Assembly: GCA_024195265.1 (NCBI GenBank)
Contig: JAJLRJ010000008.1
Location: 9,360,501 to 9,424,500, forward strand
DNA length: 64,000 nt
Reading direction: 5' to 3'
Origin: Dendrophyllia cribrosa
Lineage: Eukaryota > Cnidaria > Anthozoa > Scleractinia > Dendrophylliidae
The translations under genes and the position numbers were made by a program. Of the stretch, positions 1 to 64,000 are shown piece after piece; positions within the stretch are counted from its first letter, which is position 1; each line of letters opens with the position of its first letter. The notes under the pieces are model-generated. The model worked only from the letters and a program-made list of their open reading frames with translations. It was not told the origin of the DNA and did not search any database.

Positions 1-2519
1 CGGCAGCGTCATGCAGTCACGCCGTAACGCCGCGAACCCCAACCCACACTACAGTTACCTTTACCCTCAAGTCAACCTTATATTAGACAAAGACGAATCG
101 GTGGCTTACTTGTGGTAGCGTTTTCTTATAAAAGCAATTTGAAATAGAAACGTGATGTACATAGATGCGTATTACGTGTAAGAGATAATTCTTGGGAACA
201 TGCGGGTTCTGATTGTCTTGTTGCTTTAGAAAAATTGCTGCTTTTGTTATGATACATTAAAATATATGACAAATGTTTCTTACGCGTGCGCATGTTTATC
301 ACGCAAAAGGAAGATCTTGTTGGGGGGAGGGGTGCGTGACTCGTTCCAGACCTTCCTCTGCTCGATTGATGGTGCAAGAGTTTATACAAACGAGTTGCTT
401 TATACTTTCGTTGATCGTTATAAAAGCAAGCGATATCGTTCGTTTGCTGTTGTAAAACAAAACGATACTGTAACAAGACTCGGCTGTTGGATTTGTGAGA
501 CATCGATGGTTAGTTTGATGCATCTGCTGTGACATTCATCGATCGCTTCACTTTGACAAATTTTGGTTAGATATTCTGCAAGGTAAGCGCTTGTCTGCAG
601 CCGTTGTGAGTTTCAAACTACAACCATATGTTTTCCACATTTTTTTTCGTTTTAGGAGACGTCTAGGAGGAAGTCACGATCATTTAAGGGAAATGGCTTT
701 GCTTTGCGATTGATATCCTTTGTATATCGCTATCGTGTGTGATTTTGCGTGTTTTCATAAGTAGTATAGCGAAGAGTATAACCAATAATTAAGCAACTAT
801 AGTTCAAATATTTACCGTTCTAAGTTTGAAGCCACGAATCTTTCAGTTTATTTTGCGTGGTCCGGATTCGGGGTCAAAACAACTTTCAGAACTTTTCGTT
901 TTGCTGGAACTATTTCCGTCATAATCATAATAAATTTTTGATGAAACTTATAAGTTTAATCAAAGTTAACGACAGAAGTGATAATTTAGGAGGAGAGAAA
1001 CAAATTTATCCCTTTGAAATATATAATTTCAGTTGAGGTAAAAATGTTGCAATTTGCATAATGTCAAAAGTAATTTGAAACCTTTCCAGTAACGCATATT
1101 AAACGCAGAGATTCCATAAAACATCTCGCAATCAGACACACGAAAATATATCTAGTTTTTATTCCTCTGTATCCGAAACACAGAAAAGAAAATTAAATGA
1201 AAAAGTGATCGCTTTAAGGTTCGCCCGAGAAACATTCACTAGCACCAGCGAAACTCGCAAGACACGTGCATTGTTTACATCTTCTCCGACGGCGGTGAAT
1301 TTTCAGTTGGCTGTTCTGTTCCTTCAACTTCACGAAATAAAAATTCATGAAAGGCAAGAATCCGAAAGAAGTGTAGTAGTAGGTGGTTTCAAGGATTTTA
1401 AAGCGAAAAAAATATACAAAGTTCTAAACTTATGTTTTTTCTAACAGTACCGAGCCGATCAGAGAAAAAATATAGACCTGAAACTGTAGCCTACTAAAGG
1501 GGGTGGGGGGTGTGGGGTGTGGGGTGGGGGCAGGTGGCGGTGTTGGGCAATTTTTCTGATCATGAATTTTTTTTCCGTCTTGATGTTGTGCAAGAATTTT
1601 TTTCAGGATTGCACCATACCTAGGTGGTTTCAAGGATTTTAAAGCGAAAAAAATATACAAAGTTCTAAACTTATGTTTTTTCTAACAATACCGAGCCTAT
1701 CAGAGAAAAAAAATAGACCTGAAACTGTAGCCGACTAAAGGGGGTTGTGGGGTGGCGGGTGGGGGCAGGTGGCGGTGTTGGGCAATTTTTCTGATCATGA
1801 ATTTTTTTTTCGTCTTGATGTTGTGCACGAATTTTTTTCGGGATCGCTCCATACCTTTTTTTTCCTTTCGCTCGCTGTGCATTATTATTTTTTTCTTTAC
1901 TTTTGCTGTGCAGGAATTTGTTTTTAGTATTTGCCCACCCCTCCCCCCCCCCCCCCTCTTAACAATGAAATGGTCCGTCTCTAAGGAGTGCTTGAAGCGG
2001 GCTGTGGAATGTACATGTGGACTGGACTGTGCATATTGATAGATTCTAGATTGTATATTGTGGCTTGCTAATATAAAACTCTAAAGTGAAAACCGGGTGG
2101 AAACTGAGGCCAAACGAGCCAGTTTCGAAGCCCATCGGGCTCCTTGTTAACTTGTTAAATGAAGTTGGGAATTACTAAAAATCCCTGGGATTTTCCTAAG
2201 AATTCAAGAAATTCAATGCTCTACATCATGTACCTAATAAGTCCAAAAAACATCAAATTTGCATATTACACATTTGCATCAAATTTGCATACATCTCCAT
2301 ACAATTCCATGAAAGGTACATAAATTTACCAACATTTGCATAGTTTTACATAATTTTAAATTAAATATAACAAGAAAGGCATCACTTCACCATGTGATTT
2401 TGGCCTACATATTGAACACATGAATTGAATTCATGAATTCCTTGAAAATTCATTACAAAAGTAACTAGACAGGAGTATTAGCATAGTTTGATTTGATTGT
2501 TTTTTTTTTACTTTGCCAG
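1..2519. other. Upstream/intronic DNA with no supported gene
   Basis: I see no convincing exon here. The short open frames do not resemble proteins and lack a splice context that would join them to the downstream gene. A reasonable splice donor follows position 591 (AAGGTAAGC context), so a 5' non-coding exon of the thrombospondin-type gene could lie before it, but nothing confirms this. A 241-bp tandem duplication and a poly-C run near 1938-1957 are the main structures. Confidence 0.5.
1380..1861. repeat. 241-bp tandem duplication
   Basis: Two adjacent copies (about 1380-1620 and 1621-1861) share the same order: a TAGGTGGTTTCAAGG start, an A-rich stretch, a TTTTTTCTAACA stretch, a G-rich GGGTGTGGGG tract, then a TGATCATGAATTTTTTTT segment. 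They differ only by small substitutions and indels, so the duplication is recent. No protein is conserved between the copies. Confidence 0.85.
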
Positions 2520-5500
2520 GTGCCAATACCTGGAGAGTTTTATAACTGCACTGGTACGAAATTCAAAGATACTTGTGAAGTGAGGTGCCGTGAATACTTC
2601 AACAGAACTGTGCCTAATATACAGTGTGGTTCAGATGGTAGATGGAGTAATCTTGTTGGAGGCGAGTTCTCTTTCATTGCTAAGGCTCTGGAAAATCTTC
2701 AGAGGTCAAGGAGAAAATTTTGCTTAGATTTAAATTTAAACGCACTGTGCTACTTTGCAGGGCAGCTGCATTTGGGGCAAGGATATTGGTAAGGGGTCAC
2801 TCTTCTTTTGGGGGCTTGTGGATGATCTCCACTGTGGGATGCTATCCAGCAAGAAATGTTCAGGGCAGTTCAATGAAAATATTTATCAAATAGCCGTTTA
2901 TAACTGAATAATAACCAAATTTAACAAGTTTAACATACGGAACTCTCAAATTTCTTGCAGTTTGTGTTGTGATAGGTGATCCCTGTATCTTGTGTAACAA
3001 GGTCAATGGCTCATGTATTCAGTTGCCGCACACCCAACAAGCTTCCTGCCAGTGTAATTTGGGTTTTGCTGGTAACGGTGAACATTGTCAGCAAGATTCT
3101 GACATGGATGGCTTCCCAGATGTCCAGCTACCTTGTAAACAAAAGCATTGCAAGATTGACAACTGTCCATCAATACCCAACAGTGGACAAGAAGACAGTG
3201 ATGGGGACAATCTAGGCAATGCGTGTGATGCTGATGATGACAATGACAACATCACTGACACCACTGACAACTGTCAGTTTACAGCCAATCCAGGGCAAGA
3301 AGACCAATTAGACAATGATACTGTTGGTAATGCTTGTGATGACTGCGTCAGTGTTCCTAATGCAGATCAGAGAGACAGCGATGGTGATGGTATTGGTGAT
3401 GCCTGTGATGATGACATGGACAATGATGGGTTTGTCAAAGATGATAACTGTCCTCTGGTGTCTAACCCAGGGCAGGAAGATACTGATGGTGATGGTGTTG
3501 GTGATGCGTGTGATAACTGCATTGATGTCACGAACAGTAACCAGACCGACACTGATGAGAATCTTATTGGTGATGCATGTGACGAGAGTGCAGATGAAGA
3601 TCATGATGGTGTGAGTGATAGTAAAGACAACTGTAAAGCAATCCCCAATGGTGATCAGGTAAAATGATACTTTTGATGACTTCTTGAATCAGTACATGTA
3701 AGTGAGTTTGATTCATCAGCAAGCAGTCAGTCTGTCAGTCAGCCACTCTTTCTACATGAGCTTCTGTCTGTTTTTCTACCTCTCTGTCTTGGGCAGTTCT
3801 AAGCCATTTAGCTGGACAGTTGACCTGCCAGACATTTGGTCACCCAGTCAATCAGTCAGCCAACCGGCCAGCCAGCCAGCCAGCCCAGTGAGTTAAATTA
3901 TTAGTCAATTGATTAGTCAATCAGACAGACAGGCATTCAGCCAGTCACTCAATCAATCAATCAGTTCATAAATCCATCAGTCTGTCACTCACTTTAATTA
4001 ATTGATAAGCTAAATTGGCTACCCTAAAGACATCCAGAAGCTGATGTTCTAAGCGCTAATAAAGCCCTTTGTCATGCAGTTAATTAAGCAAACAGTCAGA
4101 CAGTCAACTAGTTGGTCAGTCAATTAGTCAGACAGGTAATTAGTTAGTCAGTCACCCAGGTCACTAAAGTTAGTAATAATACTGTATCCTTTGATTTTAA
4201 CAAGAAAGAGATTAATAATCATTATTTAGATTTATTTGCTTTGTTCATACATTTATACTTATAAATTTAAAAGTATCATGAACAATTAGTGGAGATGTCC
4301 ACTCAAAACATTTAGTGATAATATATATTAACTGATTTAGGACCATTATATCTTAGGAAATCATTGCATTTAATAATTTGTATATTGATTTCATTAAACA
4401 TGTATTTACACAGCTTGATGGTGACAGTGACAAACAAGGAGATAATTGTGATAATGATAAAGATGGAGATGGAGTTTTGAACATTAATGACAACTGCCCC
4501 CTTGTATCTAACTCAGACCAGGTAAGCTTAAGGTTACAGTGTACCTTCGGGGGTGTCTCCAGTATAACAGCTCTAGCGTCTTAAGATTAAACTTAATATA
4601 TTACCTAAACCCAGATATCAAATTAAAGCTTATAGAGCTGGCTATCTAAATATGGAAACCATTAGGTAATAAAATGAATTGTCGAATTTTTTACGACGTC
4701 TAAATTCGAACGTCCGAATCAGCTTTAAAACGCTATAACTCAAAGCGATTATTGTATTTTGCTAATTTGATTTGTTGTCGGGTTTTCGGACACGAAGCGC
4801 TAAAAAAACGTGTCGGCGATTTCCCATATTCAATTGCAGTGAAAAGTTACAGAATATTTTCGAAAAAGGGAGAAAAAAAATTCGAGTGATTGCACGGAAA
4901 TGGTTCTTGACCAAAAACTTTTCGGAAATAAGAAATTCGCTGACACATTTTTGTTGATTATATGTTAGCCTAGCTTCTGTCCAAATTTGAGGAAAATCAA
5001 ACGAATTCCCTTTGAGTTGTAGCTCTTTAAAGTGTCCCCTACAAGCGAAAAATTAACTTTGAGAAAACAGCGCTTAGAAAAACATATCTCTATATAAACA
5101 AACTCCGCCCACAAAAGTTATACCGTCATTTCGCCGTCAATTTTCACTATTTTTCGATAATTTTTTTTTGGATGAAAGTTCATTCTGTAAACTTTATTTT
5201 GACGCCCAAAAAAAAATTCAATAAATTTTCGATCTGAAGGTACACTGTAACCTTAAAAAAACTTGTGTCAAGAAAAAGATGTATGTTGTGGTTTAAATTT
5301 TTCTTTGGTTTGAAAATTTTCAAACCAGTTTAAATTTTGTTTTCCTTTGTCTTAGATTATGATAATGAATCAAGGACAAAGGAAAATAAAAATTAAACTG
5401 GTTTGAAAATTTTTAAACCAAGGAAAAATTTGAACCACAACATGTACACATGTAATGCTGCATGGGTCAAACAAAAGTCTCCAACGGGTATCAAACCCAT

Positions 5501-8500
5501 GACCTTTCAAACCTGTTTTAAACAATCCTTTGACAAAGTAGGCAGCCACTTGGACAAACACCAAGATCCAGCAGATCATGTCACCTTCTAATGAATTCAC
5601 TGTTTCATCAAATTTTTACTAAAAGGTTATAAAACGTCTCTATTAAACCTGTAAGTAATACTTTAGCTGACCCCAAATAGCACTGTCTTGTCAAACTTTT
5701 GACTGGATTGTATATATATTAAAAGATTTCACCCAGGTTAACTATTAAATCTTGCATTATTGGAATTTTTTCACCTAACTGGATCTGTTTCAAGTCCTCT
5801 AACAGTAATAAGTCATTGTTTGAAGAACATTGGGCTTTTAAAGGCCTAGAACCTAAGATTTTAGTGAAAATTGCCAAAAGGTCACAAGTTTAGGATGGTT
5901 TTGCCTGGAGTCCTTCAATTGTTGATCCCACAAAAGTTGCACCACCCTATATTCCTGATCCTTTCAAAAAACTAACTTGACCAGCCCATGGGTTGTGCTC
6001 TCGGATCCCAACTGTGACTTTGATTCCTGATCCTACAAACCTCAGCTTAGTAGTACAGGGGTGTAGTTGCTGTAGTTAGATGGTGCCACCATGGTCATGT
6101 CAATTTGGTTAATAGTTTAATTATATTCATTCATAATGTATTTTCTACACAGGCTGACAGTGATGGTGATGGTATCGGCGAGGCCTGTTTTGGTGACACT
6201 GATGGCGACTCAGTGATAGATTATCTGGTATATATATTTTATACAGGGCTCGACGTTGCAACCTGTGGGGTCGCCAATGCGACTGGATTTGATCCGCTGG
6301 CGACTTACTTTTCAATCTTGGTCGCCAGTTTGGCCACTAAAAGATATTTTCATTTAGATTTTTTTTTACTTTCTTAGTCTAACAGAAGAATACACATTGT
6401 ACTTTTTCATTTTCACGTTTGAAGCAATCAAAAGTATTTTTCTGATTGTAAGTTGAAACTCGATCGACACAGACTCTCTTTTGGGCTCGTCATGCAATCT
6501 TTCCTAAAGCGACATTTGTTTCTAAAATTAGATTTTTGCAAAAAAAAAAAAAACACACACACACATTTTACTGTTTGAAAGTGCATATCATAGATTTTTG
6601 GATTCAAGAATAATCGCATATTACTAGTAGTTATCATAGATTATAGTGCGTCTCCTTATCCCGACTTGACCTTAAAAGGGTCTAAAGGCTTAAAAGGGCT
6701 ATGTCGCGAGATATGTCACGTAGGCACAAACGTCGGGCCGACATCAAACAAATTCACGCTATCGCCGTGGGATCGGGAAAAATCCTACCGTGCTGTGTAC
6801 TCCGAAAGGTTTCAGATTTTTCCGACATATAAATAGTATATTTGTCTTGATTTCATTTCGGTTATTTCTCCGATTCTGAAATCATACTCCTCAGTACATG
6901 TACTAATACCGGAACCGGAAATGAGAAATTTCTGAGAAAGTGCTCCCGTGATAAACTTCTTAAGTCACGCAACATTCAACGTGAATTTCGCAGGATTTTT
7001 CGGATAAAATTACAACTACCAGTTGCAAGTAAGATACAAGACTGTTGAATATAATTCCTTTATTAGCTAGACAAATTTTATCCACAAAACTGCGAAATCT
7101 TTAGTCGCAAATGCGCCCGATACAGGCGCAATTCCGAGCACTGTAAAGTTAATCTGCGTTCGCCTGGCACGGCCGGTCAGTGAATTATTGCTACAAGACA
7201 TACAGCGAATTGCACCGTACCGTAGAACATCGCGAAGAACGACGTCGGTATTTAGGTGAAAGCTTCCCAAATCAGGCAGAGAACCACAGCAAAATCAAGA
7301 TAGAACATTCAAAACATACCAGAACGGTAGCGAGGAAAATCCGATAACTTCTTGCTTGATTCCAAAGAGACCCAACAACTTACTTGGTCCGGAGAAGAAC
7401 CTGCGACCAATTTTTCCACTGTGTACTTTTAGTAGGCATTGAAATATTGAGCCGTACGATTCCAAAATGGGGAAAATATCCGAAACTAAATCAAGACAAA
7501 TAGATTATTCACATGTGACATTTCAGAACTCCAGCTCCCCAGGATGATGCCTGATGAATGCTGGATACTATTGTGACGTTTCAAGATGGCGCAGATTTGG
7601 TACCGACACTTTTCTCAATTCGTTCCGCCTAGCCGACAAGATTAGGAAGCGTCTCCTTCGTCGACGCAATAATTTATTAACCAGCATCGAAACACATACA
7701 TTTTTTTTTACGTTTACACGTTGCGAGTTGTACATAGGCTTTTCATGTTCGGTGATGCATATCACGTACAAGCGGACTGCACGGGTTTTAAAGAAAAATT
7801 GTTTTATCGACAGTAGTTTCGAGTAGTTTCTTTATGAAGACCCCATTTATAAATCTGCTGCAGTCCAACAACATATTTTGATAAGTCGGATTGGGCTGGG
7901 TCAAAAAATCAGTGTGTATTAAAATCGACCTTCGCGCTTTACTGACGCTTGACAGCCAGCGATGCAAAGTCGTAAACAAACTTGCAAATGTTTAAAAGCA
8001 CCAGGGCTATTTTCATTCAAAATATATTTAATGAAATTGAATGAAAGAGTTAACTTTATATCAGTCTATCTATGTCCTACTCTATAAATTACTGATATCG
8101 TAACACTGATAAGATGAATATACTCGATCGAGTCCGATCCTGGGGCTACGGCCAGCCGAGACACGCTCACAGGCTAGGCGAAATCCGATATCGACAATAA
8201 TTTGTTTTACGGTTTTCAGTTTATGAACAGCATTAGCGACAACTGTTTTATTTGCTTCAAGTATTTTTAGAAACTACAGTTGCTAAAATGAAAATTAATA
8301 CTGCAAAAGTTACAAAGCTGCGATTTTATTGTCGAGAAAACACGGCACACGCAGTCATTATCGGAGTATCGCTTCACTTTAAATTGAATCAAATTTTTTA
8401 ATTTTGTTCATCTTTTGGAAAGCTACAAATGTAATGTAAAAAAGAAATGAAACAAAGGTTGCATCTTTGAGGGGTTTTTATAGATAGAAAAATTGTATTT

Positions 8501-9729
8501 TTCCATTCCCTTTTAGTGGGAATTCTAGCGGAACGCGGCGAAGCTAACAATTGATAGTATCGAAAAAGAAGGCGGAGTTGTTCTTACGGTGAATTAACCG
8601 GCAAACGTGAAGTATCGTGCGAATTGTGTTCGTTTTCCCCTGTCATTATCAGTGTTCAAGTTTACTGGTGTCGTGAACAAAGCAGGGCCTTTTTAGTTGA
8701 GCTTGTGTAGAAAAGAAAGTGCTATTAATAGTTATGTTCTCTTTCGATTGTATAAAAATATACGGCCCGAAGGGCCGCCGAAAATTTTTGGCGACTAGAA
8801 TACTTGTGCTGGCGACCAAGTCTGAAAACTTAGTGGCCAGCTGGCCCCTAGATTTTTTCCTGAAAGTCGAGCCCTGTTATAGTAATGTTAATAATTAATT
8901 ATTAAACAATGAATTGATTATTAAATGTTTCAGTGGTACATAATAGTTATGAACTGCGTATCGTCTTTGCTGATAAGCAAATTTGTTGTCATTTCAATAC
9001 TGTACCTTAATAAAATGATTGACTATTTACCCCAAAATACAGTCGATCAATGTAAAAAAAATTGGCACTGATCCGATATTTGGATGTGTTCCCAATTCAA
9101 GTACTCAGCTGTTAGCTAATTTTCGTAAATAAATATAGAAAAAAACAGACTTGCTTCCATACATTTTCCAGCTATACACGTTCACTAATTATAATGAAAA
9201 ACGTCTTCTTTATGTAGCAACCAAAAAACAATGTCATAAATGTCACAATATGTATTCTAGCATTTTGGTCACTGTTCGACTGTACATTTTGTCAGACTGA
9301 ACTGTTAACATCAATTACCGGTAGCTCCTTGTAAAAATGGTAAAAATAAGAAGACAAAATAAATGGTTCCTACTTCAGCCTGGGTATGTTCTAAGCATGT
9401 TACAATTTTGACCAATCTCAGCCTAAATGTTCATTACATAAAAAAGTTCTTATAAGAAATCAAAGGCTCCTATGAGCTAACTCATGAATACAAAACAACT
9501 TTGGACCCTCCCCTCTCCTAGGCATTTTGCTTTGCCGACCCCTCTCCCCTTGTGCCAACTCACCACCCTTCCCTCCCTCCAAGCTCATCCCCATGGATAA
9601 GGTAGGTGACCATTACACATCACAGGCTCATGTTTACAGCCATATACTATTCAATTCAAATGGACAGACTGCAAATCACAGTAGTTGCTAAAAATATATA
9701 TATATATATATCTGTGTCGTAACTGTTTG

Positions 9730-9767
<38 letters not shown>

Positions 9768-11556
9768 AGTTTCGCACTTTGCATTGTTGTGACTGGCCAG
9801 AAGTGGCTGGCAATTATGTTGGCTTTGATTTTTGAAAAAATTATTTACTATTCTTCTCTAGGATGATTATCCAGTGAACAAGTTCTTGAAGAAAACTGAC
9901 TTCGGTTTGTATCAAGAAGTGATTTTAGATGGTGTTGGTAAAGCCCAAAAACCGCCAAAGTGGAAGGTTTATGACAATGGACGACAAATTGTGCAAACTA
10001 TTAATGGGTAATTTGTTTATGTGTTTTAGAGCAGTTTTCATTTGAGTGTGCAAAACCAAAACCAAAGTAATTACTCTGACCAATCACAGCAGTCGTAAAC
10101 AATCCAATGAACCAATCAGAGCTCGAAGCAATTACATGTGGCCGGCACCAAGCGCGGGAAAATGCATGTGAGCAAGTCACGATTGGTTTTGGTTTCACTT
10201 CTGATTGGTCGAGAAAGTGGTGTGAGATTTTTTAGCCAATCACAAAGCGTAGCAATGAAAAACCAAAGTAATTGTGTTACTAATTACTTTTCACACTCAA
10301 TTGAAAACTGCTCATAACTAACAGAAAATATCCATTTTCCTTCCCCATAGAATGTTTTTTTGATTTAACCCCCCCCCCCCCCCCCCCCCCTCCCACCCCA
10401 CCTTTAGCTCCATACTTTCCTTTAAAAAGTGCAGCTTTGGATTGATCCCCTTCCCCTTGGAATTTCCAATCTTTGTGATCTTCCATGGTCCATGGGGGGA
10501 GTATGGATATTTTGTATTTATTGATTATATTAATGTTTTGAATTAGATCACACAGCCAAGAAAACAACTGCAAAATTTAAATAGAGTCTGTGAAAGTGTA
10601 AATGTTGATACGACAATGGCCTTTGCTTTACATGTACCTGGAAGCTAAAGATTAAGTCAGTCAGTCAACTAATTTCATGCTTCTGTACCTTGTGTTTTGT
10701 TAATCTATCAATGTTTAATTTTATTTAACGTGATGAAAAATCTCAAATTTCATTTGTAAAATATTGAAAAACAAATGGTGCCATGCAAAAGTACTGCCGA
10801 AGAGGTTTCATTTGAATGGTCACACCATAGAAGTTTGCTGCAAATTTTTAACTCAGAAGTTAGAACTCCACTGTCTCCATAATTGAAAAAACAAATGGTA
10901 CCACTGCAAAAGTACTGTCGAAGAGGTTTCATTTGAATGGTCACACCATAGATTAGTTTAGGGGTTAACAATCATTTTTTTTGCATTCTGTTATTTCTCA
11001 GGAACCCAGGCCTTATGATAAGCTATACAAGATTTGGACATGTAGACTACAGTGGAACATTCTTTATATCTGATACCACAGACGATGACTTTGCTGGCAT
11101 TGTGTTTGGTTACCAGAGTAACAGGTAAGACCAGATTTGTGTGCATAAAAAGGCTGGCCACTTGTTGTGCAACAATATAATGTTGCATTGCAAGTTGAAG
11201 TGACTTATACTTTCTGCAACATGAAAATTTGTTGCATGCAAGGTGGTAATGTGTGCATCAAACAATCTCAACTTGCAACTTACACAACTCGATCATTGCA
11301 CGACTTTGTTGCATGAAAATGTTGCCCATGCATATTATTTGCCATTTGTGGAACCTCCATAACGTAAAAGTTTAAAAGAGGCATTCAAAAGTACATTATT
11401 TTAAATTATAAAATTCATTAATAATTCATAACAGTTATGACAAATCAATAGGTGGTATTTGGTAAACCCCAATACAAATCAACTGAGTTGATGAATTATT
11501 AAACAGTAGAATAAACTTTTGATACAGATCTCTAATCATTGTTTCATTTCATAAGT

Positions 11557-11587
<31 letters not shown>

Positions 11588-14500
11588 CCGTGTAAAGGCC
11601 CATACAGATCTCCTGCTCATATTTTGTCTACTATTTAAAGCTGCACCTTTTTAACTGCTTGCTTGATTTATTGCTTCCTAGAAAATTCTATCTGTGCTCC
11701 TGGAAGAAAGCGACTCAGTATTACACTCTAGATAGTAATGCTCCTTATCCAAGACCTACTGGAAGAAAAGGAATCAGTCTTATGGTATATATGTAGAGAT
11801 AAAGCTTCACAGTTACACAACACTATTAAAATTCCAAATTTCATTCTGTAAGATATTGAAAAACTAATGTTACCATGGAAAAGTACTGCTGAAGAGGTTT
11901 CATTTGAATGGTCACACCATAGGATTTTGTCCACAGACTCAAAAGTTTGAACTACACTATATGTCTCCATAATTGACTCTGGGAGTAAAAGGGTTAATTA
12001 GTAGTTTTGTCTTATTATGTTTGATTATCAGAGTTTTTAAATCTGATTGTGTGGCTCCAGAAAATTTCTATAACCCTATCCCCATGGAAGGTAACTGGAA
12101 ATTCTGAGGGGGTGGGGAAGGGGTCTCAAAATCCAACGAGTTTATAAACTTCTGTTCTAACTCAGACCATGAAAGCATTCCCTTTGTGGTGGCACATATT
12201 TAAAGTTTTGTTGGACCTCCAGCATGCTCATTAACCTTCCAATCAGCTCAATCTTTCTTGCTTTGAATTCCTCGAGGCCATAGAGTCCAGCACTGGTCCT
12301 GGTGTGAGCCTTCGTAATGCTTTATGGGAGACAGGAAACACCATCAATCAGACTCATGTTTTGTGGTATGACCCCATTCCTCAGTGGGCTCCAGGGGTGG
12401 CTTATCGCTGGAGGCTCCTGCATAATCCAGACTCTGGCAGAATCCGTGTGCTTTGGTTTGAAGTAAGCTGTGCATAACATGTTTCTGAGGCATTAATAGC
12501 CTTTGGGAAGTTTTTTTCCAACTTTTAGGAATAAGTACTTTTTAATTTGTAGGAAAAGACTTGCTTCTGACTTTTGTGTTAATTCATAGCAAATTACTCA
12601 TTAATTATGCGCTCAGCTCCCCAGACATAAGTGTCAGCTTAGGCTGGTAGTAAAACTCTGTGACTATAGGATTTAAAAGGAAATTAGAACTTAATAGCCT
12701 GAAATAGATCAAGATTTATATTATACAGCATGCAAAAGATCAAAACAGAGCTCCAAATAAATATAAACATGTCTTACATGATGGTTGAGTGAAAAATACA
12801 AGAAAATTAAAGACATGATAGTTTTGTTGACTGGAGGTATTTCATTATTTGATCATTCAGATAACATAGAGTTTTCATAGAGTCATAGTCCTCATACAAT
12901 TTTATTTTTATTATTCAACATCTTCGCACAGGGTAAAAAACTTTTATCAGACTCAGGGAACATAATTGACAAGCAATACAGAGGTGGTCGTCTCGGCATG
13001 TATGTCTACTCACAGACTGGTGTTTACTACTCAGCATTATTTGCAGGCTCTCCAGAGGTAAAAATTTCAGTTGTCATGCTTGGAAGAACTGTAAGTATTC
13101 GTAGAAAACTAATGAACTTGAAAAGACATTGTGGACTGATCAGACTGTGTTAAAACCAACAATTTAAGTCTAATATATCAAACATGAGACACAGTGTTTC
13201 ATCAGATTTCCAAACACCACAAAGTGGGTTGAAAAACGAGACGCAGCTGAGTTTTTTTAAACCCACTTCAAGGTGTTTGGAAATCTGATAAAACACTGTG
13301 TCAATGTTTGATATTACTTCTCAAACAAAATGATTTTAGAAGGAAAAATGAGGAGTCTTTCAACTGATTTCCAAACACTTATTAAACATTAATTTCCTTT
13401 GAATTTTCGTCATGAATTATTAATGAGTTGGAGAGTTTGAGTTTTTGCTTTGTTGTTGTTATTAATTATTAACTTTTCATGATCTTTGTCCTAGGTCAAT
13501 GACTATGCTCTGAAGTTCAAAGGCATTGATAATGATGCAGATTTAGGAGCCCTTAGTGACATCCTGGGAGGGTCAAGCAGTTTCACTGTGGCAGCTTGGG
13601 TATGGATAACTGGTGCAAAGTGAGTATCTCTTTATAATCAGTAATGTAATTCAGTGTTGAATCTGTAGTCATTGCATAACTATAATGTTCTTCTTAAAAT
13701 GAAGCAAAATTCTCATTCATACACAAGACCCTCCTTGAACTTGAAAATTAAAATTTCATTTTGTATCGGGTTGAGCCTATAAGAGGATCATGGAATGTTT
13801 TGGATATTCAGCTTTGTCTGAAATTTGAATGTTTGAACATTATTGACGTTAAAGAATTGAACCTTTGTAATATTACTGATTCTCTTTTCATTTGTTAATG
13901 ATCCATTGGGAAACCCTCAATGTTTGAGGTGATCATGACATTTTAAAATGTTTTTCCCTTTTGCAGTGGAAGAATAATTTGTGACTTGCCATCAATAGAC
14001 TTTGGGGACAAGGCCCCTAATCTGGAATTTCTCAAGCAGTCTTCAGATGATGAACAGGACTGGAAATTGATTAACACAAAAACCCTAACTAAAGATACTG
14101 GACCATTGGAAGACCACACTCCAGGCGGCAAATCAGGATATTATGCCTATTTGGAATCGACATCTGTAAAAAAAGGAGATAGGGTGTGCATTTATATATA
14201 AATTAGCTAATTACTAAGTTTATTTGTATGGTAGAAAGACAGGCTTTCACACGGCACTCAAAAAGTGAAACTAAATCCTTCGAGTATATTCCCTTTTTCC
14301 CTATATTTGACAGTTTTTTTGTTGCAACAAGAGGAGCCCGCAATCCTAATCTCAATGTTGCTATTACAAACGCATGTGCGGCAGTTATGTAGTCTGGCCC
14401 TGATTCAATGTTTGCTGACTATTCGCATGGACTTCCACTACGAATGTATCCATGGAATGCAATTGGAATGCAAAGAACACAATTTTATCATGCGCATCAC

Positions 14501-17500
14501 ACATAATATTATTTGGACTTTGGATAACGTGAAACTCGCGCATAGCAGCAGCGCCGTCCAATCCAAATCGAGCGTGTCAACCTGGGACGTTTCCTGTTTA
14601 TCGGCGCCTTGGATGTCATTTTTCTGGCCTCATTCCACCTCAAGTGAGTAGCGAGTGTTGTTCATCCGATCTGTTCGTCCTTGACCTCAAGAGTGGAGTG
14701 AGAGCATCGTTCGATCTGTTCCTCCTTTACCTCATGCGTGTGGCGAGAGTGTTGTTTGTCCTTGACCTGACAAGCGGGTAGTCAGAGATTGTTGTTCATC
14801 CGATCTGTTCGTCCTTGATCTCATTGAAGTGTGGAGCGAGAGCGTTGTTCCTCCTTGGAGTGGGAGCATTGTTCTATCTCTGCAGTTTAGTAAATTTTTA
14901 AGGTTTTTACACTTATAAAGATTATTTTGTTGTATCATAATCGTGATACAGTGACGTTTTTACCACTGCTTTTACGTACGTAAAGAGAAGCTTTTGATTT
15001 TTCGTTGTGCGTGTGTGCGTAATTTCACACCAGCTGTCACCCACTTCATTTTGTTTAATATGAAATATCGGCACAGTTTTGCCACAGTTATACTATTATT
15101 AATACCACTTTGTTCACCACAAAATAAGTCAACTGTATTGTAACAAGCCTCGCTCAAAACACAGAGCTATCACGGTGAAATCATGACAAATACAGTGTAA
15201 GCTATCACGACCTATCACGTGCAAGCCTTGTGTTTCTCTACAAATCTTACCAAGCACAGTGAAGCCATTAAGGTTACAGTGTACCTTCGGGGGTGTCTCC
15301 AGTATAACAGCTCTAGCGCCTTAAGATTACACTTAATATACCTAAACCCAGATATCAAATTAAAGCTTATAGAGCTGGCTATCTAAATATGGAAACCATT
15401 TGGTAATAAAATGAATTGTTGAATTTTTTACATCTAAATTCGAACGTCCGAATCAGCTTTAAAATGCTATAACTCAAAGCGATTATTGTATTTTGCTAAT
15501 TTGATTTGTTCTCGAGATTCCGGACACGAAGCGCTAAAAAAACGTGTCGGCGATTTCCCATATTCAATGGCAGTGAAAAGTTACAGAATATTTTCGAAAA
15601 AGGGAGAAAAAAAGTTGGAGTAATCGCACGGAAATGGCTCTTGACGAAAAAGTTTTTGGAAATGAGAAATTCGCCGACACCTTTTTGTTGATTATATGTT
15701 AGCCTAGCTTGTGTCCAAATTTGAGGAAAATCGAACAAATTCCCTTTGAGTTGTAGCTCTTTAAAGTGACCCCTACAAGCGAAAAATTAACTTTGAGAAA
15801 ACAGCGCTTAGAAAAACATATCGCTTCATAAACAAACTCTGCCCACAAAAGTTATACCGTCATTTCTTTGTCAATTTTCACTATTTTTCGATAATTTTTT
15901 TTGAATGAAAGTTCATTCTGTAAACTTTATTTTGACGCCAAAAAAAATTCAATAATAGGTTCGCGAGTTTCTAGGAGAGTCAATTTAGAATTGTTTGACA
16001 TTGACTTTGATATCGAAAAAGGACATGCAAATATTCATTAATAAGGCATTGAGAACACTATTTCTATTTTATTTTATTTATTTTTTTATTTATTAATTTT
16101 TTTTCTTGTAATTTTCTTTTTTAACTTTTGGTGATTTTTCTTAGTAAGATGAGGTTTTGTTGCATTCATAAGTCAACATAACCAGACATAAGTTACGTTA
16201 GGGTACCCAGGACCTAGGTTGCCAAGGATTTACAGTGTTGCAGTTGCAGTTGATCGGCCAGTTGAGATATAATATAGGTTTTTTAAAAGAAGTGCTCTTG
16301 ATTTTCAGAAATCTGAAAATGTAATTATACTTTACATTAACTTTGTACTATCTTTTTTTAGTCTTTTTATTGAATATATATTTTTCATATACATGTAGAT
16401 ATACATACATTTTAAAGGCTTTGTAAAGGAATTTATTATTATTAATAAATTTTCGATCTGAAGGTACACTGTAACCTTAATATAGTCGTTTCGTTTCAGT
16501 TTCAATTCAGTGACATTTCAACTTATGCATATCAACAAGTGCCATATTTGTTTGATTTCATTATTATTCATTCAAATGACATCTTCAAGTTTTGCATGTT
16601 TTATAGTTTTTAAATAAATGATTGTTGCGTTACATCAATTCAATTCAATTCAATTCAACTCAATCAATACCCACAATTTATAACCTAGAATGATTTTATT
16701 TACACCGTGAAACAACAAGAAACAATTACAGCGTATTAGTGTAACTAAACAAAACAAAGCAATGGAACTAGTGTCTCATTGAATGTTATAGTGTAGGCAA
16801 CTGTTTCGTAGGTTTAGTAAAATCACTCTATGCAAGTACACCTCCATGTACACTTTCTGGCAAATAAATTATAAGTGGCAAATGTAGAGGAGGAAAAGGG
16901 GGGTGGGGCAGGGGGGGCGCTACCCTTATGGGCAAATATTTAAGCCTCGCGATGCAGAAACATTTTTCCCTTTGGGCCCCAAAATATTTCATCACCAAAG
17001 AGCCAAAATATATAACGCCCCTATTTTAGAATTAATCTCAATGCGCCACTGATTACAACTTAGTACACCTATGTTACATTTTTATTAACCCAAAAGCACA
17101 ATGCATCATTCTCGTCCACACTTCCTAACCTTTGGTCATTACTAGTTTTAATATTACTTTGTATGTGACAGAATTTCGTGTGTTTTGGTGAACTTTTATA
17201 GGTGAGGACACTTTGCGATGCCAGTCATAGAGTAGCATCCCTCCATCTGCCTGCATTTCTGGACAAATCTCTATATTCCCTGGGGAAGGGTGGAGACTCC
17301 CATTTTAAGTGACAGGGGTCAGTTATACCTTTTAGGGGTTCAAATTTGCTCTTTGGTACCACTAAAAGGTAATTGCATAGAAAATGACCTCTTTCAGAGT
17401 TATTCAGAAACCCTCTGTGGGATCAAGCCAGAAAAAAAATTGACAGTAACAACTTTTCAGAAAAAATTGGAACTTGTAAGGGGTAACATTAATGCTATTC

Positions 17501-20500
17501 ATGCCCACAAAACAGGTTCCTAGTAACTTTTAGGGGTCCCCTTTAGAATTTTTGATGACCCCCCTCCCATCAATTTTATATGGGAGTGCCCCCCACCCCA
17601 GTATATTTCCCAAAATAAATTTATATTACGTCAAGGTCTCCTTTGACCCCTCTCTATATTATTTCATGGACATGTCCCTTGGTGCTGATAAAATCGTCAT
17701 ATATTAACTATTGAAAAAAATGCCTTTGTCTGTAATACGAACCCTTCTGAAATATGGACAATGGTCACTGTCTTGATCTCAGAGACAGCACAGACTGATG
17801 AGAGTTCCTAAATGGATAAAATACATTTTCCACCTTTAAATTAAACTTTATTAATAACAAACTATATTGTTCCATTACATTGAATTCTTTTTTGTGATTA
17901 TAGAGATTAAAATAATCATTAATGCTCCATTTTTCCCTCAACAAAACCTGTACATGTACATGTATGTTATATCAATACATAAAGTTATCATGAATTGATG
18001 CAGATTTCCTATTCTTGAACACTTTCTAGTTGACTATTTAATTATTTAAAATAAGTGGTTATGAGCAATATCATTAATGTCATAAACTTTTCATCCAGTT
18101 CTTCTGTACCTTTCTCCTTGTTTCCTGTCTACTTCTTAACCCTTGACCAGGAATTGTTTTCAAAGGTAGACAGTAATTTTAGAACGATTTTTTTTCTGCA
18201 GGCGTCATTTGAAACTCCTTGGTTTGCCTCTGGTGATGGTTGTAACATGAGCTTCTTTTACCACATGTCTTGTCGTAAAAAAGGAAAAGGTTATGAAATG
18301 GGGTCACTGACTGTAGAAGTAAAGACTGTGGATAAAACATGGTTTGCAGTGTTCTATAAGGGTGGAGATCAAGGCAATACATGGCATCAAGGCAATGTGG
18401 ATTTCTCAGTAAGAAGCTACTCTGTTGTTTATGTACTTCAACCAACATAAACAATCAAATATTATTAACTTAAGCTTTTATTAGTTAAATAACTATTTCT
18501 GAAATCTGAACTTTTGACGAATTCAGTCTGCAAACCTGATCTAGTACATGGGAAAAATAGAAAGCGAATCAGAAAATCGTACTGCTTACTAGTAGTTTTC
18601 ACTTGATGGTCACCACACCTTTGGATGTTATCCACAGACTAAGACGTTAGAACCACCTTGTTAAGAACATAATGAACAGCACCGAAAAGAAATGTGCTGC
18701 TTCAGTAGCTTTCATATTGAATGGTCATTTTACTTGATTCATCCACATTTTACATATTATGCCTGCAAAAGGACAAAACATGTTACTCAGGTAATTGCCC
18801 ATTATAAGAACTTCAAAAAGTCAGTAATAATTCATGAGCATATGAGCCTACCCGAGACATCAAATTGATCATGTGCCATAAACCTTTATACTTGGCAATC
18901 CATGTCAGTCCTGGGGGTGAATGTGCAAACAATGCAATTATCGCTGAATATTTAATGAGAATGATTTTAAAATGACCACTGTGGTCTATTTATAAAGATT
19001 GCACATAATCTTTATATAAAGAATACTGATATGGGTAGTAATTCTGATTCAGGATATTTTTGTTCAGATTCAGTAGTTAAATTATGATATCAAGCCTTTT
19101 GCCGTGGCCATTCTACATGCACTGTATTTGGAAACTTCTCTAACAAAATAATCAACCAACGGTTTAGCAAGTAAGGCTGTTATTTCAATGCCACCAGCAC
19201 CCATGTGTTAATTGGTAGGTTAATCAAGTGGCTCAGAGATGCAAGCTGCTTAATTTCTACTGGTTCTCTGCCGCTGAAAAAAATAAATGCCTGACCTTTT
19301 ATCCACCGTACCTGTCAACTTTGGTATTAGCATTTTTCAGTAGATAATTTTTTCCTCAGAACTTTAAAATCCCAAAACTTTCGACGGGAGCCGCAAAACC
19401 ATTGTCACATTGTCAAATGTGGCACATTTGTTGTATGCTAATCAGTCTAATTGTTTTTCTCATATGCTAATTTCCTCTTTGCACAAAAGCGCAGTTGTTT
19501 AATCTCCATAGAGACATGCTTTTGTGGAATGTTTTTGGAGTCATTCAAAAAACTTGCAGCACATGTTTTATCAGGTTTAAAACTCAAAACACTACTGTTC
19601 ATTTGTTAAACAGCACATTTAGGTGAACATTAGATTCTTTGGACTATTTTTTGTACATACTGTCCAGTACTTAGTTAATTAATATACTTCATCAAATCAT
19701 TTCCACATCTTGTATTGCATGTTGTTTTGCTTTATTTTTAGTTTCAAGGTTAAAGGGGAAGTATCATTGGGATTTGCAGTATCATTTTAAAAACCAATAA
19801 ATGTCTTTGTATTTAAACAGAAACCAAAGAAATATGCTCCAGTGGTGTGATAAATTACCACAACATGCACCTGAATTAATTGCAACTTGAAAAAAAGTTA
19901 GCCTAATTTTTTTCAAGTTTGGACATTTTCATCTCCAAAATGGGCTAGAATAGCCCATAATCTGTTCCTCTTTTAAGAATAGAGTACCGAAGTGTGACGT
20001 CACACTTCTAAAATTATGGGATTTGATTAGATATTCGGAAAGGGCATGACGAAAAATGCCCGCTTGCCAAAAATCAGCATCTTATTGCAATTTGGGGGTG
20101 AGATATTGGCACCGTTATGCTCTGATGACTCCATACAAACCTTTCTAATTTTTGCCTTGGTTCATTACGTAATGAACCAAGGCAAAAATTAGAAAGGTTT
20201 GTATGGAGTCATCAGAGCATAACGGTGCCAATATCTCACCCCCAAATTGCAATAAGATGCTGATTTTTGGCAAGTGGGCATTTTTCGTCATGGCCTTTCT
20301 GAATATCTAATCAAATCCCATAATTTCACAAATTTAGTTTTTGTGACGTCATCACTTCGGTACTCTATTGGTTGATTTCGCTCTCTTGGTGTTTTAGTTA
20401 TTTGTAAATATTAGTAAAGGTATGTAGCATGGCTTTGACATAAAAAGGTCAAAATTCCCGGCCCATTGATGCTTTCCCAGTTTAATGTGGTTAAAAACTT

Positions 20501-23500
20501 ACAAATCAAAACAAAAAATGTATTGCTTAAATCTATGGCTTGGGCTACCAGTAATTAGTAATTGATATACAGTAATATTATTGAACCCTGACAAACATAG
20601 CAACTGGTACATTGTTATGCTGAACAAATAGATACTGGCAACTTAAGGGATTGTTTTACCCTGAACATGAATGCAACATGAAAGGTCAAATCGCTGAAAT
20701 CAGTTGTTGTGAGGTCCATGTAGCTGGTGAATTGCTTCTCAATTTCCTCTGGAACTTCACAGTCTCTGAGTTTAATACCAAGCAAGTTTTTCCCTTGAAT
20801 AGTACTAAGAATCTTAGAGCTAAATGGTTCATTAAACAGCTCTGGTGTGAGGACAAGGATAATTCTAGAACCATTTCTTGATGGCTGTTTGTTTGTGGTG
20901 ACACTGAATTTTTTTGCCTCCAACATTCCTGATATCCACTGTTTCACCCACACTCTGTCCTTTTTGCTGTGATAAATGTGAACTTGATAATCCTCAGGTA
21001 CTATATTAACAAACCAAAACAAGGTTAACCCTTTGACTTTTAATTGCCAAGTTCAAAACTAAGACAATTCCATTCATCCATCCCATTGCATCTCCATTGC
21101 ATCTCATCTCATCTCATCTCATTCCCATGCCATCCCATGCCATCCCATTCTATCCTATCTTATCCCATCACATTCCATCCCCCATCTCATTCAACCCCCA
21201 TTTCATTCCCATGCCATGCCATCCCATTCTATCCTATCATATCCCATCACATTCCAACTCTCATCTCATTCAACCCTCATTCCATTCACATGCCATCCCA
21301 TTCCATTCTATCCTATCTTATCCCATCACATCACATCCCCCATCTCATTCAACCCCCATTCCATTCCCATGCCATGCCATGCCATGCCATCCCATTCTAT
21401 CCTATCTTATCCTATCTTATCCCATCACATTCCATCCCCCATCTCATTCAACCCCCATTCCATTCCCATGCCATCCCATCCCATTCTATCCTATCCTAAA
21501 ATATAACAATAACAATCTATTGTTTTTATTTTCATAATTTTAAATTCTTATTTGTAACAAACTTTTAGTTTTATCTTCATTTTTCTGTTAGTCCCTGAAG
21601 GTTTTTTTTCAAACCGAAATATTGGGCAAATTTGTTTGAATATATATATTTTGTTTTATTCTTTTGTTTACTCTTTCATCGCCTTGCCGTAAGGATCAGT
21701 TTGCCATTTTCTGATATCCTATCCAATCCCATCACATTCCATCCCCATCTCATTCAACCCCCATTCCATTCCCATGCCATGCCATCCCATTCTATCCTAT
21801 CCTATCCCATCACATTCCATCCCCATCTCATTCAACCCCCATTCCATTCCATTCCCATGCCATGCCATCCCATTCTATCCTATCCCATCACATTCCATCC
21901 CCATCTCATTCAACCCCATTCCATTCCCATGCCATCCCATCCAATTCTATCCCATCACATTCCATCCCCATCTCATTCAACTCCCATTCCATTCCCATGC
22001 CATCCCATCCCATTCTATCCTATCCCATCACATTCCATCCCCATCTCATTCAACCCTCATTCCATTCCCATGCCATCCCATCCCATTCTATCCTATCTTA
22101 TCCCATCACATTCCATCCCCCATTCCATCCTGTCTTATCCCATGCCATCCCATCCCATTCTATCCTATGTATATGCATTCCCATCCTATTCTATTCTATC
22201 CTATCATATCCCATCACATTCCATCCCCCATCTCATTCAACCCCCATTCTATTCCCATGCCATCCCATCCCATTCAACCCCCATTCCATTCCATCCCCAT
22301 CCATTTGATCCCACCCATCCCATCCCATTTCATTCCTCCCCAACCCATTCCATTCCCATTCCATTCCACCATATCCCATCCCACCATATCCCATCCCATC
22401 CCATTCCCCTTGCCATCTATAGTGACCTTACTTGAGTCTGGGTCAGTAGGTAGTTTGGGTGTCGTCATCCTCAGTGGATATCTGGCACTGCTGCTGGATG
22501 TCCATCGACGCAAGTCAGGCTGCCACTCATTTGTGCTGTTGAGTGCAAACACATTGTTGTCCAGGAGCCACTGTAGATGGGCTGTTCTGTATTTCACAGC
22601 CTTGTTTTCTCCTTGCATTGAAAACTCATCAAAATCTGGTCGGAATCAAAATACTGGACATCAATTTTTACTCATGCGCAAAGCGCAATGAGTTAAAAAA
22701 TGCCCTTCGTTTTTCTTTTCTTTTTTTTCTTTTTATTATTTTTTGTGTCACGATTTTGCATGCAAATTTATGCACACATATTTTAAATTGTGCACTTCCG
22801 GTTCATAGCTTTGACATTTACATTTCCTGTTTAGTGACTTCTGGCTACTCTCACTTCCGGTAAAACAGCGTTACCTAAGTGTCACGACATCGTCTCCCAC
22901 AACCATACTTACATTACTGATGTTCACGTTAGGTATATATGAAACTTAGAAGAATCACTGGCTTCATTGTGGTACAGCCTTCATTTACAAAACATTCAAA
23001 AAAACTTTATTACACATGCGCATGAGTATAGGCTGCTTGAAGCCTCTTGTTATTTATGAAATGCTTGGCAAACTTGTGATTGATGTGGCAGGAGTTATTG
23101 AAGACTCTGTAGAAAACCACGGGGGAAGGGGGGACTCCATATTTTTGGGTGGTGTTCTGTTGGGTCTCTGAAACTCTTACTCTATACCAGAACACGTTCA
23201 GCTGCATTTTGCAATCCTATTCAGCTCAGTAAAGAATGAAGTTTAGTTTTTGTTTGAATCTTCCTCTTGTAACAGATATGTCACTAGCATTCTAGGGTGG
23301 CTTAATTTTTAAATCAGGTATAACAATTTAAGGTACATATTGATTATCGAACATGTTATTCACCTATGCACTCCTTTGGGTATCCCCGTGAGGCAGGACT
23401 CCTGTCTAGCTGAGCTTGCTTTCTTTGATTGCGTTGGATTTTACTTTGGTCACTTTCACAGTACGATGATGCCCTTGAACATGTGTTACCATGGTCAGCT

Positions 23501-26500
23501 GGCTTTTTGTGGACTTCTGAACTGGATTGGTCATGACTTATTGAAGACATGTTACTGTTGACATTTAATAATTGGAAATAATCTTCCATTTGCTTCACAT
23601 TTTTTTATGTAAAATGCTTACGGATTGTAAATTACAGTAAAAATTTTACATGCATGTTTAATTTGCAATTTTTTTACAACACAGAACTAAATTTCATTTG
23701 TATAAAACCTCCTAGTTTGAACTTTTTTGTAGATGTTAATGTGCCAAAGAAAGTTTATATTGGAATTGAGAAACTGGACATAAAAACACAAGCACTTACT
23801 TGGCATAACAGATTACTATCATTGTCACTAAAATTTCCTTTTTTTTTTGAAAAAAATATATTTTGTGACTTGTTGTGAAATGCAAAAATTCCACATTTTA
23901 AGATATCACATGTAAAGCTATGTTTATTATCTAAAACAAAATGTTTGAACAAGTTGATTTACAGCACACGTCTCAACTGCAATGATATTTTAATTAACTC
24001 TTAATTCAAGGATATATCAGTCTGAGAATAAATAATTATTACTCTTGCTATAATGATAAAATAACTTGTACATTTTTCTTGTTTAACATTTCAATTTAAG
24101 ACCTTAAATATTGGACCTACCTGGACTCAGCAGGACTTCAGAATTGTTGACAATTTCTATCACCATGGATCACTTCATTTCTTATCAATATTTTATACAA
24201 AGTATTTGAAATTTTTCTGTTGCAATTTAGTTATTGTATTTTAAACATTTCACCTCTTAGAACCTTAAATGGGAAATGTGAAAGTAATTTCTTGCAATTT
24301 TTTCCAAACAATTTTATTTTGTTTAGAAAGAGAATTCATTTATTCATCTAAGTAGTGGGAATTAACATATTAAATAACCCAAGCAGGTGTGTAAATTGTT
24401 TTAATTTTCAGTCATAAAATATACATGTGTTGTCGCAAAACAGTGATAATTAATGGCCCTAAATTTGTTTTCCAGAAAAGATTACATTCAAGTTTATTTT
24501 TGTCTGACTTGCTTTGAAAATCTGTGATTTTAAATGCTGTTCTAAAGTAGAGTTTAGCAAACAAGCTAATTATAAATTTTTGATAAAATGACCAGTTTTA
24601 ATTGGCCAGCTAAACAAGGAGAATCTGAGTAATTTTGTCTCATTTATAAAATAAATACATAATTAAGTATTATTTGTGTTGTACTTGGTGGGTTATAATA
24701 GTATTATTGTATTGTTTTTTAAGGTTTATAAAGGACTTGTGGCTGTTCGATTCATAGCAACAAGAGGATTTACTTTCAACAGTGACATTGGTCTTGATGA
24801 CATTTCATTTAGGTATCTATGCAAAATCACTATCTCTATCAGGGTTATTATTGTTATGGAAAACTAGCTGAAAAGTTGTTTCCAGTACTGAAGTTTTATG
24901 GAATTTGGTTTATGGGTCATGTTGAAATTCATGGAGAAGGACATTCATTGTACAAAATTATGTTGATGTCTTTTGTGCGTGAATGAATAAAGTGAAAAAA
25001 GAAAATTAAGCAAGCTTGAGTAAACAGAGCTGCGAATCCTAAATCAGGGATAGTTTTGACAATTTCAACTCTGATAAAACATTTGGTCCTGGGACACTTG
25101 GACAGTCATGTAAAGTCCTGCAAGTTCAAAAACTCAAAAGATTAGGAACATTTTAAATGGATGTAATATTCCCCCCAGTTCCCTTTTTGCAGCTGAGATC
25201 ATTCACCCAGTCACACATTCACTCTCCCCTCACCTTGAGCACCCACCCCCCTCTTTCAATGAAAGGCTGTTGGTACACATGAATAAATACTATCACTCAA
25301 AAATCTTTCAGTGCAAGTTGTGGGTCCAGGAAGGCATGCAACAGTCCTGATGTGATTCCTATCTTTGGGACCAAGGAAGGAACTGGTATGTTTTGTGGAT
25401 TGTAATTGTCTTTTACAGCTTACACAAGATCACATCATAGTTAATCGAGAGAGTAGTCGTGAAACCCGAGAATTGTCTTTGTTCGATCTTTTTGAGTAAA
25501 CCATAATATATAATAAGTTTTTCTTTTCAGTCATATTACTAGGAGCTAATGTTAAATTTTGTTCTTATTTTTGACAACCCGCCTCGATTAGCTATGCTAA
25601 CTGTGGGTTGTCAATGTTGAAAATATTGTTATATTAATAATGAAATAAAATTGTTGTTGTTGTTGTTATTGTTTTCAGCCTTGACCGTGCACAACACAAT
25701 AGATGTTGATCTTTTATTCGAGCAACTGACCATAGAAATGGTGCTATTAAGTTATTCATCAGTCATATTGTGTGATCAAAAAACAAAAGTACAGTCAAGT
25801 ACAAGTTAAACATAAATTGTAACTCCTTTGTTATCGCCATTGAAGTCTGCAAGGTTTCATGGCCAGTCTCTCGATTAACTATGATCACATGTAATGATCA
25901 ATGTTGCACCCCCCCCCCCAAAAAAAAAAAAAAAAATGTTGATTCAGCTTTCTAAGAACATAAATTGTGCTTTCTTAGGTGTTCACTTGTCTGTGAGTGG
26001 TGGAAAAGTCCAGGGTGGAGTGAACAGTACGCATGTGATCACAAGCAACTTTACATACAACACCTGGACTCATGTCGCCTTGCAATACAACAATGAGACA
26101 CAAGAGCAAGTAAGCTGATTGTCTGTCATTAAATTGTTAATTAAGCTAAAATTAGTTGGGGGAAAAAGGGATCACTGCAGATGTCTGGAAGCTGCTCATG
26201 TTTTAAATTTTGGCCATGATCGGGTTGCAAAGCTGCAAAATTAGCCGACGAGCTAGCAAACTGAACCTCACTACAACAACAACAACAACAACAAAACACT
26301 TTATTAAATAACAAATATTGATTTAAATAGTACCTACCCACAAATAGTTAAAAAACTAGTCGAGGCGGGTAGGTATAATTAAGTTAGGCTTATTACGAGG
26401 GTTCAGATTACAGCAGTTCAGATTACAATAAATAGTAGATTAAAATAATAAATTAAAAAAAAAAAACAGTAAAGAAAGTAGAAAGAGATTACACTATACT

Positions 26501-28042
26501 GGTCGTAGTTACAGGATTGATACAGTTTACAAGTTTTTAATTAATTCAAGAATTGAAGATGGTGTAAGATACAAATTGTCTTGTTTAAAAATATTAATAA
26601 GTATTTTACTGATGAGGGCATTGGGTTCCCTGTGGGGGATTGGGGTTCCTGCCCCAACCTCCTCATGAGCTCACTTTGCTCATCTGCTAATTCCTGTGGC
26701 TTCACTGTTTACTATGGTGCATTGTCAGTGGTGCAACAAAACATTTTTGTGGCAGCGCAGTAAAGATACATTTTAAAATGCTAATTTAAATTAACACTGT
26801 TACTAAAAAAATGAATATACACTGGACTTTTTTATTTCCAGGTTCTGTTTGTTAATGGCAAAGAGGAGCAACTGATGAGCAAAATTTCAGCACCACCTGT
26901 GCTGACCAACCTCCTCATTGGGCAAAACGGTGATAAGAACATGACAGGGCAGGTCGATGAGGTACAATATGAAGAACTTAATCAAATCTGTTTCAGAATT
27001 TCCTGTCATTGTTAGATCCTGTTCCCTAATAAATTATTAGGATTATCCCAATAATTTATTATGCTTTTTTGCTGCAGGTCCAAATCTGGAACACTGCTGT
27101 CAATGTGTCAGCTTTTTATGACAAATATTTGAAAGGAACTGAGCAAGGCCTTGTCAGATATTACAAGTAAGTTTTAAGCTGTCCTTTGCTTGCAAAGTAT
27201 GCGTATTCATTTACACTAAACTAAATTGTTTTTTAGTATTTCAGCTCAAAATATTTGTCAAAAATTTCTTCATGCCTTGTAACCACCGAGACCATCAACT
27301 GTGAACATTGCCAATAATGAAATGTAGAGTCTGTCTTTTGTTCACATGTAATAATGGTAGCTAGAATGTTGGGTTTAAACTTCCTGTCTTTCCCAGTTCC
27401 CACATGACCCAATCAGGCAGCTGCTGCCTATTGCAATTTCGCTGTTTCAATGTTGCCAAATTCTGTGTATAAATTCCTCTCATTTCCCTCCATCTCACAT
27501 TTTCCGACATTCTCACCATCTCACATTGTCTCCTGGCATGCGTTTCTCAACACTCTGGAAGACTTTTTGGGCTCGAAAGCTATTTTTTAAATATAGTTTC
27601 TAAGGAATGGAGTTGAAGTTTTTAGCCCGCACGGCAGATAAAGTTGTATAAATAAACTTCATATTTTACTGCTTAGCTTTTAAAATCAGCAAAAAAAACA
27701 AATCTTTTTTGGTAAACATTTTGCACATAACACAGCTTTTCGGGACTTTCGAGAAATACATGCCTGGTTACTTCCCTTCCACCCCAGGTTACTGCCCCCT
27801 TCAATTCTAGTCCTCCCGTGTATATGTATTATTCACAGAGATTATTTCAATATTAAATTGTGTACTGTTATAGATACAACACCAAACATCTTTTATCTAA
27901 AACTGTTGTGTTTGAAAATGAAAACAGGTGCAACCAAGGCGAGGGGAGACAGCTAAAAGACAGTGGTCCATCGAAGAAGCACATCTTTCTCAAAGGAACA
28001 AATTGGCTTTCATCGTCACTGGAGCTCAGTCAAATTAACTGA
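2520..28042 (+). CDS. Thrombospondin-type extracellular matrix protein (5' end missing)
   Basis: A secreted calcium-binding matrix glycoprotein of the thrombospondin/COMP kind. Exons that join in phase: 2520 to about 2654, 2761-2788, 2961-3658, 4414-4521, 6153-6227, 9862-10007, 11002-11124, 11682-11784, 12277-12462, 12932-13057, 13495-13619, 13967-14183, 18202-18408, 24724-24812, 25312-25385, 25979-26109, 26842-26961, 27078-27166 and 27874-28042, about 980 residues. In order they give a sushi-like cysteine segment, an EGF-like domain, many type 3 repeats ([12 protein letters not shown] pattern), and a thrombospondin C-terminal lectin domain ([44 protein letters not shown]). A LamG-like domain follows, apparently split by a MAM domain, then a short tail. 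The first donor (about 2654) is weak and unresolved. The signal peptide and N-terminal exons were not found. Canonical thrombospondins stop soon after the lectin domain, so the extra C-terminal domains are unusual. Confidence 0.85.
3705..4165. repeat. Degenerate CAGT/CAGC tetranucleotide repeat
   Basis: An intron stretch dominated by variants of AGTCAGTC, CAGCCAGC and CAATCAAT. It is low-complexity simple-sequence DNA with no coding content. The open frame at 3702-3896 is a by-product of the repeat. Confidence 0.8.
4528..5256. mobile_element. TTAA-flanked non-autonomous DNA transposon, copy A
   Basis: The ends are inverted repeats (GGTTACAGTGTACCTTC at the left and its complement at the right), each bordered by TTAA (4528-4531 and 5253-5256). 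TTAA target duplications are typical of piggyBac and Kolobok elements. A second copy with the same ends and interior lies at 15268-16480. No transposase frame is present. The shared 61-codon open frame in both copies has no recognisable domain and probably just reflects shared sequence. Confidence 0.85.
5284..5445. mobile_element. Foldback MITE-like palindrome
   Basis: The left part (TGTTGTGGTTTAAATTTTTC and on) returns as its reverse complement ending in TTTGAACCACAACA. A short unique centre near 5350-5370 separates the arms. It sits in an intron of the thrombospondin-type gene beside a sequence that could be a minus-strand tRNA-derived SINE (GGTATCAAACCCATGACC near 5488). Confidence 0.7.
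6239..8881. mobile_element. 2.6 kb DNA transposon with CAGGGCTCGAC ends
   Basis: The left end CAGGGCTCGAC (from 6244) and right end GTCGAGCCCTG (to 8876) are exact inverted repeats. The flanks are a 5-bp direct duplication TTATA (6239-6243 and 8877-8881). Just inside each end is a motif of the type GGTCGCCAG/GGCGACCAAG. No long open frame is present, so it is probably non-autonomous or decayed. CAGGG ends resemble hAT elements, but these normally make 8-bp duplications, so the superfamily is left open. Confidence 0.8.
10741..10965. repeat. Dispersed repeat with GAAGAGGTTTCATTTGAATGG core, two tandem copies
   Basis: Each copy reads AAACAAATGGT, then a CAAAAGTACTG stretch, then the core GAAGAGGTTTCATTTGAATG followed by GTCACACCATAG. 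The same layout recurs at about 11838-11999, 35360-35525 and 43083-43205, with weaker relatives near 18580-18660, 29750-29850 and 52800-52920. A fuller copy ends with TGTCTCCATAATTGACTC. I cannot assign it to a known class; a SINE or MITE is likely. Confidence 0.75.
11838..11999. repeat. Dispersed GAAGAGGTTTCATTTGAATGG repeat, long copy
   Basis: This copy carries the core plus the 3' section with CACAGACTCAAAAGTTTGAA and a CTCCATAATTGACTC end. It ends near AGTAAAAGGGTTAA, as does the copy near 35525, which suggests a shared boundary. Confidence 0.7.
13183..13313. mobile_element. Short foldback element (family 1)
   Basis: The left arm (ATCAAACATGAGACACAGTG, then TTTCCAAACACC) is mirrored by a right arm ending in GTGTCAATGTTTGAT. 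A diverged member with the same layout (TTTCCAAACACCAAGAAGTG) lies at about 29425-29545, so this is a dispersed MITE family and not a unique hairpin. Confidence 0.75.
14640..14880. repeat. Imperfect minisatellite, about 45-50 bp unit
   Basis: Four or five diverged units contain CGATCTGTTCGTCCTTGA, a CTCA stretch, then GAGTGGAGTGAGAGC. It lies in an intron of the thrombospondin-type gene and encodes nothing recognisable. Confidence 0.65.
15268..16480. mobile_element. TTAA-flanked DNA transposon, copy B, with internal insertion
   Basis: The ends and interior match copy A (4528-5256), again bordered by TTAA. It differs by about 490 bp inserted near 15955-16445, right where copy A runs straight into AAATTTTCGATCTGAAGG. 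The insert begins ATAGGTTCGCGAG and is T/A-rich, and looks like a second element that landed in the first. Confidence 0.85.
17283..17605. mobile_element. GACTCCCAT-end foldback element, copy 1
   Basis: The left end GGGTGGAGACTCCCATTTTA pairs with a right end ATATGGGAGTGCCCCCCACC. The interior has CTTTTAGGGGT and GGTACCACTAAAAGG. A second member lies at about 45845-46175 and a fragment of the same type near 30838-30925. The 77-codon open frame at 17290-17523 is inside it and is not thought to be a gene. Confidence 0.65.
19975..20372. mobile_element. Large near-perfect palindrome (about 190-bp arms)
   Basis: The sequence from AGAATAGAGTACCGAAGTG to the centre at ATTACGTAAT (about 20163-20172) is repeated as its reverse complement, ending CACTTCGGTACTCTATTGG. 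The arms differ by a few bases. Such long foldbacks are common in this window and are best read as MITE-like elements. Confidence 0.8.
20615..23598 (-). CDS. Probable TIR-like domain protein, antisense in an intron (5' end uncertain)
   Basis: Three minus-strand segments join in phase: about 23598-23364 (start unproven; nearest ATG 23589), 22611-22432 and 21000-20615. The last two use a good donor (CTCAA|GTAAGG) and acceptor (TTAATATAG). The C-terminal exon encodes about 115 residues resembling a TIR or SEFIR fold: [18 protein letters not shown], then a hydrophobic [10 protein letters not shown] strand, then [17 protein letters not shown]. The usual box between the first helix and the third strand looks shortened, so the fold may be degenerate. 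TIR proteins act in innate signalling or NAD cleavage, and I cannot tell which applies. The N-terminal part is Ser/Gln-rich and unrecognised. The first junction has a weak acceptor. The gene lies wholly inside the 18408-24724 intron of the thrombospondin-type gene. Confidence 0.5.
21061..22410. repeat. CCCAT/CATTC pentanucleotide satellite, interrupted
   Basis: Two blocks (about 21061-21500 and 21715-22410) are made of CCCAT, CATTC, CTATC and related pentamers. They form a higher-order unit of roughly 80-100 bp (CATTCAACCCCCATTCCATT, then CATGCCATCCC, then TATCCTATC, then CATCACATTCC). About 210 bp of unrelated AT-rich DNA lies between. Because the unit length is a multiple of 5 with few stops, it yields false open frames of up to 305 codons. 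Confidence 0.9.
25570..25680. repeat. Hairpin plus GTT microsatellite, retroelement-tail-like
   Basis: A stem-loop GACAACCCGCC...GGGTTGTC is followed by AT-rich sequence and a (TTG)n run. A hairpin ahead of a short-unit microsatellite is typical of the 3' end of some LINE/SINE elements. The opposite arrangement, a (CAA)n run, occurs at about 26270-26300. No reverse transcriptase is near either. Confidence 0.45.
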
Positions 28043-28225
28043 CTGAGATATGCCACCGTGGATGTATGGTCGTCATGGTTGCAATGGAAACAGTGCACAA
28101 GTAGCAGGCTGATATAAAGTCAGTTAAGTTAGAGCATTGGCAGTTTGGTAGATTTCTGGTACAAGCATGTAACCTCCAAAGTTTGAATGGCAAGAAAAAC
28201 AAGATGTGTATCCACACTGTAGATG

Positions 28226-28690
28226 CTACAGATAGATTTGCTACATACAGTCCTTTGATTAAATGTTGTCACTGATCGGTCTCATCCCTATGCGACCAGA
28301 CCGAAAAGGATTATGGAGAGAAATCAATTACATTCAATAGCTGCATATATTATCAAACACGTCTTCAGTTCGCCGTGCGGTTTCTATTTTGCCAAGATAA
28401 ACCGCTTTATAGAGCGAGGAGATATCGAAAAGTAAATTGCTACCTCTTCAGTTTTCATCCTGAGAACTTGTGTCATCCAAACCGCTCACCACCGTAGGTC
28501 TTCACTGTATGGTCGAGGCATATCTCGGCAAAATAGAAACCGCACGGCGAACTCAAGACATGTTTGATAATATATGCAGCTATTGAATGTAACTGATTTC
28601 TCTCCATAATCCTTTTCTGTCTGGTCGCGTAGGGATGAGACCGATCAATGACAACGTTTAATCAAAAGACTGTATGTAGTTAGACATATA
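28226..28690. mobile_element. Foldback element, about 180-bp arms
   Basis: The left arm from GCTACATACAGTCCTTTGAT through GTTCGCCGTGCGGTTTC returns inverted from GAAACCGCACGGCGAAC to the flank. About 110 bp of unique sequence separates the arms. No coding potential. Confidence 0.8.
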
Positions 28691-29554
28691 TGCAACACAT
28701 AAATATATATACTAGATTTGTAAAGAGATTTGCTAGCTCAAAAATCAGCTGTTTTTATTCACACAGCTGTAAAACAGGCAAAAAAAATCATTCTCTAACA
28801 TTTTCATTTTCAGAATAAAATGCAAATGTATAAGCAATAATAAAATGGGTAGAGACTAAAGAGAGATTTAAAACCTCTTCTCCACTATCTAAGTGTGGAA
28901 CAGGCTACGAGCTACTGGCTTTTGAAACCTACTGTAAAAAATGCCTTCAATTACCAGTGTGAAACAATAAACTACCATATATTAACATGTAAATGTGGTC
29001 ATGTGTGTCATTCATGTGTCAGCCCATCTTCCAACACAGCAAAGGGATAAAAACAACAAAAACATGAAAGCACTGAGATATCAAAGTTAAAAATCGGGCT
29101 AAAACAAGATTTGCAACTAGCAAACTTTAACAAAACGTGGCAACTTTTGTTGGGTGCACACTGCATGTGTTAAATTAAAAATGTTAATGCAGACAGCTTC
29201 TTCTAAACCCTTTCACTCCCAAGACAGTCAAAATCAAAACAAGACAAAATACTAAATTTAATGTAGACTTTCTCAAAGTCCCTGAGCGACTTAAATTAAT
29301 ACCGCACGCAAATTCATCGAATAAAACTCGAGGTCGACTTGTGGCAAGTCTAAATTTAATGCTGCAAAGTAACAAAAAATAAACAGTAACAAATGGAAGT
29401 AATGTATTAAACACGAGGAAGAGTATTCCATCAGGATTTCCAAACACCAAGAAGTGGGTTGAAAAAAACGAGACAGACATATTTTTAAACTGTCTTTGAG
29501 GTGTTTGGATACCTAATGAAACACTGGTTCAAGTGTTTGAAAGACTAGAGTAGC

Positions 29555-29631
29555 CTGCGAGCAAGCTCTCGGGGTTTCGGGCCCTTCCCCTTCCCCGAGA
29601 CCCAAGCCCAAGAGCTTGCTCGCAGGCTAAG
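29555..29631. mobile_element. Short hairpin AGCCTGCGAGCAAGCTCT
   Basis: A 77-bp palindrome: TAGCCTGCGAGCAAGCTCT at the left and AGAGCTTGCTCGCAGGCTA at the right. It looks like a very small MITE. Confidence 0.75.
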
Positions 29632-30289
29632 ATTAGAGAAAACAAAGGAATAACATCGCCAAATTCTATGCTATAAATTAAGATCGGGTTTCAAAACCAC
29701 AGACACATTTATGATTCCCTTGCTTCAAACTTGATGAATTTTTAATGAATTTGAGAAGTACTGCCCAAGGGATTTCTGAATTGCCATCCCATTGGGGTTT
29801 CATTCACAGACTGAAAATTAGAAAAATAGTTTTGGGAGTGAAACAGATAATGCACACTGTTGTACAGGAGTTCTTTTTTTCATTTCCCGCTAATACAGAC
29901 ATCATTTCAAGGTGGACAACAATAGAATGTACTTGGCAACAAATTTTTTAACATTGCTTTGCAGATGCCAACTTGACTTGATTTTATTTGTACATTGTAT
30001 CACACACTGCTACATTTTCAAATGTTACATCCATTTTCAATCTTGTAATTTTCACTTGTCAAGTTAATAGTCTCAAGTTACATGTAACAACAGTCCCTAA
30101 TTACATGTACACATACTTCCAGATTTTACACAAGGTTTAAAACATCTTCTCAAATGGAGTTAATAACAAAAAATATAGAACTGTACAGTTTTTGGTCTTC
30201 TCTCTAATAGTAAACAACTGTCACCTCTGATCATTACCTCGGTTACTTTGTAATAATAAACAAAATGAAGGACAAAGTAACTGTTGTGT

Positions 30290-31394
30290 TCATTGTGTCG
30301 CTGGCGTTTCTTCCTTCGGTGGCCATTTTCCCTCCCTTATCAGCTTTTCTTTATGTTTCTGAATCTTTTCAAGTCTTGTATACTGTGTGAAAAAAACACC
30401 GTCAAAAGACAATAAGTCAGGCCCGGTTGTTCGAAAGCCGATTAACGCAAATCCCAGATTAACAGTTAACCGAGGATTTCATTTCTCAGTTTAAAAATGT
30501 TTCAAAGTAGTGAAGACAAGTTAAAGTCGAAATTGAAGAGCAGAAAACTTTGGATAATTTTCGATTGTTGAGTTGTTTAACTGGATTCAAAATTGACTTT
30601 AATTCTGGGTTAGCTTTATTGTGCCTTGAACAACCCGGTCCTGGGTCCTAATTTGTACTTTTGCTCGACTATGCACATCTCAGGAGTGGGCGTGGTAAAG
30701 TTATACTTGAGCCACAGACATCTAACGGAGCAGGCCCCGGTTGTTCAAAAGGTGGATAGCGCTATCCACCCGATAAATCACTATCGAGTGTAACAAAATC
30801 CTTAGTTGGCCACCACACCTCCATGATGTAATATACTGGGAGGACTCCCAGATGAAATTGACAGTAATAGTTGATGCACCTTTTAGGGATGAACACTTGT
30901 GGTTTGGTACAACTCAAGAGAGGCGCAGTGGAATTGTGGTGTAGTGGTTAGCTGTCTGGTATCGGCCGTTTCATAGACAATTAACTTTACTCAGCTTTAC
31001 TCCACATTCTCTCTCCACCCGGGTGTATAAATGGGTACTTGTGGCAAAATGCTGGGGGTAACTGTGCGATGGACTAGTATCCCATCCAGGGGGGGGGGGG
31101 GGGGGGACGACTTTACCTCAGCTTTTACAACCCAGGACAGTGAAATCTATACCCCCACCCCCCAAGACGTAAGTTCAATATTGAGGCTTCAAATAATACT
31201 AACGTTACTTAACTGAACATAATTAATTTGATGTAATTTCTTACCAGTTTCTTATGATGCAGACATTCAAAATAATCTTCTCTGTAATTTTGACACTTTT
31301 TCCACTGGTCATTACGGCCAACTTGCTGGACACAACTCAATAAGTCGTCCCAAAAGGGCGAGCAACGCGATCTATTCCCGTCCACTCCGTACAT
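30290..31394 (-). CDS. NDUFS5: NDUFS5-like complex I accessory subunit
   Basis: Two exons: 31394-31245 (50 codons) and 30382-30290 (30 codons plus stop), joined in phase 0 by a GTAAGA donor and a CACACAG acceptor; 80 residues in all. The first exon carries a twin CX9C pattern (C-SPFWDDLLS-C and C-QNYREDYFE-C), the CHCH fold imported through the mitochondrial intermembrane-space disulfide relay. The ECLHHKK motif after it, followed by a basic KIQKHKEKLIREGKWPP tail, matches the layout of NDUFS5, a subunit on the intermembrane side of respiratory complex I. It is shorter at the N-terminus than the usual 100 or so residues, so an upstream start or exon may be missing. It is divergent from the ribonucleotide reductase gene, about 540 bp away. 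Confidence 0.75.
30418..30655. mobile_element. CCCGGTTGTTC-end MITE, copy 1
   Basis: The ends GCCCGGTTGTTCGAAAGC and CTTGAACAACCCGGTC are inverted repeats. A related copy lies in opposite orientation at about 52918-53118 (ends GGGCCGGGTTGTTAAAAGC and CTTTCAAACAACCGGGCCC). Both share an internal GAGGATTTCATTTCTC / GAGAAATGAAATCCTC segment. A related GCCCCGGTTGTTCAAAAGG sequence starts near 30732. Confidence 0.75.
30925..31110 (+). mobile_element. Probable tRNA-derived SINE, copy 1
   Basis: GTGGTGTAGTGGTTAGCTGT near 30937 resembles the A box of a tRNA promoter. Downstream are GGTGTATAAATGGGTACTTG and GCGATGGACTAGTATCCCAT, ending in a poly-G run at 31089-31105. A related minus-strand stretch occurs at about 37185-37350 (GGCACCCATTTATACAC). 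The B box is not clear. Confidence 0.5.
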
Positions 31395-31744
31395 CCTTCC
31401 AAGGGTGAATGGCCTAATAAAACGATCACAATTAGGCTAAAGATAACTACTGGCCTAAGTAATATGTCGCATAGAGCAAAATCTATCAGTTAAGTTACAA
31501 ATAAATTATGAAAAACTTACAAATAAACTCGTATTTCTGTTTGCAAAGCACAAAACAAAATGGCGCTGGAATATCCGGGAACATGACCAGCGAGCATCCG
31601 CTGGTTTTTCCCACGCGGGCACTGTATATTGGCTTCCCGCTGATCTTCCCGCTGTTTTCTGTTGTTTGGAGCTTTTGTTTTCCAAATAAGGAGGAGATTG
31701 ACACCAGCGTCACCGGTGCGTCCCACAATATTTTTCCCGGGAAC

Positions 31745-31935
31745 AAAAGCGACCAATGATCAACAGAAACCCTGATGTAACCAGCCTCACTGATTGGTTG
31801 ATTCAGTTCTACCGCGCGAATTCAAGTTTAGCGTCGCGTCGTTCCCTGATCAGTCCTTCCTCAGCCTCTTTGTACATTGCATCAACTTGCTCTTTTAGTC
31901 TTACCTTTAGTTACCCTTTAGCTTCGTAGTTCATC
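31745..31935 (+). promoter_or_regulatory. Likely RRM2 promoter with CCAAT boxes
   Basis: A CCAAT motif at 31753-31757 and an inverted one (ATTGG) at 31793-31797 lie upstream of the ribonucleotide reductase start, followed by a GC-richer ACCGCGCGAATT stretch. CCAAT boxes are known in promoters of S-phase genes of this kind. The region also faces the divergent NDUFS5-like gene, so part of it could serve both. No transcription start can be seen directly. Confidence 0.4.
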
Positions 31936-34900
31936 ATGCTTGGTTTCGATAACTATATAGTCAAGGACGACCTCAGTAAGATGACAAAGACTGTCAAGGA
32001 CCTTGACTGCAACGAGAAAGCCGACGAAAGCAACGAGAAGAACGTCGAGGTAGGACAAAGAGTTTGTAACGATTGCTACAATTTTGGCGGGAGAAAAAAA
32101 TTTCATTACAGATTTCTGCCCATTAATGGACGTGAAAACTACGAGAAATCGATAAATTTAGTGCATATATAGCTAGATCATTCATTTGAAGGTCCTAGAA
32201 TTTATTTATGTTGCTAAAGAACTGTTTTTACATTCCAAATGCCCAAGCAGCTAAAATTTCACGAGGCTGCTGGAAATTGTGATGGACTTCGAAACCGTTT
32301 CGCTTGGCAAATGGTTTTCCCTTCAATTTATCTGGGGGTTATAAGCTTAACTCTTGTGTTAAAATTCTGCAGTTCGTTCAGAGCAGTTTTACGTCATTTA
32401 GCAAATGGATTTAGAAAATTTTTAAGCTCGCGGCATAGAACAAAAGAAGTTCGTTTGCGACTACAACGGTATTTGGCGCTTCCTTTGGCGCTAAAAACCA
32501 AAGCGGAAAAATGTAAAACCGCATCCAGCTCAAATTATTTTATGTATTCAAGGAACTTGTATTAATATTCTTGAACATGTAATGGAAACTAATGATTTGG
32601 TGCCTTTTTTTCCAGCTTCATGGCCCAGTAAAACCAGTCTACAAATCCAAGCCGAAGTTCGACACCAAAGATGAACCTCTACTCCGTGAGAATCCAAACA
32701 GATTCGTTCTCTTACCCATCCAGTACAAAGATATCTGGCATATGTACAAAAAGGCTGAAGGTGAGCAGAGAAAATATTATACTTAGACAAGACTCTGCTA
32801 AAATGTAATTTCTTTGTAATCTGTGTAGACATGGAGCATGTGATTACATAACAAATATGTAAGGTCGAGTTCCTTTAAAACCCTATAGCTTTTTTATTGA
32901 AAACTGTGCAGAAACAGCTATCTGGCATGAAGGGTCATTAGATTAGCTTTCATCTGCATGATACATTTAAGGGTTTTAACCACACTCAGAAGTAAAAAGC
33001 AAGAGATCTTGATCTAATTCAGCAATATGGTTAATAGCCTTTGTTTGCACAAGCAAGTATAAGTTTTACTTGCCCTGACTGGAACAAGTTTTCATATAAT
33101 GTTGCTTAGTTCACAGGCTTGCCTGTATTCTTACCCATTGGGCAAGTGAGTGGGGAAGAAAAGATCTTTTATAAATGTTGCTCGAAAAATATAACTAAAG
33201 AAACAATACCCTGGTAACCATTATAGTTCCATGTTGACAACAAGCTCTTGATGTTTCATTGTAGCATCCTTCTGGACCGCAGAGGAAGTTGATCTTTCTA
33301 AGGACAAGGACGACTGGGTTTCTCTTACGGTAAGAAACTACTGCGGCACCTTCTGACACTTCAGAAAATAATGGTAATGTAGGAGCTATAACCTTTGTTT
33401 TAAGCCATCAACCTCTTGTAATATTTGACCCCCCAGGATCTACTACATCCCAATTCAAGTATTTTTTCTTGTTTCCAATAGAGTACCATCAAGTCCACTC
33501 CAATGTCTAATATTCACCTTGGTTTTCTTTCTAGGATAATGAACGGTTCTTCATCTCGCATGTCCTGGCCTTCTTTGCTGCTAGCGACGGCATTGTGAAT
33601 GAAAACTTGGTGGAGTGTTTCAGTCAAGAAGTCCAAGTGCCAGAGGCAAGATGCTTCTATGGTTTCCAGATTGCAATTGAGGTAAGACAAAATTTCTGTT
33701 GTAAAAAAAACCTATGCCCACAAAAAGTTCTTTGGATTTTCTGATTGTTTAGACAGTTACCAAGATACCAAATTTACTTGACTTATGAAATTTTCCTTTT
33801 TTTTGTTTCAGAATATCCACTCTGAGATGTACAGTTTGTTGATTGAAACCTACATAGAGGACTCCATTGAAAAGTAAGTTGTCTGTACAGTTTGTCTCGT
33901 GTTTGTCAACCATACTGTGTTTTGCCGATACAGCAGCCATATTGATTTTGGCCGCAGGGCATCCCATTATGACCTTTTAAATTAATACATTCCTTTATTT
34001 TCAATGTTCATTATGGGATGTCCTGGGGGCAAAATCAATAATGGCTGCTGTGTCTGAAAAACGGGGTATGAGCACTTATCTTGGGTCCAAGCTACAATAA
34101 AAACTGTAGTTTGTCTTGGATGTGGTACCCACTTCTAAACATAGATTAAGATATCTTTCTTGTCTTCCAGGCAGCGGCTTTTCAATGCTATTGAAACAAT
34201 GCCTTGCATCATGAAGAAAGCTCAGTGGGCCCTTGACTGGATCAACCCACAGAAAGTGAGTCTTGAGTCCCCTATGTGTTGAGTATTGGATTGCAAGTGT
34301 ATCTAAAGCTATAAAGAATGTGACTTTGATCATATTGACAGAAAACTGTTTTCATTTTTTATAGTGAAGCCATCTTTTTAATTGACATCACTACAAATCT
34401 CTTAAAGTAATACCCGTGTCAGCTAACAATTCCACAACAAGAAAGGCACTAGCAGGGCTGTCACTTATTTTTTTTAAGTAGACAAGGAGAAAGCCAGTCA
34501 GGCTCAGATTTGCATCACCCAGCAATTAATGAAAGCCTTGCACCCGTGAAAATAAAATAAGTCTGTAATGCAGTTTCTGATGTCAGTGTTTTTTTATTTA
34601 CAGGCATCTTATGGTGAGAGGGTAGTTGCATTTGCTGCTGTAGAAGGAATCTTTTTCTCAGGTTCTTTTGCTGCCATTTTCTGGCTAAAAAAGAGAGGCA
34701 AGATGCCAGGACTTACCTTCTCAAATGAACTAATTAGCCGCGATGAGGTTTGTAAGATTTATACCTTTCTGAGCAATATATGTTCTGAGAGTGGTCCTTT
34801 AGACTCTTGCCACTATACTGTTGAACAGTTGTAATAAGAGCTGTTGGCCAGGGAGTCTTTGCTAGATCCTTGGCTTCTTTCATTGTGAAACAAAACATTG

Positions 34901-35779
34901 ACAAATGCACCCCAGAAAACAATTTTCCACTTAACTGCCTTTTTGAAAAATTATGCCAGCTGTATACATCAGTTTGATCGGTAATTTTTCTGATATAACT
35001 GTGTTTTGATGCAGGGTCTTCACTGTGATTTTGCCTGCTTGATGTTCTCATACCTGGTCAACAAACCATCTGAAGAAAAGATCAAGGAAATCATCAAAGA
35101 TGCTGTTGTCATTGAACAAGAGTTCCTCACAGAAGCCCTACCAGTTAATCTCATCGGCATGAACCATGTTCTTATGAAGCAATACATTGAATTTGTTGCT
35201 GACAGACTCTTGGTTGCTCTCGGCTGCTCTAAGGTAACATTAAAAACTAAATTTAACTGTTATCCTTTATTACCAATACATTGGTTCAGCTTCTGGTACG
35301 ACTTACTTGACTGGCCACAGGTAGTTTAATGGTATCTTTGAGAAGAGTGCCAAAAATTAAAATCCAGGAAAAATCATTTTGTAAAATATTGACAAAAAAA
35401 TGGCACCATGCAAAAGAACTGCTGAAGAGGTTTCATTTGAATAGTCACACCAAAGGATTTCATCCAGACTTAAAACTTAGAACAACACTACATGTCTCCA
35501 TAATTGACTCGGAGTGAAAGGGTTAAGTCACATCAAGTTAGGTGTCTACATAGATAGTCAACAACCAAGAAGACTCCTACATGCAAACAAAAACTAATAA
35601 TTCAACTTTTTCTGAAACAGGTTTACAAAGTTTTAAATCCATTTGACTTCATGGAGAACATTTCCTTGGAGGGAAAGACAAACTTCTTTGAGAAGAAAGT
35701 TGCTGAATATCAGAAGGCAGGAGTAATGAGCAAGAAATCAACATCAGAACACAAGTTCTCAACAAACGAGGATTTTTAA
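31936..35779 (+). CDS. RRM2: Ribonucleotide reductase small subunit (R2)
   Basis: Makes the radical-bearing small subunit that, with the large subunit, reduces ribonucleotides to deoxyribonucleotides for DNA synthesis. Nine exons join in phase: 31936-32049, 32616-32760, 33265-33329, 33535-33681, 33812-33873, 34171-34255, 34604-34747, 35015-35233, 35621-35779; 379 residues, close to the animal norm. Iron-ligand segments are visible in [12 protein letters not shown] (Asp), [20 protein letters not shown] (Glu and His plus the radical Tyr), [12 protein letters not shown] (Glu) and [11 protein letters not shown] (His). The C-terminus ends FSTNEDF, the tail that docks onto the large subunit. No KEN degradation motif is seen near the N-terminus, so cell-cycle turnover may differ from vertebrate RRM2, or the gene may be closer to the p53R2 type. 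Confidence 0.96.
35360..35525. repeat. Dispersed GAAGAGGTTTCATTTGAA repeat in an RRM2 intron
   Basis: Carries the core GAAGAGGTTTCATTTGAATA, the flanking TCACACCAAAGG and the CTCCATAATTGACTCGG end, as in the copies at 10741-10965, 11838-11999 and 43083-43205. Confidence 0.7.
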
Positions 35780-36390
35780 ACAAAAATGAGAAAAAGAAAC
35801 ATTTTCTAGTTGAACAAAAATGAAACAGACACATGTTTGTATTTAAAGTTGTACATATTTTCGTACTTTTCGCTCAATAATAGTTATTGTACCATAAGTA
35901 TATTTTGTATACTTTTTTTAGCAGCAAGATCTTTCCTTTTTTAGTGATTATTTTTATAGTTTGTTTTTGTCATTTTTTTTAAAACCAGTGTACAGATTTA
36001 CAATTTCTTCAGTTAGACTTTAATTATTAAAAGTATTAGTTTCAGAAATTTCTTGTGTTCAGATGCTTGTCCGTTTACTTCATGAAGTATCAAACTCCTA
36101 TTTATTTTATTTTCCTTGCATTTTGTTGCTAAAAACCATCATGTGACACCACTTCCACAAGTTAACAGGGCTTAAATAAGTCAAAAAGTAATAAATGTTT
36201 GTGTTATTTCCATGAGTTCAAGGAAGGAAATATCTCAAGGGGGATAAGAGTTTGCAGGTCACTAATGGCTTGTAAAATGATGCTCATTCAAATAAGATAG
36301 AAATTGTACATGTCCAGCAACAAGCAGTGGTAGTGCAGCGTATATAAAGTCCTAAGTTCTTCAATCACAAAGAACACTGAATGGCAACAG

Positions 36391-36880
36391 TTACCTTATT
36401 GGTACTAATTTTCGCGTCGCTTTAATTTCGCGATTTAAAAAAATCGCGAACTTAAAGCGACGTGAAAAAAATGCCCGCGAAATTTAATACCCTCCTATAT
36501 TTCTTGTTTTCTCAATTTAATGAAGAAACACATGTCTACGAACATGTATTGTGTATAACGTGTAAAAGCTCTATGGCATGCCTACAGATGATAAACAACA
36601 GTTTAACAGTCAAATTTCACCATTTGTGTTACTTTGAACCTCTTCATCTGTACCGCTATCGTCATATAGTTTGGTTTTGTTATGAGTTGATGATTTTCAG
36701 CAATAAGAAGTGTAAAATAATAAAATTCTCGAAATACAATGTTTTTTTTTCATTTTCGCAAAAATTAGTTCCCTAAGAAAATAATTTTGCACCCAAATCG
36801 CGAAAATAAAGACCTGCAAAATATGCCGACCTTTTTTTCGCGAAATTAAGTGCCCGTGAAAATTAGTACCAATAAGGTAG
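36391..36880. mobile_element. TA-flanked inverted-repeat MITE
   Basis: The ends ACCTTATTGGTACTAATTTT and its complement AAAATTAGTACCAATAAGGT are perfect inverted repeats bordered by TA. The interior has several TTTCGCG / CGCGAAA segments. The 104-codon open frame inside has no domain and is not a gene. Confidence 0.8.
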
Positions 36881-37184
36881 ACTTTGTGAAATTTGTAATA
36901 TATCCTCACTTGCACACCTATTACCTTGTCATGGGAAGCTGAGTTATGGGATGATACTGCAATGGGTGTGGTGTCCACCACCACCAGGGGAGGTGGGAGG
37001 GGTGAAATTTGAATGTCGCCTCCACTGAGCTCAGTACTGGTTGAATCAATCTGAGGGATATTGCTTGAAGTGAGGGCTGTGATGCATTGTGCCACTGATG
37101 TGCAGGCTAAGTTTATCCTTTCCAGTGTTACGGGCTAATTATGACTTGGTAGAGAGCAACATTCACAACTGATTTTGCTATTTG

Positions 37185-37350
37185 GAGTGTCACCCACAAG
37201 GAGTAGTAAACTGCCTCTCCCCTCCCCCACAGCATTTGTTACTGGCACCCATTTATACACTTAGTAGAGATGGAAATGTGGAGCAAAGGAAACATCTTGA
37301 TGGCTAAGATCAGGGCTTAACCACTGACCTTTAGATCTGGAGTTTGATGC
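37185..37350 (-). mobile_element. Probable tRNA-derived SINE, copy 2 (minus)
   Basis: Read on the minus strand it contains GTGTATAAATGGGTGCCAGT and a G-rich GGGGGAGGGG end, in the same order as the copy at 30925-31110. Diverged and possibly truncated. Confidence 0.45.
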
Positions 37351-37422
37351 TGCTTTCTTCATATGAGAAATACCAATAGTATCATCTTTCTGTTGATTAA
37401 TGCTGTAAATAATGGGGGAAAA

Positions 37423-37594
37423 TACAGTGGAACCCTGTTAATACGGTCACCAACGGGCCATGAAAATTTGGCCATAGTAACGGGGTAGCCGCATTAACTG
37501 GGTTTCATTATGGGTGCGCGTTTTGCCGGGACAAAAAAAAGTGACCGTAATAACCCCTAATAACGAGGTGACCGTTAGGCGGGGTTCCACTGTA
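37423..37594. mobile_element. Tigger/pogo-like mini-element
   Basis: 168 bp between CAGTGGAACCC and GGGTTCCACTG, with TA on both sides. Inside are several GGTCACC / GGTGACC and TAATAACG motifs. The CAGTGGAACC ends and TA duplication are characteristic of pogo/Tigger transposons; with no transposase it is non-autonomous. Confidence 0.85.
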
Positions 37595-38405
37595 CTGTTA
37601 TTTAAAAGTTAGATATTGCATAGTTTGCTGTGCCAGTTGGTTTAACTTTAGTTTAACTAGTTTATTTTAGTTGTTTCGTTAGTCCACACTTCTTTTTTCC
37701 CTTTTCTTTTCCACTTGGGCTAAATTGCAGAATACCTGGCCCACTTATTTGCATCTCATTGAATAAGAATAGTGCCTATTGTTATTTGCCTCGTTTTACA
37801 TAGTGAACTGACACGTAAATTTAAAACGGGCCGGGTATTCTGCAATCGCTCCTTCACTTGTTGGCCTTTTACAAGCCTTCATTTTGATAGGAAAAGTTTT
37901 ACATAAATGTTAGAGAAAGTAAAAATATTTAACAAAAAGTGGCAATTGGTTGGCAAAAAGACCAAATTTGTTGATTTGGCCAGTCAAATTTATTGTTTTT
38001 TTTTTTTGGTGTGTGTCTCTGGCCTGATTCAGGGAAACCATACCCCCCAAAAAATCCTTTTTCCCTCTGCATAAAAAGTTTATGCTTTCTGTCGACCCCA
38101 AAAGAACTCTCACCAAAATTTTTTACCCCCAAAAAGGCACCACAAAATTTCTTACGCAAAAAAAAGCCCTCAGATCGCAAATTTCAAACCCAAAAATGGT
38201 CTTCGCACCTCACCGAGACTATTACAAACGAGTACTCTCCCTCTCCCCCCGCTGGGGTCGGGGTTCGCAAACTGGACTTTGACCCCCCTGGACAAACTAC
38301 GTGTTACGTTTGGAGCCTGGACACTAGCGTAGAAGGAAGCCATCTTGGCTTGGCAAGGAATACTGACAAGATGACATCGCAAGCTTAGAAATCAAACTTT
38401 AGGGG

Positions 38406-41400
38406 ATGTCTGCTCCTCCGAAACCATGGGAAGGAGCAGGGATAAATGCAAGGTCACATACAGTTTCTTTTGATTCGCCATCTCGGCTTCCATTAGGAGC
38501 TGGGGGACCCAGACTGAATGCTCTTCGCAGTTCTGGCGAAATGGATAACAGTTCAACTTCTGAATCAAAAGCTCCACCTTTGCCTCCCAGACCTCAAACA
38601 CAACGATCAAACGGTGGATTTATGAATGGAGGGTCAAGATATGGTAATGTTTTTGTGTCTATACATCATACATGTATGTGAAATTATTACAAAGGTTAAA
38701 GTAAGTTGAATCTGTATGTTTCGTGAAGTTTGTGCTGACAGTTTGCGTGGCTTTTATGTGGAAAATGTAACATTATTTTAATCAGGTTTTTAGCATTAAA
38801 TTTAGTAAAAACACGCAAGTTACATGTAACTTCTAGGATCAATTATTCCAGAGTATAAGCCTTAATTGCATTGAACATTTGCAACTATTTTTGGCTCTTG
38901 AAATGTTTTGCAATATAATTTAAGCTCATGTTTGATGTTTGAGGCGTCACAATAGACGATCAAAAATTTTTAAAAATCAATCTGTATGATAATTTAAACC
39001 CACAGCATGGAAGAGAATGACTTAAAAAGTAACTATAAAAATGTTTGGGATCAAGAAAACATGATCAGAAGTTCCCCAAATTTACAAGCATTATGCACAA
39101 TTGTGTGTTGTGTGTTGTGTATTTTTTACCCAGTTGAACCATGATCTAATTTTTCTATGTTCAGTTTATGTTTCTATTATGAAACATTACCATCTAAAAA
39201 TAAAATTTAATAAGATTACAATAGAAAAGTTTTTTTCCCAGGGAATACTCAGATGGTGTTAAGTAATGGGGAGGTCACTGGTGCAAAGATTTTTTATTTC
39301 ATTTTGAGGATCTAGTTTTGCCCCATTTTATTTTATTTTTAAGTTTTGTTATGGGGGGAGGGGTTCATTTTGGTCCTTGGGAATTTTTTTGGGTGCTACA
39401 TTATGGCTTTTGCTAGGCAATTTACAAGTTACACAAAACATTGCCTAGTGTAACACTGCCTTTAATGGTAATTGCATGAGAAGAAATTGGCCATACAGTC
39501 ATTATTTTATCCTCGCATATTAATTTTTTGTGGTTCATACTTAAAGTGCCTATAACCCCTAGAAAGTTATTTTCAGAATCAATTCTATGTACATTGAATA
39601 GTTGAATGGTAAAATATTTCTGGTTTTGAACGTCGCGTTTGTGAGTTATAGAGATTTGAATTTACAAAATGCTAATTAGATGACGTCAACCCGGGAATCA
39701 TTTATTATACAACTACATGTTTTCACCTCCAAGTAATATTTTTTACGAATCAATCGACTATCCACAGTTTATTTTTAGAATTTATCAAATTAATTATCCT
39801 CAAGCTGTAAACTGCGCATTGTAAATTGGCGTAGAAATAATGGCAAATTCCCGGGTTGACGTCATCTACTTAGCATTTTGTAAATTCAAATCTCTATAAC
39901 TCACAAACACGATGTTCAAAACCAGAAATATTTTACCATTCAACTATTCAATGTACATAGAGTTGATTCTGAAAATAACTTTCTAGGGGTGACAGGCACT
40001 TTAATGGCTGGTGGATGAAAAAAAAAAGACTCAGTGTTCTCCTTAGCCTTTTCAAGCCAGGCGAGCCCCCTGCCTTGATTTTCAAAAAATTGAAAGCCCC
40101 CAGGCTTAAAAGAGATACCACCATGCTTGAAGATATTTCGGACTTCAGCAAAAGGCCATACTCACACGACCATTTGATGCAAGTCAGAAAACCCCCTGGC
40201 GTTCCCAAAATCCTGGGGAGAACCTTGAGACTAGTAATAATATCAATATCTTTAATTTCAGGTTATGGTGGAAGCATGTATGGAGGATATAGTGGGATGT
40301 ACGGGGGTGGATTTGGAGGCAAGTACACACTATAAGCCTTGAGGCAATTTTATTTGACAAAGAGTATACAGTTTAAAAAATTTAACGTAGTCATTGAGTG
40401 TATAATACAAAAGGAAGAAGGGTAACTAAAGAATCTTAGCTGACCAACAGTATTGGCCATTGTGTTGGCCAACACATTGCTGTCATCAGCCTGTGCTTTT
40501 GTCTGGAGGGATTATTACTTTCGAGATAACAAGTAATATAAGAAGTACTAAAGCTGTAGTTGTAACATTCATGAGAGAATTGGTCACTGCTTATTGGGGG
40601 CACTACTTTTGAAATTTTGTGGTATACAGCAAATGCAGCTCTAATAAACACGAAGATGCACTATAAAAGGAAAGTACCTTAGGTACATTGTACGTCAGGA
40701 TAATTTTGTCAATCAACTGCCATTGCGTACGAACCTCTGTGAAAATCTGTAGAGAATAAAGACAGCTTTTGAGCAATCTGTCTGTGTGGTTTACTTGCCT
40801 TTGTTTGTACTAGTCGCTTTTGGCAAACCCCATAACATTTTCAACACAATGGACAAATATGTTGAGGTTTGTATCCTTGAAATTCCTTTGAGACATTCGA
40901 ACTTTTATGGCGCTAATTTCAGAATAAAAACAACGAAAATTAGCTCACTCGAACTGAAACAGGGGCAAAGCTATTCCTTTTATAGCGTGTCTTCATGTTA
41001 AAACACTTAACAAGAAAGAGTTTGTTTGAGAAAGCAGGAGTAGTTTCAGGGCCTGCAGTAATGGCTTTGCCATTGTGGTTTCCCCACCTTTATCGTTTAT
41101 TTACTTTCTTGTTGGGATTGGCCTACATGGACACATTGTAGTTACCAGTAACTACTAAACCAGTGATGCCATGGTCATATATCATCCACATGATAAACTA
41201 ACATTACTTGTAGACTTACACTTTAAATTTATTTATGTCATGAATGTCATTTTTGTCTTTGCTTTCTTTTTTGTTGTGGTAAAGCTAACAAAATACAATA
41301 TTTAAATATTAAATAAAAAATAGCTGATGGCAAACATCCATTGTATTATTCAGTGTTTTGATAAGAAGGCAGCGTAGGTTGGAGCTCTGATTTCTATTTG

Positions 41401-44400
41401 TACTCAAGTAGCAACCTGCTTTGTTCTGAGGTTCTTATATGCCTAATTTCTTTAATTTTGAAAACTTTTTCAAAATTAAAAAAAAAATCCTGCATTTATT
41501 GTCTTAATTTTTTTTTTCGCTTTTGTCCAGGTTATGGTATGTATGGAGGAGGATATGGCGGGTATGGTGGTTACGGCAGTTATGGAATGGGTATGAACCG
41601 ATTTGGTAGCCCCATGAGCCAATCAGGATCAAGCTCTTTTGTGGGGCGGGCAGAAGAGAGCAGCCAAGCAGCTTTTCAGTCCATTGAATCCATTGTTCAA
41701 GCATTTGGATCTGTGGCCATGATGCTGGAATCAACACACTTTGCCATGCGTAATTCATTTCACGCTGTTTTGAGCATGGCAGACCATTTTAGTAGACTCC
41801 GAACTCATCTGGTTAGCGTACTTGGTGCATTTACCTTGTTTAAAGCTATTCGTTACATCTTTAGAAAGATCCGTGCTTTGTTAGGTTTCGCACAAAACCA
41901 AGCATTGGAAGAAGAATTGTGGGATAAAGCAACAACGGCTGTTGTGCCCTCCAGTGGCCGTGGAGGAGGTGATTCTAAGAAGCCATTATCATGGCCGATT
42001 TTGTTGTTTTTTGGAGTCGTTCTTGGCACTCCTCTCATTATATGGAAGTTGTTGCAGTCTATTGTGAATGATGAGAGCAACACTAAGGACTGGAAAACAG
42101 GTATTCATTTCTTAAGTAATAGTTAGGCAGTTTTCCTTTTAGCCAATGTAAATCCAGGTTTTACAATCAAAAATTCACTTTTCAAAAATTCTTTTTAGGG
42201 ACAAATTGATATTACATTGAAATTTGAACAATCGTTGTATGAAGATGAATAATTCAGATTGTTAACTGAATCTGGCTTTAGATAGTGCATAGTATGTAGC
42301 AAAAGTAGATCTTGTTCTATAAAGCGTGAGTTCTTTAAGAGTGGGAAAACATCGGTTAGGGTTAGGGTTACAAATAAAAAGATTGATGAGTTTTTCAAAA
42401 AGCTCAAATTGCACTCGCCAAAGCGGCTTGTGCAATTTGAGCTTTTTGAAAAACTCACTCGTGCAAATTAATCCCAAATTGAACTTGAAACCATATGATT
42501 ACAGTTGTACCTATACAAACTATGTGAAACTGAATTGTATTACACAAATAGGAACACAGCCTAAATTTTTAAGAAAGTATCACCTGCAGAACTGTTGGTG
42601 CTCTGTGTTTTGCACATATTCCTGACTTTTTCCACTGTCTGCAAAACTGCTAACAATATATATGCCTGCAACGTTTATTTATTGAATTTAATTTTGCAAA
42701 TGTTTACTTCATATCACAGCTCTCATGTCTGTCTATTGAGTTTTTTTTTTCCATACCTCTCTCACTAGCAACTCTGTGACTACTTATTATTATTTTGTAA
42801 GTGATGTGGCAAAAAGAAAGTTCATGTCACCTGACCCCTTTTACTTATTTTCAGGGGAGGGAGATCATGTTATCGCAAGAGCAGAGTACGACTTTGATGG
42901 CGAAGGGGAGGAGGAGTTATCATTCCGTGCTGGTAACATTCTTCGGCTTGCTCCCAAGGGCAAACAACCTCGCATCAGAGGATGGCTTCTAGGCACAGTT
43001 GATGGAAGTAGTGAGGGTATTGCTCCTGCTAATTATGTCAAGGTTAGTAGTCCAAGCCTTTAACCCCTGTAACCCAAAATTCAAGAAAATTCCTAAATTT
43101 CATTTTGTATAATATTAAAAACAAATGGTGCAAGTAACAGTGCTGCTGAAGAGGTTTCATTTGAATGGTCACAAAGTCTGCAGACTCAAAAGTTAGAAAA
43201 ACACTACACTTGGCTTGCTCCCAAGGGCAAACAACCTCGCATCAGAGGATGGCTTCTAGGCACAGTTGATGGAAGTAGTGAGGGTATTGCTCCTGCTAAT
43301 TATGTCAAGGTTAGTAGTCCAAGCCTTTAACCCCTGTAACCCAAAATTCAAGAAAATTCCTAAATTTCATTTTGTATAATATTAAAAACAAATGGTGCAA
43401 GTAACAGTGCTGCTGAAGAGGTTAGAAAAACACTACATTTCTCCATAATTAACTCTGAGAGTGGAAGTAAAAAGGACAAAAAGGGTTAAAGGAAATAAAG
43501 TCTAAGTTCCAAATCGTTTTTAAATAAGTGGCCTATTTTCACTTTAATTTGAATTTCCTGCACACCAATATGAATTTTTATTGTCATAACATGGTTGCCG
43601 GATAGTTACATACAAAAGAATGTTGAATCTTAATAATAGCGGCAAACATGTGATGTCATAAAAATTCAAAATGGTGGTATGCTGGAAATTTGAAAGTAAA
43701 AATGGGCGATGATCTTATCTTGTCTCTTCTGACAATATTTATTCATTAAAGGTCAAATGAACCAAAAATTTAATTTTTTTTCCTTATCCATTTAAAGCTA
43801 TTTAAACGTTAAAGGAAACCATAATAAAGCATACTTACGCAACAATTTGCCTTCCTGAGCCTTTAAGTAAGTCACATAGCTAAAGGTACGAAGATTTCCG
43901 AAGACTTCACGAAAACGTTTCTGAAATGGCCATGCGCTTCAAGTGGTAGGATTGGTAAGGATTATGACGTCACTATTGGAGAGCTAACCGTGTACCCAGT
44001 GTCCTCTCTTCTGGCGAATGCATGAGTATTCTAACTTGCATGTAAGATTTTCACTGTTTTCGTATTGAAAATAGACAATTGTTGCTGCAGTTTATCGCAG
44101 AACAAAACACCATAGTTTTTAGCTTAGTCACCGACTTTCAACTTCAATCCTTGACTGTTTTGAGGTGGTCAATAGTGACGTCACTATTGGTTTCGGACAA
44201 TTTTCCCGATTGCTCTACGATTATCAAGGCCAAAAAGTTTCATTTTTCAACTTCCAATATCTCTGCGATGCCAAGTCCAATTAGTTTTAAACTTCAGAAT
44301 ATGTTTATTTGGACCTCTTTCAACATATATTGCACTAATATTGGACTAAAAGAAAATATGTCAAATTTTTGGTTCATTTGACCTTTAAACAGTTTCCATG

Positions 44401-45068
44401 GTGGTGTACAAAATAATTATGCAGTGATTAATGAACAGGTTCTTTACTAAGGCCCGGTTCAAACGTCGGACTTCACATGTGCCGAATCTAATGCAAATGA
44501 GCAAAAACTATTGTTCTTGCTCATTTGCATTAGATTCGGCACATATGAAGTTCGACGTTTGAACTGGGCCTAAGAGAAATGTTTAAGGGACCACTCCCCG
44601 CCCCTGGCCTTAAAAGGTCATGGCTACCAAAAATGTCTCTTTGTGGGTGCAACTTTACCTTTTGGATGTAACAAAACAAAAAAGCAGTTATTTGGTTGGC
44701 CATATCAAACCATTTGACTGTTACCTTTTGGCTTTTGGCTTACAAGAGATGTTGGATTGTATGGTATTTATGTGTTTACTTTGCCTTTCTTGTGACAACA
44801 GATTTTGGGTCGTTGTCGTGGAAAAAAGAAAGCAACAGGTGCCAGCCAGGAAACCAGCGAAGGATCGTCAACATCACAAAAAGATCAAAGTAGTGCATCA
44901 GATACCAACAGGGATCAGGAATTTGACAGGATAACAGAGAAAACAGATGGGAGTAGTTTGTTACCACCACAGAACTTACTCACTGAGGAGTCTTTGAATG
45001 AAAGAACTCTTGTAGATGATGAACTTTCAGATACTGATTTTCAAAATTTCAATGAAGGACAAACTTAA
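38406..45068 (+). CDS. PEX13: Peroxin-13 (peroxisome import docking protein)
   Basis: An integral peroxisomal membrane protein of the docking complex; its SH3 domain binds PEX14 and the cargo receptor PEX5. Exons joined in phase: 38406-38643, 40262-40318, 41531-42100, 42855-43042, 44802-45068; 439 residues. The first residues read MSAPPKPWEGAG, typical of the family. A Gly/Tyr-rich segment (MYGGGYGGYGGYGSYG) follows, then the conserved helix region (STHFAMRNSFHAVLSMADHF), a hydrophobic stretch (PILLFFGVVLGTPLIIW), an SH3 domain (ARAEYDFDGEGEEELSFRAG to GIAPANYVK) and an acidic Ser-rich tail. The second intron starts with GCAAGT, and only that GC donor keeps the frame. Part of the SH3 exon is duplicated in the next intron. 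AATAAA at 45764 is a possible poly(A) signal. Confidence 0.95.
39541..40004. mobile_element. TTAA-flanked palindromic element
   Basis: Long arms mirror each other between TTAA at 39541-39544 and TTAA at 40001-40004: AGTGCCTATAACCCCTAGAA at the left, TTCTAGGGGTGACAGGCACT at the right, and TGACGTCAACCCGGGAAT versus ATTCCCGGGTTGACGTCA further in. It lies in the first intron of PEX13. Confidence 0.85.
42945..43430 (+). repeat. 267-bp tandem duplication of the end of the PEX13 SH3 exon
   Basis: The segment from GGCTTGCTCCCAAGGGCAAA (42945) through the donor and about 100 bp of intron is repeated from 43212 with almost no change. The second copy keeps the exon 3' end and splice donor (98 bp of exon) but has no splice acceptor before it, so it is probably a pseudo-exon. 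It then lacks part of the intron repeat present in the first copy. Confidence 0.9.
43746..44388. mobile_element. TTAA-flanked element with GGTCAAATGAACC ends
   Basis: Inverted ends AGGTCAAATGAACCAAAAAT and TTTTTGGTTCATTTGACCT, each bordered by TTAA (43746-43749 and 44385-44388). About 635 bp inside, with no transposase. It lies in the last PEX13 intron; the 100-codon open frame at 44079 is not a gene. Confidence 0.85.
44451..44570. mobile_element. 120-bp foldback MITE
   Basis: GGCCCGGTTCAAACGTCGGA at the left mirrors TCGACGTTTGAACTGGGCC at the right. Inner arms ATTAGATTCGGCACAT / ATGTGCCGAATCTAAT surround a short loop. Confidence 0.85.
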
Positions 45069-45844
45069 TTTTATCAGATGAAGTCCTGTAAATGGCAGAA
45101 TTATACAGAATCCCGATTTGTTGTACATCATGATGTAAAGGCCAGACTATACTAGGAAACAAAAATGTAATTGTTCCTCTCTTATTAAATGTGGTTAAAC
45201 GGAGAACATGTTTTGCAAGAGGATGCATCCAGGAAGCAAGATTGGCTTCCAAACACAATGTTCTGTGTGCATCTGAACATTACTTCCACAACAGCAGATC
45301 CTAGTTTTATTTAGCCCAGTCCTCATTTCATTCACATTATCAACTCTACGTGATTCAGCTAAATATTTTTACTCTCATGATCCCCTAAAAGGCTAATAAA
45401 AATAAATTGCTCAGACGCGATGTATTGGATAAAAGTCAATATAATCAGCTGCAAGGCGGACTTGCGTACCTGCAAGTGTACTATTTGCAAGGAGATTGAA
45501 TAAACTCGAGTCTTCTTGACAATAAACTGTAAAAGTCCTCCAAAAGGAATTACAGAGATTATATGCTGACCTTTGAATTGCAGTAATTAATGAGGGAATG
45601 TTTTTGGAGGGGTGATAAAATGTATGTCAATGTAACCTCTTTACTAAAGACACCTACATGTAAAAGGACAGATCCGCGTGCCTATATTATGGAGATGTGC
45701 GTTTTATAGCTGTAGTGTTTTTATGAATTTTGTTTTTTCTGGGACCTCGAGTGACTTATCAATAATAAAGTTGTTTCTGTGTTATATAAAGCAGTGATTT
45801 TTTCTTCCAGTTCCAGGTGTTCAGAAAATGCAGAGAGGGATCCT

Positions 45845-45884
<40 letters not shown>

Positions 45885-46734
45885 CCATGTCAAAATGATT
45901 GGGGGGGGGGGGGGGGGGGGGGCTTGTCAGAAATTTTTGAAAAATGCCCTAAAAGGTACCAGAATCTTGTTTGATGGATGTGGCTCAAATGAATTTAAGA
46001 GGGTACCGATTCTAAAACAGCACATGACATATTCTGTTATAATTTTTTGGCTTTACACCCAGGTACTGCGATAATTCCGTCATTTTAGAATTATGTACTC
46101 TAAGCAGTGTCAATCTGCAAATTTTTCACCTCTGAAAGGTACATTTTTACATGGGAGTACCCCCTCAGGAGAGGGATAGGGGGCACGCGAATGAAAAGTA
46201 GTGTGGTTATGGAGGGTGATTGCTACACAATCCCACGCAAGGCAAGGGATCTCTTCCCAGTTTTTCTGCTTGCAATTTTTACCTTGTATTGATCTCTATC
46301 TGAATGCCTGGAGCAGGCAAGAAAATTTGAATTTTAGGTCAAATAACGGCTACTTCAGGCTGCTTAACCAGAAGCCCTTCCTTTTTCATATCCTGCAATC
46401 AGCATCTTTTTTTCATTTCACTTGGTAAACCATATATACTAGTCCGATCTCTGGTTATAACTCTCAAATATGTACAAACATTTTCCTTTGAGAAAGAAGC
46501 TTAAATTTTTTGACAGTTATGACTTTGTTTGATGTTAAATAATGATATTTCATTATTGGTACACTGGTATGAATCTTGTTTGACCATTTGATGTTTGTTT
46601 AGTTATTGTGTTTTTTGGGGCACAAGAGTGCTATGAGACAGACACTTTCTCAACTTTATAATGTGCACATGTATGTATATGTGCAACTGTAGAAAATTAT
46701 ACAAGGATCTAACTTGCAGACAGGCTCTCATTTC
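45069..46734. other. PEX13 3' region and G-tract element
   Basis: The PEX13 3' untranslated region probably runs to the AATAAA near 45764. A second GACTCCCAT-end foldback (about 45845-46175) follows, starting with G runs of over 40 and over 20 bases (45846-45889 and 45901-45922). The rest is AT-rich with no exon seen. Confidence 0.55.
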
Positions 46735-47000
46735 ACGTCACCAAATTTCCACCAATAGCGTAGCTCCACCGCTTACTATATAAAACCACACACTACCCAC
46801 AATTCCTTGATTCGCTCCGACGAAGGGCTAGCGCTCGAAACGTCAGCTATTTGAATCTTTTTACGGTGGTCAATTTACCTTATCGACTCAGTCGATAAAA
46901 CTAAATTCTCGTGTTTCATCCCCCCACCGACGCAGCACCACAGTTTCTCTAGAAACTAACCCCTCTCATTTCGTTTAGTTTGGCAACCATGCCTCATATA
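46735..47000 (+). repeat. Repeat with hammerhead-ribozyme-like core
   Basis: The stretch TCCGACGAAGGGCTAGCGCT followed by CGAAACGTCAGC has the order of a small hammerhead ribozyme: a CNGACGA core, a short stem (GGGC/GCTC) and GAAAC before GTC. The conserved U of CUGANGA is C here, so activity is doubtful. Such motifs accompany Penelope-like retroelements; no reverse transcriptase is attached here. Confidence 0.4.
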
Positions 47001-47439
47001 CTTTACGTGGCTACTACAACCCCAGCAATGTGGATAAATAAAATCAATCTCATAATTTGTCGAATAAAAACTTATTCCAACTACAGTTATTTGAGACAAT
47101 GAGGGTGAAGTATGACATGAAGTTAGCATAAGTTGTTTTTATTTCTTCAAACTGATTTGCTTTTGTTCGCAAGAATCACCCTGGTTACATGGGACCTTAA
47201 GTAATGCTCCACATAAGAACTACGGTATCTGCGGCATTGGCTCTTTCCCACATAGAATATCTTTGGTTTCAAGAATAGAGCAGGGGCTGATGGTTCATAA
47301 TTATATTTCAGTATAAAAATAAAGAAAATCCATTTGCGTCAAATAAATTTTAGCAAATGTTCGTGCCTAACCAATCAGAATAGCAGAAGACAATAGCTAA
47401 TAATTTTGCTTCTTTGATGAAGTTCCCCAAATACAATAT

Positions 47440-49112
47440 CTTTTAAAAATTGCATGTTGTTCAATTGGGTCTCAAAATACTTGTAACCTTAAAAAAATTA
47501 AACAAGGGGGGACTTAATATGTTAGATTTTACGCTATTTGATAAAGCGTTAAAGATAGTCTGGGTAAAGCGCTTGTGCGCTAACGATAAAAGACCATGGA
47601 AATTTATCCCACTGTCTTTACTTTCCAACGTTGGCGGCAATCTCCTTTTCCGGTGTAACTATGACATTCAATATCTACCCCTGAATGAAAACTTACCAAA
47701 ATTCTATCGAGATATAATTTCCCACTGGCAGAAAATTAATAGCACTAATCCGAAAACAAAAGGTGACGTGCTAAATCAAATAATATGGAATAATCAGTTT
47801 ATTCGAGTAAACAAGTTATCTGTTTTTTTCCCTGGTTGGAAAAGAGTCGACATTGAAAGTCTCTCGTGCCTTTTCGACAACAAAAGTAACACCTTGATGC
47901 CTTTTAAAACCTTCATGCAGAAATACAATGTTAAGAGTAATTTTCTACAGTATTACAGCCTTCTATCTGCAATACCACAGGAATGGAAAACTATGCTAAA
48001 GCAGGAATGTCTTCTACCGTCAACTGAATACGTACCACTTGCAATCGAAAAGCTCACATGTAAAACAATTTACAATACTTTACTCAATCACCAGCAATTC
48101 CCTCCTCCAACTGCCGAGAAAAGACTTATTGAAAGCGGCTTTATCTTTCAAGAAAGACAAAAAATTTATTCACTTCCTTTTTGTGTCACAAATGAGGTAA
48201 AATTATCCGTGTTTCAATATAAAATAGTACATAATATCCTGTATACAAATAAAATACTGTATAAGATGAAAAAGAAACAGCAACCCGATTGTCCTTATTG
48301 CCATGACATTGATCAGACACCACTCCATTTATTTGTGGAATGTCCAATTGCTAAATCCTTTTGGAATAAATTTACAAGGTGGTACAACGCTTCATGTAGA
48401 GGAAACATTGCTTTGGAGCAAAACGAAATTATCTATGGTGTTTTAAAACATACATCGTCCGGTTTAACCCTAAATCACTTGATCATAATTGGAAAATATT
48501 TTCTTTACATTAACGCAGTACAAGATGACAAAAGACCCCGTTTCACAGATTTTATAACCCTCGTTAACGAAAAAATTGAATTAGAAAAATACATTGCGAT
48601 TATGACAAATAAACTACCTTCTTTTACTAAAAAATGGTCTAATTTTTTAAACAATTAACTACTTGAAACTAGCTGTGTAAATACAAATATCGTTACTATA
48701 CATTTGTAAGTAACTTTATTAAATTTATCTATTTGTAATAAGTAATCGTATCCGTATAGTATCGCAGCAGTAGTATTGTTCTTAGTATCATAAGTATCGT
48801 TTCGTTAGTAAAATCGTATTGTAAGTAGTTTCGTATTTCTTTTAGTCGTTTCTAGTACCGTATTGTAAATAGTGTAAGTATCACTTTATAGGTAGTATAG
48901 TTTAAGTAGTGTGTTGTAGTTTGTTGTGTATTGTATTATATGTATTGTAAATAGTGTTTGTATTAATAGTGTAAGTATAAACAGTGTAATGTAATGCAAT
49001 GTAAATGTAAATGTAAGTATAATATTAGTATTGTAAGTAGTGTAAGTGTTTTTGTAAGTAATATGGTTTTATTTAGTATTGTTTTATGTGCAAAAAAAGA
49101 AAAATCAATAAA

Positions 49113-49144
<32 letters not shown>
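47440..49144 (+). mobile_element. 5'-truncated LINE retrotransposon (3' end of ORF2 plus poly(A))
   Basis: An open frame at 47450-48658 (402 codons) encodes the C-terminal part of a non-LTR ORF2 protein, lacking the endonuclease and reverse-transcriptase core. Near its end is the cysteine-histidine motif of this class (CPYCHDIDQTPLHLFVECP, then a FWNKFTRWY stretch), as in the L1/Tx1 group. A 3' untranslated region of TATTGTAAGTAGT-type repeats follows (48659-49118), then AATAAA and about 25 A at 49119-49143. The frame is intact for its length, so insertion may be recent. The first codons may be flank plus element, and I found no clear target duplication. Confidence 0.85.
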
Positions 49145-49146
<2 letters not shown>

Positions 49147-50454
49147 AAACAAAATGCACCTTGAACCTTAACTTTTAAGCGGTTTTTGAGTCTAGGCCAA
49201 TGAGGTCACTAGTTGTAACAATGAAAAAAGTTGACATTCTATCGTGCCTTGCCGTTCAGCGCTTTCCTTCTTATGCGGATCATTACTTAAACAACAACAA
49301 CAACGTTTATGTCCTAGATTTCACAAATACTACCCTAAACCCAGGCATTTCTTATATCCATACCTTCCCCATTGTTTTTTTTTTGGTTTAACCCCCCAAC
49401 CCACCCCTCTTAAAATTCTATTAAATGGATTCATACCTTCCTTTAAAACTGTTACCTTTCATGGGAAGGGGGGAAGGGGGGGGGGAGGTTGGGCATATGG
49501 ATGTTTCCTGCAACTGCACATTTCTTATTTCCTGGATGAGCAATCAACGGATACAAATGTGTCCCAAAAGCAGATTTTGTCCTTGATTACTACCCTTCTA
49601 TTAAACTACGAATAAACCAATCAGATGGGTTATTTACACTGCTTAGAGTCCCTACAGAAGACATTTAAGGTGGTGGCCTTCTGACTGGTGTTTCGTAGAG
49701 TGCTCAGCTGCACTGCAGGAGCCCAAAAAGGTGAGGTAGGACATAATGTTTATTAAATTGTTTAGTTTAGTTTAGTTTAGAAAACCAACAATTCACACAA
49801 AAAGAAACCATACTGAGACATTGACTCTCTTAGGTTGATGGCTTCTTTGAATACATCTGAGTGTTTGATCAGGGCGTCCAACACCTTGAATTTCTTTATG
49901 GTGATGTGCACCATACGATTGCCAGTTGAGAATGCTTTGTACAAGTTTTTACCATCAGACTTTTTTGCTGGCTTCCATTCTTAACATGCAATAACTGTGG
50001 AAGGAGGATTTGTCAAAAATAATGTATTGTCTGAAAGCGAACATTAAACTTGATTAAACCTTCCACAGTTCTTGCATTTTGGTAAGTGTTTGAATTGGAA
50101 ACCATCAGAATGTTTGAAATTAGTTGTCCAAAAAAAAAAGATCTCAAAAACTTGCAGAAGAGTGTCCAGTGACAACAATATGGCACTGAGCAAAGAACTT
50201 TGCTAAGTTCTAAATATTCTTTAATACTAATAAAATCAAACATCTTTGGTTTTAACTTTTTGAGGTATTTCTCAGGTCAAATGTTTCTGTCCTAAATTCT
50301 GTTGGACATTTTATGGCTTGTGTCACTTGCAAAATATTTCTATAATAAACGGCAACTGCAATTACAAAGATGGCAAATGCATAGTTACACTATGCGCAGG
50401 CACAGTGACACTATGCATAGAGAAGTCTGTAATATAGATATGATGATGGATGCA
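49145..50454. other. Intergenic DNA, LINE to EIF2S1
   Basis: Contains a (TTTAG)n run near 49756-49782 and a G-rich patch near 49470-49490. Downstream of the EIF2S1 stop codon on the minus strand this must include its 3' untranslated region. No other gene is supported; the open frames are short and lack domains. Confidence 0.5.
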
Positions 50455-53400
50455 TTAGATATCTTCTGATATTTCCTCATCATCAGGGTTGTCATCATCC
50501 CCATCCACTTCAGCGTTTTCTCTTTCCAATCTTTCCATTTGTTTTGCCAGCTCAGCCTCGTCGCTTTCTGTCACCACCTTGGGCTAAAACAGAAACAGAA
50601 GCATTAAACATAAGCAGTGTTGCAACAGGCAATGTTTGGTTGGTGCAACTTTTTGTAAAAGCTGAAACTGTATTGCAGCACTGATTGCAACTAGAGACGT
50701 TGCCAGGAGGAATTGTGACAAAGGAAAGACTTGCAACTTTTCTTGCTCTAAATGGTGACGGCAAAGCAAGAGTGCATTGCAAGGCAACTTGCACTGCATT
50801 GCAAACTGTAGGAAACAAATAACACTATGCAAATTATACTTGGGAGTTCAACTGAATCATTTTCTGTAAACAAGTAGAAGTAAATAGTTTAATACTACAG
50901 GCAACTCTCTCGTAAGTGGACACCATCGGGAATTGAAAAAAGTGTTCTTTAGTAAAAGATTGATCCGCTATGATCAGCAATATGCAAAGCACATGGAGAG
51001 TGATGAGCGACAAAGCCCTGCAATTACCCGAAGGGCCGCCCCACAGGTCACATACTCCAAAGGGGAGAAACCGCTGACTGCATTTGCTCAAGGTTAACTT
51101 TGCCTAATAATATTAACCGCATTAAAATGAAGATTTTGTCCTTCACATCAAAACTTCAATGTGATAGGTGTTTTGTACAATGAAATATTACTATTTAAAT
51201 GCCCACCTTCTCCCAAAATGCTGTGCATGCCGTGATCACTTTCTGTGCTGAATTTCGTGTAACACAAAATTCATGCTTGAATACATGCAACCAATCAGAT
51301 CACACGTACGAACAATGGAACATTTCAAAACAAAAACAAACAACTGCAACATCTTTTGGGTAAAGGTGGGCCTTTAACAGTTTCATATGGTAAATTTAGA
51401 GTTGACACTTCCTGTGGTCTGACCTCTCGTAACCACCATAGCTTCGCAGTTTGAGCGGTCGCTTATGGGAGGTTCAAATGTATACAGTGCTCCATTTCCT
51501 TTAGCACACTGTCCATAGAAACTTTGAGAAATATTGTTCAGAAGGAACTTACTGCAACTTTTTCATTAAATTCACCACCATATTTCTTGATGGTGGTTTT
51601 GATGGCTTCCACTGCTGATGTCAAACCTTTGAGGCCGTCCTCACGATCCAAGGTGGTTGTGGTTATTACATAAAGTGGAGCTGCTATCAAATTTATCTGA
51701 AAAAAAAAACAATTTAATAATAATTGCAGCATCTTTTTGGAGGCCATCATTATGTTTTAAAAATAGGATCCCTTTACAGAGCATGTGTCTACTGCATCAA
51801 CCTTTCTTCTTTTGAAATTTTGGGTCTATCCCTTATAGTTTTCACAAGTTTTCTAAGTTAACGGCCAATTCTACTCCTGGTAGGTCTACTAGGTCAATCA
51901 CCAACTGTGCTAGGTCATCTGGTGGGTATAAAAAATAATATTCTTAACCCTTGTCTGATATTCTTCTGCAAATTTTTCATGTCTTAAATGAACAAAATAT
52001 TTGAAGGTTTAGGGTTTTAATTTTCAAAGTGTTGGCTTTTGCAGAATTTTGTCTGTAGAAAGTTTGAAGAGCCTTTGCACGATTCAGGATTTGTGCCATT
52101 GACCTTTAGTAAATATCACCTCTTTCCGATTGTGTTTTAATAAATGGATTGCATCATTCCTACAGCTTTCTCCATTACAGTATTCATTTAAGCAAAATGC
52201 CTACATATGCAAGTGCAAAATTTGTGAATGTAAAAATGTGATGTCATGAAAAATGTTGCGCAATAGGCAGCCAAAACAAACCTTAATTGGAACATCTTCT
52301 GAAGAACACTTCAGTCCTTCCAGCAAGGAAGTTTTCACAGCATCAATGCCATCATAAGCGTAACAGGACACTTCGACATCAGCACGGACCTTGACAGCTT
52401 GGGGAGTTAGTCTCCTCATGATGTTGTTTAGAAGAGTGGATTTGGTTTCCTCGTCAAGACCCAACTCATCTAAAACTGTCGGATCCCTAAAACATTGAAA
52501 TAACATTTTCACTCGCAAAAATGCAGAATTTCATTGCCGTATAAAGATGTCAAATCTCTTTTTTTTGTGCAAATTTTAAAGAAGCAATCAGTAACACAAA
52601 ATTAAGATAGTACAGCTCAACTGTTCTTTGTTATTCATTTATTCGCACTTTAGCAGGATTGGAAACTTAATTTTGACAGCAAGTGACTTTCAGAACTGCA
52701 CAAAAATGTACTATTCATACTCGCCCAGGAAAATTGGACACTCACATGGGCTGGAGGGTGAGTGCTAATTTCAATCCCTACTTTGGCATTTCGTCCTCAA
52801 AAGTTAGAACCACCTTATTTGGTATAATAAACATCATCACTACAGTAATGTACCAATTTTCTCAGCTGCTTTTCTTTTGAATAGTCACGCTTTAGGATTT
52901 AATCCATAGACATAAACATTAGGGCCGGGTTGTTAAAAGCACAATTAAGCTAACCCAGGATTAATGTCAAAGTTTTCTGCCCTTCCGTTTCGACTTAAAC
53001 TTGTCTTCACTACTAGCTACAAATGACCTTTTGTAAACATTTTTAAACAGAGAAATGAAATCCTCGGTTAACTTTAATCCAGGAATAACGTTAATCAGCT
53101 TTCAAACAACCGGGCCCCGAGCCACAGATTATTTGGCACAATAACATCATCATAATGGTGACACTTTAGGATTTCATCCACTGACTCAAAAACTGGAGAC
53201 TGAAATTTCAAAGAGTGTATTTATAAAATATATTTTGTTTGATCTCCGAAGGCTTACCCCACTGCTAATTTGAAAACTTCAAAAGAGCTTCCTGGCGACT
53301 TGTATTTTTCATCAAAATACCAGGCAGTTTTCTCATACAGTTCTTCCAGTTGCTTGTCTGTCTCATATCCCAAGATTTCTGCGCAGTGTCTCAGAATGCT

Positions 53401-56176
53401 ATAAACCTGAAGAAAACACAAAGAACTTTTTAAAATGTACAAGATGAAGTTGTGTGCTTGTTGACTTTACAGCAAAATTTTCCCAGTTAAACTGCATTGT
53501 CATTTGAAATAATTACAGTGGAAAACCGATTTTTCAACCTTCCTAGGGAAAGGGAAATTGTTTTGAAAGATTGGGATTGGCATCCACTAAATCAAATCCA
53601 AGGGAAACAAGTTTTTGTTCAAATAATCGGGAGGTTTGAAAAGGCTACATGCATGCTCAAGATACACTGGACAGCTTTTGTGTAGAAAGCCTTCTGTTCG
53701 CACAAGAAAAACAATATTTGGCATGGCTTCGGTACCAGTGCTCTGCCACACTACTCTTCTCTTCTTCTCTTCTCTGTTTAGTTTTTAATGCTTCTTTAAT
53801 AGTATAAATTTCCTATACATTAGTGTCAAAGAATATAGTGTAAATACTTTTAGTACATATGAAAATGTATAATGTAATGTTTAATGTTTAAGATACGCGT
53901 AAAGTAAAATACATCAAATGAATGACAATAATATTACAACTGACTTACAGTTTTTGCTTTTGTAAACTTTTCCTCACATTTCTTGATTTCTTCTGGAGAA
54001 ACTCTTCTTTTTGACAAATCAATGTATCCTGTCAAAACATTGCACAAAATTTACAAATTTGCTGAGTACCATGAGAGGACTCTCTCTAAATTGAAGAAGA
54101 ATCTTTTTTGAAGTTATCTGATTGTCCTGGCCTCTAACAAGACTGACTGTCCTAGCATAGTTTGGTCTTATGGATATTTCTAATAACTGCTAGGGTAATA
54201 TATTTACTGTAAATGAAAAAATGCCGAGGGCATTTATTACAAACTTGATACTGCAGAGACAGGGCTGTCATTAGTAGCTGGCAAGTGGCTTTATGGACTG
54301 CAACTGTGGTGAAGATGACCAGCAATTCAAAGTTTAAAATGACTAACGGACAACAGCTTTGGGAAACTATCTTGAGTTTATGACTGCCTACTTTTCTAGT
54401 CTAGCCAGTTACCACAAAACTCAACGACAGCTGTGAAGGGGTGTCTCTTTTTCAAGACAGGCATTAATAATAATAATACTTTATTTATATAGCGCCATTA
54501 CCATCACTGTCCAATGGCACTTTACAGATTGTAATTATATTAAGTTACCTAAACTGTGCTTAAATTTAACAATGCTGTATATAACCTAAAAAATAAAGAA
54601 CTTCGAATTCAGTACTAAACACTTATTTACTAAAAATGCTTCCTAAAAAGATGAGTCTTAAGTTTTTGCTAAGTTGTGATGTTGGACTGTTTGCATGCAA
54701 TTTACATGTATTCATTAAAAAGGCTATTGTAACCTAACAGAGACCGTGCTATTGGGACCCTAGAGAATGCTAAGGGAACGTGATCTGCTTATTGTTCTCT
54801 GTTAGGTTACGTCTGTCCAGTACTATACTCTAAGAGGGAGGGGGAGGGGGAGGGGGGTGATGGCAGGGATGGTGAAAGCACTTGAATCCCACCAATATTC
54901 ACCAAGATCAACATTTCCAGGTTCCGATTCAATCTGGAAAAAGTGGAAGTAAGGGCCACTCTTTATCCCATTAATCCTATTCATAACAAATGCTTTTATT
55001 AACATAAGAGGCACAATAGCAAGTCCAAAAAATAATTCTGTATAAATGTAAATTGTACTGGTACTAAATAATGTACAGAACTCTGTCAGTTTACTTGAAG
55101 TTGGAAGAACTCAAACTAAAATTGTTCCAAATTATGTATAAACTGGTTGATAAGCCACACCCTGAGTTTTAAAAGCTTCAAAATTCTTACCTCTGAGTTT
55201 TGTGACCTGCCCCAGTTGTGAAATATGGCACAGTATATGCAAGTGATACAATAGGCCATTTCCGAGTTGCCTTTAGCCTCTCTATCAAAATGAGGCTAGG
55301 TGCAAAACCTTTCATATGAAAATGAGTTTCCATTCACATGCAAATAAAACTTATTTGCATGTGAATGAAAACTCATTTTCATATGAAAGGTTTCGCACCT
55401 AACCTCGCTTTGATAGAGAGGCTACAGGCAACTCGGAAATGGCCTATTTGATTAGAAAGGGCTCTTTTAGTTCACAGCACATAGTAATAAAACATACCCC
55501 TTTTACTGTATAAAGCTCGCAAAAAAATTGCAATTTTTGCAGGTATTTGCATGGTGGTGGTAACGTCTTGCATAGCCAGTATATCAGCACTGTTATATAT
55601 TGTATATACAACATCATTTTTGCCGGCATACTGACGTCTGCTGGCAAAACTTACAGTTTTTGATGAGCTATAAGCTTTATATATATTTGGTCCTACACTA
55701 AATTAAGCCATACGAAGATCTCTTATTGTGGCGGCATGCTCTTTTAAATAGTGGGAATGGTTTCATTCAAACCCGAATAAGCTAACTGCTTACTTCTTAC
55801 GTGGACCAGTGAATTGTTTCAGTACACAGGACGCATGCACCAATGCATGAAAATCAAATTACATGGCGACAGATACAAAGAAACTAATACTCGGAAATGG
55901 CAATACTAATCATCGTAAAAATTAGTTCACCAACAAACCTTTATCTTTGTCTACACGAATGACCACCACACATTCGTTTCTACCAACTCGGATCAGTTTG
56001 TTGATCGAACGAATTCGCCTTCTCGACAATTCACTGAGAAGAATCATTCCTTCGATGTTGTTGTATTCCAACAAATTCACGTAAGCCCCCATCTCCGCGA
56101 TACTCCGTACGTTAACCATCACAACATCGTCGATTTCTGGGTACTTGTGTTTGTAAAATCTACAGCTAAATGGCAT
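50455..56176 (-). CDS. EIF2S1: Translation initiation factor eIF2 alpha subunit
   Basis: The alpha subunit of eIF2, which brings initiator tRNA to the 40S ribosome; phosphorylation of its serine by stress kinases slows translation. Six minus-strand exons join in phase: 56176-55939, 54028-53949, 53406-53258, 52486-52282, 51696-51553, 50583-50455; 314 residues, against 315 in mammals. The start [14 protein letters not shown] and the S1/OB fold are clear. The regulatory loop [20 protein letters not shown] contains the phosphorylated serine (SELS, then RRR). The helical domain ([17 protein letters not shown]) and C-terminal alpha-beta domain ([17 protein letters not shown]) follow, then an acidic tail ending [11 protein letters not shown]. 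All splice borders are GT-AG. Confidence 0.97.
52918..53118. mobile_element. CCCGGTTGTTC-end MITE, copy 2 (inverted)
   Basis: In an EIF2S1 intron, with ends GGGCCGGGTTGTTAAAAGC and GCTTTCAAACAACCGGGCCC. It contains the internal segment shared with copy 1 at 30418-30655, in reverse orientation. Confidence 0.75.
54460..54815. repeat. AT-rich repeat and small foldback in an EIF2S1 intron
   Basis: AATAATAATACTTTATTTAT followed by ATAGCGCCATTACC resembles widespread retroelement tails. At about 54727-54811 a small foldback has GTAACCTAACAGAGA at the left and TCTCTGTTAGGTTAC at the right. Confidence 0.5.
55252..55446. mobile_element. 195-bp near-perfect palindrome
   Basis: TAGGCCATTTCCGAGTTGCC at the left mirrors GGCAACTCGGAAATGGCCTA at the right. 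Inner arms contain CTTTCATATGAAAATGAGTT and its complement around a centre near 55348. In the first intron of EIF2S1. Confidence 0.85.
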
Positions 56177-57744
56177 TTTGACGACGAAATAAACTCGGAA
56201 AAGTATAAATTATTTTACAAATCCACCATGTGGAAAACCTGACGCAATAGCGCGACCGCTGGCTAGCGTGATAGCAGCAGGCTCACCCGCCTGGTTACAT
56301 AGCTAATGGCAAAGGAAAATAGAACAGAAGGCATACTGGAGAGTTCCGAAATTATCGGCCCCCGTTACTTTCGGAATTAGCAGGCCTAAGGGGCCGCAAC
56401 TTCCGGGTAGCCGCTACTTTCGGGTAGCCGTTACTTTCGGGCACCAAAAATATGTGAAAAATTTAAAAAAAGAACGACGATAAACACAACCACGGAATAG
56501 GCATATACAGGAGCCTCCTGGCATATATTAAATGTCATTTTAATTCTCTATTTCTCATTGATTATTCGGTATTCCTGTCGGCATTATTGTACAGTAAAAC
56601 ACTAAGCCATTCCATCTGCAGGAGACAATAGACCTAGAAAGGTCCGAAAATTAACGTTACCTTCGGGTAGTCGTTACTTTCGGAACTCTACGGTATTCAC
56701 ACAAAAAAACGAACAGAAATCATAAAGAAAGTAAAAGTAAGAAACTTTATTTAAACACACGGAAAAAAATGAAAGAAAAATGCTTTACAACTTTTTTACA
56801 AGATTGCCGTACGGGAATCCGATAACACAGATCAGATACCTGCTTGATGCATGATGTTTCGTGAACTGACCAATACAGCTATTGCAGCTTCCTTTAATTC
56901 TTGGGGCAAATTGTGTCATAAACAGGCCCCGCTGTAACAAAAACGTTTCAGATCATTCGTATGCGCTCTTTAACTACAAAGAGCATATAAAATTTTAAAG
57001 TTTAAGCGGAAAATTTAAGAGGATAACAATATTTTCATCAGAACAGATGTTTGTATGCCACACAGACATGGACACGCGTCTGCCAGTTTCTGTCGCCCTA
57101 GGGGCTCGTTCTCGCGCTACGCTCTCGCACTCGCACGTGTTCGCTTCGCTCACGCTGGGCTAAAAATAAATCGGTCTGTAGACAGACTAGTCTGTCAGTG
57201 CTTTCTAGCTTTGAACGCTAAACTTGTTAGACGGTCCCGCTAACCGCATGGCTGTGTTAATGGAGTGTGTAGTGCCTTTATTGGCCATCTTTATATTAAA
57301 AAAAGGAACATCTTCAATTTCAACATTTTCTCCCATATTTGCTACATTCACTCAGTGTTTTTTTGTTTGCCAAGTTTAATTCAGGATTTACGATACTTTA
57401 CTTCTTATCAACCGAGCGCGAGCACCATCCATATATTTAATATAAATATCGCCCGAGGTCTCCCGGGTAGGGTACGGACCGAGGGAAACGAGGTCCGTAC
57501 AAGAAAGGCCGAAGACGATATTCTCCTAGCCTTTGAACGGGCTTCTTTTTGGGGAGCGTGGACTGGTCCCTTCCCTTTTCCAAAGTCCGCGCTCGGCTCC
57601 CTTCGCTCGCCGATTTTAACCTAACCCAATTCCCCAAAAAGAAGCCTGTTCACAGGCTAATATTCTCCCAGTATGGCCCCGGGCTAGTGAGAGTCAAAAA
57701 GAAGCTTATTACATGGCTGTTATTAAGTTTATGATTTGCCGCGC
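56177..57744. other. EIF2S1 upstream region and repeats before the viral block
   Basis: The EIF2S1 promoter should lie just above 56177. At about 56337-56695 is an inverted-repeat element (TACTGGAGAGTTCCGAAATT and ACTTTCGGAACTCTACGGTA) with many repeated CGTTACTTTCGG units. At about 57535-57650 a short foldback has GGGCTTCTTTTTGGGGA and TCCCCAAAAAGAAGCC. Nothing here looks like a gene. Confidence 0.55.
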
Positions 57745-57954
57745 AGTAGATGGAGGTTAATTGTTCGGGGACAGTCATTTTAAGGCTCCCCAGACCCTCT
57801 ATGGAGCCTTAATTTAATGATTGACAACCCTTATCCCAGGTCCTCCTGCCAGTCGGCCCTGGGATAAGGGTTGTCAATCATTAAATTAAGGCTCCATAGA
57901 GGGTCTGGGGGACCTTAAAATGACTGTCCCCGAAGCAATTAACCTCCATCTACT
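57745..57954. repeat. 210-bp near-perfect palindrome at the left side of the virus-like block
   Basis: AGTAGATGGAGGTTAATTG at the left mirrors CAATTAACCTCCATCTACT at the right. The arms are about 95 bp and almost identical, with a centre near 57850. It ends about 180 bp before the first virus-like gene. It may be one more foldback MITE, like several others in the window, or a terminal structure of the inserted element; the sequence alone does not decide. Confidence 0.8.
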
Positions 57955-58088
57955 CTGCCCGATCCATCCTCTTCACACAGAGCGCAAAACTCATAAGGGC
58001 AACAATCGATTAAAGCAACCAAAACAAAACGCCAAGGAGGCCCCCATTCATCCAAACGAAGCCCTATGGTGCACGTTAGGTCTGTCCG

Positions 58089-58136
58089 TGTATTACCAAT
58101 TGAATAAATGCATGCCCCCTTGTATATACCACGATG
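58089..58136 (+). promoter_or_regulatory. Start-proximal repeat with TATA motif, copy 1
   Basis: TATTACCAATTGAATAAATG continues to TTGTATATACC and the start ATG at 58134. Nearly the same string (TATTACCAATTGAAAAAACG, then TTTGTATATCA, then ATGATGACGA) occurs at 58683-58730 before the exonuclease start. A TATA-type motif 5-15 bases from the start also precedes the 228-aa and 604-aa genes, suggesting a shared late-promoter style. Confidence 0.5.
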
Positions 58137-58724
58137 ACGAACAGAGCTATGACTGCTGTTGAGTTCTTGGCCATGAGAAGAATCCCTTTGAAAGAAGGCG
58201 ATGATATCTTTGCGAAAAATAAAGGAACATTCGAATATAATCCTTGCAGATATTGTGGTTTAAACTTCACACCGGGCCACTCACTCGTGGAGCATCAAAA
58301 ATACGCTTGCAAGAAGCTGAAAACAGAAAAACGACCGTAAGTGATTTGCTCCAGTTGCAATCGAGAAGTTTCTAAAACAACAGCTTACAAACACATACAA
58401 AATGGCTGCCCGTCTTTAAAAAGAAATCCTCGAGCTCTTCTCAAACATGAGGCGGATTTGGCGGCACCCCCGAGGGCTGTTCGAGAAGTTTTTGCCAAGT
58501 CAAATGTCAGCTGGCATGAGCTGAATGCATGGCTTGACGAGCAAGAACAAGAACAAAAACCATTTAAAAACAAAAGCTTAGAGGCTCTTGATCCTTTAAA
58601 TGACATCCGTGACTTAAGCTTTGTTTCGGATTACATCGCAGGTAAGAAATCACTCGCAACGTTTCAAACGGAGTTGAGTGGTTATTACCAATTGAAAAAA
58701 CGCCTGACCTTTGTATATCAATGA
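58134..58724 (+). pseudogene. C2HC zinc-finger virus-like protein broken by a stop codon
   Basis: One reading frame of about 196 codons is divided by a TAA at 58338-58340. Each side of the stop holds one zinc finger of the pattern C-x2-C-x11/12-H-x4-C: CRYCGLNFTPGHSLVEHQ and so on before it, CSSCNREVSKTTAYKHIQNG and the final Cys after it. Paired fingers in one frame show that the stop is a mutation and not a gene border. The rest is charged (KHEADLAAPP; DEQEQEQKP) with no other domain. Fingers of this type often bind nucleic acid or partner proteins. The gene lies just upstream of the exonuclease and overlaps its start region by a few bases. Confidence 0.6.
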
Positions 58725-59729
58725 TGACGACAACGCAAGTGTTCATGAACTTTCTCAAATCGAGGAACACTGGTCTAAAACAAAAGAGCGCCGACTGGGT
58801 GAGAGCCAGACAAAACTCCATTGGTGCATCAGAGATCTCTGCCTTGACAGGATCATCGCCGTTTGAATCACGGCAAAGCTTGCTCATAAAGAAAATACAG
58901 CAAACAGATATGCTCAACAATGCGGCTTGTACCTGGGGCAATCTGTTCGAGCCACTTATACGCAAGTATTTTGAGCAAAAACATTCTGTTTCAGTTTTTG
59001 GTCACAGCATCTCTCTTAATCTAGCAAGAGATCATCCACTTTATCGAAAGGTCACTTGCAGCCCAGACGGATATTTTCTAGACAAAAGATAACACCTTAA
59101 GCCTGTTAGAGTTTAAATGTCCGTTCAAGCGGAAAATAGCTATGAACAGAATTCCTAGTTATTATAGCGATCAGATACAAACAGGCCTTGCTTTGAGTGG
59201 GGACATGGTAAACAAAGGCCTGTTTGTTGACGCTTATTTTAGAATGTGCTCTTTAAACCAGCTTGAACCAAGTTTAGCACACAATCAGTTTCTCAACGGA
59301 GGAAACAAATATAAAACGAAGGGCAACACAACACTTGCGTGGGGAGTTTGTTATTTATTTAGCAAACGGATGATAATCAGAAATCAAGACTCAATCATCG
59401 ATGCCGGTTCACTCAAATCAAAACAATTATTTGAGAGAATTATGTCTTCCATTGCGGAGAAGGACATATGGTGTTGTTATGGTGCTGTAAGGATGTCGTT
59501 TAGAAAACAGGACGAAGACGAGGAGTTTTTGCGTTATAACCATATGCAAAAAGTGTTTTCAGAGGGATCAGAAGGCCCTAAACCAGTGGCTATGTTCGCC
59601 TGGAAGCTCCTGGATATAACTGAGATTTGGGCGCCAAAGCAACCAAACTTTTTGATAAATATTCAAAGGGCAGTCGAGCACTTTCATAACAGCTTGGCAA
59701 GCCTTCGAAAAAAAATAACAGAACACTGA
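58721..59729 (+). pseudogene. YqaJ-type viral recombinase/exonuclease with frameshift
   Basis: A member of the YqaJ lambda-exonuclease-like family, used by large DNA viruses and phages to trim DNA ends for recombination or packaging. The first segment (58721-59092, 123 codons) has W26, the GASE motif at 35-38, the LFEP glutamate near 77 and SPDG at 114-117. The second, in another frame (open from before 59142 to 59729), has the EFKCP active-site motif near 59110-59124 and YYSDQIQTG. The two pieces meet at about 59085-59095, where the first frame stops, so one indel has broken the catalytic domain. A 33-codon frame at 59746-59847 could be a further tail. It is on the plus strand, convergent with the VLTF3-like gene. 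Confidence 0.75.
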
Positions 59730-59834
59730 AGAGGTAGTTGAAAATATGGTAGTCCAAACAAAATCTTTCGCTCTAGTGAAGGGTGAGGACGAAGAGAAAA
59801 TGCTTGAGTTTTTAATGAATGAACTTGAGAAAGG

Positions 59835-60580
59835 TCACTCAACGTGACCCATCTTTTCAAGCATGATCTTCCAGTTTTGTTCGTGTTTCCACATTGAGTT
59901 TTGTGGAATTTGTAGCCAGAAGTAATTGACAATATCACGCTGTGGCCATTTTAGTACAATTGCATCCAAGATTTTGTAGGCTACAAATGGCATAGAGATT
60001 CTATCCTGTAGATGTTCTTCAATGAATTTGAAGGAATCATTTGCATGTTGTATTTCTTCGGAGGACAAGCAGGCGTAGGGTTCACAAATTTTCAGATGTT
60101 TGTTGAGATAGTTTTTGAAGTTGTAGCGTTTGGTGGGCATTCTTTTTTTGGTAATTTTGTAATCACCACCATAGAGCTCGTTATAATCAAAGGCCACACC
60201 ATCCAGAGGCTCTAGGAGCCCGCAGTTCTCACAGCAAAGTTCTGATGAAAACATCCTGAGGTTTAATTTGCCTTTGCAGTTTTGGCAAGCTTTTATCCTT
60301 TCATTCAAAAAGTAGGTAGGTTGGAGTAGGTTGTGGTGTATTGTGCCACGTGAGAAAGACACTCCTTGATGTGATGAAGACGTTCTGGCAGGCCTGAAGG
60401 CCGTATTTCCTTGTTGTAGTTGTCGAGTGAGCGTAGGATGATAAAGTTGTGTTCTTTATCAAGCTCATCGAGTTTGGTTTTGTATTCACCTTTAGTGTCC
60501 AAGCGCCGAACATCAGCAAGATATTTAGCAAATTCATCCATGGTCGTACACAGCCGTGTTGTGTATTCAATTGGGCGCAA
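59835..60580 (-). pseudogene. VLTF3-like late transcription factor, apparently frameshifted
   Basis: Resembles poxvirus late transcription factor VLTF-3 and relatives in nucleocytoplasmic and polinton-like viruses, which switch on late (structural) genes. The main frame (60362-59835, 175 codons) has a zinc ribbon (C26, C29; C43 or C44, C47), then RYNFKNYLNKHL near residue 79 and a helical part ending in a QIPQNSMWKHEQNW stretch. It has no ATG at its start. A separate frame just upstream (60580-60305; first ATG at 60541) overlaps it and ends in a T5 tract near 60305-60310. The two frames look like the N- and C-terminal parts of one gene separated by one indel, though two overlapping genes cannot be excluded. 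Confidence 0.7.
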
Positions 60581-60619
60581 ATGATTTATTCTTCGAAATG
60601 TAGAGGTTAAATCCAGAAT

Positions 60620-61306
60620 TTAATCTCTCAAATCGGACTTGGATGCTGCGGTGAGAAGATTTATCTTTTTTTGAAATTCTTGTTTGACTTCCTTGCGAAG
60701 TTCGTTTTTGAGTTTCTCGAGGTCTGGCGATTGTGTTTGAGTGGCAACGTTTTTTGATGCCTTCACACCATCCCTGATTGCAGCTTTGAGTTCGTGATAT
60801 TTTTCCACCTCACGAGTGATTATTGTGAATTCTGTATCACTGATCCTCTTGTCTTCCAGAGCCTTTGAGACCAGCTCATTGACAGAGTTGCGTTTAGCCA
60901 GGGCCAGTGTGTAGATTTTCTCGTGTTTGGTCACTCTCCGCTCTAGCCATTTGTTTGCAGTTGCAAAACCAACTGAGGACAGCCCGCAAAGCGTGGCAAC
61001 GCCAGCAAGTGCAGGACTTATAACAATTCCTAATCCGGTCAATGCAGTGGCTAGGGCCCCTGATGACAGCCCAACAGAAATCGACCCAAGTCCAACCGCC
61101 GAGTAATGAACTAACGATTGGGTCCGTTTGTATTTCTTTGCGACTTGCCTATAGTGCTCGGCTTCGCCAGACAGCTCCTTAAGCAAGTCAGAAATCTTTT
61201 TGAGCCGGAAGTCTTCTGCATTAATTTGAGTGATCTCACGCATAGGGTAGAGCTGTTGTGCCTCGCTGTATTCCGGAGCCGATGGCAGAACGTTCGCAGA
61301 ACTCAT
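60620..61306 (-). CDS. Virus-like hydrophobic protein, 228 aa
   Basis: Intact, starting at ATG 61306 with a TATATATA motif about 10-15 bases upstream. The N-terminal third is charged and helical (KKISDLLKELSGEAEHYRQV). The middle (about residues 70-115) is a long Gly/Ala/Ser-rich hydrophobic stretch (LGSISVGLSSGALATALTG) able to enter a membrane. The C-terminal half is a coiled-coil-like, Lys/Glu-rich part. I do not recognise a named family. Its place beside the penton-like and capsid-type genes suggests a virion membrane or minor capsid protein, which is inference only. Confidence 0.6.
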   Translation of the reverse strand: MSSANVLPSAPEYSEAQQLYPMREITQINAEDFRLKKISDLLKELSGEAEHYRQVAKKYKRTQSLVHYSAVGLGSISVGLSSGALATALTGLGIVISPALAGVATLCGLSSVGFATANKWLERRVTKHEKIYTLALAKRNSVNELVSKALEDKRISDTEFTIITREVEKYHELKAAIRDGVKASKNVATQTQSPDLEKLKNELRKEVKQEFQKKINLLTAASKSDLRD

Positions 61307-61339
61307 GTCAGATGTGAGTATATATATGGCTTTATATTT

Positions 61340-62011
61340 TTAATTTATCTCAACTTCAAACTCCAACGACTTGTTATTGAAGTCGAAGAGCTCGCCATTT
61401 ACATCCCTCACTGACAGTGATATGCTGTTTACATAATCTCCAGACGAGACGTCACGCAAGACGTACTGTTGTGTTGTTTCGTAAAACACCTTCTCAAACG
61501 GCTTTCCACGAATATCAAACCGAGCCAAAACTGTTGAAGGCTTACCATTGAGTAGGTTTTGTTCTTTATCAACCAGATCACAGTGGATAAAGTAAGTGCT
61601 TGGTGATGTTAATCCTTTGACGAATGTTGTTGGCCACAGCAATTTAGGACTTATACCAAGCAATTCAGATAGATCGCGGTCTAGCTTAACCTCTTCCTCA
61701 TATTCTTTGTAAATTACCATCGACCCTAGAGGCGAGTTTGTCTCGATTGCAAATTTAAACTCTTCATTTTGGAATACGTTTTCTAATTCTTTTGCCAAAG
61801 ACTCAAGAGTGTAATGGCCTGGGAGAAGTCTCCTGACAGTTCCTTCTTTTTTCCTATTACCAAACAATGTTATCTCTCCTCTTTGTTTCAAATTATGCCA
61901 CGAATTGAAAATTGAGCAAGAGACAAGACGGATATAACTCGGTTTCGGAAGCGGGTGATCGAAGTAGATCGTGTGAGGGTTCGAAGGCGAGACGATTGTT
62001 AACACAACCAT
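61340..62011 (-). CDS. Penton-like single jelly-roll capsid candidate, 223 aa
   Basis: Intact, ATG at 62011. Many short alternating beta-type segments and a C-terminal pattern SLSVRDVNGELFDFNN then KSLEFEVEI resemble the end of polinton and adintovirus penton-like minor capsid proteins, which sit at capsid vertices. The start (TIVSPSNPHTIYF, then YIRLVSCSIFNSW) fits a jelly-roll strand order. It is divergent from the 604-aa gene across a 45-bp AT-rich spacer. Assignment is from pattern and neighbourhood, not a database match. Confidence 0.55.
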   Translation of the reverse strand: MVVLTIVSPSNPHTIYFDHPLPKPSYIRLVSCSIFNSWHNLKQRGEITLFGNRKKEGTVRRLLPGHYTLESLAKELENVFQNEEFKFAIETNSPLGSMVIYKEYEEEVKLDRDLSELLGISPKLLWPTTFVKGLTSPSTYFIHCDLVDKEQNLLNGKPSTVLARFDIRGKPFEKVFYETTQQYVLRDVSSGDYVNSISLSVRDVNGELFDFNNKSLEFEVEIN

Positions 62012-62056
62012 GATTGCATATATAAAAACATTTTTTAAATATAAATATATACAATC
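62012..62056. promoter_or_regulatory. AT-rich divergent promoter
   Basis: The 45 bases between the two ATG codons are almost all A/T, with TATATAAAAA toward one gene and AAATATAAATATATAC toward the other. The ends form a near-palindrome (CATGATTG... and ...CAATCATG). Such a short divergent spacer points to a compact viral genome with two promoters back to back. Confidence 0.65.
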
Positions 62057-63871
62057 ATGTTTGGCAGACGCCCCGTTGGATTCAATCCTAATTCACTTGG
62101 TCTAAACATTGGCGGTCACAATTATAGCCCCCCACCCCCTTTTTATTCAACCCCAAACGTCTATAGCCATGTAAAGTCAAAGCCATCCCCAGATCCACTA
62201 GCCTGGATGAGAACACCAGAAGCAGCAAAGTTCTCTGCTGCGGCTAAGGCCAAGGCGATCTCAGACTTCAAAAAGCGTTTCCCGCGCGCCGATATGTCCC
62301 ACTTTGAAGTGCAAGTAGAGTTTGGCGACGACCGCAAAACCGCGACAGGGGAAGTGCTTTACAAAGAGGGTCAAGGCTCATTAGCGCTCGTTACAAGAAT
62401 GCCCCACAAAGATTGGACTCAAGCCATGAAAGACGCTCTTGGTCTCCATCAAGACGGTGGTTTCCCCTATCAGCTATCGTTGATTCGAAATACAGAAAAG
62501 CCAATCCCAGCTGTTGATTTCTCAACCACAATAGACAAGGATATGATGATTGGCGCAATCTTGAACGACGAAGCGCAAAAGATTTACGTCACGCCAACTG
62601 ATTATTTCACAACGAAATACAGAAATATCTTCAGGGACACACAGATTTCATTCACAACCGCGAAATACGGTAGAAAGTGGCTAGGCGGGCCGCATATGAG
62701 TTTTTGGCCACAACAACTATCCTTCGCACTGTGGTGTGCAACAACCGGCTGCGGAATCTCGCGTGACATTCTCTTCGATAAGAACTCCAGTCTATCCCTA
62801 ACACCACGGTTAAGGTCGTTTTACCGGTTTCATGTTTATTTCACAACAAGGCGAATACTCTACAAGATGGGTAGGGAACAAAGCGTGAGTGCTTTGCCAG
62901 ACGACCCTCCATTCAACCAGAAAGACAACAAGTACAACATCGACGCGTACAAGAAGATTTGCATAGAGTTAGGTATCGACCCCAGTTCTGACTTCCGTTT
63001 CACATACGGCAAGAACCACGGTCTTGGGAATGTCTGCATTGGTGAATATGGAGGTGGCAACATTTCTACCGATTACAACTATCCCGACCCCGATCTAGCT
63101 CTGTTCAATGATGAGCGTGTGACTGACAGAAACGACCCCAACTATCGCGCCAATGGAATATCTTTCGTTCGCAACGACCAAGGGGCGGACACCCAGTTCG
63201 AGCACTTTGTGCCAAATTACGCACAGGGGCTAACACAGCCAGGGCTCGCGCGTATGAACCAATCAATCGAGGCCTTTGTGTACTGCATTCTTGGTTCACA
63301 AGGCAAAACCCGCAGCAGCATCATTGGAAGAGGAGGCTGGGCGTTCGAAACGCAGAGAGTATTCCTCACCCATCTAGAGAAGGCCATAATACTGAACGAC
63401 ATCGCAACAAGCGTACAGCGTTACCAGCTTACCATCCAAGCAACGAAAGTGCGCCTAGACTTTGCGACAGCACCCGGAAGCTGGCTCATGCCATCACGCA
63501 TGGTTATCAACACAGAGAGCGTGATCGGGTATAACAACAATCTAAAGGAGACAACGCAAGGGATGAAACTAGGTGTGAACAATGATGTTAATCTGGGCAC
63601 AAAAAAAGCCTCACTTCACCACATGGACGGTGGACCAACAAAGATTAATCCACCAAACAGTCACCCATCAAACCCGATACATGAAGAGGCTACACAGGCA
63701 CAGGGAATCGCGCCAGCCCCAGCCACAAGAAAAACACCACACCCAACCCCCACACCCACACCACAAACCACGCCATCAACACCACTCCAACCCGACCCGC
63801 ATCACGTAAACAAGGCACTCATGGCTGTGGGTGCGCTTGCTTTGGCAGGTGTTATCGTTTGGTTTACATAA
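62057..63871 (+). CDS. Candidate major capsid-type protein, 604 aa, with C-terminal anchor
   Basis: Intact and the longest open frame of the virus-like block. It begins with a Pro/Asn-rich segment (PPPPFYSTPNVYSH), then a folded body of about 480 residues with many aromatic and beta-type stretches (TPTDYFTTKYRNIF; WPQQLSFALWCATTGCGISR; FEHFVPNYAQGLTQ; GRGGWAFETQRVF). A Thr/Pro/His-rich linker (about residues 550-580) and a final hydrophobic helix (LMAVGALALAGVIVWF) follow. Size, position next to the penton-like gene and beta-rich look suit a virion surface or major capsid protein, but the C-terminal anchor is unusual for a double jelly-roll capsid protein. I do not recognise a named family. 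Confidence 0.5.
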   Translation: MFGRRPVGFNPNSLGLNIGGHNYSPPPPFYSTPNVYSHVKSKPSPDPLAWMRTPEAAKFSAAAKAKAISDFKKRFPRADMSHFEVQVEFGDDRKTATGEVLYKEGQGSLALVTRMPHKDWTQAMKDALGLHQDGGFPYQLSLIRNTEKPIPAVDFSTTIDKDMMIGAILNDEAQKIYVTPTDYFTTKYRNIFRDTQISFTTAKYGRKWLGGPHMSFWPQQLSFALWCATTGCGISRDILFDKNSSLSLTPRLRSFYRFHVYFTTRRILYKMGREQSVSALPDDPPFNQKDNKYNIDAYKKICIELGIDPSSDFRFTYGKNHGLGNVCIGEYGGGNISTDYNYPDPDLALFNDERVTDRNDPNYRANGISFVRNDQGADTQFEHFVPNYAQGLTQPGLARMNQSIEAFVYCILGSQGKTRSSIIGRGGWAFETQRVFLTHLEKAIILNDIATSVQRYQLTIQATKVRLDFATAPGSWLMPSRMVINTESVIGYNNNLKETTQGMKLGVNNDVNLGTKKASLHHMDGGPTKINPPNSHPSNPIHEEATQAQGIAPAPATRKTPHPTPTPTPQTTPSTPLQPDPHHVNKALMAVGALALAGVIVWFT

Positions 63872-63880
63872 GCGCAAATC

Positions 63881-64000
63881 TCAAGACCTCGCACGCTTGG
63901 TGATCCTTTCAACAAGGAAGGCCACCACGGCAAGGATGAGCAGCCAGGCGTGTTCACCCAGAAAGGAGATGACCGACCCAGCCGCTTTGAAGATGAAGTT
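63881..64000 (-). CDS. C-terminal end of a virus-like membrane protein (cut by window edge)
   Basis: The last 39 codons and stop of a minus-strand gene that starts beyond the window. It holds one membrane segment (HAWLLILAVVAFLV) followed by a basic tail (ERITKRARS), the usual inside-positive arrangement. It converges with the 604-aa gene with 9 bases between the stop codons, matching the compact layout of the block. No family can be named from this piece. Confidence 0.55.
   Translation of the reverse strand, partial: NFIFKAAGSVISFLGEHAWLLILAVVAFLVERITKRARS

Follow-up and report, generated by a model that had tools for sequence, protein, structure and literature searches.

The systems closest to the locus described here are the Polintons, Mavericks and adintoviruses, the polinton-like viruses and virophages, the mriyaviruses, and VLTF3-bearing sequences in the genomes of Amoebidium and of an anemone. 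Penton genes are described, in the available part of PMC4028283, as lying immediately upstream of the capsid gene or one gene away from it. Excerpts of three other reports describe VLTF3 copies in the anemone Exaiptasia pallida (PMC5294986), cnidarian capsid genes said to lie outside the main Maverick-Polinton cluster (PMC10120064) and adintovirus-like elements of Amoebidium with VLTF3 (PMC11244446). We recognised no description of a gene set like the present one among the literature matches listed. An earlier note on this DNA had proposed a new lineage; the gene set is indeed unmatched among the literature listed, but the novelty is tempered by the hints in those three excerpts.

The locus is a block of genes at the end of a 64,000-nt stretch of the Dendrophyllia cribrosa genome (the window), in which one copy of it was found. 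An eIF2-alpha exon lies ~2 kb from the virus-type genes, and thrombospondin type 3 repeats and peroxin-13 are found in the same window. Several findings support the description of the block as endogenous, DNA-virus-like and situated in an animal genome: host genes lie nearby, the model of a 223-aa protein resembles capsid vertex proteins, the match to a YqaJ exonuclease is real, and homologues of three block genes share contig sizes. We consider it probable that the block represents one end of a polinton-like (MELD) DNA virus that is endogenous and partly decayed, lies upstream of the eIF2-alpha gene and belongs to a large family.

Genes of the block and their relatives

The 223-aa protein (61340..62011, minus strand) is encoded by an open frame and has 1535 database homologues at E ≤ 1e-3, the cut-off used in all protein-database searches with the 604-, 223- and 175-aa proteins. 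The best identity among aligned relatives is 66%. The predicted structure has a mean pLDDT of 62.3, with residues 41–130 at 80–94 per block and residues 151–223 under 50. Virus capsid proteins made up five of its six best PDB matches; the mavirus penton was at the top, and the capsid proteins of PBCV-1 and EhV-201 were among the best. The model is most like viral capsid vertex proteins, and the partial penton-like fold that it suggests supports the earlier assignment, in a model that cannot be read over its last third.

The adjoining 604-aa protein (62057..63871, plus strand), also an open frame, ends in a hydrophobic anchor that follows a Pro/Thr linker. It has 1743 homologues at the same cut-off, with a best identity of 61% among aligned relatives. 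The tail motif was kept in 110 of the 120 homologues examined, and the anchor in 107 of those 110. The protein had been put forward as a membrane-anchored capsid candidate. The C-terminal anchor is conserved, but a role of the protein as a capsid is unproven: sequence-family and structure searches gave no convincing match, and the model (pLDDT 43.9) is without a readable fold. Profile-profile comparisons, one pairing the penton and 604-aa alignments and one using two parts of the 604-aa protein, yielded nothing. The 604-aa protein is a candidate major virion protein. The 228-aa protein (60620..61306, minus strand) contains a hydrophobic stretch, with a best 19-residue mean hydropathy of 1.9 starting at residue 91, and matched no Pfam family above its cut-off; it may be a virion membrane or core protein. 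At 63880..64000 (minus strand) are the last 39 residues, the C-terminal end, of another hydrophobic membrane-type protein, which continues past the window.

The VLTF3-like gene is in two pieces. The C-terminal piece (175 aa, 59835..60362, minus strand) has a CxxC...CxxCG zinc ribbon that is conserved across the homologue alignment, and 216 database homologues at E ≤ 1e-3. The N-terminal piece (60305..60541, minus strand, ATG at 60541) is matched by homologue P0245 over 60335–60541. Comparison with full-length homologues places a frame change at 60305–60362 between them. A protein with such a ribbon resembles VLTF3, for which Pfam has a model, but none of the 34 family members scanned, the window piece included, matched Pfam VLTF3 at E ≤ 1. 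Weak matches were to DUF5637 (25 of the 34 members, best E 0.00019), TFIIB zinc-binding (12 of 34, best E 0.012) and Trm112p (2 of 34, best E 6.2e-5). VLTF3 identity of the 175-aa piece is plausible but unproven. Two further weak VLTF3-like matches in the window, at E 0.055 and 0.099, were ascribed to chance.

The YqaJ-type exonuclease is likewise split by a frame change, at about 59082–59092. Its first piece (58721..59092, plus strand) matches Pfam PF09588 with E 1.9e-12 and 48.1 bits, above the curated cut-off of 22, over profile positions 1–100 of 150, and PHROG 434 (RecE-like) with E 2e-18. The second piece, in another frame (59082..59729, plus strand), gave no match on its own in Pfam- and PHROG-type family searches; it contains LEFKCP, which fits the ExK motif of the family. 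Upstream, a C2HC zinc-finger frame with two C-x2-C...H...C fingers (58134..58721, plus strand) has an in-frame stop at 58338–58340, and we read its two pieces as one broken gene.

All of the listed reading frames (604, 223, 228 and 175 aa, YqaJ, finger and membrane-protein end) are thus present at their positions, and their database matches put the 604-, 223- and 175-aa proteins beyond chance. The run had been described as compact and intronless. It is not wholly intact: the 604-, 223- and 228-aa frames are uninterrupted, while the VLTF3-like, YqaJ and finger genes appear broken, so that we regard the block as partly decayed. The YqaJ and finger breaks were judged from the sequence and family motifs, and the VLTF3-like break from the full-length homologues.

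Homologues of three block genes fall on contigs of equal size far above chance. These proteins have large homologue families that we have not found described as such an element. No relative was found in IMG/VR with the 604-aa protein and its alignment, the VLTF3-like and penton alignments or the YqaJ piece as queries, in scans that reach only proteins with the scanned peptide patterns. Nor was any found in phage records (604-aa protein) or prokaryote genomes (604-aa and penton alignments). Searching PDB sequences with three profiles produced no useful match, the one to GATA-4 having E 1.3. In a 67-row tree, the place of the window protein is unsure because its long branch lies beside another long branch.

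Promoter motifs and the palindrome

A motif, CCAATTGAAWA, precedes the ATGs of the finger, YqaJ and VLTF3-like genes by 33–38 nt, on both strands. It occurs as CCAATTGAATA at 58096..58106 (plus strand, 38 nt before the finger-gene ATG), as CCAATTGAAAA at 58688..58698 (plus strand, 33 nt before the YqaJ ATG) and again as CCAATTGAATA at 60564..60574 (minus strand, 33 nt before the VLTF3-like ATG). TATATA boxes are found before the finger-gene ATG (58123..58128, plus strand) and ahead of the 228-aa gene, where two matches overlap (61319..61326, minus strand). The 223-aa gene (62019..62024, minus strand, TATATATGCAATCATG) and the 604-aa gene (62046..62051, plus strand, TATATACAATCATG) have a divergent pair of such boxes, with 45 nt between the genes. 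An 85%-matching 27-nt copy of a promoter region is also present in the window.

Immediately to the left of the first gene of the element lies a palindrome (57745..57954), with 85-nt inner arms that are 94% complementary and 26-nt outer arms that are 88% complementary, the outer pairing ending at 57745 and 57954. Inner and outer arms are offset from each other by half a base, so that in a single register only 102 of the 210 positions are paired. The palindrome is possibly the terminus of the element, or a separate fold-back element; it is the single candidate end, with no second end in the window. The start previously assigned to the block, 57745, is the edge of this palindrome, and its relation to the element is unproven.

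Origin of the block

A polinton-like virus of this kind would build an icosahedral particle with the 223-aa protein at its vertices, and the tail-anchored 604-aa and hydrophobic 228-aa proteins would probably belong to the virion or to a membrane. DNA ends would be processed by the YqaJ nuclease, either in packaging or in replication by recombination. Transcription would be under the control of the virus itself: the non-structural finger, YqaJ and VLTF3-like genes would be expressed early through the CCAATTGAAWA motif, and the VLTF3-like factor would then activate the structural genes through TATATA boxes directly before their ATGs.

A fairly unlikely alternative is an integrated giant virus of which the block is a fragment, either one of the Nucleocytoviricota or a small virus related to them, for example a mriyavirus. 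YqaJ, present here, and VLTF3 are giant-virus genes, the latter represented by a ribbon protein that resembles it. The penton fold is common to both kinds of virus, and the PBCV-1 and EhV-201 proteins are among the best structural matches. VLTF2 and VLTF3 are considered, in the available part of PMC11253617, to be diagnostic of Nucleocytoviricota affinity. VLTF3 is, however, also reported from adintovirus-like elements in the excerpt of PMC11244446, and therefore does not decide the matter. Against a giant virus stand the absent Pfam VLTF3 match and the best structural match of the 223-aa model, which is the mavirus penton. No giant-virus major capsid gene, packaging ATPase or other core gene was found among the block ORFs tested, in an element cut by the window edge. 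The many relatives, with three genes sharing contig sizes, are more like a multiplying element.

Retention of former virus genes by the animal as a domesticated cluster would account for the open 604-, 223- and 228-aa frames, but is very improbable: other genes in the same copy are broken, best identities of 61% (604 aa) and 66% (223 aa) do not suggest strong constraint, and promoter-like motifs lie at virus-like spacing. That several unrelated insertions came to lie side by side is extremely improbable: the palindrome and the promoter-region copy do show local rearrangement, but one motif stands ahead of three genes on both strands, the 223- and 604-aa genes diverge from a 45-nt promoter between them, and relatives of three genes share contig sizes.

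The polinton-like reading might be extended to a distinct animal virus lineage, widespread in endogenous form, with polinton-type pentons, a tail-anchored, non-jelly-roll 604-aa shell or membrane protein, a CCAATTGAAWA/TATATA early-late code and a VLTF3-like factor; this we regard as quite unlikely. 

If its relatives are complete, the family of the block would provide animals with a group of polinton-like viruses that has a late transcription system of its own, and the lone sea-anemone VLTF3 genes might be parts of whole elements. Transcription factors of giant-virus type in such small viruses also bear on the relation of giant viruses to polinton-like ancestors.

Comparison with known systems

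The E. pallida genes resemble the block in being VLTF3-type genes within a cnidarian genome, but are described, in the excerpt of PMC5294986 on which this comparison rests, as a lone giant-virus core gene among animal genes that groups with Asfarviridae. The Amoebidium elements, compared by the description in part of PMC11244446, are endogenous and are reported to carry VLTF3 as well as genes for minor and major capsid proteins; they differ in their protist host and in having PolB and a Dam methylase, neither of which was seen in the block. Mriyaviruses, according to the available part of PMC11253617, are small DNA viruses with VLTF3, penton-type minor capsid proteins and a PDDEXK nuclease described as a homologue, but not an orthologue, of YqaJ. 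They differ in their double jelly-roll capsid and in an HUH rolling-circle replication gene, the latter not seen in the block. Polinton-like viruses and virophages are linked to the block by the mavirus penton match, but no block relative was found in IMG/VR among proteins with the scanned peptide patterns. Compared with Polintons, Mavericks and adintoviruses, the block differs in that no ORF tested in the visible 6 kb (58134–64000) encodes a polymerase such as protein-primed PolB, a retrovirus-type integrase, an adenovirus-type protease or a packaging ATPase, in an element that continues beyond the window, where the last two would lie; its 604-aa protein is unmatched, and it has YqaJ and a VLTF3-like protein. 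Like them, it is integrated in an animal-type genome and has compact genes, and its penton-like gene adjoins a larger virion-type gene.

Gene Block and Host Setting

The right end of the window was found by open-reading-frame analysis to hold a compact run of genes on both strands. The forward strand carries a C2HC zinc-finger frame (58134–58721), a YqaJ-type nuclease gene (58721–59726) and the gene for a tail-anchored, 604-aa candidate virion protein (62057–63871). On the reverse strand lie a VLTF3-like gene (60541–59835), a 228-aa gene (61306–60620), the gene for the 223-aa penton-like protein (62011–61340) and the C-terminal end of a membrane-type protein (64000–63880) that runs past the window edge. 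The 604-, 223- and 228-aa frames are open. The VLTF3-like gene contains a single frame change relative to full-length homologues, and the sequence and expected family motifs indicate one frame change in YqaJ and a single in-frame stop in the finger frame, the two pieces of which could in principle be separate genes. Pieces of broken genes were searched separately.

Host-type genes occur in the same window, namely thrombospondin type 3 repeats (2969–3667), peroxin-13 (41398–42126) and an eIF2-alpha N-terminal exon (55922–56176, reverse strand), with the element about 2 kb upstream of the latter. Thus, the block sits in an animal-type genome, as the earlier note had proposed. A palindrome lies immediately left of the element (57745–57954; first letters AGTAGATGG, last letters CCATCTACT), and another, with 98-nt arms, is found at 55250–55448. 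At 47450–48658, a zf-RVT domain was matched in an open frame of 402 aa, which probably marks the end of a retrotransposon of the LINE type. Open frames across a long, strongly strand-skewed CCATC-type repeat array (21044–22435; GC skew −0.765 at 21001–22000) are probably not genes.

Encoded Proteins and Their Homologues

The first piece of the YqaJ gene matched Pfam YqaJ above the cut-off (E = 1.9e-12) and a RecE-like phage family (E = 2e-18), bearing out its earlier identification as an exonuclease. The second piece gave no family match when searched alone; near its start, however, is LEFKCP, which is consistent with the ExK active-site motif of the family.

The name “VLTF3-like” reflects a presumed resemblance to VLTF3. 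Alignment showed that CxxC...CxxCG and further invariant positions are kept across the family. No VLTF3 model was matched at E ≤ 1 among the 34 members scanned against Pfam. Weak matches in these 34 were to DUF5637 (25 members; best E = 0.00019), TFIIB zinc-binding (12; best E = 0.012) and Trm112p (two; best E = 6.2e-5).

The 604-aa protein, previously suggested to be an anchored capsid protein, could not be convincingly assigned to any family by searches of Pfam, PHROGs or PDB, and its fold model was unreadable. Its conserved hydrophobic C-terminal anchor is preceded by a Pro/Thr linker; an HHxNK-type motif ahead of it is kept in 110 of the 120 listed homologues, 107 of which also have the anchor.

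At E ≤ 1e-3, the 604-aa protein had at least 1743 matches (8000 candidates scored), the 223-aa protein 1535 of 1724 candidates, and the 175-aa C-terminal piece of the VLTF3-like protein 216 of 225. Homologue features were taken from the 120 listed for each query, which come from ENA contigs of up to 3.46 Mb and all lack a Pfam label; the biggest cluster among the matches listed represents 686 sequences. Top identity to aligned relatives was 61% (604-aa) and 66% (223-aa). When contigs of equal length were counted as the same contig, the lists of 120 shared 17 (604/223), 17 (604/VLTF3-like) and 19 (223/VLTF3-like), with four common to all three; a jittered control for the 604/223 pair gave a mean of 0.012, compared to 17 observed. 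Because some contigs span megabases, this indicates gene company rather than adjacency. Tighter cases are a 24,865-base contig with 604-aa and VLTF3-like homologues and a 59,406-base contig with 223-aa and VLTF3-like homologues.

Candidate Promoters

Exactly three copies of the candidate early-type motif CCAATTGAAWA were counted over the two strands of the 64 kb. They stand 38, 33 and 33 nt ahead of the start codons of the finger gene, YqaJ and the VLTF3-like gene, respectively, in gene orientation. Shuffling of 57955–64000 gave at most one match (mean 0.025; 1000 shuffles), and shuffling of the whole window a mean of 0.43, with three reached in 2 of 300, figures that are descriptive only, since the motif was derived from these very sites. 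With one mismatch there was no enrichment (9 observed vs. 8.1 expected). The sequences at 58091–58117 and 58683–58709, which precede the finger gene and YqaJ, are 85% alike over 27 nt each, which suggests a duplicated promoter region.

The candidate late-type box, TATATA, has five matches (four sites) in 57955–64000, each no more than 20 nt ahead of the start codon of the finger, 228-, 223- or 604-aa gene. It is absent at the VLTF3-like start, and the YqaJ start has TATAT instead. The hexamer is also frequent elsewhere in the window, where 43 matches were counted overall against 16.8 expected.

In translated letters, PIEY or PIEH lies upstream in 3 of 120 VLTF3-like homologues, and YSN or YSK directly precedes the Met in all 37 penton homologues picked by pattern, out of 120, for an upstream extension; near-copies make up many of these and do not count as independent. 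Such letters are possibly traces of the same promoter sites; they permit, but do not prove, the DNA motif.

Interpretation and Precedents

The block is most likely a polinton-like virus that became endogenous and has promoters of an early and a late type, which the VLTF3-like factor would link; both the timing and the role of the factor are what we infer. The main rival is that the block represents a giant-virus fragment. A literature search combining YqaJ, Cnidaria, endogenous and virus found no paper, and among the papers listed by the wider searches none was recognised as describing the full gene set.

Parts of the set do have precedents in three reports: VLTF3 copies are reported as isolated genes amid animal ones in a sea anemone (PMC5294986); among animal capsid genes, those of cnidarians alone are said to fall outside the main Maverick-Polinton cluster (PMC10120064); and adintovirus-like elements of Amoebidium are reported to carry VLTF3 (PMC11244446). 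Polintons, according to PMC4028283, often keep the capsid gene beside the penton gene; the 604-aa gene likewise adjoins the penton-like gene, a position that may hint at a capsid role.
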